Source: Candidatus Omnitrophota bacterium
Lineage (GTDB): Bacteria > Omnitrophota > Gorgyraeia > Gygaellales > Profunditerraquicolaceae
Length of the DNA stretch: 36,723 nt
Direction of reading: 5' to 3'
Assembly (NCBI GenBank): GCA_016782485.1
Contig: JADHYK010000005.1
Coordinates: 1 to 36,723 of the forward strand
The position numbers were made by a program, and so were the translations under genes. Positions 1 to 36,723 of this stretch are shown piece after piece. Position 1 is the stretch's first letter. Each line of letters begins with the position of its first letter. Below the pieces are notes generated by a model. That model was not told the DNA's origin. It did no database searches and was given only the letters and a program-made list of their open reading frames with translations.

Positions 1-21
1 GGGTTGATACTAAAGCCGCCT

Positions 22-732
22 TCAAGGGCTAAATTTTAAGCGGCGAACGTATAAAGGGGAAAATAGGTAGAGCACAAAGAGCGTAAAGACGGCGACCTCA
101 GGAACAAACAGATGCGCTATCCGGTAAAAGATAATTAAAACCGCAGCTAAAAATACAACTATCGCAACAACCATCCGGATAGAGCTTCTTAAAAACTCTT
201 TTAACCCGTCCAGGTTTAAATATCTTATCCCGGAGACCATCAGGCCGGCAAGCGCTATCACCAGTAATAAAAATAGAACCCGGGGCGCAGATATCGCGTA
301 TCCTCTGTATACCAGGATAAACGACGCCAGCGTCCCTCCTCCGGCGGTAGTGGGCAGGCCGCTGAAATACCCGGGCATCTGTTCTTTGGGGGTAATGTTA
401 TATTTTACCAGGCGCATTACGCTGCAGGCCAGATAAATAAATAGTGCCGCTGTCCCCCAGAAATAAAACTCCCGGTAAACAAAAATATAGACCAATACCG
501 AAGGTGCGATGCCGAAAGAGACGACGTCAACCAGCGAATCAAGCTGCTTGCCGAACTCACTGGACACCGGATTCCTCCTGGCAACCTGCCCGTCCAGGCC
601 GTCAAAGATAACCGATAAAATTATCGCCCAGCAGGCAAGGCCGAAACGGCCCTCCAGCGAGAAGATCATAGAGGCGAATCCGCAAAAAAGGCTTAAAATC
701 GTAAGCATGTTTGCCGCAAGATTTGCTACCAC
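22..732 (-). CDS. pssA: CDP-diacylglycerol--serine O-phosphatidyltransferase (CDP-alcohol phosphatidyltransferase family)
   Basis: CDP-alcohol phosphatidyltransferase motif DGLDGQVARRNPVSSEFGKQLDSLVD; multiple hydrophobic segments. Confidence 0.88.
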   Translation of the reverse strand: MVANLAANMLTILSLFCGFASMIFSLEGRFGLACWAIILSVIFDGLDGQVARRNPVSSEFGKQLDSLVDVVSFGIAPSVLVYIFVYREFYFWGTAALFIYLACSVMRLVKYNITPKEQMPGYFSGLPTTAGGGTLASFILVYRGYAISAPRVLFLLLVIALAGLMVSGIRYLNLDGLKEFLRSSIRMVVAIVVFLAAVLIIFYRIAHLFVPEVAVFTLFVLYLFSPLYVRRLKFSP

Positions 733-748
733 AGGCTTCCCTTTCTTT

Positions 749-1132
749 TTACTTAATCTCTTCTATTATCTTTATAAAGACTTCCTCAGCTAATTTCAGG
801 TTAGGCAGGGAATACCTGCGTGCGGAAACTTTTATTTCAGTGGCGGTTTCGGTCAATTTCGTCAATTTAATGCATACCAGGCTTTTCTCTGCCTCCAGCT
901 CAATCTCTCCTTTTTCTTTATTTTCCCTGGTAGGCTTGCCTTTAATTTTGGCTGCTTTTAAGGCAGAGCGCCAGATAGCATTGTAGGGTTTATCACTATT
1001 GCCCGTTATGTTATCGCGGCCTATGGCATAACCGCCTAATACCCCTGCTCCCCCTACTACCAGGGGGATACAGCCGCAGAGGTTTAATAATGACAGGGCG
1101 AGTAAAAGGCAAAAAAACTTTGGGCTTTTCAT
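749..1132 (-). CDS. DUF3568-like small lipoprotein
   Basis: Signal peptide with lipobox (LLNLCGC); glycine-rich VVGGAGVLGGYAIG segment. Confidence 0.6.
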   Translation of the reverse strand: MKSPKFFCLLLALSLLNLCGCIPLVVGGAGVLGGYAIGRDNITGNSDKPYNAIWRSALKAAKIKGKPTRENKEKGEIELEAEKSLVCIKLTKLTETATEIKVSARRYSLPNLKLAEEVFIKIIEEIK

Positions 1133-1154
1133 TTCAGCACCTTAAGGCGTTATT

Positions 1155-1634
1155 TTAAGATTCAACATTGTTTGCGAGGCGGGAAAACCAACCTTCCAGT
1201 AAATCCAGCGCCTCCTGGGCCCGGCGGCTTAATTTATCGACGAGGCCAATGCTCTCCGGCTGTATCATTAAAATTATTATATCCGCCCTTAAATTGTTTT
1301 TCAAGTAGTTAATCGAAAGCGAGATTGAAGCATTATGGGTGGAAAACAGGTTGGTGGTGGTAACTTCAGGGCCTGTTAGTACTCTGACTTCGCCCGCCTT
1401 AGCGCCAAAATCAGCCGAATCAATTATAACCACCGTATCAGGCGCGTCTTTTACGATTTTGCCGAGGTAGTTCTCAGGGCTTGCCCCTGCGTCGTAGACT
1501 ATATAGGGAACTCTGCCTTTAAGGCGGGCTGCCAAGAGAGACCCTATGGCGTCGTCACCGCGCAGGGTATTGCCGATCCCCAGGATCACCACCCTGCCCT
1601 TGAGCCGATCTTGTAGTTCCCTCAGAGTATCCAT
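1155..1634 (-). CDS. hycI: Hydrogenase maturation protease (HycI/HyaD family)
   Basis: GIGNTLRGDDAIG N-terminal motif, DAGASPENY, IIDSADFG and STHNASIS motifs of the hydrogenase endopeptidase family. Confidence 0.85.
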   Translation of the reverse strand: MDTLRELQDRLKGRVVILGIGNTLRGDDAIGSLLAARLKGRVPYIVYDAGASPENYLGKIVKDAPDTVVIIDSADFGAKAGEVRVLTGPEVTTTNLFSTHNASISLSINYLKNNLRADIIILMIQPESIGLVDKLSRRAQEALDLLEGWFSRLANNVES

Positions 1635-1636
1635 TT

Positions 1637-1687
1637 ACCCCGCACCTCGTAAACCCCATCCCCGTCCCAAAAGACGAGGTGCGGGGT
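1637..1687. repeat. Palindromic intergenic repeat (13-bp perfect arms)
   Basis: CCCCGCACCTCGT (1638-1650) is perfectly complementary to ACGAGGTGCGGGG (1674-1686); fills the whole gap between two genes. Confidence 0.85.
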
Positions 1688-1921
1688 TTACATAACTTTT
1701 AGCGCTTCCTGAACCAGAGGTAAAATCCCTTCGACCTCCTCTTTAGACAACCTGCCAAGTTTGGCAAAGTTATAGTTGCCCTCTTTATCCTTAATCTCCC
1801 TGACGATCTGGATTTTTTTCTGGCCTTTATTGTAGGCATGAACTCCGACTACGATTTTACCGGTATCGTTTTCCCAGGATTTCGTGAACAACTCTTCGTC
1901 CAGGCTGCTGTCGTATGGCAT
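1688..1921 (-). CDS. Small protein, possibly PC4/YdbC-like
   Basis: Intact ORF in operon context; KIVVGVHAYNKGQKKIQIVREIKDKEGNYNFAKLGRLSKEEVEGILPLV weakly resembles PC4-like proteins. Confidence 0.5.
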   Translation of the reverse strand: MPYDSSLDEELFTKSWENDTGKIVVGVHAYNKGQKKIQIVREIKDKEGNYNFAKLGRLSKEEVEGILPLVQEALKVM

Positions 1922-1944
1922 AATCTCCTCCCTTTGGTTAGTGA

Positions 1945-2253
1945 TTAAAACTTCTTTCCGTGGCGGTAGGGCCGGGTCTTGTTGTATTCTATCTTTTTAC
2001 GCAAAGCCCTCTCTAAATCAATACCCCTGGCCCCGCAGTAATCAAAAATACGGATGCAGCAGTCGGCAAGCTCCTCCGCGACATCGTCTTTATTGCCGTG
2101 ATTGCGCATCGCCTCCAGTAACTCCGATAGCTCCGAATGCATCAACGCGATCAGCTCTCCGTCGTTACGCTCGCCATCCCACCAGCCCTTTTCTTTGGCG
2201 GTCTGATGGCATTCTTTGATAAAATCGCTTATCTTCCAGGCTTTATTGCGCAT
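1945..2253 (-). CDS. MazG-like nucleotide pyrophosphohydrolase
   Basis: HSELSELLEAMR ... VAEELADCCIRIFDYC matches the ExxE/ExxD helix pattern of the MazG family. Confidence 0.78.
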   Translation of the reverse strand: MRNKAWKISDFIKECHQTAKEKGWWDGERNDGELIALMHSELSELLEAMRNHGNKDDVAEELADCCIRIFDYCGARGIDLERALRKKIEYNKTRPYRHGKKF

Positions 2254-2689
2254 CTGGCCGCACCTCTTCTTTCTCTCCGCTAAGCACCTTATCTAAAGAC
2301 AGGAATAACTTTCCCGAGATATACTCCTTGCCGAATTTGCCCGGCGAAGAAACCTCTATCTGCGTATGAGAGTCATCGACGGCTTTGAAAAAGACCCCCA
2401 CCGGGGTAGTATCCGTCTCGGACACATACACCGCAATCATCTTCTTATTAAGATCCTGCGCGTAAATATAGGCGCCCTTCTCTTTTAGTATCCTTTTGGA
2501 TTCGTTATAGCAGGTGTCGCAGTTGCAGTTAAAGGTTTTTTTGACCGCCTCTTTTCGCCCTTCCTCAAGTACCCTGGTAGAAACGCCGGCAATGCCCCTG
2601 GCCCCTTCAATTACCATCGTACATCCATAAAGTAACGCCAGGAATCCGCACAAAAGTAGCGGCAGGTAAATCTTCTTCAGGTAATACAT
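2243..2689 (-). CDS. DUF3568-like lipoprotein
   Basis: Signal peptide and lipobox (ALLYGC); organisation similar to the 749-1132 product. Confidence 0.5.
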   Translation of the reverse strand: MYYLKKIYLPLLLCGFLALLYGCTMVIEGARGIAGVSTRVLEEGRKEAVKKTFNCNCDTCYNESKRILKEKGAYIYAQDLNKKMIAVYVSETDTTPVGVFFKAVDDSHTQIEVSSPGKFGKEYISGKLFLSLDKVLSGEKEEVRPDAQ

Positions 2690-2701
2690 AACCTCCTCCT
2701 T

Positions 2702-4771
2702 CTATTCGCTTACGACCCGCCGGATCTTATCCAGATTCCTGCGCGCCTCTTCCTCTCCTCTTTTTACGAATTCCGCTGCCCTATGTAGTTCCAGCCAATA
2801 CAGGCCGGAGGTATCCGGATGCAAAACCACATCCGCAAGCAAGGCCTCTTTCTCGGCTACTTCCGACTGCAATATCTCGACGCTGCTAAAGATTATATCG
2901 AGTATGTTGGTCCTGAACCTGTTTTTAAAGAAACCCTTCAGGTCAAGGCTCAAGCGCCTGCGCTTAATCTTCTGCGGAAGGGTAACGGTGATCTCCTCTT
3001 TTATCTTCTCATACTGGCGCATAATATCCTGCCGCGAGGGGGTGACGTTTACCGCGATAATTTTTTTTATCCCCATTTTCAATAATGCCTCGGTAGGCAG
3101 GGGGTTGGTCACCCCTCCGTCAAAAAGCATGGCCTCCTTCAATCTAAAGGGGGCAAAAACCCCGGGCATGGTACAGCTGGCCATCACCGCATCAAGCAGA
3201 AGCCCTTTGTCCAGGACTCTGGCTTCTTTCCTTTTTACATCGCTGGCAATTATCTTTAAGGGAAGCTTCAGGTCATAAAAGGTTTTATTGCCCAGGTATT
3301 TCTTTAAGAACCTCTGCAGCCTTCTCCCTTTTATAAACCCCAGATGCGGTATGGTAAAATCCAACAGGTTCCAGATATGCCTGGGCTCTTTGAATTCGCT
3401 GCTGATTATTTCCAGGATTTCGGCGCTGGAAAACCCGATTGCCCAAAGGCTGGCGACAACCGCACCGACGCTGGAGCCGGCAAGCACATCTATGGGAATC
3501 TTTTCCTCTTCGAACACCTTGAGCACCCCTATATGGCAGAACCCGTAACCGACGCCCACGCCAAAAACAAGCCCCACCTGGCACTCCCCGGTCTCCCTGG
3601 CAATCCTTCTTACTGCCCGGGAATATTCACAATCCGGCTTATCCAGGACCAGCCTCTCGGTCGCTTCAAAATCCGCCTTAGGCAGGGTAGCAAAAATACT
3701 GTGCTTCAGGAGCCGCAGCTGCTCCTGGTGGGTAAGTTTGGAAAGCCCGTATTCGTTGATAATCACCTTTACTTTATCTTCGCTAAAGTTAAATTCCTCT
3801 TTAAGCCTCTGGATTAAATTATTGCTCCTTTTTAAATCCACCGGCTCCGGGCTGATTAAAAGATGCACTAAATCCGACTGGTTGAGTATGTTGAAAATAG
3901 CCGGGTCCATCGTGGAGGGAAGTTCCAGTATCAGATAATGGTAATCGTTGACCAGCAGGCTTAAAACCCTTAACAGGTTCTTCAGGTAGCTTTCGTCCTG
4001 CGGTTTATAATTAAGGCAAAGAAGATCGACTCCAAAGCCGCTTTTTAGAATAAAATCTTTTAAGAGCTGCGGGGTTGCTGACGGCGAACCGCTTAATTCA
4101 ATCCCTTGACTCCGCTCGGGATTGATGCTGAGCGAAGTCGAAGCATCAAAGATTACCGGCTGCGCTGTCTCTAATTTGGCGGGCATACTGTGCAATTTAG
4201 CCGCCGGGCAGATATCCAGTATAATCACCGACTTTTGCGTCTGTTCCTTTAGGCTAAGGCTTAAGTTAAAGGCATAGAGCGTCTTGCCGGAATGGGAATA
4301 GTAGCTAAATAGCGAGATAATCGTGCTTTCAAAGATAGTCTTCTGGTGGATGTCTTTGCGTTTCAGGCGCCGGGAAAGGGTCCGGCTTAAATCAATGGCC
4401 AGGCGGGGGATTTTTTTCAGTATAAAATCAAAACTATCCTTTTTGATCAGCAGAAGCGAACAGTCATTGAAGGCCTGGGCGGTTACCGAATGCGGCTCGT
4501 CGGTTAAAAGCGAAATTATCCCGAAATACTTACCGTGATGCAGGTATTCCAACACCGACTTCTCACCCTTGGCGTCCTGGGTGTAAATGACCACCCTGCC
4601 CGAGATGAGGCAGTAAAAGCCGCTAGTGGACGAGCCCTCTTTGTAGATAACCTCAGCCTTCTTGTACTCTATAATCGCGGAATTTTCTTTAATAATGTTT
4701 AATTCTGCCTGGGATAAATTAGTAAATAAGGGAATCTCCCGCAATATCAGGTTTTTACTTATCGTTTTCAT
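2702..4771 (-). CDS. NTE-like protein: cyclic-nucleotide-binding domain, degenerate P-loop (MinD/ParA-like) domain, patatin-like phospholipase domain
   Basis: N-terminal cNMP-type region (IPLFTNLSQAELNIIKENS...GSSTSGFYCLISGRVVIY); central SHSGKTLYAFNLSLSL...VIILDICP; patatin GSSVG nucleophile and DGG motif. Start set at the second Met (MKTISKN), overlapping the upstream stop as ATGA. Confidence 0.85.
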   Translation of the reverse strand: MKTISKNLILREIPLFTNLSQAELNIIKENSAIIEYKKAEVIYKEGSSTSGFYCLISGRVVIYTQDAKGEKSVLEYLHHGKYFGIISLLTDEPHSVTAQAFNDCSLLLIKKDSFDFILKKIPRLAIDLSRTLSRRLKRKDIHQKTIFESTIISLFSYYSHSGKTLYAFNLSLSLKEQTQKSVIILDICPAAKLHSMPAKLETAQPVIFDASTSLSINPERSQGIELSGSPSATPQLLKDFILKSGFGVDLLCLNYKPQDESYLKNLLRVLSLLVNDYHYLILELPSTMDPAIFNILNQSDLVHLLISPEPVDLKRSNNLIQRLKEEFNFSEDKVKVIINEYGLSKLTHQEQLRLLKHSIFATLPKADFEATERLVLDKPDCEYSRAVRRIARETGECQVGLVFGVGVGYGFCHIGVLKVFEEEKIPIDVLAGSSVGAVVASLWAIGFSSAEILEIISSEFKEPRHIWNLLDFTIPHLGFIKGRRLQRFLKKYLGNKTFYDLKLPLKIIASDVKRKEARVLDKGLLLDAVMASCTMPGVFAPFRLKEAMLFDGGVTNPLPTEALLKMGIKKIIAVNVTPSRQDIMRQYEKIKEEITVTLPQKIKRRRLSLDLKGFFKNRFRTNILDIIFSSVEILQSEVAEKEALLADVVLHPDTSGLYWLELHRAAEFVKRGEEEARRNLDKIRRVVSE
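4098..4149. repeat. Double-hairpin palindromic repeat inside the NTE-like CDS
   Basis: TCAATCCC(4098-4105)/GGGATTGA(4118-4125) and TTGATGCT(4122-4129)/AGCATCAA(4142-4149); the two 12-nt loops are near reverse complements of each other. Confidence 0.8.
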
Positions 4772-5988
4772 ATATCGATAGTACCCGTCCTGCAGACTTC
4801 GCAAAACTTCCTGGCGCTTTCTCTTACCCTGCGCCTATAATTATTATAATCCACCTCTATCAGGCCGAAACGCGGGGCAAAGCCTTTATCCCACTCGAAA
4901 TTATCTAACAACGACCAGTAAAGATAGCCCATAACCCGCACCCCCTTCTGCATCGCCAGATACAGGCTCTTCAGATGTGCAGAGATAAACTCCCATCTTA
5001 AATTGTCGTCGGGGGTGCAGATGCCGTTTTCCAGTATAAATACGGGCAGCCTGTACCTTCTGAATTTTAAAAGCAGCTTATATAGCCCTTCGGGGTAGAT
5101 ATCCCAGCCCAGGGAATTTTTCTTCAAGCCACTTTCTTTAGCCTTTGATTCGTCAAAAAGCAGAACCTGTATCAACCAGCTCTCCACATTTACCAGCCCG
5201 CGGGTATAGTAATTAATGCCGATAAAGTCCAGGGATTTATGCCGCATCAGGCTGTTTACGAATGCGAAATTAAAGGACCTCTGCCTTAAATATACGGCCA
5301 CTCTATTGCGCAGGGTAGGCACTGAAGGGGCAAAGGCCTGGATGTTCTTGGCGATGCTGACTGCAGGAGGCTTTAGGTTTCTTCTTTTATAAATATCGTG
5401 TATAGCGCGGTATGCCTTAACGTGCGCGGATATGAGGTTAGTGATTACTTTTTTTGCCTGTAAATATGACCTCTCCTGGGGCGGCCAGGCACCGAGGATA
5501 TAGGCATGATAGGCATAAACCATCGGTTCGTTTATGGTCACCCAGAAATGCACTTCTTCGGCGAGTGCACCGACGATTTTTTCGACGTAACGCAAGAATA
5601 AATCTGCTGCCGCAGGATTCTTCCAGCCGCCTGAACCGGCAAACCAAACCGGATTGGTAAAGTGGTGCAGCGTAACCACCGGTTCGATATTGCACTGCCG
5701 CAGGGAAGCTATTACCTCTTTATAATGCGTTATCTCATCCAGGCAGAACTTTCCCTCCTGCGGCTCGATACGCGCCCACTCTATAGAGAGGCGGTGGGCA
5801 TTGTGGTTGAGCTCTCTGGCAAGGGCAAAATCCTCTTTATAAAGCTGATAATGGCCGCAGGCATCGCCGGAGGGCTCTTTGCCGCTTTTCTTCTCCCACT
5901 CCCACCAGTCGCTATTTTTGTTATTGCCCTCCACCTGGTATGCGGAGGCGGCAGCGCCCCAATAGAACCCTTCTGGAAACTTAATCAT
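4768..5988 (-). CDS. Glycoside hydrolase family 1 (beta-glucosidase-like)
   Basis: FPEGFYWGAAASAYQVEG N-terminus, acid/base TINEP, nucleophile ILENG, C-terminal YWSLLDNFEW. Confidence 0.92.
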   Translation of the reverse strand: MIKFPEGFYWGAAASAYQVEGNNKNSDWWEWEKKSGKEPSGDACGHYQLYKEDFALARELNHNAHRLSIEWARIEPQEGKFCLDEITHYKEVIASLRQCNIEPVVTLHHFTNPVWFAGSGGWKNPAAADLFLRYVEKIVGALAEEVHFWVTINEPMVYAYHAYILGAWPPQERSYLQAKKVITNLISAHVKAYRAIHDIYKRRNLKPPAVSIAKNIQAFAPSVPTLRNRVAVYLRQRSFNFAFVNSLMRHKSLDFIGINYYTRGLVNVESWLIQVLLFDESKAKESGLKKNSLGWDIYPEGLYKLLLKFRRYRLPVFILENGICTPDDNLRWEFISAHLKSLYLAMQKGVRVMGYLYWSLLDNFEWDKGFAPRFGLIEVDYNNYRRRVRESARKFCEVCRTGTIDI

Positions 5989-6013
5989 AGTGCTGTATAT
6001 TATATCACCGCAA

Positions 6014-6043
6014 ATAAAAAAACCCAACAAAATGTTGGGGTTG
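6014..6043 (-). terminator. Rho-independent terminator between the leader RNA and GH1
   Basis: Minus strand AACCCCAACATTTTGTTGGGTTTTTTTAT: stem-loop followed by a T-tract, 25 nt before the GH1 start codon. Confidence 0.8.
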
Positions 6044-6327
6044 AAAATAAGAGCCGATAAAGGCGTGGGAGCATTCTACGCTGCACACCATCACCATCCT
6101 TCGGTAACCCAGCCACCATCCCGCCACAATTCTTGGCGGATTAGGTCTGTGGCTTTGTCTCTCCTTCGCCAAAGCACTTTCGTCTTTGGCTTCGAAGAGC
6201 CCTACGAAGCCCTACCATTAGTTTGCAGGTTAAAGGGCGTAGTAGGGGTCCCCATCTTTCGATGCCCGCCGTAAGAACCAGCGGTCCTGCCGTACTTTAA
6301 CGGCAGAGGTTTACCTTTATCGGCCTA
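6044..6327 (-). ncRNA. Structured 5' leader RNA with GEMM-I (c-di-GMP-I) riboswitch-like sequence blocks
   Basis: Minus strand: AAAGGTAAACC near the 5' end, GACAAAGCCACAGACCTAA, then GGTGGCTGGGTTACCGAAGG, all similar to GEMM-I core segments; 11-bp perfect terminal pairing GCCGATAAAGG(6324-6314)/CCTTTATCGGC(6063-6053); hairpin CCGCCA/TGGCGG at 6121-6139; followed by a terminator. Confidence 0.62.
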
Positions 6328-6332
6328 TCTAA

Positions 6333-6361
6333 AGTATACTACAAAAGCAGGCTCTTTTCAA
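6333..6361 (-). promoter_or_regulatory. Sigma70-type promoter of leader RNA/GH1/NTE transcript
   Basis: Minus strand TTGAAA (6361-6356), 17-nt spacer, TATACT (6338-6333). Confidence 0.75.
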
Positions 6362-6377
6362 GGGCAGCAGCTAGAAG

Positions 6378-6767
6378 CTATTGTTCTTTAAGGTAATTGC
6401 TTAATACCGCCCAGGTTTTAGGGCCGATCTTTCCGTCTGCTTCAAGGCCATTTGCCCTCTGAAATTCCCTGATCGCCCCCTCGCTCATCGGGCCGATTTT
6501 TCCGTCAATTTCCCCGGCGTAAAACCCCGCATTCTTCAATGCCTTCTGGATTTCCTGTGCCGTGGGCTTATATGGGCCCTGCGGGGGTAAAGGCACAATT
6601 TCCACCGCATTGGCCTCCGGTACCTGCGGCGCAGGCGTCTCAATAACAGACAGCTCTTCTATCGATATCGCCTCCCGATATTCATCTACAGGGGCCTCTT
6701 TTTTCCCGCAGCCGATTAAAAAGATACCGTAAAAAACCAATGCCAACACCAACAGACTTTTAGCCAT
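6378..6767 (-). CDS. Lipoprotein with peptidoglycan-binding domain (PG_binding_1)
   Basis: Lipobox FLIGC; PTAQEIQKALKNAGFYAGEIDGKIGPMSEGAIREFQRANGLEADGKIGPKTWAVL. Confidence 0.88.
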   Translation of the reverse strand: MAKSLLVLALVFYGIFLIGCGKKEAPVDEYREAISIEELSVIETPAPQVPEANAVEIVPLPPQGPYKPTAQEIQKALKNAGFYAGEIDGKIGPMSEGAIREFQRANGLEADGKIGPKTWAVLSNYLKEQ

Positions 6768-6796
6768 TGTTTCTCCTTTCCATAAAATTCTTCCCT

Positions 6797-6825
6797 ATTT
6801 TAACAAACTTTCCTTGAAAAATCAA
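6797..6825 (-). promoter_or_regulatory. Sigma70-like promoter of the lipoprotein gene
   Basis: Minus strand TTGATT, 17-nt spacer, TAAAAT. Confidence 0.55.
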
Positions 6826-6861
6826 TCCTTCAATACTCCGATCTTAAAGAGCGAAGTTTGC

Positions 6862-8061
6862 TCAGGGGCCGTCCCTCAAGGCCGGGGAGAGCCGGCTTAC
6901 GGTTAGAAAAAATACAGTACAGATAATGCCGCTTATACAAATGGCGTAAGACACCCCCAGCGCCTGGGTAAGGCCCCCGGCGATTAAATTGCCGAAGGGC
7001 ATAATGCCGGCAAAGGTAAGCATAAAGACGCTCATCACCCTGCCCCTTATTTCGTCGCTGACATTAACCTGCAGCATGGTATTTATCAGCGCCACCGCGG
7101 TTACCCCTGCCCCTCCTACCAATGCCAGGAAGAAAATCGCAGACAGGTAGTTCCTGGATAATGAAAATAATACCAGGGAAATGGAAAATACCAGGGAAGA
7201 GGAAATCAGGAACCTCCCCTTGTGCTTGAAGTCACCCAGCCGCGCTAAGAGCAATGCCCCGGCCAGCGCCCCAGCCCCGGCAGAGGACATCAGGATTCCT
7301 AAGCCCCTGACGCCGACCTTTAACACTTCGCTGGCAAAGACCGGCATAAGTATTATATAGGAAACACCGAATAAACTGACCATCCCCACCATCGCCATTA
7401 ACAAAAGTATCGGGCGGTGGCTTTTTATGAAGCCAAGCCCCTGCTTTAAGTCCTGCCAGACCCGGTTGTTCCTGTTATTACGCACGTTATTCTTTATCTT
7501 TATCAGGAACAACGCAGCTATCACCGCCAAAAAACTTACGCCGTTTATGTAAAAACAGCCGCTCATCCCGACGGTGGAAACAAATACCCCGGCCAGCGCC
7601 GGCCCGATGATGCGCGCGGAATTAAAGGCGGCAGAGTTCAGGGCAATGGCATTCAAAAGGTGCGTCTTGCCCACCAGCTCTACCACTACTGCCTGGCGGC
7701 TGGGGGCATCAAAGGCCATCACCACCCCGTTTAAGAGGGCAATCACCATTATCTGTGCGGGGGTAATTAATTTTAGCTGCGTCAGGAGGGCTAAAATAAA
7801 TGCCAGCAGCATAAAGGCAATCTGCGTGAAGATAAGGATATTTCTCTTATTCACCCGGTCAGCCAGCACCCCGCCGAATAATGAAAGCAGGAATATAGGT
7901 ATGTAGGTCAGGAAACCGACCACCCCCAGCAGGAAGGCGGATTTAGTCAGTTCAAAGACCAGCCAGCTCTGTGCCACTGCCTGAATCCAGGTGCCGGTAA
8001 GCGAAACCAGCATCCCGAACCAGTAGACCCTGAAGTTTCTTACCTTTAAGGAAGAAAACAT
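6862..8061 (-). CDS. MFS transporter (EntS-like exporter family)
   Basis: MFSSLKVRNFRVYWFGMLVSLTGTWIQAVAQSWLVFELT, GGVLADRVNKR; start set to the internal Met to avoid overlap with the upstream ferredoxin gene. Confidence 0.87.
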   Translation of the reverse strand: MFSSLKVRNFRVYWFGMLVSLTGTWIQAVAQSWLVFELTKSAFLLGVVGFLTYIPIFLLSLFGGVLADRVNKRNILIFTQIAFMLLAFILALLTQLKLITPAQIMVIALLNGVVMAFDAPSRQAVVVELVGKTHLLNAIALNSAAFNSARIIGPALAGVFVSTVGMSGCFYINGVSFLAVIAALFLIKIKNNVRNNRNNRVWQDLKQGLGFIKSHRPILLLMAMVGMVSLFGVSYIILMPVFASEVLKVGVRGLGILMSSAGAGALAGALLLARLGDFKHKGRFLISSSLVFSISLVLFSLSRNYLSAIFFLALVGGAGVTAVALINTMLQVNVSDEIRGRVMSVFMLTFAGIMPFGNLIAGGLTQALGVSYAICISGIICTVFFLTVSRLSPALRDGP

Positions 8062-8066
8062 CTTTA

Positions 8067-8678
8067 TTAGGATTTTAACACTGCTTCCCGGCGGCAGCGC
8101 GGGCAAAGGATTTTTATGCGGTCGGCGCGCAGGAACTCCATCTCCTTCTTTTGCGCGGGAACAATATCCGGGGCGAGACTTAAGCTCCTTAAATAAAAGA
8201 GCATCAGCGAAGGGTTGGCAAAAACAAGCGGCCCTAATTTTTTCACCACCCACAAATACTGATCATAGGGAATAATCGGCTCCCCGCAGCATTCGCAGGC
8301 GATGAGCTCCTTTTGTATCTCCTGTTTCAAATCCTGCCTCTTCTCGGTGGTGGCCAGGTCAAATTCATTAGAAAGCATAATCCCTTTTTCAGTCAGGCAA
8401 TTTGCCTGGCATTGGCCGCAGAAGATGCAAAGTTCTGTCCGATAAGTCAGTATCCTCATCGCCCTGCCGTTTTTATTTACATCCATGAATTCCAGGGCAC
8501 CCGACGGACAGACCTGCACGCAGGCAGAACAGCCTACGCAGTCCTCTTCGTAAAAGTAGGGCTTGCCTCTAAAGCGTTCAAAGGGCTTATGCGGCTTGTA
8601 GGGGAAGCGCGCAGTATAGGGGCCTTTTATTAGTGCGGTGATTGCCTCTCTTAGTTCGCGTAATTTAGGGTATCTCAT
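8067..8678 (-). CDS. 4Fe-4S ferredoxin-type hydrogenase subunit (NuoI/HycF/MbhN-like)
   Basis: CVGCSACVQVCP and CIFCGQCQANC clusters plus C-terminal CECC/CPRC; last subunit of the hydrogenase operon. Confidence 0.85.
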   Translation of the reverse strand: MRYPKLRELREAITALIKGPYTARFPYKPHKPFERFRGKPYFYEEDCVGCSACVQVCPSGALEFMDVNKNGRAMRILTYRTELCIFCGQCQANCLTEKGIMLSNEFDLATTEKRQDLKQEIQKELIACECCGEPIIPYDQYLWVVKKLGPLVFANPSLMLFYLRSLSLAPDIVPAQKKEMEFLRADRIKILCPRCRREAVLKS

Positions 8679-9004
8679 TTGCTATCTTCTTCGTATTTGT
8701 CGCAGACCGAACCCTCCCACAACTTCACTCCCGCCTTATGCGCACCGCGCGCCAGGGCATGGGCAGCGACCGGGGCGGTTAAAAGCAGAAATACAATGCA
8801 TAACAAGGCCTTGATGCCGGTGCCATTAAAACCTTTGATTACCACTACGCCAAAAAGAATACTGCAGGTGCCCAGGGTAACGCACTTGGTAACTGCCTGC
8901 AGGCGGTTATAGACATCGGGAAGGCGTATCAAGCCTACGCAACCGAATATATCAAAGGCCAGGCCGAATAAAATAAATATGTACCCTAAGACTTCACTCA
9001 TCAA
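8675..9004 (-). CDS. mnhG: Na+/H+ antiporter subunit MnhG/MrpG
   Basis: FGLAFDIFGCVGLIRLPDVYNRLQAVTKCVTLGT. Confidence 0.88.
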   Translation of the reverse strand: MMSEVLGYIFILFGLAFDIFGCVGLIRLPDVYNRLQAVTKCVTLGTCSILFGVVVIKGFNGTGIKALLCIVFLLLTAPVAAHALARGAHKAGVKLWEGSVCDKYEEDSK

Positions 9005-9368
9005 AACCCTTACCTTCCAGGTATTTGGCTAAAGCTAACGCGCCGATAAAACTCTGCAGTGCCCAGGCGATGGCAATATCAATATACCAGCTTCTTCCTG
9101 TGGGGATGCTCAGGATTGCGCAGAAACCCACGATTAAAATCCCCAGCGTATCCACGGCCACTGCCCTGTCTGCGGCGGTGGGCCCGAGCAACAAGCGCAG
9201 CAGGCATAAGGCGAAGCAGAGCATCAGCACAAAAAAGCAGCGCGCCAGATACGGCGACTGCCAGCTTAATAACGACGGCAGGGTATAAACAGTAATAACC
9301 AACAGCAGCGCTGCCATCGTCAACAGGCCCAGTAACCAGCTCAAAATCTTTGCCTTCCTCTTCATCAT
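8994..9368 (-). CDS. mnhF: Na+/H+ antiporter subunit MnhF/MrpF
   Basis: LLLGPTAADRAVAVDTLGILIVGFCAI. Confidence 0.87.
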   Translation of the reverse strand: MMKRKAKILSWLLGLLTMAALLLVITVYTLPSLLSWQSPYLARCFFVLMLCFALCLLRLLLGPTAADRAVAVDTLGILIVGFCAILSIPTGRSWYIDIAIAWALQSFIGALALAKYLEGKGFDE

Positions 9369-9859
9369 TCAAAAATCCTGCTTAAGATCTTCTCAAATTT
9401 TTCTACGATCAAGCGGCTGGCCTCTTGTGTATCCTCTGATTTGACATCAATCCAGTGGATATAAAGAGACCCCTCTTCGGGTTTTATATCAACGCAAAAG
9501 GTCCCCGGGGTAAGGGTAATGGAATTAGCTAAAAAAGTAAGCCCGGTATCTGATTTTAAAGTTGTTTTGACTTTGACGATGCCCGGATTAATGGGCAGCC
9601 GGGGGCTAATTACGCGCCTGGCTACGTCGATATTCGCCTTTAAACACTCCCAGGAAAATATAAAAATATAGTAGGCAAACCAGAGGTATCTGCTGATGTG
9701 GGTAAAGTGGTGCGGCCGGCGGGTAAACAAATCTCCGGTCAGGGCGGCCACCAGGGCGGCGGCAAAAATTCCTACCAGCGCATGCTGCAGGTCGAACGGC
9801 CAGCCTAAAAGCATCCAGATAAAAAACCCGATAATAAATAATATAATCCTGCTCTTCAT
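9365..9859 (-). CDS. mnhE: Na+/H+ antiporter subunit MnhE/MrpE
   Basis: Pattern ...FTHISRYLWFAYYIFIFSWECLKANIDVARRVI...LTFLANSITLTPGTFCVDI. Confidence 0.88.
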   Translation of the reverse strand: MKSRIILFIIGFFIWMLLGWPFDLQHALVGIFAAALVAALTGDLFTRRPHHFTHISRYLWFAYYIFIFSWECLKANIDVARRVISPRLPINPGIVKVKTTLKSDTGLTFLANSITLTPGTFCVDIKPEEGSLYIHWIDVKSEDTQEASRLIVEKFEKILSRIFE

Positions 9860-11367
9860 TTTAGAACCGCCCCAAAGACCGCCAGCGCATAATCCCTGCC
9901 GTCTGACAATACATTTACCGCATTATTAAGAAAGAAACTAAAACTGGGCAATAACAGCAGCCCCCCCAGGATACAGATAGTTGCCAGGCTGACCATAGCG
10001 AACTTCATCGCAGGAGGCACTTCCTTGATCGCCTGATATTTCTCCTTTAGCGGCCCTAAAAAGGCGAACTTCTGCACCTTCATAAAACTTGCCAGCGTCA
10101 GGACAGAGGCAATTACCGCTGCCAGGGCATAACCGATATGGCCCTTTTGCACACAGGCCAGGATGATGATTAATTTGCTGAAAAAACCGTTAAGGGGCGG
10201 GATGCCGGCAATTGACATAGAAGCAATTAAATTAGTGCCTGCGGTTACCGGCAGCTTCTTGCGTAATCCGGACATCTCTCTTAGGTCCCTGGTCCGGGCG
10301 GAATAATCTATCGCCCCGGAGTTTAAGAAAAGCAGGGATTTGAATATCGAGTGGTTAAATAAGTGGAAGAGCCCTCCCAGTATACCCAAAGGCGTACCCA
10401 GCCCGATGCCTAAAACCACATAACCGATCTGGCTGATGGAGTGATACGCCAGCAATCTTTTCAGGTCCCATTGCGAAAGCGCCAGGATTACCGCCACCAG
10501 CATTGAAAGAGCACCCAAAAACATTAACACCGATAACACTGTACCGGAGGCGCCTATAACGTTAAAAAATATCCTCGCCAGGGCATAAACGCCCAGGGTC
10601 TTAATCAAGACACCCGAAAGCATCGCGGAAATTGAGGCGGGCGCAGAGGAGTGGGCATCAGGCAGCCAGGCATGAAAAGGCACTAATGCCGACTTCAGGC
10701 CAAAGCCCATTAAAAAAAGTACGCTTACAAAAGGTACCGCCCAGTTACTTGGCTTTGCGCTTAAAACCCGCGCCATATCCGCCATATTCAGGGTGGAGGT
10801 AAAGCCATATAAAAAGGCAATCCCGATAAATATGAAGGCCGATGCCACTGAGCCCATAATCGCATACTTAAAGGATGCCTCCAACTCTTCTGCTTCGGTA
10901 CCGAAAGCAACCAGGGCATAGCTGGATATCGAGGCAATCTCCAGGAATACAAAAAGGTTGAATAAGTCCCCGGTTACAATCACCCCGTTCATTCCGGTGA
11001 GCATCAGAAAAAATAAAGTGTAAAATTTGGGCTTATCGGTGTACTTCTCCATGTAGTTAAAGGAATAGATAACTACCAGGAAGGCAATGATATTTACGGT
11101 AACCAGCATAAAATTGCTTAGTCCGTCTAAGACCATACAGATGCCAAAAGGAGGCAGCCACCCTCCGATCTTATAGACCAGCGCAGTCTCGGGACAGCGG
11201 CCTAAAATGGCCAGGCCCCAGAAAGAAAAAATTAAAAGCAGAAAACTGGATAACCCTGAGACAATATCTACATAAGTAGATTTTATAAACCTGCCGATCA
11301 GGGAGATAAAAAATGCCGTAAACAGCGGAATGATTACAAATAAAGGAATAATGTTTGCTCCGGGCAT
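9856..11367 (-). CDS. mnhD: Proton-conducting antiporter subunit MnhD/NuoN-like
   Basis: Proton_antipo_M family: TGDLFNLFVFLEIASISSYALVA, GLKSALVPFHAWLPDAHSSAPASISAMLSG. Confidence 0.9.
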   Translation of the reverse strand: MPGANIIPLFVIIPLFTAFFISLIGRFIKSTYVDIVSGLSSFLLLIFSFWGLAILGRCPETALVYKIGGWLPPFGICMVLDGLSNFMLVTVNIIAFLVVIYSFNYMEKYTDKPKFYTLFFLMLTGMNGVIVTGDLFNLFVFLEIASISSYALVAFGTEAEELEASFKYAIMGSVASAFIFIGIAFLYGFTSTLNMADMARVLSAKPSNWAVPFVSVLFLMGFGLKSALVPFHAWLPDAHSSAPASISAMLSGVLIKTLGVYALARIFFNVIGASGTVLSVLMFLGALSMLVAVILALSQWDLKRLLAYHSISQIGYVVLGIGLGTPLGILGGLFHLFNHSIFKSLLFLNSGAIDYSARTRDLREMSGLRKKLPVTAGTNLIASMSIAGIPPLNGFFSKLIIILACVQKGHIGYALAAVIASVLTLASFMKVQKFAFLGPLKEKYQAIKEVPPAMKFAMVSLATICILGGLLLLPSFSFFLNNAVNVLSDGRDYALAVFGAVLK

Positions 11368-11371
11368 TTAA

Positions 11372-11710
11372 CTAACCTCTCAGCCTCTTTATTTCGGTAA
11401 TGTCGAATGTACCGTATTTTTCATAAATTCTTATGGCAATGGAAATAACCAAAGCAGTAACCGCCAGGCCTATGACTATCGAGGTAAGCACCAGCGCCTG
11501 CGGAAGCGGGTCAACCATCTGCAAAATCTGCTGGTCCTGGGCCTCTATGGGAGAGCGGCCATGATAGCGATAGGCCAGAAGAATAAAAAATAAATTCATC
11601 GCATATTCCATGATCCCTAAGCCGATGATGATCTTTACGAGGTTGCGCTTACGCAAGACTCCGTAAAGGCCGACACAAAATAATGCCAGGCACAATAAAT
11701 ACAGGGTCAT
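11372..11710 (-). CDS. mnhC: Na+/H+ antiporter subunit MnhC (NuoK-like)
   Basis: GVLRKRNLVKIIIGLGIMEYAMNLFFI ... DPLPQALVLTSIVIGLAVTAL. Confidence 0.9.
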   Translation of the reverse strand: MTLYLLCLALFCVGLYGVLRKRNLVKIIIGLGIMEYAMNLFFILLAYRYHGRSPIEAQDQQILQMVDPLPQALVLTSIVIGLAVTALVISIAIRIYEKYGTFDITEIKRLRG

Positions 11711-12153
11711 TTTCTTTTTGACTCCTCTAATATTACTAACGCCAGAAATATCGCAAACAAACCTACGCCGACCTTTAAGCTGATCGCTAAATTGCTCAAA
11801 GGAATCGTCCCGGCGCTGAATAACTGGAAGGGTACGCCCTTATTGATGATATTTGAGAAAAATGCCCCGCCGAAGAACCCGAATAAGGCAATTGACAGAA
11901 ACATCAACGCTGCGATACTCTCTAAGTTTGAAGCCAGGTTCTTTGACAGTTTCTTCAACGCTACGTCTTTACCGAAGGCAAGCATCAGATGCACGAAGGA
12001 AAGGGCGATAATCACCCCTCCCGCAAAACCGCCGCCCGGAGAAAGATGGCCGTGTAAAACAATATAGATGCCGAATAATAATATCAGCCCCACGGTCAGG
12101 CGGGTAACCGTTTTAACAATTAACGACATTCCGATCTTAGGGTCATTCATCAT
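11707..12153 (-). CDS. mnhB: Na+/H+ antiporter subunit MnhB
   Basis: IVLHGHLSPGGGFAGGVIIAL motif. Confidence 0.9.
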   Translation of the reverse strand: MMNDPKIGMSLIVKTVTRLTVGLILLFGIYIVLHGHLSPGGGFAGGVIIALSFVHLMLAFGKDVALKKLSKNLASNLESIAALMFLSIALFGFFGGAFFSNIINKGVPFQLFSAGTIPLSNLAISLKVGVGLFAIFLALVILEESKRK

Positions 12154-12159
12154 GCGTTT

Positions 12160-12675
12160 TTATTTAATCCTCCCCGGCCGGCGCAATACCGCCATAATCC
12201 CTATTACGGAAGCAAATAAGACCGTGGCCTCCCCCAGGGTATCATAAGCCCTGAAGTCCAGGATTACTGCGGCAACCAGGTTTACTGCTCCGGTCTGAGC
12301 CGTGCCCTGCTGGAGGTATCTTTTCACTACCGCCATTATGGGATGTCCAAAGCCGGGGAGCTCTTGCAGGGCGGTATGCGCAAAGAAAAGAAATACGGCA
12401 ATAAACGCCAGGGTGCCGAGGGTATTAAAAAACCAGCGCCCCTTAATCACCAGGGGCAGATCTTTTCTTAAGGTCGCCCTGATTAAAATAATCAGGCACA
12501 AAATCTCTACTACCAGCTGGGTAATCGCCAGGTCCGGCGCCTTTAAAATCAAAAACGCAAGGCAGAGAGCAAAGCCCACAGCCCCCACCGCCACTACGCT
12601 GGATAAGAGGTCCTTGGCCTCGACGGCGATCAAGGCCCCGACAATCATAAATAAAAGGAGTAAATGTAATTCCAT
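12160..12675 (-). CDS. DUF4040/MbhD-MbhE-like subunit (equivalent to MnhA C-terminus)
   Basis: APDLAITQLVVEILCLIILI ... NLVAAVILDFRAYDTLGEATVLFASVIGIMAVL. Confidence 0.85.
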   Translation of the reverse strand: MELHLLLLFMIVGALIAVEAKDLLSSVVAVGAVGFALCLAFLILKAPDLAITQLVVEILCLIILIRATLRKDLPLVIKGRWFFNTLGTLAFIAVFLFFAHTALQELPGFGHPIMAVVKRYLQQGTAQTGAVNLVAAVILDFRAYDTLGEATVLFASVIGIMAVLRRPGRIK

Positions 12676-12676
12676 A

Positions 12677-14326
12677 TTATTTCATCAATACAAAGAATAA
12701 AGCAATCATCCCTAACAGTGTCCAGACCAGGTAGGTAGGCAAAACACCGTTATGCAGATATTGAAAAAACCTGCCTATGCCGAAAACCAGGGACTTGCCC
12801 TGTTCATAAATATCAAAATATCCTTTTTCCGCCTTTGCATAAATGCCCTTTAGGACCGGGAGCTCTTTGATCGTGTTATAAAACTCCGTGCCGCTCACCC
12901 GGTTTTTCCCTAATTCGGCGCCCTCTGCGCCCACAAAAGACGCATCCTGACGTATGACGGGTTTAATTGCCTTTAACTTAAATATAAATATCCCCAGAAG
13001 CAGGCCAATGATAATTAGCAGGGTGGATAACCCCGCATACCAGCTCCCTATAAAAGACACCCCTCCTACTGCCGGAAGGATAAAATATTTAAGCGGTAGT
13101 TGATTGGCAAAAACCCCGAATAGCACACAGATAACTGCTAAGACAACGCAGGGAAGCCACATCTGCCAGGGAACCTCACCGGACCGCTTTTTTGCCCCGC
13201 TGGGTTGCTGGCCTAAAAAAGTTGCATGGAGCAGTTTCATGAAGCTTGCCAGGGTCAGGCCTGAACCGCACATAGCCGCCGCCAAACACAGAATTAATAT
13301 TAAGTTTCCTTTACCGAACGATAACCTCTCGATTAATCCCTGATAAATCATCCATTTGGAAACAAAGCCATTAAAAGGCGGGATGCCGGAGATAGCAAGG
13401 CTGGCCACCAGGCAGGAAATATAGGTAAGCGGCATTGCTTTTGACAGCCCCCCCAGTTTATCCAGTTCGGTTGTACCGGTTTTCTGCTCCACATTGCCCG
13501 CGCCGAGAAAAAGGGCCTGCTTATAAATGGAGTTATTTAACATATGGAATAATCCGCCGGCAATACCTATTGGGACGCCTGTGCCGATACCCAGCACCAT
13601 ATAGCCCACCTGAGATACCGCATGGTAACCCAAGAGCCTCTTCATATTGTGCTGCACCAGCGCCATCATTACTGCGGCAATTATGGTAAAAGCGCCGATG
13701 ACCATAAGAAATATATTTATTGCCTGATTTAATATAAACAAATCCAGGGAGAGCCTTGCCAAAAGATAAATTCCTAATAGTTTATCTAATGACGCCGGCA
13801 AATATGCTACTACCGGCACAGGCGCTTTTTCGGCGCAATCCGGGACCCAGGTGTGAAAAGGCATTGCCCCGGCTTTAGCAAGACAGGCGACGGCAATGCA
13901 TAAATATGCCGCTATCGGCAGGAATTGCAAGTTACCGTCTAGGGCAATGCGTATCTTATCTATCTGCATTGTCCCGCTAATGTAATAAATTATGCCGATG
14001 CCCAATAACATCAGCGCATCCGTACCGCCGATGATAATAAGGGTTTTTTTCGCCGTGGAAGAGACATCATCTTTAGCCGTATTAATCAAAAGGTAAAGCG
14101 TCAAACCTAAAAAACCCCATAAGATTGCAAGTAAAATGAGGTTATTGGAAAGCACCACTCCTATAGAGCTGGCGGCAGTCAGAATAATATAGGTATAATA
14201 CCGGAGGCCCTGGCCCCTGCCCTTCATAAAACGCCAGGAGTAAATAAGAATAAGTACCGAAAACAAAGCGATTGCTAAAACTATAAAGCCGTTGAGTGAA
14301 TCTAATTTAAACCAGGGGTAATACAT
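12677..14326 (-). CDS. Second proton-conducting NuoL/NuoN-like antiporter subunit
   Basis: AKAGAMPFHTWVPDCAEKAPVPVVAYLPASLDKLLGIYLLARL; NMKRLLGYHAVSQVGYMVLGIG. Confidence 0.88.
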   Translation of the reverse strand: MYYPWFKLDSLNGFIVLAIALFSVLILIYSWRFMKGRGQGLRYYTYIILTAASSIGVVLSNNLILLAILWGFLGLTLYLLINTAKDDVSSTAKKTLIIIGGTDALMLLGIGIIYYISGTMQIDKIRIALDGNLQFLPIAAYLCIAVACLAKAGAMPFHTWVPDCAEKAPVPVVAYLPASLDKLLGIYLLARLSLDLFILNQAINIFLMVIGAFTIIAAVMMALVQHNMKRLLGYHAVSQVGYMVLGIGTGVPIGIAGGLFHMLNNSIYKQALFLGAGNVEQKTGTTELDKLGGLSKAMPLTYISCLVASLAISGIPPFNGFVSKWMIYQGLIERLSFGKGNLILILCLAAAMCGSGLTLASFMKLLHATFLGQQPSGAKKRSGEVPWQMWLPCVVLAVICVLFGVFANQLPLKYFILPAVGGVSFIGSWYAGLSTLLIIIGLLLGIFIFKLKAIKPVIRQDASFVGAEGAELGKNRVSGTEFYNTIKELPVLKGIYAKAEKGYFDIYEQGKSLVFGIGRFFQYLHNGVLPTYLVWTLLGMIALFFVLMK

Positions 14327-14353
14327 CTTTATTTAACTGTCCTTTTATCTATA

Positions 14354-14974
14354 CTACTTTTTAATCTTGAGTAAATTCCTGGCTACCTTCTTTGCATGAT
14401 AATAGACCGCGGCGGTAAAATCAAGAATATTTAAGAACATATTGCAGGCCATCGGGCTGCAAACCCCGTCGAGCATCCTCTGATTATGCCGCAGGCGGTA
14501 CTCATCTACCAGCGTATCTATGTGCTCCTGGTTTTTTAATACCTGCCCCACTAAATCAGGATTGTCCTGTTTTAAGGCATAAACTACTTCATGCAGTGCT
14601 TTTTCGGTCTTCTGGTAGAGGACTTCGTATTCCTTTACCGCCTCATCGCTGAAAAGCAGTTTTTCTTCTATTTTGATCTGGACTCTCTCCAGGATATCCT
14701 TGCAGTAATCCCCAATCAACTCTAAATCACCCACTATATCTGCGAAAATTAAGGTTTTGGCCTTTTCGGATTTATCAGTAACTGCGCGGCCAAAGGCCAC
14801 TAATTCAGAGGTAATCTCCTTTTCTAAATTATTCAATTTCTGCTCGTCGGTTAATACCCGGGTTAATAGATCCAGGTCGTGTTCCAGGAAGGCCCGGTGG
14901 GCCGCCTGCCACATCGTAAAGGCAAGCGCCGCCATATCGGCAATCTTTAATCTGATGCTATCCAGATTTTCCAT
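14354..14974 (-). CDS. PhoU-like protein
   Basis: All-helical PhoU pattern: EKEITSELVAFGRAVTDKSEKAKTLIFADIVGDLELIGDYCKDILE. Confidence 0.72.
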   Translation of the reverse strand: MENLDSIRLKIADMAALAFTMWQAAHRAFLEHDLDLLTRVLTDEQKLNNLEKEITSELVAFGRAVTDKSEKAKTLIFADIVGDLELIGDYCKDILERVQIKIEEKLLFSDEAVKEYEVLYQKTEKALHEVVYALKQDNPDLVGQVLKNQEHIDTLVDEYRLRHNQRMLDGVCSPMACNMFLNILDFTAAVYYHAKKVARNLLKIKK

Positions 14975-16157
14975 CCCTTAGTCCTTCCTTTAGCTGAGCG
15001 GTCTTTTCCTGCGAGAGTTTTATTAAATCCCAGCCGTTGAGGATTTTTTTATTATCCACTTTTTTGAGCACCGCAACCCTCTCGGTGCAGCAATAACAGG
15101 GGTCAACCGCCGCCAGGGTAATAGCGGCATCCGAAATCGTCCCGCCCACACAAGCTACTTTATTAGAAGCCACATTTACGTAACTGGGTGCCCGAATCTT
15201 ATGTCTTATCGGGCGGTTTGTCCCGTCGCTCTTTACGTAATGGAAGCACTCTCCTCTTGGCGCCTCTACCCGGCCGATGCCTTCGCCCGGCGGGATCTCT
15301 TTTATATCGGCATCAAAAGCGCCCTTTGGCATTTTATTCAGGCACTGACGGATAATCCCTATGCATTCGTATAACTCCAGGATGCGTACTTTTGTCTTGG
15401 CAAAGATATCCCCCTCTTTCTCTACAATTACGTTCCAGCTAACTTTATCATATGCAGCGTAGGGGTCATCCCGCCTGATGTCAATATTCACTCCTGAAGC
15501 GCGGGCAGTCGGCCCGACCACGCACCAGTCTATTGCCTGCTGCCTGTTTAAAATTCCAATCCCTTTAAGCCTGGCCTGTATTACCGGGTCATCCATTACC
15601 GCGCCCTTGAACATATTCACTGCCGGGATTAGTTCGTCGAGCGTCTTCTTCAATTCAGGTATATCATCGTCTATTATATCACGCCGCACTCCCCCCACCT
15701 TCATCATTGCGTAGTGATTACGGTTACCGGTAATCATCTCGAAAATATCCAGCACCGGCTCGCGGTATTTCCAGGCCCACATCCATACGGTATTGTAACC
15801 TATAAAATGGCCGGCAAGGCCCAGCCAGAGCAGGTGGCTGTGAATCCGTTCCAGCTCCGCGATTATCGTACGGATGTAAAGCGCGCGCTCCGGCACTTCA
15901 ATGCCTGCCAGGTCTTCCATGGCATTAACATAGGCCAGGGGATGGCTGGTGGAGCAAATCCCGCAGATACGCTCAACCAGAAAAGGGACCTGGTCAAAGT
16001 GTTTATGCTCTGAAAGTTCTTCAATCCCGCGGTGCATATAACCGATAACGATATCAATATCCACCACCTTCTCCCCTTCTACATAGAGGCGGAAATACTC
16101 CGGCTCCTCCTGCAAAGGGTGATAGGGGCCTATGGGTATGATTACTTTGTGTGACAT
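14958..16157 (-). CDS. Group-4-type [NiFe]-hydrogenase large (catalytic) subunit
   Basis: Both NiFe cysteine motifs: RICGICSTSHPLAY and DPCYCCTER, with a cleavable-looking C-terminal tail after TER. Confidence 0.92.
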   Translation of the reverse strand: MSHKVIIPIGPYHPLQEEPEYFRLYVEGEKVVDIDIVIGYMHRGIEELSEHKHFDQVPFLVERICGICSTSHPLAYVNAMEDLAGIEVPERALYIRTIIAELERIHSHLLWLGLAGHFIGYNTVWMWAWKYREPVLDIFEMITGNRNHYAMMKVGGVRRDIIDDDIPELKKTLDELIPAVNMFKGAVMDDPVIQARLKGIGILNRQQAIDWCVVGPTARASGVNIDIRRDDPYAAYDKVSWNVIVEKEGDIFAKTKVRILELYECIGIIRQCLNKMPKGAFDADIKEIPPGEGIGRVEAPRGECFHYVKSDGTNRPIRHKIRAPSYVNVASNKVACVGGTISDAAITLAAVDPCYCCTERVAVLKKVDNKKILNGWDLIKLSQEKTAQLKEGLRDGKSG

Positions 16158-16170
16158 ATCGTTATGCCTC

Positions 16171-16614
16171 TTAACACTTATCTTTCCTTAAGGGATATTT
16201 TCCCTGCGGCCAGTCGTCAATCAGAAGCAGGTGCGTTAAATTAGGATGGCCGACAAAATTAATCCCCAATAACTCCCAGATCTCGCGCTCAATCCATTCT
16301 GCTCCGGGAAACAGCGGGGCAATGGAATCTATCTTTGGCGATTTTTTATCTTCTATCAAAACCCGGACGGAATAAATCACCCCGGTCTTATCCAGGCTGA
16401 AGTGATATAATATCTCCAGGCCCTCGGGCGTATCGGTGCCGGTAGCAATGACAAAGCGCAGGCCCAACTCCTTAAATAAAACCTTTGCTGTCTCCAAGAT
16501 ATCTTCTTTCTTGAGGGAAAAATAAACCCTGCGGGGGGAAGATTGTTTCCATTCCAGGATCTTCTTTCCCAGTTTCTCTTTTATTTTGTCCTCTATTAGA
16601 TTTACGCTATTCAT
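16171..16614 (-). CDS. Hydrogenase NuoC-like (30-kDa family) subunit
   Basis: ILYHFSLDKTGVIYSVRVLIE...IAPLFPGAEWIEREIWELLGINFVGHPNLTHLLLIDDWPQGKYPLRKD. Confidence 0.92.
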   Translation of the reverse strand: MNSVNLIEDKIKEKLGKKILEWKQSSPRRVYFSLKKEDILETAKVLFKELGLRFVIATGTDTPEGLEILYHFSLDKTGVIYSVRVLIEDKKSPKIDSIAPLFPGAEWIEREIWELLGINFVGHPNLTHLLLIDDWPQGKYPLRKDKC

Positions 16615-16617
16615 GGC

Positions 16618-17043
16618 TTAAGCGGCCTTTTCTATCTTGGCGATCAGTTTTGCCACTCCGGCAATTATCGCCTCCGGCTTGGGCGGACAGCCGGGAATAT
16701 ATACGTCTACCGGCACTACTTCATCGACCGGGCAGGGGCTGTTATAGGAATCCTTGAACATAATCCTGCCGCAGGCACAACTGCCTATCGCCAGTACCAG
16801 GCAGGGCTTGGGGGCCTGGGCATAAAGCATCTTCAATCTTTCCCTGGTCTTGTAATTAGGCACGCCGGTAACCAAAAGTGCATCTGCATGCCTGACGCTG
16901 CCCACCAGAACCATGCCTAATCTTTCCAGGTCATGCCTGGGAGTCAAGAGATCCAGAATTTCAATATCACAGTTATTGCAGGGAGAGCAGGCTGCATGAA
17001 AAACCCAGATGGATTTAGTTAAGCTTTTTAGTTTTATATTCAT
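16618..17043 (-). CDS. [NiFe]-hydrogenase small subunit (NuoB-like)
   Basis: CSPCNNCDIEILDLLTPRHDLERLG, AIGSCACGR, YIPGCPPKPEAI. Confidence 0.92.
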   Translation of the reverse strand: MNIKLKSLTKSIWVFHAACSPCNNCDIEILDLLTPRHDLERLGMVLVGSVRHADALLVTGVPNYKTRERLKMLYAQAPKPCLVLAIGSCACGRIMFKDSYNSPCPVDEVVPVDVYIPGCPPKPEAIIAGVAKLIAKIEKAA

Positions 17044-17050
17044 AATAAAC

Positions 17051-17959
17051 TCACAGCCCGAGCATTGCTAAGACCACTGCTATAAATGCGAGGGCTGTAA
17101 CCGGCCCCCAAAAGAATCTCATTATCTGGTCTATGCGTAAACGCGGATTCGTATTCTTGATCAGTATGATGAGCACTAATATCGCTATAAATTTTAAGGA
17201 GATAAATAAGGGGCTTAAGTCTTTACCCATAAAGAGCACGATAAGTAAAAGCGCCGCAACATAAAGAAGGATTGCCTTGCTCAGTTTAAATACGGCTAAG
17301 GGAAGCCCCGAATATTCGATTAAAACCCCGCCCATTATCTCCTGCTCCGCCTCAGGGGCATCAAAAGGCACAAAGCCAAGTTTTGCCTGCACGCAAAGCA
17401 AGGCTGCTAAAAATGCCAATACCCCTGAAATAGATGCGATATTGGAGCCGAAATTCATCTGATAACCCAGAATCTGCCCTAACTGTAGCGCGCCGGCATT
17501 TTTAACAATCACTGCAATTATGGAAAGAATAAACGGCAGTTCATATGCTAAAAGCAGCTTCATCTCCCGGGAAACGCCGATGGAGGCCAGGGGGTTTCCT
17601 GAGGAAGAGGCCCCCAGAATCAAGGCTATTGCCGGGATAGTCAAAAGATAAATAACCACGATAAGGTCGCCCAGAGAACCCTGAAAGGGAAAAATAACTG
17701 CCTTACCCAGCATTGTCGCCGCTAAAACCAGGCTCAAGAGCCCCAAAAAAGGGGAAAAGAGAAAGGTAATCTTTGACCTCTCGGGTAAAATAATCTCCTT
17801 GCCGGACAATTTCAAGATATCAACGAAATTCTGATACCAGGGCGGGCCTACCCGCCACTGCAGCCGGGCAGTAACCTTTCTATCAACCCATCCGGACAAT
17901 AAACCTACAATCGCGCTGAATAAAAATCCGGGAAATATTAAATAATTGAATAATATCAT
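17051..17959 (-). CDS. Hydrogenase membrane subunit (NuoH/HycD/EchB-like)
   Basis: GLLSGWVDRKVTARLQWRVGPPWYQNFVDILKLSGKE; PFDAPEAEQEIMGG. Start overlaps upstream stop as ATGA. Confidence 0.92.
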   Translation of the reverse strand: MILFNYLIFPGFLFSAIVGLLSGWVDRKVTARLQWRVGPPWYQNFVDILKLSGKEIILPERSKITFLFSPFLGLLSLVLAATMLGKAVIFPFQGSLGDLIVVIYLLTIPAIALILGASSSGNPLASIGVSREMKLLLAYELPFILSIIAVIVKNAGALQLGQILGYQMNFGSNIASISGVLAFLAALLCVQAKLGFVPFDAPEAEQEIMGGVLIEYSGLPLAVFKLSKAILLYVAALLLIVLFMGKDLSPLFISLKFIAILVLIILIKNTNPRLRIDQIMRFFWGPVTALAFIAVVLAMLGL

Positions 17960-18453
17960 CGTTTCTTCTTGGCTGGCTGGGGATCCTCTCTTGACCACCT
18001 AAGCGTATGCACGGCCAGATGCTCTCCGACCAGATATATATTCTTTTCCGGGTCCTCTGTTACTTCCTTAATTTCTATTGCTTTCTCCGGGCAGCTGGTT
18101 ACGCACTTGGGGAGCTTTTCGCTTATCCCCACGCAATAATCGCATTTTGAATCCAGGTAGGGGATAAAATCATCAAAGATTATCCCGAAAGGACAGGCAA
18201 TCGAGCAAGACTTACAGCTGGTGCAGCGCATCTTATAACGCTTGAGGTGGCCGTCCGGCGAACGCTCCAATGCATTATGATAACAGGCGTTCACGCAGGG
18301 CGCCTCTTCGCAATGGCGGCAGATGGTCGCAAATGTCGCATATTCCCGTAACGAGGCAATCCCGTTATTCTGCGGATGATAAAAATAATCGCAGACCACG
18401 CGGCAATCCTGGCATTTATTGCATATTTCTAAGTCGATAAACAGGCGTTTCAT
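17956..18453 (-). CDS. 4Fe-4S ferredoxin-type electron transfer subunit (HycB/CooF-like)
   Basis: Four cysteine clusters incl. CNKCQDCRVVCDY, CRHCEEAPCVNACYHNAL, CTSCKSCSIACPFGI. Confidence 0.88.
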   Translation of the reverse strand: MKRLFIDLEICNKCQDCRVVCDYFYHPQNNGIASLREYATFATICRHCEEAPCVNACYHNALERSPDGHLKRYKMRCTSCKSCSIACPFGIIFDDFIPYLDSKCDYCVGISEKLPKCVTSCPEKAIEIKEVTEDPEKNIYLVGEHLAVHTLRWSREDPQPAKKKR

Positions 18454-18456
18454 CCT

Positions 18457-19275
18457 CTAGTCCCAGATATCGTGAATATCTTTAATCTCTTCGTAGGTAA
18501 ATACCGGGCCGTCTTTACAGGCATAATACCTGCCAAGGCGGCAATGCCCGCACTTTCCCAGGCCGCAGGACATATTCTTCTCCATGGAAAGGTAGATATC
18601 TTTGGTTTGGAAGCCCAAATCCAGTAATTTTAAAGTCACAAACTTCATCATAATCGGCGGGCCGCAGACTATCGCCACCGCCTTATTCAGGTCCACCGGC
18701 ATACCGTCCAATATCGTAGTCACCAGCCCCACCTTCCCGCTCCAGCCCGGATCACCCACGTCAACGCTGACCAGGGCATCGACTTTTTCCTTCTTCGACC
18801 ATTCAGGAAGCGAACCCTTATATATAATGTCAAAGGGGGTGCGCGAACCATAACGCAATATGATCTTGTTATAATTATGGATTTCGGAAAATAAACTGAA
18901 TAATAAGGAACGTAAAGGTGCCAATCCCACTCCGCCCCCTACAATTACGATATCTTTACCTCTAAATTTATCCAGCGCATATCCCTTTCCGTAGGGGCCG
19001 CGTATTCCCAAAGAATCCCCCTTCTGCATCGAATGCAGTTTAGCGGTTATCCTGCCGGCCTTCATTATGGTTACGTCTAACCTTTGCTTAATACCGGGGT
19101 CGGAAGACGGAGTAAACGGCCCCTCCCCTATCCCGGGAACGGTCAATTCTATGAATTGTCCCGTTGCAAAGGAGAAATCCGACTTTGGCCTCAGGGTAAA
19201 GGTCTTGATGGTGGAAGTCTCTTCCTTTATGTCTTCAATGACCGCCTCAAGCGGCTGGTAGATATTTTTCATCAT
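18457..19275 (-). CDS. FAD/NAD(P)-binding oxidoreductase subunit (AsrB/sulfhydrogenase-gamma-like)
   Basis: FAD-binding TGQFIELTVPG, NAD-binding VGGGVGLAPLRSLLF, C-terminal 2Fe-2S CGLGKCGHCRLGRYYACKDGPVFTYEEI. Confidence 0.9.
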   Translation of the reverse strand: MMKNIYQPLEAVIEDIKEETSTIKTFTLRPKSDFSFATGQFIELTVPGIGEGPFTPSSDPGIKQRLDVTIMKAGRITAKLHSMQKGDSLGIRGPYGKGYALDKFRGKDIVIVGGGVGLAPLRSLLFSLFSEIHNYNKIILRYGSRTPFDIIYKGSLPEWSKKEKVDALVSVDVGDPGWSGKVGLVTTILDGMPVDLNKAVAIVCGPPIMMKFVTLKLLDLGFQTKDIYLSMEKNMSCGLGKCGHCRLGRYYACKDGPVFTYEEIKDIHDIWD

Positions 19276-20344
19276 ATAGTCTTTTCAAGATATAACGTAT
19301 ATCTATCCTGCCCGGACAGACGTCAATACACCTGCCGCAGCCGCAGCAGGCCTGAAAACCCAGATTATCGATAAAGAAATCAAATTTCTTGAGGTAACGG
19401 TTACGCAGCCTCATATAGCGCATCCTTAGAGGGTTGGCTCCGCCGGCAACCGTGGTAAAATTTTTATACAGGCAACCGTCCCAGATACGGAAACGCTCTG
19501 CCCGCTCTTTTCTGGATTCGTCCGCCAGCAAAAAACAGTGGCAGGTGTCGCAGGCAAATACGCAGGCGCCGCATTCGACACAGGTCTGCATCTGTTCCTG
19601 CCAGACCGGGGAATTAAACCCGGCAGTAACAATTTCTTTTAAGGTTTCTTTTTTCGGGATCTGATGGTAGCAAAGGTGTTCCTCCATTCGTTTTACTACC
19701 GACTCTCTCTTTGCGTAACGGCCGGAGATCTGACCGAAATTGGCGGGCGTTAAGATGCCCTTTAGGGCATTCACGATCTCTTCGGCTTTATCCGAAGCTA
19801 CATCAAGCAGAAAACCGTCATTAAGCGGCGAGAGGTTAAAATCAAACCCCTTTGTGGCAAAGGGGTCGATGTCAAACCCCCGGCAGAAACAGGCCTCTTT
19901 GAAATTAGGGCAGTCCCCGGAGATGACCAGGGCATTTTCCCGCCTGGATTTATACAAGGGATCGGCCTGTTCGCCCTCCAGAAAGACATAATCCTGGATT
20001 TTTAAGGCAAAAAGATCGCAATTCTTTACCCCGCATATCGCCAGGGGCTTGCGATTTTTTTCTTTATCCGCTGGGCCATGAAAATAATCGCAGACCTTTT
20101 CCTTAAAATGGGTAAAAAAGATACGTACCGGCTCAATAGAACGGTAATCGTTAAAGACGATCCCCTCTTTTTTAGCCTCTTCGTATTTTTTTAAAAGGTA
20201 ATCGTCGCTGGGCAGTTGGAAGGAATGCTCGCACGGGACTTTGAGGGGGGACTTGATTCTGGTGGGGACATACAAATTAAAACTGGCGGATATATGCTCA
20301 TAAAATTTGCTTAGATTATGTCCTTCGAGGTAATAAGTCTTCAT
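19247..20344 (-). CDS. 4Fe-4S dicluster subunit (AsrA/sulfhydrogenase-beta-like)
   Basis: GVKNCDLFALKIQDYVFLEG; CVECGACVFACDTCHCF; CCGCGRCIDVCPGRIDI. Confidence 0.87.
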   Translation of the reverse strand: MKTYYLEGHNLSKFYEHISASFNLYVPTRIKSPLKVPCEHSFQLPSDDYLLKKYEEAKKEGIVFNDYRSIEPVRIFFTHFKEKVCDYFHGPADKEKNRKPLAICGVKNCDLFALKIQDYVFLEGEQADPLYKSRRENALVISGDCPNFKEACFCRGFDIDPFATKGFDFNLSPLNDGFLLDVASDKAEEIVNALKGILTPANFGQISGRYAKRESVVKRMEEHLCYHQIPKKETLKEIVTAGFNSPVWQEQMQTCVECGACVFACDTCHCFLLADESRKERAERFRIWDGCLYKNFTTVAGGANPLRMRYMRLRNRYLKKFDFFIDNLGFQACCGCGRCIDVCPGRIDIRYILKRLYDEKYLPAA

Positions 20345-20381
20345 CCGAAATGTCTTTAGGTTTAAAGAAAGGGCGGGTAAT

Positions 20382-20399
20382 TTGTGAAGATTATCACAA
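20382..20399. promoter_or_regulatory. 18-bp dyad operator, Rex- or CRP/FNR-family-like
   Basis: TTGTGAAGATTATCACAA, 38 bp upstream of the first gene of the hydrogenase operon. Confidence 0.6.
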
Positions 20400-20462
20400 A
20401 ATATCCCAGAAAATATTGAAGTTTAATATTAACATAATTCCCTATTCTTGTCTATAAAAAAC

Positions 20463-20918
20463 TTATACTGCCGGCTTTGAAAGCCTGGCCCTTACCAGTT
20501 CGCTTACTGTTTTTGAATCCGCCTGCGCGCCGACTTTAGCCAGGACCTCTTTCATCACTTTACCCATGTCTTTAATGCCGCCGGCCCCTGTTGACACTAC
20601 CGCCTCCTCGATTATCTTTTGAATCTCCTCGGCCGGGATTTCTTTGGGCAGATAATTTTTGAGGATCTCCAGTTCTTTTGTTTCCTTATCCGCAAGCTCC
20701 GCCCTGCCGCCTTTAGTAAACTGCTCTATGGAATCCTGGCGCTGCTTTGACTGCTTTCTTATTACCGCAATGACATCATTGTCTTCGAGGGATTTTTTCT
20801 TTTTTGCCATTGCTACGTTTATCATCTCCGCTCGCAGGAAACTCAACACCGAACTCTTCAGCGTATCCTTATCTTTCATTGCCTGCTTATAATCACTAAG
20901 AATTTTTTCTTCTAACAT
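20463..20918 (-). CDS. GatB/YqeY domain protein
   Basis: DYKQAMKDKDTLKSSVLSFLRAEM ... MGKVMKEVLAKVGAQADSKTVSELVRARL. Confidence 0.93.
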   Translation of the reverse strand: MLEEKILSDYKQAMKDKDTLKSSVLSFLRAEMINVAMAKKKKSLEDNDVIAVIRKQSKQRQDSIEQFTKGGRAELADKETKELEILKNYLPKEIPAEEIQKIIEEAVVSTGAGGIKDMGKVMKEVLAKVGAQADSKTVSELVRARLSKPAV

Positions 20919-20928
20919 ATCTCTCTCC

Positions 20929-21831
20929 TTAAAATAAAATATATTTTCTAAATTTCACCAGCCTTTTTTCTAAATCCCCTAACTTGAGGCGGCAGGTCCG
21001 GTTAACTCCGAAGTCTTCCACATTAAAAGAGGCGGCGACCGTAGCAAGGCTGAGGGCCTTTGATATATTTGCCGGGTTTATCCTTTTTGCCTTGCTCAAA
21101 TACCCCATAAAGCCTCCGGCAAAGGTATCTCCTGCGCCAGTGGGGTCGATCACTGTATCCGTGGGGTAGGCAGGCAGGGCAAAGATAAATTTATTGCTGA
21201 AGAAGAGCACCCCGTGTTCCCCTTTTTTAACCAGCACCATCTTCGGGCCGCGTGAATACAGATACCTTGCTGCCTTTATCAAATTGCTCTCACCGGAAAG
21301 GCTCCTTGCCTCCTGGTCGTTGGCAACATAGATATGCACCTTTCTTAAGAGGCGCAGGAGCGCTTTGCGTTTATGTTTTATCCAGAAATTCATGCTGTCT
21401 AACCCTACTAACTGCGGAGAATGCATGTGCTGCAAAAGATGCCTCTGGATATCAGGATCAACATTAGCCAGGAAGATATGTTTTATCGTTCTCTGCTCCT
21501 CGGTAATCACCGGCCTGAATGCAGAAAGCACCCCCAGTTCAGTATTCAGGGTAAGGGCGGTATTTAAGTCCCCCTGGTATTGGCCCTCCCATTTGAAGGT
21601 ATTGCCCTTTTCTTTAATCAGCGAGGTCAGCACTATCCCCTTCTGATGCAGAAAATCAATATACTTTTTGGGAAAATCGCTCCCCACAATGGCCACCAGG
21701 TTTACGCTGGTAAATAAACGCGCGGTCATCGCAAAATGTACGGCTGAGCCGCCGAGCATCTGCTTTCTCCGGCCAGATGGCGTCTTGACCGTATCCAATG
21801 CCACTGTTCCTAACACGATAATACTCATTTT
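20929..21831 (-). CDS. PfkB-family sugar kinase
   Basis: MLGGSAVHFAMTARLF; DPTGAGDTFAGGFMGYL signature. Confidence 0.88.
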   Translation of the reverse strand, partial: KMSIIVLGTVALDTVKTPSGRRKQMLGGSAVHFAMTARLFTSVNLVAIVGSDFPKKYIDFLHQKGIVLTSLIKEKGNTFKWEGQYQGDLNTALTLNTELGVLSAFRPVITEEQRTIKHIFLANVDPDIQRHLLQHMHSPQLVGLDSMNFWIKHKRKALLRLLRKVHIYVANDQEARSLSGESNLIKAARYLYSRGPKMVLVKKGEHGVLFFSNKFIFALPAYPTDTVIDPTGAGDTFAGGFMGYLSKAKRINPANISKALSLATVAASFNVEDFGVNRTCRLKLGDLEKRLVKFRKYILF

Positions 21832-22568
21832 ATAAATAGTAAGGTTATTAAAGCGGCGATTATACAATAAATCCCGAAATAATGCAATTTTGCTTTTCGT
21901 AATACCAGCCTCAGCAGCCAGAGCGAAATAATACCGGCGATAAAACTGGCGATAAATCCTGCCAGAAGCCCGGCTGAATTACCCGTCAGGGCAAACCCCA
22001 CTTTTTTGGCCTCCAGAACCAAGGCTCCCAGTATCGCAGGTATCGCGGCTAAAAAGGAGAACCTGAAGGCCAGCTCCTTATCTATCTTCCTGAATAGAAG
22101 CGACGATATGGTGATACCGGAGCGGGAGAGCCCCGGGATAATGGCGGCGCCCTGCACCAGGCCTAAAACCAGCGCATCCACGATATCCAGGATATTCCTG
22201 CGCGAATTGATAAAAAGGCGCGCCCTGATCAATATTACGCCGGTAACCATCAACGCTACGGCTACAGCTTTTGGCGAACTGAATAACCCTTCAAAGAAGT
22301 CCCTGCCCAATATACCGATAATACCGGTGACTACGGTAACCACGGCTATCAGTATCAGCCATTTTACGTTGCGCAATAAGTCCAGTATATCTTTAAAAAA
22401 GAAAAGGATCAGGGCACAGAGGGTCCCGATGTGTAAAACTACGGATACGGCTAACTCCTGACCGGCTACTCCCAAGGCCTTCTGTAAGATCACCAGGTGC
22501 CCGGAGCTGCTCACTGGCAGAAACTCGGTCACCCCCTGCACTATCCCCAAGAAGATGTATTTAAGCAT
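21825..22568 (-). CDS. uppP: Undecaprenyl-diphosphatase (BacA/UppP family)
   Basis: GIVQGVTEFLPVSSSGHLVILQ; IIPGLSRSGITIS. Confidence 0.94.
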   Translation of the reverse strand: MLKYIFLGIVQGVTEFLPVSSSGHLVILQKALGVAGQELAVSVVLHIGTLCALILFFFKDILDLLRNVKWLILIAVVTVVTGIIGILGRDFFEGLFSSPKAVAVALMVTGVILIRARLFINSRRNILDIVDALVLGLVQGAAIIPGLSRSGITISSLLFRKIDKELAFRFSFLAAIPAILGALVLEAKKVGFALTGNSAGLLAGFIASFIAGIISLWLLRLVLRKAKLHYFGIYCIIAALITLLFIK

Positions 22569-22577
22569 ATTATCTTC

Positions 22578-22762
22578 GCTAAAACCTCAATCCCGGCTCT
22601 TCTCTCGCTGCGGTGCTCGTCGCATTCGGCTCAACTTTTTGGGTGGGCCCCCCCATCCCCCACAGGGGGCTTCAAAGAAGAAAAGCCCTAAAAAGTTTCG
22701 TCTCATATGCATGCTCCTGCGCGCCTTATGCTCGTTTTAGAGCCGGGACTTGAGTTTTACGC
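22578..22762. repeat. Large imperfect inverted-repeat element 1
   Basis: CTCAATCCCGGCTCT (22586-22600) vs AGAGCCGGGACTTGAG (22739-22754), flanked by AAAAC/GTTTT; inner AACTTTTTGGG vs CCCTAAAAAGTTT. Confidence 0.75.
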
Positions 22763-22826
22763 TCAAACTAACCCAACCCATCCGCTAAATTAAGTACTGT
22801 GTCCCCAGAGCTTGCGGATACTATTA

Positions 22827-23083
22827 TTTATAAATGCCGCTGGCGGATCTTACGCCCTGATATATCCTGCGGAGGGTTTGTGAGCGCGCATTAAAAAATT
22901 TTCGGCATCGCGACTTTACGTTAAGTCTGCGAGGAATTACGGCGAGCGAAGGCCGTTGGCGCTAAGTGTTACGTAGTTGCCGTAGCGAGCCGTAAGCCGA
23001 AGCAGACGGCGAAAATTTTAGCGCGCGAACAAATCCGCAGCAGGAGATATCAGAACGAGAAAGTCGACAGTAGCATTTATAAA
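22827..23083. repeat. Large imperfect inverted-repeat element 2 (~257 bp)
   Basis: TTTATAAATGC (22827-) vs GCATTTATAAA (-23083); CCTGATATATCCTGC vs GCAGGAGATATCAG; GCGCGCATTAAAAAATTTTCG vs CGAAAATTTTAGCGCGC; GTCTGC vs GCAGAC; TTACGGC vs GCCGTAA. Confidence 0.8.
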
Positions 23084-23091
23084 GAGCGAAT

Positions 23092-23715
23092 TTAGTGCTT
23101 ATCCAGGAATTCCTGTAAATCCTTTGGTAAATCTACGGACAAATTTATGGTTTTGCCGCTTAGCGGATGCGTGAATTCAAGGGATTTTGCGTGCAGGCAA
23201 AGCCGCCGGAAGCGTAATTTGAAGTCTTTGCGAAAGGCAAACTTACTCTCACCGACAACGGGATGCCCAATCTGTTTAAAATGTACCCTTAATTGGTTGG
23301 TCCTTCCGGTAACGGGCCTGGCCTCTACAATCGTAAAATTTTTTCTTCTTTCTAAAATTCTGTATTCGGTCAGCGCCGGCCTGCCTTCAATCGGCTTCTC
23401 TATCCGTCCCCGGCCCTGTCCTAAAACCCCCTGCAGAAAAGCAATATAAGTTTTTTTTACCCTCTTTTGCCCGAATTCCTGCATTAACTTTTTTTGCGCG
23501 GATTTGCCCTTGGCATAGATAATCAGGCCCGAGGTCTCCTTATCCAGGCGGTGACAGGGATGCAGCCGGTAAAGTTGCCCTCTTTCTTTCAAATCGTCGT
23601 TAAGAATAGAGGTTAACGTGCGGCGTTCTTTTTTAGGGGTAGGTATTACCAAGAGCCCCGAAGGCTTATTTACGACTAATAACCAGTTATCCTCATATAA
23701 TACGGGAATATTCAA
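23092..23715 (-). CDS. RluA-family 23S rRNA/tRNA pseudouridine synthase
   Basis: HRLDKETSGLIIYAKG; PVTGRTNQLRVHFKQIGHPVVGE. Confidence 0.92.
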   Translation of the reverse strand: MNIPVLYEDNWLLVVNKPSGLLVIPTPKKERRTLTSILNDDLKERGQLYRLHPCHRLDKETSGLIIYAKGKSAQKKLMQEFGQKRVKKTYIAFLQGVLGQGRGRIEKPIEGRPALTEYRILERRKNFTIVEARPVTGRTNQLRVHFKQIGHPVVGESKFAFRKDFKLRFRRLCLHAKSLEFTHPLSGKTINLSVDLPKDLQEFLDKH

Positions 23716-24638
23716 GCTATCTCAAGCATCCTGTCTATCGCCTTCTTGGCGCGTTGACGGACTTCATCCGGGACTTTGACCTCTTCCTTCAGCTCCTCTA
23801 ATGCCCAAACTATCTTTTCCTGGGTGGTACGTTTCATATTCGGACAGACCGCCCGCTCAGTGGCAGGATAAAATTCCTTATCGGGGTTATCTTGTTTCAG
23901 CCGGTAAATAAGGCCGACCTCTGTCCCAACGATAAACTCCTTGGCCTGGTCTTCCCTGGCAAACTTAGCCATCCTGCTTGTAGAAAGCACCGCATCTGCC
24001 AGGGCCACAACCTCCGGCAGGCATTCCGGATGGACCATAACCTTGGCCCGGGGATGGAATTTCCTCTTCTGTTTTATGTCCTCGGGAAGAATTTTTACGT
24101 GCGTGGGACAGAACCCGTTCCAGATAATCAGCTTTCTGTGGGTCTGCTTGGAGACGAAATCGGCAAGGTATTTATCGGGTATAAAAATAATATCTTTATA
24201 TTTACCTTTTAGGGCATTGACTATCGCCACGGCATTGGTGGAGGTACAGCAGTAATCCAATTCCGCCTTAACCTGCGCAGAGGTATTCACATACCCGACT
24301 GCCACCGCCTTAGGATATTTTTCCTTGAGCTTCTTTAAATCAGCGGCAGTAATCATATTGGCCATCGGGCAGCCGGCAAGGGCATCCGGCATAATCACCT
24401 TTTTATCCGGGCAGAGGATTGAAGCGGTTTCGGCCATAAAATGCACCCCGCAGAAAACAATCACCTCTGCCTCTGTTTTTGCGGCAACCCGGCTTAACTC
24501 CAGGGAATCCCCCCGGTAATCCGCCACCTCCTGGACTTCCGGGAGTTGGTAATTATGCGCCAGGATAACGGCATTGCGCCTCTTCTTCAGTGCTTGAATC
24601 TTTTCTTCCAGATCGTCTTTAAATAATTCCTTATTCAT
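23712..24638 (-). CDS. nadA: Quinolinate synthase NadA
   Basis: AVILAHNYQLPEVQEVADYRGDSLELSR; FCGVHFMAETA; HPECLPEV; CPNMKRTT. Confidence 0.95.
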   Translation of the reverse strand: MNKELFKDDLEEKIQALKKRRNAVILAHNYQLPEVQEVADYRGDSLELSRVAAKTEAEVIVFCGVHFMAETASILCPDKKVIMPDALAGCPMANMITAADLKKLKEKYPKAVAVGYVNTSAQVKAELDYCCTSTNAVAIVNALKGKYKDIIFIPDKYLADFVSKQTHRKLIIWNGFCPTHVKILPEDIKQKRKFHPRAKVMVHPECLPEVVALADAVLSTSRMAKFAREDQAKEFIVGTEVGLIYRLKQDNPDKEFYPATERAVCPNMKRTTQEKIVWALEELKEEVKVPDEVRQRAKKAIDRMLEIA

Positions 24639-25813
24639 GCTAATGCCTTATCGATTATACCCCCGCCTAATACTATATCTTTGTCATAGAATACCGCGGA
24701 TTGACCGGGGGTTATGGCAAACTGCGGTTTTCTGAAGCGGGCCCTCAAATTCCTGCCAAAAGGCCAAACCCATGCCGGCATTTCTTTGTGATTATACCTT
24801 ATCTTTACCTTAACGGCAACCTTCTTTTCTGGTTTTTTTAAAATGGAGCTCCGCGGCTTAAAGCCCGCGGCCTCCTGGAGCGGAATACTGAGCGGCCATT
24901 TTTTATCCTTGCCCTCAAGGGCAAGGTTTTCTGGCCGCGAATGTATAAAATGCGCTTTATTTACCAGGAATGCGCTTTTGCTTGCCTCTTTTTTTGTACC
25001 GACAACCAGCTGATTCTTCCTGCTATCTATCCCGGTTATATATAACGGATAACCCTTGGCAATACCCAGGCCCTCCCGCTGGCCAACGGTATAAAAGGCA
25101 ACCCCCTTGTGCCTACCCAGGAGATTGCCCTGCCTGTCCACTATTGGCCCCGGCCTTATTTTGTCTTTAGCCCGGCTTACTAAAAATTCCCGGTAATCTT
25201 CACCCGGTAAAAAACATATCTCCTGGCTGCCTGGCTTATCCGCAACCGCCAGGCCGAATTTTACGGCTAATTTCCTTACTTCTCCCTTGGTATAATCGCC
25301 CAGGGGAAAAAGTATGTGCCCCAGTTGTGCCTGATTTAACCGGTAAAGAAAATAAGACTGGTCTTTATTGCTGTCTTTTGCCTTCTTTAATAAATAATTT
25401 TTACTATCAACCCTTTCTATCCGGGCATAATGGCCGGTTGCCAGAAACCCTGCCCCCAGAGAAAAGGCCTTTTTTAATAAAAGGCCGAATTTTATATACT
25501 GGTTACATCTGATGCAGGGATTGGGTGTTTTGCCCCGGAGATACTCCCGGCAGAAATCCTTAATCACATATTCATCCAGCGCCTTGCGCATATTTAATAC
25601 ATAGTGGCGTATCGCCAGCCGCTGGGCAACCCTGCGGGCATCTTCAATGCCCTGCCTGCTGCAGCAGGCAGGCCTTTTTCTGCCGGAATCGGAGAGATTA
25701 AAACACATGGTGATGCCGATAACCTCATAGCCCTTACTCTTTAACAATGCCGCGGCTACCGAGGAATCCACCCCTCCGCTCATCGCCACTACCACCAGTT
25801 CCTTCTTGCGCAT
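24635..25813 (-). CDS. mnmA: tRNA-specific 2-thiouridylase MnmA
   Basis: VVVAMSGGVDSSVAAALL; GKTPNPCIRCNQYIKFG; TGHYARIE; DQSYFLYRL; GSQEICFL; TVGQREGLGI. Confidence 0.95.
   Translation of the reverse strand: MRKKELVVVAMSGGVDSSVAAALLKSKGYEVIGITMCFNLSDSGRKRPACCSRQGIEDARRVAQRLAIRHYVLNMRKALDEYVIKDFCREYLRGKTPNPCIRCNQYIKFGLLLKKAFSLGAGFLATGHYARIERVDSKNYLLKKAKDSNKDQSYFLYRLNQAQLGHILFPLGDYTKGEVRKLAVKFGLAVADKPGSQEICFLPGEDYREFLVSRAKDKIRPGPIVDRQGNLLGRHKGVAFYTVGQREGLGIAKGYPLYITGIDSRKNQLVVGTKKEASKSAFLVNKAHFIHSRPENLALEGKDKKWPLSIPLQEAAGFKPRSSILKKPEKKVAVKVKIRYNHKEMPAWVWPFGRNLRARFRKPQFAITPGQSAVFYDKDIVLGGGIIDKALA
24845..24899 (+). repeat. Palindromic repeat inside mnmA (copy A)
   Basis: AGCTCCGCGGCTTAAAGCCCGCGGCCTCCTGGAGCGGAATACTGAGCGGCC; shares an exact 20-mer with the intergenic copy at 34247-34297. 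Confidence 0.8.
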
Positions 25814-25837
25814 CGGCCCGGATAATCGCATAAGAAA

Positions 25838-25890
25838 TAGGGACGTTCCCCGAATCAAAGCAAAAAGCTGATTTTAGAAACGTCCCTATT
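25838..25890. repeat. Inverted repeat, 12-bp perfect arms (REP-like)
   Basis: AATAGGGACGTT (25838-25849) / AACGTCCCTATT (25879-25890), followed on + by GTTTTTTTTA. Confidence 0.85.
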
Positions 25891-25902
25891 GTTTTTTTTA
25901 GG

Positions 25903-26103
25903 TTATAATTTTGTTACCTTTACCGCCTGTTCTCCCTTAGGACCTTTTTCGATTTCAAACTCGACTTCCTGGCCCTCCTCTAAGGTCTTATAACCGTCCC
26001 CCTGAATTGCGCTATGATGCACAAAGACATCATTGCCAGACTCAGGAGTGATAAATCCGTAACCTTTTTGGTTGGAAAACCACTTTACTTTTCCTTTTGC
26101 CAT
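25903..26103 (-). CDS. Cold-shock protein (CspA family)
   Basis: [31 protein letters not shown]. Confidence 0.96.
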
Positions 26104-26248
26104 TACTTACTACCCTCCTTTCACTTTTAATTTTAGTAAATAACGGCATAGGATACAAAAAATCCGTAAAGCGTGGTGATCTGCTTCTTTCGCGCCTTAC
26201 GGCCTTAAGTGCTGTCCTTCCACTGCCTTATTTACTACCTTCAGGGTA

Positions 26249-26276
26249 AGTATACACTAAATTCGGCCTTTGTCAA
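26249..26276 (-). promoter_or_regulatory. Sigma70-type promoter of the cold-shock gene
   Basis: Minus strand TTGACA, 16-nt spacer, TATACT. Confidence 0.7.
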
Positions 26277-26303
26277 CCGAATCTTCACCCGATTTCTGCC
26301 CAA

Positions 26304-28130
26304 TTACCATTCGAATTTTACCCCCCCTTTAATCCATCTGCCGGGTAAAATAACCCCTGAGATTTCGCTGTATTTGGTATTGGTGAAATTATCCACTTTC
26401 ACAAACGGCTCAAAGCTAAAGTTGTTTTTTGTTATGTTTTTGGCTAAATAAAGGCCCCCTACAAAGTAAGTCTCCCCGTAATACCTCTGATTGTAAGATA
26501 ACTGCCAGTCAACCCTTAAGCCCAGAAGCGATGAGTATATATCCAGGAGTAATTGGTGCTTCAAGGCATCCAGGGCATATTTAGAAAAAAATCCGCTGCT
26601 CTTTTTGTCGACATCAATATAGGTGTAGGAGAGCATAAGTTTCTGCGGATTCATAATCTTAAAACTTGTCTGCGGGCTCCAGCCGGTTATGAACTCTGCG
26701 CCGCGAAAGTCAACCCTCCCTAAATTCGTCGCCGTCCAGGGGTCCTGCTCTGAAGTGCGCGTCCAGTCTATCAGGTTATAGCCCCGGCGCATAAACCCGT
26801 CTATGCTCAGCTGGAATCCTCCCTCCCTGAAATCCAGCCCCAGCTTGAAATTATCGCCGTGCTCAACCTCAAGGCCTGAATTTCCCTTATTGGCGGCGGT
26901 ATCATAATACAGTTCGGTAAAACTGGGGATGCGGAACGAACGGTTAACCGAGCCGTTTATTTTTAACCTGTTGTCTATGATTGCATAACCAAGGCCGAAA
27001 TTATACGACCCCTGCCACCCCCATTTCCGGTAATGGTCTAATCTTACCCGGCAATCCGCATCTAACTTAAACGGTAACTGCGGGATGAGCCCTAAGGAAA
27101 AGGCTTCATAGGAAATATTATGTTTGCCCAAATTCGTAGAATTGATCTCCTCCCGGTCTAAATCCAGGCCCAGAATAACCTCCCCTGCTTTCGTGGGCGC
27201 ATTCAGGCGCGAGGCAAGGCCGTAAAGATAAGTAGTATGGTAATTGACCGAGACGGGATTATTCCTGTTTAGTATAAATTTATCCCGATGTCTCCTGAAG
27301 AAAAGATTATTCTTAAAGGTGCCGATATTTAATTGATTATCCAGGCCGCTCTTGAAGAACAAAGTCTCGGTATGCTCCTCTTCTTCGGGAAAGAGGTTGG
27401 AGTAAAAGCTGTCTGCCCCGAAATCCTTCTTCTGGTAGCCGAAGAGAAAATCCAGGAGAGAACTGCTCAGCTCTTTATTCAGGCAGAGCGAGGTGGTATA
27501 GTACTGGAAATCCGTATTCGGCCGGGCGGCCTTGGATACCTTATGCTCATAGGAAACCCTTGCTGACAGAATCCGTTCAGGCACGGTCAGAGAAAATGAC
27601 TCGCCGTATAGGGCATGCTGCCCGAAAACAGCGCCTACCTTCAGGCTCTGCTTTGTCGGTTTTTTGACCACGAAATTCGTGCTTCCGGCAAAGGCGCCGG
27701 ATCCGTATAAAGAAGAATCGCCGTCCTTGATTACCTCCAACCTCTCAATGTCGTATATGGTCAAGGGTATATCCAGGTTATGATGGCCGGTCTGAGGGTC
27801 ATTTACCTTTATGCCGTCAATAAGCACTGCTACCTGCTCGTAAGTAGAGCCCCTTAACGACAGGTCTCCCTGGATACCGCTGGTGCCGCGGTAACGCAGG
27901 TCCAACCCGGCAATATCTCCCAATAAATCCACCAAAGAATCGGGATTTTTCATTTTTATCTCCCGGGAGTTCAGGACCTGGGCGGAATAGACCCTCTTTG
28001 CCGCACTCGGCCCCAGGGAATCCGTGCCGGGAGTAACGACAATTCTTTCCAGCCTGCGTTCTTCTCCAGCGAAGGCAAAGCAATAAGCAGACATAATAAT
28101 GCCGATCAATATAATAAAAGCCTTTTTCAT
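26304..28130 (-). CDS. TonB-dependent outer-membrane receptor
   Basis: Signal peptide; plug domain DLLGDIAGLDLRYRGTSGIQGDLSLRGSTYEQVAVLIDGIKVNDPQTGHHNLDIP; beta-barrel and C-terminal aromatic residue (VKFEW). Confidence 0.92.
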   Translation of the reverse strand: MKKAFIILIGIIMSAYCFAFAGEERRLERIVVTPGTDSLGPSAAKRVYSAQVLNSREIKMKNPDSLVDLLGDIAGLDLRYRGTSGIQGDLSLRGSTYEQVAVLIDGIKVNDPQTGHHNLDIPLTIYDIERLEVIKDGDSSLYGSGAFAGSTNFVVKKPTKQSLKVGAVFGQHALYGESFSLTVPERILSARVSYEHKVSKAARPNTDFQYYTTSLCLNKELSSSLLDFLFGYQKKDFGADSFYSNLFPEEEEHTETLFFKSGLDNQLNIGTFKNNLFFRRHRDKFILNRNNPVSVNYHTTYLYGLASRLNAPTKAGEVILGLDLDREEINSTNLGKHNISYEAFSLGLIPQLPFKLDADCRVRLDHYRKWGWQGSYNFGLGYAIIDNRLKINGSVNRSFRIPSFTELYYDTAANKGNSGLEVEHGDNFKLGLDFREGGFQLSIDGFMRRGYNLIDWTRTSEQDPWTATNLGRVDFRGAEFITGWSPQTSFKIMNPQKLMLSYTYIDVDKKSSGFFSKYALDALKHQLLLDIYSSLLGLRVDWQLSYNQRYYGETYFVGGLYLAKNITKNNFSFEPFVKVDNFTNTKYSEISGVILPGRWIKGGVKFEW

Positions 28131-28136
28131 ATAACA

Positions 28137-28169
28137 AAAACCCCGCAACTTATTCTATAGGCTGCGGGG
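28137..28169 (-). terminator. Rho-independent terminator
   Basis: Minus strand CCCCGCAGCCTATAGAATAAGTTGCGGGGTTTTT. Confidence 0.72.
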
Positions 28170-28179
28170 CAATTGTCAA
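28152..28179 (-). promoter_or_regulatory. Putative promoter of the TonB receptor overlapping the terminator
   Basis: Minus strand TTGACA, 16-nt spacer, TAGAAT; the -10 lies in the terminator loop. Confidence 0.5.
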
Positions 28180-28212
28180 CCAAAATTACTCTCTTAGTTT
28201 ACATTATCCTCT

Positions 28213-29352
28213 CTAAAACCTCCCCTCTTTCCTCATCTTCCTCAGGACGGGGTCGAAGTTCAGCGGGCTAAAAAGACCGCCTAGGATTTTCAGGAAAGGG
28301 TTGATTAGCCTGCTGCGGTGCCTGGCATACATATAAAGCGGGATGAATTTAAAGCCCAGCCTTCTCTTCGGCTCATAATTGGTTACGCCCATCTCATAGG
28401 TCTTTATTTTGTTTTCTATGCACCAGTTGAATAAATCCCGGATTTTTATAAAATAAAGGTGGCATTGATAGGCGAACGAATAATCAAAACCCAGATAAAT
28501 ATCTAGAAAATACTCCCCCGAAAGAAGGCAGAGGGCAAATCCCACCAGCTTATTATCAATCCGCCAGAGAAAATATCTGGCTTTTTCCGGCATATTCTCG
28601 GAGACGGCCCGGAAGAATTCCATCGGGGCTATTTCGAACCCCATCTCCTGCCTATTTACCGTCTGAAGGTAAAGATCGTAAACCTGCGCCAGCTCTTCAT
28701 GATCGAGCCCGGGCTTAACCTGCATTTTAATCTCGAACCCAGAGCGGTCTACTTTTCTAAACTTTCTCCTTAAATCATACCGGGAGGCCGCGCTTAAGCC
28801 GAGAAGGTGCTCCTGGAAACTTGAAAAATTTATCTCCATGACAGTGGTCGGCAGGCTCTCTATCTTAAAAAAACCTCTCTTTAATAACGGATCAAGCAGC
28901 GGTACATAATCGGAATCAAAATCTCTAAAGGCAATCACCCTGGCGCCTTCTTCTTCTGCTATTTGAGACATCGCCCTGCTGACCGATTCGATTACCTCCT
29001 TCTGGATATCCTTGTTCAAGAAACCTAACCTGCCGCGGTCCATAGGCAGGCCGCAGAGCAGGGCCCTGATATTAAAAACAGAGGGGAAGAATTTTTTGAT
29101 CAGGTTGACAATCTGCCTCGCCGCCCCTTGAACACCGGCGTCCATAGGAAAATCCATCAGAAAACAGGGGGCTGCCCCGATAAGCGAATTATTATCGTAG
29201 GCCAGGATATACCTGAACCGAAACTGTGCGAAATTCGATCCCTCAAGCGACTTAAAAAAATAGTAGTCCTCTAAAACATCGGGAAAAACGCTGTTCCATT
29301 CCCGGGGAGAAATTTCCGCGATTCTGTTAAAAACCTTGGTTTCAACAGCCAA
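28213..29352 (-). CDS. GNAT-fold protein (peptidogalycan biosynthesis/FemAB-like)
   Basis: FSSFQEHLLGLSAASRYDLRRKFRKVDRSGFEIKM; EMGFEIAPMEFFRAVSE; KLVGFALCLLSGEYFLDIYLGFDY. Confidence 0.75.
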   Translation of the reverse strand: MAVETKVFNRIAEISPREWNSVFPDVLEDYYFFKSLEGSNFAQFRFRYILAYDNNSLIGAAPCFLMDFPMDAGVQGAARQIVNLIKKFFPSVFNIRALLCGLPMDRGRLGFLNKDIQKEVIESVSRAMSQIAEEEGARVIAFRDFDSDYVPLLDPLLKRGFFKIESLPTTVMEINFSSFQEHLLGLSAASRYDLRRKFRKVDRSGFEIKMQVKPGLDHEELAQVYDLYLQTVNRQEMGFEIAPMEFFRAVSENMPEKARYFLWRIDNKLVGFALCLLSGEYFLDIYLGFDYSFAYQCHLYFIKIRDLFNWCIENKIKTYEMGVTNYEPKRRLGFKFIPLYMYARHRSRLINPFLKILGGLFSPLNFDPVLRKMRKEGRF

Positions 29353-29367
29353 TTAGCTCGTCCTTTT

Positions 29368-30330
29368 TTACCGGCAATGCACGACATCGCCAGCCATGAC
29401 CTTCTCCATTGTGCCGGAGTCTGTCCTGATTAAAAGCCCTCCGTCGCTGTCTATATCAACCGCCTGCCCCTCGACATAATCCTTCTGGTAATGCACCTTT
29501 ACCCTTCTGCCCAGAGTAACGCTGTACTGGCGCCACTTCTCAATAATGGGAGTAGCGCCTTTTTTCTGAAAAACTGAATAATTCTCCTCTATTTTAAGCA
29601 ATATCTCCTGCAAGAGGCCTACGCGGCTTAGCTCTTCCTTATTTTCTGCCTTTAAGGAAGTAGCCCCTTCCGTCAGGCTTTTCTTCTCATTGTTTACGTT
29701 TAAGCCGATTCCGATAACCACGAATTTAATCCTGTCCATTTCGGCATTCAATTCGGTCAATATCCCGCCCAATTTTTTATCGCGCATCAGTATATCGTTG
29801 GGCCATTTGATTCTCGGCTCTAAGCCGCAGATTGCCTTGACCGCTTCGCAGATCCCTATCGCAGTAAGCAGCGTCAGGATCGATGCCTGGAGAGGAAGGA
29901 TTTTGGGGCGAAGTATTAAAGAGGCGTATATGCCTTTATATTTAGGCGAAAACCATTCCCGGCTTAATCTCCCCCTGCCCTTTCTCTGGGATTCTGCCAC
30001 CACCAGTGTGCCCTCGCCGGCACCCTGCACGCCCAATTGCATAGCCACATTCATCGTCGAGCCCAGCTCTTCGAAATAATGAACTTGGCTGCCCAGAAAC
30101 TTAGTGCGCAAAGCGCGCTTTATTTCAAAGGCAAAAAGCCTATCCGGCGAAGAAATCAGCCGGTACCCCAGGTGCGGCACGGCAACAATATCATATCCCT
30201 TATCCTTTAACTCCTGAATATGCTTCCATAATGCCTGCCTGCTTATCCCTAAGCGTTCGCTCATAGCGTCGCCGGAAATATAGGCCTGCTTCTTCTTCAA
30301 AAAATCAATTATTTTTTCCTGTATAATCAT
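29368..30330 (-). CDS. birA: Biotin--[acetyl-CoA-carboxylase] ligase with N-terminal HTH (BirA)
   Basis: HTH ISGDAMSERLGISRQALWKHIQEL; ESQRKGRGRLSREWFSP; IKWPNDILMRDKKLGGIL. Confidence 0.94.
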   Translation of the reverse strand: MIIQEKIIDFLKKKQAYISGDAMSERLGISRQALWKHIQELKDKGYDIVAVPHLGYRLISSPDRLFAFEIKRALRTKFLGSQVHYFEELGSTMNVAMQLGVQGAGEGTLVVAESQRKGRGRLSREWFSPKYKGIYASLILRPKILPLQASILTLLTAIGICEAVKAICGLEPRIKWPNDILMRDKKLGGILTELNAEMDRIKFVVIGIGLNVNNEKKSLTEGATSLKAENKEELSRVGLLQEILLKIEENYSVFQKKGATPIIEKWRQYSVTLGRRVKVHYQKDYVEGQAVDIDSDGGLLIRTDSGTMEKVMAGDVVHCR

Positions 30331-31493
30331 TTCTTATCATATAGGGGGGACATTGCGCGCAGCTTTTTAACGATTTTGGGAAGGGTCTCCAGCAGGTAGT
30401 CGATATCGGCTTCTTTTGTCCATCTGCCCAGCGTAATCCTTAATGAACCGTGCGCGATTTCATGGGGCAGCCCGATAGCCAAGAGCACATGCGAGGGCTC
30501 TAAAGAAGTGGAGGTGCAGGCAGAGCCGGTAGAGCAGGCAATCCCTGCCAGGTCAAGGTTAAGCAGGATAGACTCGCCTTCGATATATTTTATAGAGAAG
30601 TTTGCGTTATTAGGAAGCCTGCGTAATGCGTGCCCGTTAAGGCGAGTCTCGGATATCTTCCGGGGGACCTCCCTGATTAATCTATCGCGTAAAGAGGACT
30701 GAAACTTCGCCTCCTGGCCCATATTTTCCCGGCACAATTCTATTGCCTTGGCCATGCCTACAATTCCCGGCGTATTATAAGTTGAGGCGCGCCTGTTGTT
30801 TTCCTGGTCCCCGCCGTGCAAAAGGCTCTCTATGCGCGTGCCTTTCCTGACGTATAAGGCGCCTACCCCCTTGGGCCCGTAGAATTTGTGCCCGGAGAAG
30901 GATAACAGGTCGACATTTAACTCCTGGACATTCACAGGAATGTGCCCGACGGTCTGAACGGCATCGCTATGAAAACAAATGCCCTTTTCCCTGGCTATCC
31001 GGCCGATTTCGGCGATGGGCTGGATGGTGCCGATTTCATTGTTGGCATGCATAACCGAGATCAGAATTGTTTTGTCGCTAATCTCCTTGCCGATATCTTC
31101 GGGAGAGACTAATCCCTCCTTGTCCACGCCGACAAAGGTGATTTTAAAACCCATCTTTTGTAAAAAGGCGCATGTTCCGCTTACCGCGTGATGTTCAATG
31201 GCAGTGGTGATGATATGATTGCCTTTTTTCTGAAGCGCAAAGGCGACACCTTTGATTGCCAGATTATCCGATTCAGTGCCGCCGGAAGTAAAAATAATCT
31301 CTTCCTGCCGGGCGCCCAGGAATGAAGCAACTGCTGAGCGCGCATCCTCTATCGAGCTTTTTGCCTCCTGCCCCAGGGCATAAATACTTGAGGCGTTGCC
31401 GAATTTCTTAAAAAAATACGGCTGCATCGCTTTTGATACCCGGGGGTCAGTGGGGGTAGTGGCCGCATAATCTAAATATACGCATTTTCCCAT
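30327..31493 (-). CDS. Cysteine desulfurase (NifS/IscS family)
   Basis: YLDYAATTPTDPRV; SFSGHKFYGPKGVGALYVR; ACSTGSACTS. Confidence 0.95.
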   Translation of the reverse strand: MGKCVYLDYAATTPTDPRVSKAMQPYFFKKFGNASSIYALGQEAKSSIEDARSAVASFLGARQEEIIFTSGGTESDNLAIKGVAFALQKKGNHIITTAIEHHAVSGTCAFLQKMGFKITFVGVDKEGLVSPEDIGKEISDKTILISVMHANNEIGTIQPIAEIGRIAREKGICFHSDAVQTVGHIPVNVQELNVDLLSFSGHKFYGPKGVGALYVRKGTRIESLLHGGDQENNRRASTYNTPGIVGMAKAIELCRENMGQEAKFQSSLRDRLIREVPRKISETRLNGHALRRLPNNANFSIKYIEGESILLNLDLAGIACSTGSACTSTSLEPSHVLLAIGLPHEIAHGSLRITLGRWTKEADIDYLLETLPKIVKKLRAMSPLYDKK

Positions 31494-31497
31494 ATTG

Positions 31498-32304
31498 CTA
31501 CCTCATCAGGCCTGTGTTCATGTTTCCGCTGCGATAACCCTCTAAATCCAAAGTGATACAATTATATCCTAATTTTTTTAATCTGTCGACTATTTGATTA
31601 CTCTTTGTTATCAGGCGCGCTATATCGCTCTTTGAGACCTCTATCCGGCAATAATTATCGTAATCCCTTACCCTGACCTGCCTGAACCCCATTTTTTTTA
31701 TAATAATTTCCGCCCGGTTAATGCGCTTTAATAATTGCGCAGAGATTTTTCTGCCGTAGGGGATGCGTGATGCCAGGCAGGCCAGGGCCGGCTTGTCCCA
31801 GGTCTTAAGCCCAAGATTTTTACTTAAGCTGCGGATCTCCTGCTTGGTAAGGCCTGCCTCTGCCAGCGGTGAACGTACCTTAAACCTTTCTTTAGCTATA
31901 TTGCCGGGCCTGAAGTCAGAGGCATCGGAAATATTACTGGCATCCGCCACAAAATTAAAATTAAGCTGCGCGGCAATTTTTTTTAACCTGCCGAAGAGCT
32001 CTTTTTTGCAAAAATAACAGCGGTCAGGCGGATTACTGACGAAGCGGCGGTCCCTTAATTCATCTGTCCTGATTATTTTATGCCTGACCCCTAAACGCCT
32101 GGACATGGCTTTAGCAAAAGTGAATTCTTCTTTAGGATAGGTGGCTGAATCCGCGGTCACCGCCAGGAGTTTGTCTTTCGGCAGTATATCCGAGGCAATT
32201 TTCAAAAGGAAACTGCTGTCTGTCCCCCCTGAAAAAGCAACCAGGCAGGAATGCATGCCTGAAATAATTTTCTTTAGTCTGGTTAATTTTTTTTGCAGGG
32301 CCAT
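31498..32304 (-). CDS. larE: ATP-dependent sacrificial sulfur transferase LarE
   Basis: CLVAFSGGTDSSFLLKIA; DRCYFCKKELFGRL; KPALACLASRIPYG. Confidence 0.9.
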   Translation of the reverse strand: MALQKKLTRLKKIISGMHSCLVAFSGGTDSSFLLKIASDILPKDKLLAVTADSATYPKEEFTFAKAMSRRLGVRHKIIRTDELRDRRFVSNPPDRCYFCKKELFGRLKKIAAQLNFNFVADASNISDASDFRPGNIAKERFKVRSPLAEAGLTKQEIRSLSKNLGLKTWDKPALACLASRIPYGRKISAQLLKRINRAEIIIKKMGFRQVRVRDYDNYCRIEVSKSDIARLITKSNQIVDRLKKLGYNCITLDLEGYRSGNMNTGLMR

Positions 32305-32307
32305 CTT

Positions 32308-32715
32308 TTAGAAATGCACTTCCATAGCGCGGGTGGGGCAGATTTTAACGCAGAGCTCGCAGGCGATACATTTATCATTATAAAAATGGACCTTACGAGT
32401 TTTGGGGTCAACCACCAGGGCCTCGGTAGGACAGATCGGAACACATACCCCGCAATCAGTGCATTTGATGTCGTTACGCGTTACATCCTGGCTTAGGGGC
32501 TGAATCTTTACCCCGCAGGACTTCAAATACTCAATACCTCTATTGAAATTCTCCTTTTTGCCCGATAGCTCCAGAACCATCAGTCCCTCTTCCTGCGGAG
32601 TAACATGCGCTTTTAGGATATTGAACTTTAAATCAAAATCCTTTACCAGTTTATAGACGATCGGCTGGTCCACCATCCGGCGGGGAAAGTGTAAAACTAT
32701 TTTTTGGGAAGTCAT
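32308..32715 (-). CDS. NIL-domain plus 4Fe-4S ferredoxin
   Basis: N-terminal NIL region (KIVLHFPRRMVDQPIVYKLVKDFDLKFNILKAHVTP); CTDCGVCVPICPTEAL and CIACELCVKICPTRAM. Confidence 0.9.
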   Translation of the reverse strand: MTSQKIVLHFPRRMVDQPIVYKLVKDFDLKFNILKAHVTPQEEGLMVLELSGKKENFNRGIEYLKSCGVKIQPLSQDVTRNDIKCTDCGVCVPICPTEALVVDPKTRKVHFYNDKCIACELCVKICPTRAMEVHF

Positions 32716-32730
32716 CTTTTCTCCTTCTAT

Positions 32731-33942
32731 TTATATAATCGGCCTTTCCTTAAGCGGTTTAAAAGCATACCCTGACTCAGCGCCCGGCAATGGTGCCACC
32801 GGTTCACTCAGGAGAAAATCCCCTTTCTTAATCCAGGACTTTAACTCCTCGGAAATTTCGCGCGCCTTGGAGTAACTGGAGAGGTTACCCGTAGCCACCT
32901 GTTTACCCTGAACAGCAATCTTGCCGGATTTTAACTGGGCATAATTAACCTCGCCTAAAGAACCGGATATGCCCTGCGGATAACTGGAGCTATAATCCAC
33001 AATCTGGGCATATATCTCCTCGTCGGAAATAGCGGCGAATTTAATCGCCTGTTCATCCAAGACAGGTATAGGAACGCCCATGCCTACTATTAAACTCACA
33101 CCGTAACCTAACATGCTGGTACCCACCAGCCATTCCGGCTTCATCTGTTTTAAGTCCCCGATTACGGCAATCGTGCCTGCAGGGGATTTCGGGATGCCGT
33201 TTTCACCTCTGGGGGCTACCGGATTATGCTGGGTGCCCTGCCAGGCAACGTAACCAATCCCTCCCCCTAAGAATATCTTTGTCCCGATGCCGATTGTCCT
33301 GTAATATGGGTCCTTTAAAAGCGGGGAAAGCTGCCCTGCCGAACAATAGTTGGCATTACCCAGGTTGGGCTTTAAGGTACCCATATAGGTATGGATACTC
33401 TTATCCGATAAATTAACCGCGACATTATAATTCTGGTAACAGTTGCGCATATTAAACAATACCGCTTCATTTAAATCCCTTATATTAACTAAAGTTTCCA
33501 GCTTCCTGCGCGGATAGCAATCCGTGCCATAGGTAGTGGCCACCAGCCGGATATCCTTGCCGGCAACTATTTCGTTGATTACATGCCCGCCGCCGTATTT
33601 AAATTCACCCGGATAGACTTTATTGCGCGGGTCATCATCAGGCACGGCGGTTGCACCCAGATAAATATCCACTGCCGCAAAACCGGCATAAACCAGCACA
33701 TCGTTAAGAGTACAGGTCCCCCCGCCTAATTTTATCTTGGGCTTGGAATGGCCGATATTAAAATATGCTCCGGAAGAACACATCGGGCCAAAGGTCCCGG
33801 TAGTAACCACATCCACCTCTTCGGCAGCTTTTTTAGCGCCTTTTTTGGCTACTAATTCTATTACTTCCTCGGCGGTAAGCGCAACAACTTCGCCCTTTTT
33901 AATTTTATCGTTTATCTGCTTTATGGTCCTCATTATCCTCAT
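32731..33942 (-). CDS. Homocysteine biosynthesis protein (DUF39 family)
   Basis: TTGTFGPMCSSGAYFNIGHSKPKIKLGGGTCTLNDVLVYAGFAAVDIYLGA; adjacent to NIL-ferredoxin partner. Confidence 0.9.
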   Translation of the reverse strand: MRIMRTIKQINDKIKKGEVVALTAEEVIELVAKKGAKKAAEEVDVVTTGTFGPMCSSGAYFNIGHSKPKIKLGGGTCTLNDVLVYAGFAAVDIYLGATAVPDDDPRNKVYPGEFKYGGGHVINEIVAGKDIRLVATTYGTDCYPRRKLETLVNIRDLNEAVLFNMRNCYQNYNVAVNLSDKSIHTYMGTLKPNLGNANYCSAGQLSPLLKDPYYRTIGIGTKIFLGGGIGYVAWQGTQHNPVAPRGENGIPKSPAGTIAVIGDLKQMKPEWLVGTSMLGYGVSLIVGMGVPIPVLDEQAIKFAAISDEEIYAQIVDYSSSYPQGISGSLGEVNYAQLKSGKIAVQGKQVATGNLSSYSKAREISEELKSWIKKGDFLLSEPVAPLPGAESGYAFKPLKERPII

Positions 33943-33954
33943 CCCCCTCCTAAG

Positions 33955-34179
33955 TTATAGCGCAATAACCTGCTTTACTTCAGGAACTTCTTCTTTTAAC
34001 ACCCTCTCCACACCCATCTTTAAAGTCATCGAACTCATCGGGCAGGAGCCACAGGCGCCGGTAAGTTTTAATTTTACTACGCCATCATCGCTGACATCCA
34101 CCAGCTCAATGTTACCGCCGTCAGCCATCAGCATCGGGCGGACTTTTTCCAGCGCCTTCTCCACTTTCTCTCTGATCAT
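33955..34179 (-). CDS. NifU C-terminal-domain (Nfu-type) Fe-S protein
   Basis: [23 protein letters not shown]...[23 protein letters not shown]. Confidence 0.94.
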
Positions 34180-34203
34180 TGGATCCCTCCGCTTTTATAC
34201 ATT

Positions 34204-34297
34204 CGCGGCTACAAAACCGCAGCCTTCAGGTTGCGTATGGAGTGTAGCCGCTCAGTATTCCGCTCCGGGAAACTGCAGGTTTGAAGCCCGCGGAGCT
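34204..34297. repeat. Composite palindromic intergenic repeat, including copy B of the mnmA repeat
   Basis: GCGGCTACA (34205-34213) / TGTAGCCGC (34243-34251); GCCGCTCAGTATTCCGCTCC (34247-34266) is the reverse complement of 24877-24896. Confidence 0.82.
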
Positions 34298-35224
34298 TCA
34301 TTCTTTGAATAATTCGGTACTTAAATACCGCTCTCCCGTATCCGGCAGTATTACAACAATCAACTTACCTTTATTTTCCTGCCGTGATGCCGCCTGCAGC
34401 GCTGCAAAGGCCGCCGCACCCGAAGAGATACCCGCCAATAACCCCTCTTCTCTAACCAATCTTAGGGCTGTGGCAATGGCGTCGTCATTGGATACCTGGA
34501 TTACTTCATCAATAATACCTTTATTCAGGACTTCGGGGATAAAGCCCGCGCCGATACCCTGAATCTTATGCGTACCGGGCTTTCCTCCGGACAATACCGG
34601 GGAATCTTTGGGTTCCACCGCTATTGACCTGAAGGAAGGCTTCTTTTTCTTAATCACCTCACTTATGCCGGTGATCGTACCGCCGGTCCCTACTCCCGCT
34701 ACTAAAATATCGACCTTACCATCAGTGTCGTCCCAGATTTCTCTGGCGGTAGCACGGCGATGGATTTCAGGGTTAGCTTCATTTTTAAACTGTTGCGGCA
34801 TAAAATAACCTCTTCCTTTTTGAACCAGCTCTTCTGCCTTCTTGATTGCGCCGCTCATGCCCTCTGTGCCCGCAGTTAAGATAATCTCTGCGCCGAAGGC
34901 AGTCAGTAACTTTCGACGCTCGATACTCATTGTCTCCGGCATAGTCAGAATTAATTTATACCCCTTGACGGCGCAGACAAAGGCAAGACCGATCCCCGTA
35001 TTGCCCGAGGTCGGCTCAACGATAGTCGTATCTTTTGTAATTTTCCCCTCTTTTTCCGCCTGTTCAATCATGCTCAGGCCTATCCTGTCTTTAACCGAGC
35101 CGGCGGGGTTAAAATACTCCAACTTTGCTGCCACCATGGCAGGGTTATCTTTATTGATTTTGTTCAACATCACCAAAGGAGTATTACCGATTAATTCCGT
35201 AATGTCTTTCGCGATCTTCGGCAT
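34298..35224 (-). CDS. cysK: Cysteine synthase A
   Basis: [52 protein letters not shown]. Confidence 0.95.
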
Positions 35225-35239
35225 CTTAGGTCTCCCTCT

Positions 35240-35680
35240 TTAAATTTGATAACTTATTGTGCAGTCTGAATCCTCTATTTTCTTCAGCAGGTCTTCAAAG
35301 GTAATATTGTCAATAATCCCGCAGGTTGCCTTATTCACCCACTGCCAGACCTCCCTCAAAACACAGTTATAAATGCTGTTGCAGCCCTGATAGTTTTTAG
35401 ATACGCAGGCGATAGGCTCAATAGGGCCTTCAATGAAACGGATAACTTCGCCTAACTTTATCCCTGAGGGCTCTTTTGCCAGGAGATAACCACCGACCTT
35501 CCCGCGCCTGCTTTCTACGAATCCCCCTCTTTTTAAATCCAGGAGTATCTGCTCCAGGAATTTAATCGGGATATCCGCACGCTTGGCTAAATCATGGATG
35601 GTAACCGGGCTATTGCCGTAATGCCTGGCCAGGTCAAGTATGGTTTTTAAAGCGTAATCGCCCTTATAAGTTATCTTCAT
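35240..35680 (-). CDS. Rrf2-family transcriptional regulator
   Basis: MKITYKGDYALKTILDLARHYG, FLEQILLDLKRGGFVESRRGKVGGYLLAK; three clustered Cys (CVSKNYQGCNSIYNC). Confidence 0.93.
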   Translation of the reverse strand: MKITYKGDYALKTILDLARHYGNSPVTIHDLAKRADIPIKFLEQILLDLKRGGFVESRRGKVGGYLLAKEPSGIKLGEVIRFIEGPIEPIACVSKNYQGCNSIYNCVLREVWQWVNKATCGIIDNITFEDLLKKIEDSDCTISYQI

Positions 35681-35713
35681 ATGTATTCTCTATAATCCCT
35701 ATTGTATTAGTAG

Positions 35714-35741
35714 AGTATACCTAAGAAATAAAAATTGTCAA
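35714..35741 (-). promoter_or_regulatory. Sigma70-type promoter of the Rrf2/sulfur operon
   Basis: Minus strand TTGACA, 16-nt spacer, TATACT. Confidence 0.7.
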
Positions 35742-35779
35742 GTATTTTATTAATATTTTTATAAATAGGCGGGAGAGGG

Positions 35780-36679
35780 CTAAAATTTATGCCGGGCAAG
35801 ATAACGGAAGGCACTCAGCGCGGCTTTAGAGCCCTCGCCTGCGGCGATAATAATCTGTTTTTCCGGGACGTCGGTAACGTCCCCGGCAGCGAATACGCCG
35901 GCAAGGTTAGTTTCATTCCTGCAATTCACTTTGATTTCACCGGTTTCGTTCTTATCTATATCTTTGGTAAACTCCGAGTTGGGCACCAGGCCGATCTCCA
36001 CAAATATTCCCTGGACAGCAATGGTCTTCTCTTCGGCGCCCTGCCTTAATTTAATTCCATTGACAAATTGATCCCCGAGAATGGCCTCCACCCTGGAGTC
36101 ATTCAATATGGCGGCACGATCTCTGACCTGCTCCTGCATTACCGGGTCGGCACTGAGTGCGGGATTAATATTGATTATGCTTACCTGCCTGGCTATTTTT
36201 ATTAATTGTATGGCTGCATCCAAAGCAGAATTCCCTCCGCCGATAACCGCAACATCCTTGCCGGCAAATAAAGGGCCGTCGCAGGTAGCGCAATAAGTCA
36301 ACCCTTTGTTCTTAAATTCTTTTTCTCCGGGCACGCCCAGCTCCTTCGACTTCTTGCCTGAAGCAATAATTACCGTACGGGCCTCATATTCTGCCTTATC
36401 GGTTTTTAATACAACTTTATTACCGGCCTTCTTGAGCTCTTTGGCAGATTCACCCTCTTTTACAGCTATATTGAACTTGCGCATATGCTCTTCGAATTTC
36501 GCTGCCAATTCCGGGCCGGAGATAAACTGATAGCCGGTATAATTTTGGACCTCGCCGCTCCAGTTGGTCTGGCCGCCGATGTCTCCTGAGATTAGCAGAA
36601 AATCCATTTTCTTGCGGGCGGCATACACTGCAGCAGTAATGCCGGCGGGGCCGGCGCCTATAATAATCAGATCAAGCAT
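35780..36679 (-). CDS. trxB: Thioredoxin reductase (FAD/NAD(P)-dependent)
   Basis: IIGAGPAGITAAVYAARK; redox CATCDG; VIGGGNSALDAAIQL; GVFAAGDVTD. Confidence 0.93.
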   Translation of the reverse strand: MLDLIIIGAGPAGITAAVYAARKKMDFLLISGDIGGQTNWSGEVQNYTGYQFISGPELAAKFEEHMRKFNIAVKEGESAKELKKAGNKVVLKTDKAEYEARTVIIASGKKSKELGVPGEKEFKNKGLTYCATCDGPLFAGKDVAVIGGGNSALDAAIQLIKIARQVSIININPALSADPVMQEQVRDRAAILNDSRVEAILGDQFVNGIKLRQGAEEKTIAVQGIFVEIGLVPNSEFTKDIDKNETGEIKVNCRNETNLAGVFAAGDVTDVPEKQIIIAAGEGSKAALSAFRYLARHKF

Positions 36680-36681
36680 AT

Positions 36682-36723
36682 TTACTGGAGGCCTAATGCG
36701 GATTTTATCTTTTCTTTATCAAA
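36682..36723 (-). CDS. C-terminal fragment of an upstream gene, truncated by window edge
   Basis: In-frame FDKEKIKSALGLQ* ending 3 nt before trxB; product unknown. Confidence 0.5.
   Translation of the reverse strand, partial: FDKEKIKSALGLQ

Follow-up and report, generated by a model that had tools for sequence, protein, structure and literature searches.

Introduction

The described systems closest to the locus reported here each match a part of it. In Saganbacteria RX5A, a group-4 hydrogenase together with Mrp, cooF-like, asrA, and asrB genes was called 'enigmatic', and its closest relatives were named as 'Zixibacteria and Omnitrophica' (Matheus Carnevali 2019, PMC6349859). HydDB leaves the role of group 4g undetermined and treats it as putatively ferredoxin-coupled (PMC5037454); the literature places the Mrp-linked hydrogenases of Omnitrophota in 4g and takes ferredoxin coupling as given.

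We analysed a 36,723-nucleotide stretch of DNA (the window) from a MAG (~90% complete) of the uncultured phylum Omnitrophota, which carries an operon of 17 same-strand genes (8067-20344, minus strand). Going by the published description, the RX5A region has the same group-4 core, Mrp-like subunits, CooF/HycB-like protein, AsrA, and AsrB, but it also contains a molybdopterin oxidoreductase that the Omnitrophota operon lacks. An earlier note on this DNA had implied that joining AsrAB to group-4 and Mrp genes was novel, and this implication fails because RX5A, the single published mention of the combination, from 2019, is the kind of precedent that the note itself had named as decisive. What is new is the breadth of the arrangement, its single recruitment, a NuoG-like module as an alternative to AsrAB, and, at the promoter, an operator that matches the Rex type exactly.

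Archaeal, ferredoxin-driven Mbh (group 4d; 6cfw) resembles the operon in its membrane arm, its NuoH/B/C/D/I-like core, MbhD/E, and MnhB-G-type subunits, whereas it lacks AsrAB, HycB, and the second large antiporter-like (NuoL-like) subunit. Formate hydrogenlyase FHL-1 (group 4a; 7z0s) likewise uses a HycB-like polyferredoxin to link a dedicated oxidoreductase to the core, but that donor module is formate dehydrogenase instead of AsrAB, and unlike FHL-1 the operon has a full Mrp module and a large subunit without a fused NuoC domain. The beta and gamma subunits of sulfhydrogenase I (group 3b; 9nez) are homologous to the AsrA- and AsrB-like subunits, yet that enzyme is soluble with a group-3 NiFe core, as opposed to membrane-bound group 4. 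The anaerobic sulfite reductase AsrABC shares AsrA and AsrB homologues, but no AsrC is encoded in the operon.

Results

Composition of the operon

Subunits were assigned from Pfam profiles, NCBIfam profiles, and matches to solved structures. All reading frames are open, and the order from 5' to 3' is AsrA-like, AsrB-like, HycB-like, NuoH-, NuoB-, and NuoC-like, [NiFe] large subunit, PhoU-like, NuoL-like, DUF4040, MnhB, MnhC, MnhD, MnhE, MnhF, MnhG, and a NuoI-like ferredoxin. This is the composition and order first described, and each assignment has Pfam support. The order is also kept in relatives, for which reason a chance neighborhood was rejected.

The AsrA-like subunit (19247..20344; PF17179, Fer4_22, 1.5e-26) is predicted to be an Fe-S electron-transfer protein and the partner of a flavoprotein. 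Its best solved relative is sulfhydrogenase I beta (9nez_B, 7.6e-36), 15 of its cysteines are invariant across 77 relatives, and its NCBIfam score as an AsrA, 114 bits, falls short of the equivalog cut-off (323 bits). The AsrB-like subunit (18457..19275) combines FAD, NAD(P), and [2Fe-2S] domains (Pfam NAD_binding_1, FAD_binding_6, and DHODB_Fe-S_bind); sulfhydrogenase I gamma is its best solved relative (9nez_C, 3.3e-50), C237, C242, C245, and C253 are invariant in 84 rows, and the best NCBIfam match, TIGR02911, is also under its cut-off (220 vs 289 bits). Group-3b HydB/HydG profiles fall under theirs as well, at 147 vs 750 (sulfhydrogenase I beta) and 171 vs 650 bits. An acidic TVD/SVD motif occupies the position of TR in the NADPH-dependent archaeal sulfhydrogenase I, which argues against an NADPH site of that type and suggests NADH rather than NADPH. 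The TVD motif is common to all bacterial AsrB in the set, 3b copies included, and so does not single out the AsrB of the composite operons. Next in order, a HycB/CooF-like polyferredoxin (17956..18453; PF13247, Fer4_11) has 16 cysteines spaced for four [4Fe-4S] clusters, kept in 89-100% of 92 rows, and is predicted to carry electrons from AsrAB into the core of the hydrogenase; its best solved relative is HycB of E. coli FHL (7z0s_B, 3.6e-15).

The core consists of a NuoH/MbhM-like membrane anchor (17051..17998; PF00146, NADHdh, 1.8e-59), a NuoB/MbhJ-like small subunit with the proximal [4Fe-4S] cluster (16618..17043; PF01058, Oxidored_q6, 3.1e-26), whose C22, C25, C89, and C119 are invariant in 102 rows, a NuoC/MbhK-like subunit (16171..16614; PF00329, Complex1_30kDa, 4e-27), and the group-4-type catalytic large subunit (14958..16157; PF00346, Complex1_49kDa, 5e-71; PF00374, NiFeSe_Hases, 1e-16). 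In the last of these, both [NiFe] cysteine pairs are intact (L1 RICGIC and L2 DPCYCCTER) and are kept in 101/101 members of its clade, and the best solved relative is Pyrococcus Mbh (6cfw_L, 7.4e-87). A PhoU-like accessory protein (14354..14974; PF01895, 2.6e-17) is present in some relatives only. The operon ends with a NuoI/HycF/MbhN-like ferredoxin (8067..8678; PF12838, Fer4_7, 7.9e-11) for two [4Fe-4S] clusters, with an extra conserved cysteine quartet; it has a HycF-like NCBIfam match (1.2e-26) and its cysteines are kept in relatives. The complex-I-like NuoB, C, D, H, and I subunits are thus encoded together, in line with group 4.

Elsewhere in the window, a HycI-type [NiFe] hydrogenase maturation protease (1155..1634, minus strand; PF01750, 1.1e-14; TIGR00142, 7e-28; TIGR00072 over cut-off) probably matures the large subunit of the operon. 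HypD is encoded in the host genome and, with this protease, agrees with the maturation of a group-4 enzyme. In relatives, hyp genes identified by eye from sequence flank the operon (HypB at 30 loci, HypF at 15, HypD at 11, and HypE at 9). The host genome gave one NiFe match and no FeFe hydrogenase, so that this was the only hydrogenase found in it.

The remaining genes encode an Mrp-type antiporter module. A NuoL/MrpA-N-like antiporter subunit (12677..14326; PF00361, Proton_antipo_M, 1.8e-56), with NCBIfam matches to NuoL, MrpA, and MrpD, is additional to MnhD and is followed by a DUF4040 protein, an MbhD+MbhE-like fusion equivalent to the C-terminal part of MrpA (12160..12675; PF13244, PF20501); judged by these domains, the pair is a split MrpA. 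The MnhB/MbhF-like (11707..12153; PF04039, 4.7e-26), MnhC/MbhG-like (11372..11710; PF00420, Oxidored_q2, 6.2e-28), MnhD/MbhH-like antiporter (9856..11367; PF00361, 3.8e-70), MnhE/MbhA-like (9365..9859; PF01899, MNHE, 4.2e-45), MnhF/MbhB-like (8994..9368; PF04066, MrpF, 2.4e-18), and MnhG/MbhC-like (8675..9004; PF03334, 6.9e-25) subunits complete the set.

Conservation and co-inheritance

A neighborhood survey for AsrA and AsrB with group-4 and Mrp genes, suggested in the earlier note, was positive. AsrA and AsrB lie directly upstream of HycB, NuoH, NuoB, NuoC, and the large subunit in 54 of the 57 named loci with enough upstream sequence to hold them, and also in the Omnitrophota loci whose contigs extend far enough. 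A NuoG-like protein stands in their place at 3 loci and both modules occur together at 2, so that AsrAB alone is the common form and the others are minority forms; the replacement indicates that modules other than AsrAB can feed electrons to the hydrogenase core.

In the tree of large subunits, these operons make up a single clade of 101 rows under about 15 phylum labels (SH-aLRT 100), which includes a Margulisbacteria locus (L094) and sits on its own long stem with the single Mbh reference outside. The AsrB proteins of these operons likewise group in one clade (77 rows, SH-aLRT 100); AsrB linked in the same phylum to 3b hydrogenases, to formate dehydrogenases (FdhA), or to sulfite reductases (AsrC) lies outside it. 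Distances correlate with those of the large subunit for AsrB (r=0.82), AsrA (0.75), HycB (0.73), and NuoH (0.74), with 0/1000 permutations as high. AsrAB and HycB are thus co-inherited with the hydrogenase core as a unit, and AsrAB was recruited to it a single time.

A Rex-type operator at the promoter

A Rex-type repressor lets go of DNA at high NADH. A perfect palindrome of this type, TTGTGA-N6-TCACAA, lies at 20382..20399, 37 bp 5' of the AsrA start codon, and is the single exact copy in the host genome. Just upstream of it is a promoter-like TAGACA-17-TAATAT (20426..20454, minus strand), which is suggestive by position only, as 23 promoter-like sites were found in the region against 22.7 expected by chance. 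The exact operator occurs upstream of AsrA in 17/65 non-duplicate regions (0.0 expected), with one copy per genome in 11/11 genomes having the site, and among 29 control loci there was no exact site save one at a 3b hydrogenase operon. The rex gene adjoins the operon in 12/76 loci, and where it leads the operon, Rex-box-like sites, often paired, lie upstream of rex.

The outer half-sites TTGTGA and TCACAA are identical to those of the Rex operator of Staphylococcus aureus, TTGTGAAW4TTCACAA (PMC2883068); unlike in S. aureus, no Rex gene was detected in the ~90% complete host MAG (best match E=0.11). Rex was likewise not found in genomes G016, G018, and G033, all with a perfect site, although G033 gave weak partial Rossmann matches, and site and rex showed no significant co-occurrence across genomes (8/4 vs 4/5, hand count). 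As to a CRP/FNR-type reader of the palindrome, a search of 16 genomes gave no HTH_Crp_2 match above the cut-off, and ATGTGA-N6-TCACAT, the CRP-type variant, is nearly absent (1 region vs 20, duplicates included). The Rex-type operator points to NADH.

Discussion

From the observed genes, their order, the metal-ligand motifs, the co-inheritance, and the operator, we propose that the operon encodes an ion-translocating, membrane-bound group-4 [NiFe] hydrogenase with an NAD(P)H dehydrogenase module as its electron entry, a reading to which we give a probability of roughly 0.68. The earlier note had put forward a membrane complex of this kind; its composition, its NiFe site, and the proposal of such a complex stood up, and the synteny is very strong, while direct NAD(P)H oxidation, a role for ferredoxin, and ion pumping are what we infer. 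The products would assemble into one complex. Electrons from NAD(P)H, presumably NADH over NADPH, would enter at the FAD and [2Fe-2S] cluster of the AsrB-like subunit, pass through the [4Fe-4S] clusters of the AsrA-like subunit and the four clusters of the HycB-like protein, and travel via the NuoI-like ferredoxin subunit and the NuoB-like proximal cluster to the [NiFe] site, where H+ would be reduced to H2 in an in principle reversible reaction. The NuoH-like anchor would couple this flow to the complete antiporter module (split MrpA plus MnhB-G), moving Na+/H+, and a high NADH/NAD+ ratio would de-repress the operon. The link to NAD is suggested by the AsrB homology, TVD/SVD instead of TR, and the Rex-type operator, and the enzyme probably disposes of fermentation NADH as H2. 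The weak point of this reading is that no Rex gene turned up in the host MAG. By calculation, making H2 from NADH releases energy only while H2 stays low, below about 1e-4 bar, and the yield is too small for pumping unless H2 is very low. It is therefore possible that the ion module is driven inward and pushes H2 formation, or that the enzyme runs backwards as an H2:NAD+ pump.

A somewhat unlikely alternative is a ferredoxin-dependent, Mbh/4g-like hydrogenase in which reduced ferredoxin enters via NuoI/HycB and AsrAB is a side branch that hands some of the electrons to NAD(P)+, acting as a ferredoxin:NAD(P)+ oxidoreductase or in confurcation. The nearest solved large subunit is that of ferredoxin-driven Mbh, the HydDB entry for 4g gives such coupling as putative, the Omnitrophota literature assumes it, and the calculated energetics are better with ferredoxin. 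The ferredoxin-like subunits have also stayed intact, and the NuoI-like one among them could take electrons from ferredoxin. However, AsrAB and HycB are co-inherited with the core, unlike in Mbh, and the Rex-type operator favors NADH. The AsrB-like subunit resembles a one-flavin electron-transfer family (PyrK/NfnA-like) and the second, bifurcating flavoprotein is not encoded, while exchange between ferredoxin and NAD+ is possible by Rnf, of which RnfC is present.

We also regard as unlikely that the complex works mainly in reverse, oxidizing H2 and reducing NAD(P)+ with ion export as an analogue of complex I, so that biosynthesis or acetogenesis would be provided with reductant. Acetogenesis has been predicted for some Omnitrophota (PMC10066038), and H2 to NAD+ yields about 24 kJ/mol at 1 bar H2 (calculated), enough to move an ion, but ambient H2 is usually low. 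Moreover, under Rex-type control the operon would be switched on during an existing surplus of NADH, as suits an enzyme that disposes of NADH better than one that forms it.

It is very improbable that AsrAB is part of another enzyme, a sulfite reductase or a sulfur-reducing sulfhydrogenase, whose genes merely adjoin the group-4 hydrogenase, as the AsrA/AsrB names and the homology to sulfhydrogenase I beta and gamma might suggest; AsrC and a 3b subunit are both missing from the operon, all scores are under the equivalog cut-offs, the synteny is conserved, and the AsrB clade is its own, so this membership was rejected. A complex-I relative inert to H2 (Ehr/Mbx/Mbs type) would fit the general homology to complex I subunits, NuoD among them, but is almost certainly wrong and was rejected at the sequence level, in agreement with the earlier note, since both cysteine pairs are intact, hyp genes flank the relatives, and HypD and the HycI-type protease serve only a [NiFe] site.

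Returning to the NAD(P)H-linked hydrogenase, AsrAB appears to be a plug-in diaphorase common to 3b hydrogenases, formate dehydrogenases, sulfite reductase, and the Omnitrophota-type complex. More tentatively, and short of an even chance, a phylum-crossing group-4 class annotated as 4g and ferredoxin-driven may be NADH-linked and controlled by an NADH sensor, with an Mrp module that lets an ion gradient drive, or be harvested from, the interconversion of NADH and H2. Ferredoxin coupling of 4g underlies the metabolic models of Omnitrophota and Cloacimonadota; if a built-in NAD(P)H module under NADH-responsive control is carried by a widespread clade, those models name the wrong electron donor. 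H2 formation from NADH would then gain an ion-coupled route without flavin-based confurcation, an alternative to electron-bifurcating [FeFe] hydrogenases. Given the arrangement across about 15 phyla and the NADH-sensor-like site, a large hydrogenase group labelled 'probably ferredoxin-driven' may run on NADH.

Results

The source genome (1.04 Mb in 62 contigs, ~90% complete), of which the window is one entire contig of 36,723 bases, carries the composite operon on the minus strand at 8067-20344. The gene order and subunit identities that the earlier note had read from the sequence were borne out: 17 ORFs are present, nearly all of them overlapping or abutting, and each has a Pfam match. The [NiFe] large subunit (LSU; 14958..16157, minus strand) finds its best solved match in Pyrococcus Mbh (6cfw, 7e-87), followed by HycE of the E. 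coli FHL (1e-81). The HycB-like protein, closest to FHL HycB (7z0s, 4e-15), contains the cysteines for four [4Fe-4S] clusters, which are conserved among relatives. The AsrB-like protein, with FAD, NAD, and [2Fe-2S] domains, and the AsrA-like protein are closest to the gamma (3e-50) and beta (8e-36) subunits, respectively, of the group 3b sulfhydrogenase I (SHI; 9nez). Membership of either protein among true sulfite reductase or sulfhydrogenase subunits was rejected, as both score well under the NCBIfam equivalog cut-offs, and thus their names denote homology only. The NuoL-like protein and the DUF4040 (MbhD+MbhE) protein that follows it correspond to a split MrpA, and the addition of MnhB-G to this pair completes the antiporter module.

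The intact NiFe cysteine motifs claimed for the LSU were confirmed, with both Cys pairs present here and intact in 101/101 LSUs of its clade. HypD is encoded in the source genome, a HycI-type protease lies at 1155-1634 in the window, and hyp genes, named by eye from their translations, adjoin the operon in relatives. The operon is therefore predicted to encode a working NiFe enzyme. Since a single NiFe LSU and no [FeFe] hydrogenase were found in the source genome (~90% complete), the operon represents its only detected hydrogenase. RnfC was also found in this genome.

An LSU homologue of any level was present in 47 of the 58 related genomes searched. True orthologues (64-84% identity) occur in ~30 of these 47, and paralogues were found at about 47%, 33-37%, and 28% identity. 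In orthologous loci the order AsrA-AsrB-HycB-NuoH-NuoB-NuoC-LSU is conserved as far as the contigs extend. A scan of named genomes returned 585 relatives, the best 80 of which, chosen by similarity to one LSU so that more distant kin fall outside the sample, bear some 15 phylum labels, subject to possible MAG binning errors (Omnitrophota, Bacteroidota, Elusimicrobiota, Fermentibacterota, Nitrospirota, Nitrospinota, Spirochaetota, Hydrogenedentota, and others). The neighbourhood survey proposed in the earlier note located AsrA and AsrB upstream of the LSU in 54 of the 57 loci with more than 4.3 kb of upstream sequence. The other three encode a NuoG-like/molybdopterin-fold protein of ~550 aa in place of AsrAB, upstream of the HycB-like gene (L142:710-2347; L145:2231-3865; L147:5777-7429), and two loci have such a protein at the same place beside AsrAB (L104:1980-3722; L148:5918-7576).

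Other parts of the operon vary as well. MnhB-G has been lost in some Omnitrophota (e.g., L054 and L056); these two loci, together with L130 and L150, have neither MnhB-G nor DUF4040 but still encode AsrAB and the core, along with one or two antiporter-like subunits. An extra antiporter-like gene has been gained in three Omnitrophota loci (L047, L049, and L051). The PhoU-like gene occurs in part of the clade, is missing in many members, and occupies three different operon positions by lineage (window 14354-14974; L101:8407-9021; L073:11176; L095:16980). A small cyclic-nucleotide-binding-domain-like protein is encoded ahead of AsrA in L086, L144, and L146.

In a quick tree, the LSUs of these operons form a single clade of 101 rows (SH-aLRT 100). 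The Mbh and HycE references fall outside it, as do other Omnitrophota group-4 paralogues. The window LSU is nested in a 39-row clade whose named records are all Candidatus Omnitrophota, bar one row labelled Planctomycetota. Likewise, the AsrB proteins of composite operons form a single clade (77 rows, support 100), separate from same-phylum AsrB adjoining 3b hydrogenase, FdhA, or AsrC. It is thus probable that AsrAB was recruited once and thereafter co-inherited with the hydrogenase. Pairwise distances of the LSU correlate with those of AsrB (r=0.82), AsrA (0.75), and HycB (0.73); for comparison, LSU and NuoH, a core pair, give 0.74. AsrAB thus belongs to the hydrogenase unit as firmly as a core subunit does.

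Several other loci were recorded. In six of them from Omnitrophota (L183-L186, L190, and L191), AsrA-AsrB follow a formate-dehydrogenase-like molybdopterin protein and have molybdenum-cofactor genes around them; this looks like a formate dehydrogenase linked to NAD(P) that shares the AsrAB diaphorase module. A second Omnitrophota group-4 clade (L060-L065; ~47% LSU identity) has several antiporter-like genes, the NiFe motif in its aligned members, and no AsrAB. HycE-like proteins of ~530 aa and 28-30% identity, which lack the NiFe cysteines and adjoin NuoL/H/B-like genes (L069, L070, and L071), probably belong to an Ehr-type complex. Within the window, 2702-4804 encodes a 700-aa protein with, by eye, a cyclic-nucleotide-binding-like domain and a patatin-like C-terminus. 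It is conserved in several Omnitrophota at a position downstream of the operon. At 32308-33942, a small ferredoxin-containing protein adjoins a DUF39-like protein, with NifS-, cysteine synthase-, and Rrf2-like genes as neighbours; by eye, this pair resembles the homocysteine-forming pair of methanogens.

A perfect 18-bp Rex-type palindrome, TTGTGATAATCTTCACAA, lies at 20382-20399 between YqeY and AsrA, 37 bp ahead of the AsrA start and just after promoter-like sequence. Its form, TTGTGA-N6-TCACAA, fits the description of the S. aureus Rex site, TTGTGAAW4TTCACAA (PMC2883068). This is the only exact copy in the source genome. Ten further Omnitrophota genomes also have a single copy each, always at the hydrogenase promoter, and an eleventh (G046) has the operator with one mismatch. 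The exact operator precedes AsrA in 17 of 65 non-duplicate regions (the window and 16 others; 0.0 expected), from Omnitrophota, Nitrospirota, Bacteroidota, Elusimicrobiota, and unplaced bacteria. Among 29 control loci (other group-4 paralogues, FdhA-, AsrC-, and NuoG-type operons, and 3b), only a 3b hydrogenase operon has it. A rex gene is present in 12 of 76 loci and heads the operon in six of these 12 with a gap of <=14 bp; in rex-led operons, it is rex rather than AsrA that is preceded by Rex-box-like sites, which have 10-12 of 12 matches and frequently come in pairs spaced by 21 bp. Operator and rex occur together in, e.g., G004 and L116. Rex was not found in the source genome (~90% complete; best E=0.11) or in three operator-bearing genomes (G016, G018, and G033), operator and rex showed no significant co-occurrence across genomes, and no CRP-type HTH exceeded the cut-off in the 16 genomes searched. 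The operator may bear on hydrogenase function.

Discussion

The best-supported mechanism, as judged from sequence, is a chain from NAD(P)H to the NiFe site coupled to the antiporter module. Electrons would enter from NAD(P)H at AsrB (FAD, 2Fe-2S) and pass through AsrA, the HycB-like, NuoI-like, and NuoB-like proteins to NiFe, while the NuoH-like anchor would couple this transfer to the antiporter. The operator and an acidic TVD/SVD motif, found in AsrB where SHI, an NADPH enzyme, has TR, favour NADH rather than NADPH as the cofactor. With assumed potentials of -290 mV for NADH and -500 mV for ferredoxin, H2 formation from NADH was computed to cost 24 kJ/mol at 1 bar H2, break even near 1e-4 bar, and yield ~10 kJ/mol at 1e-6 bar, so that ion pumping from NADH alone would be marginal. 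Inward-flowing ions may drive NADH disposal, or the complex may run in reverse, from H2 to NAD+ with ion export. Ferredoxin could contribute via the NuoI-like subunit.

The implied novelty of the gene combination did not stand, as it was published in 2019 for Saganbacteria RX5A (Matheus Carnevali et al. 2019, PMC6349859). The hydrogenase of that genome, of group 4 and termed 'enigmatic', has Mrp-like subunits together with a molybdopterin oxidoreductase, cooF, asrA, and asrB; it is closest to Zixibacteria and Omnitrophica sequences, and its supposed function is Mbh-like. That molybdopterin oxidoreductase is possibly our NuoG-like/molybdopterin-fold protein. Later Omnitrophota papers, in their accessible parts, describe the enzyme as 4g and Mrp-linked and leave the AsrAB module unmentioned (PMC8542988, PMC10066038), and the HydDB entry for 4g gives it as putatively ferredoxin-coupled, its role undetermined (PMC5037454). 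No further paper joining AsrAB, group-4, and Mrp was found in the searchable literature, which excludes subscription journals and supplements. What appears to be new is the extent of the family, its single origin, the swapping of its input modules, and a conserved operator that occurs once per genome. In Omnitrophota, at least four kinds of catalytic partner appear to use AsrAB as their plug-in NAD(P)H module.
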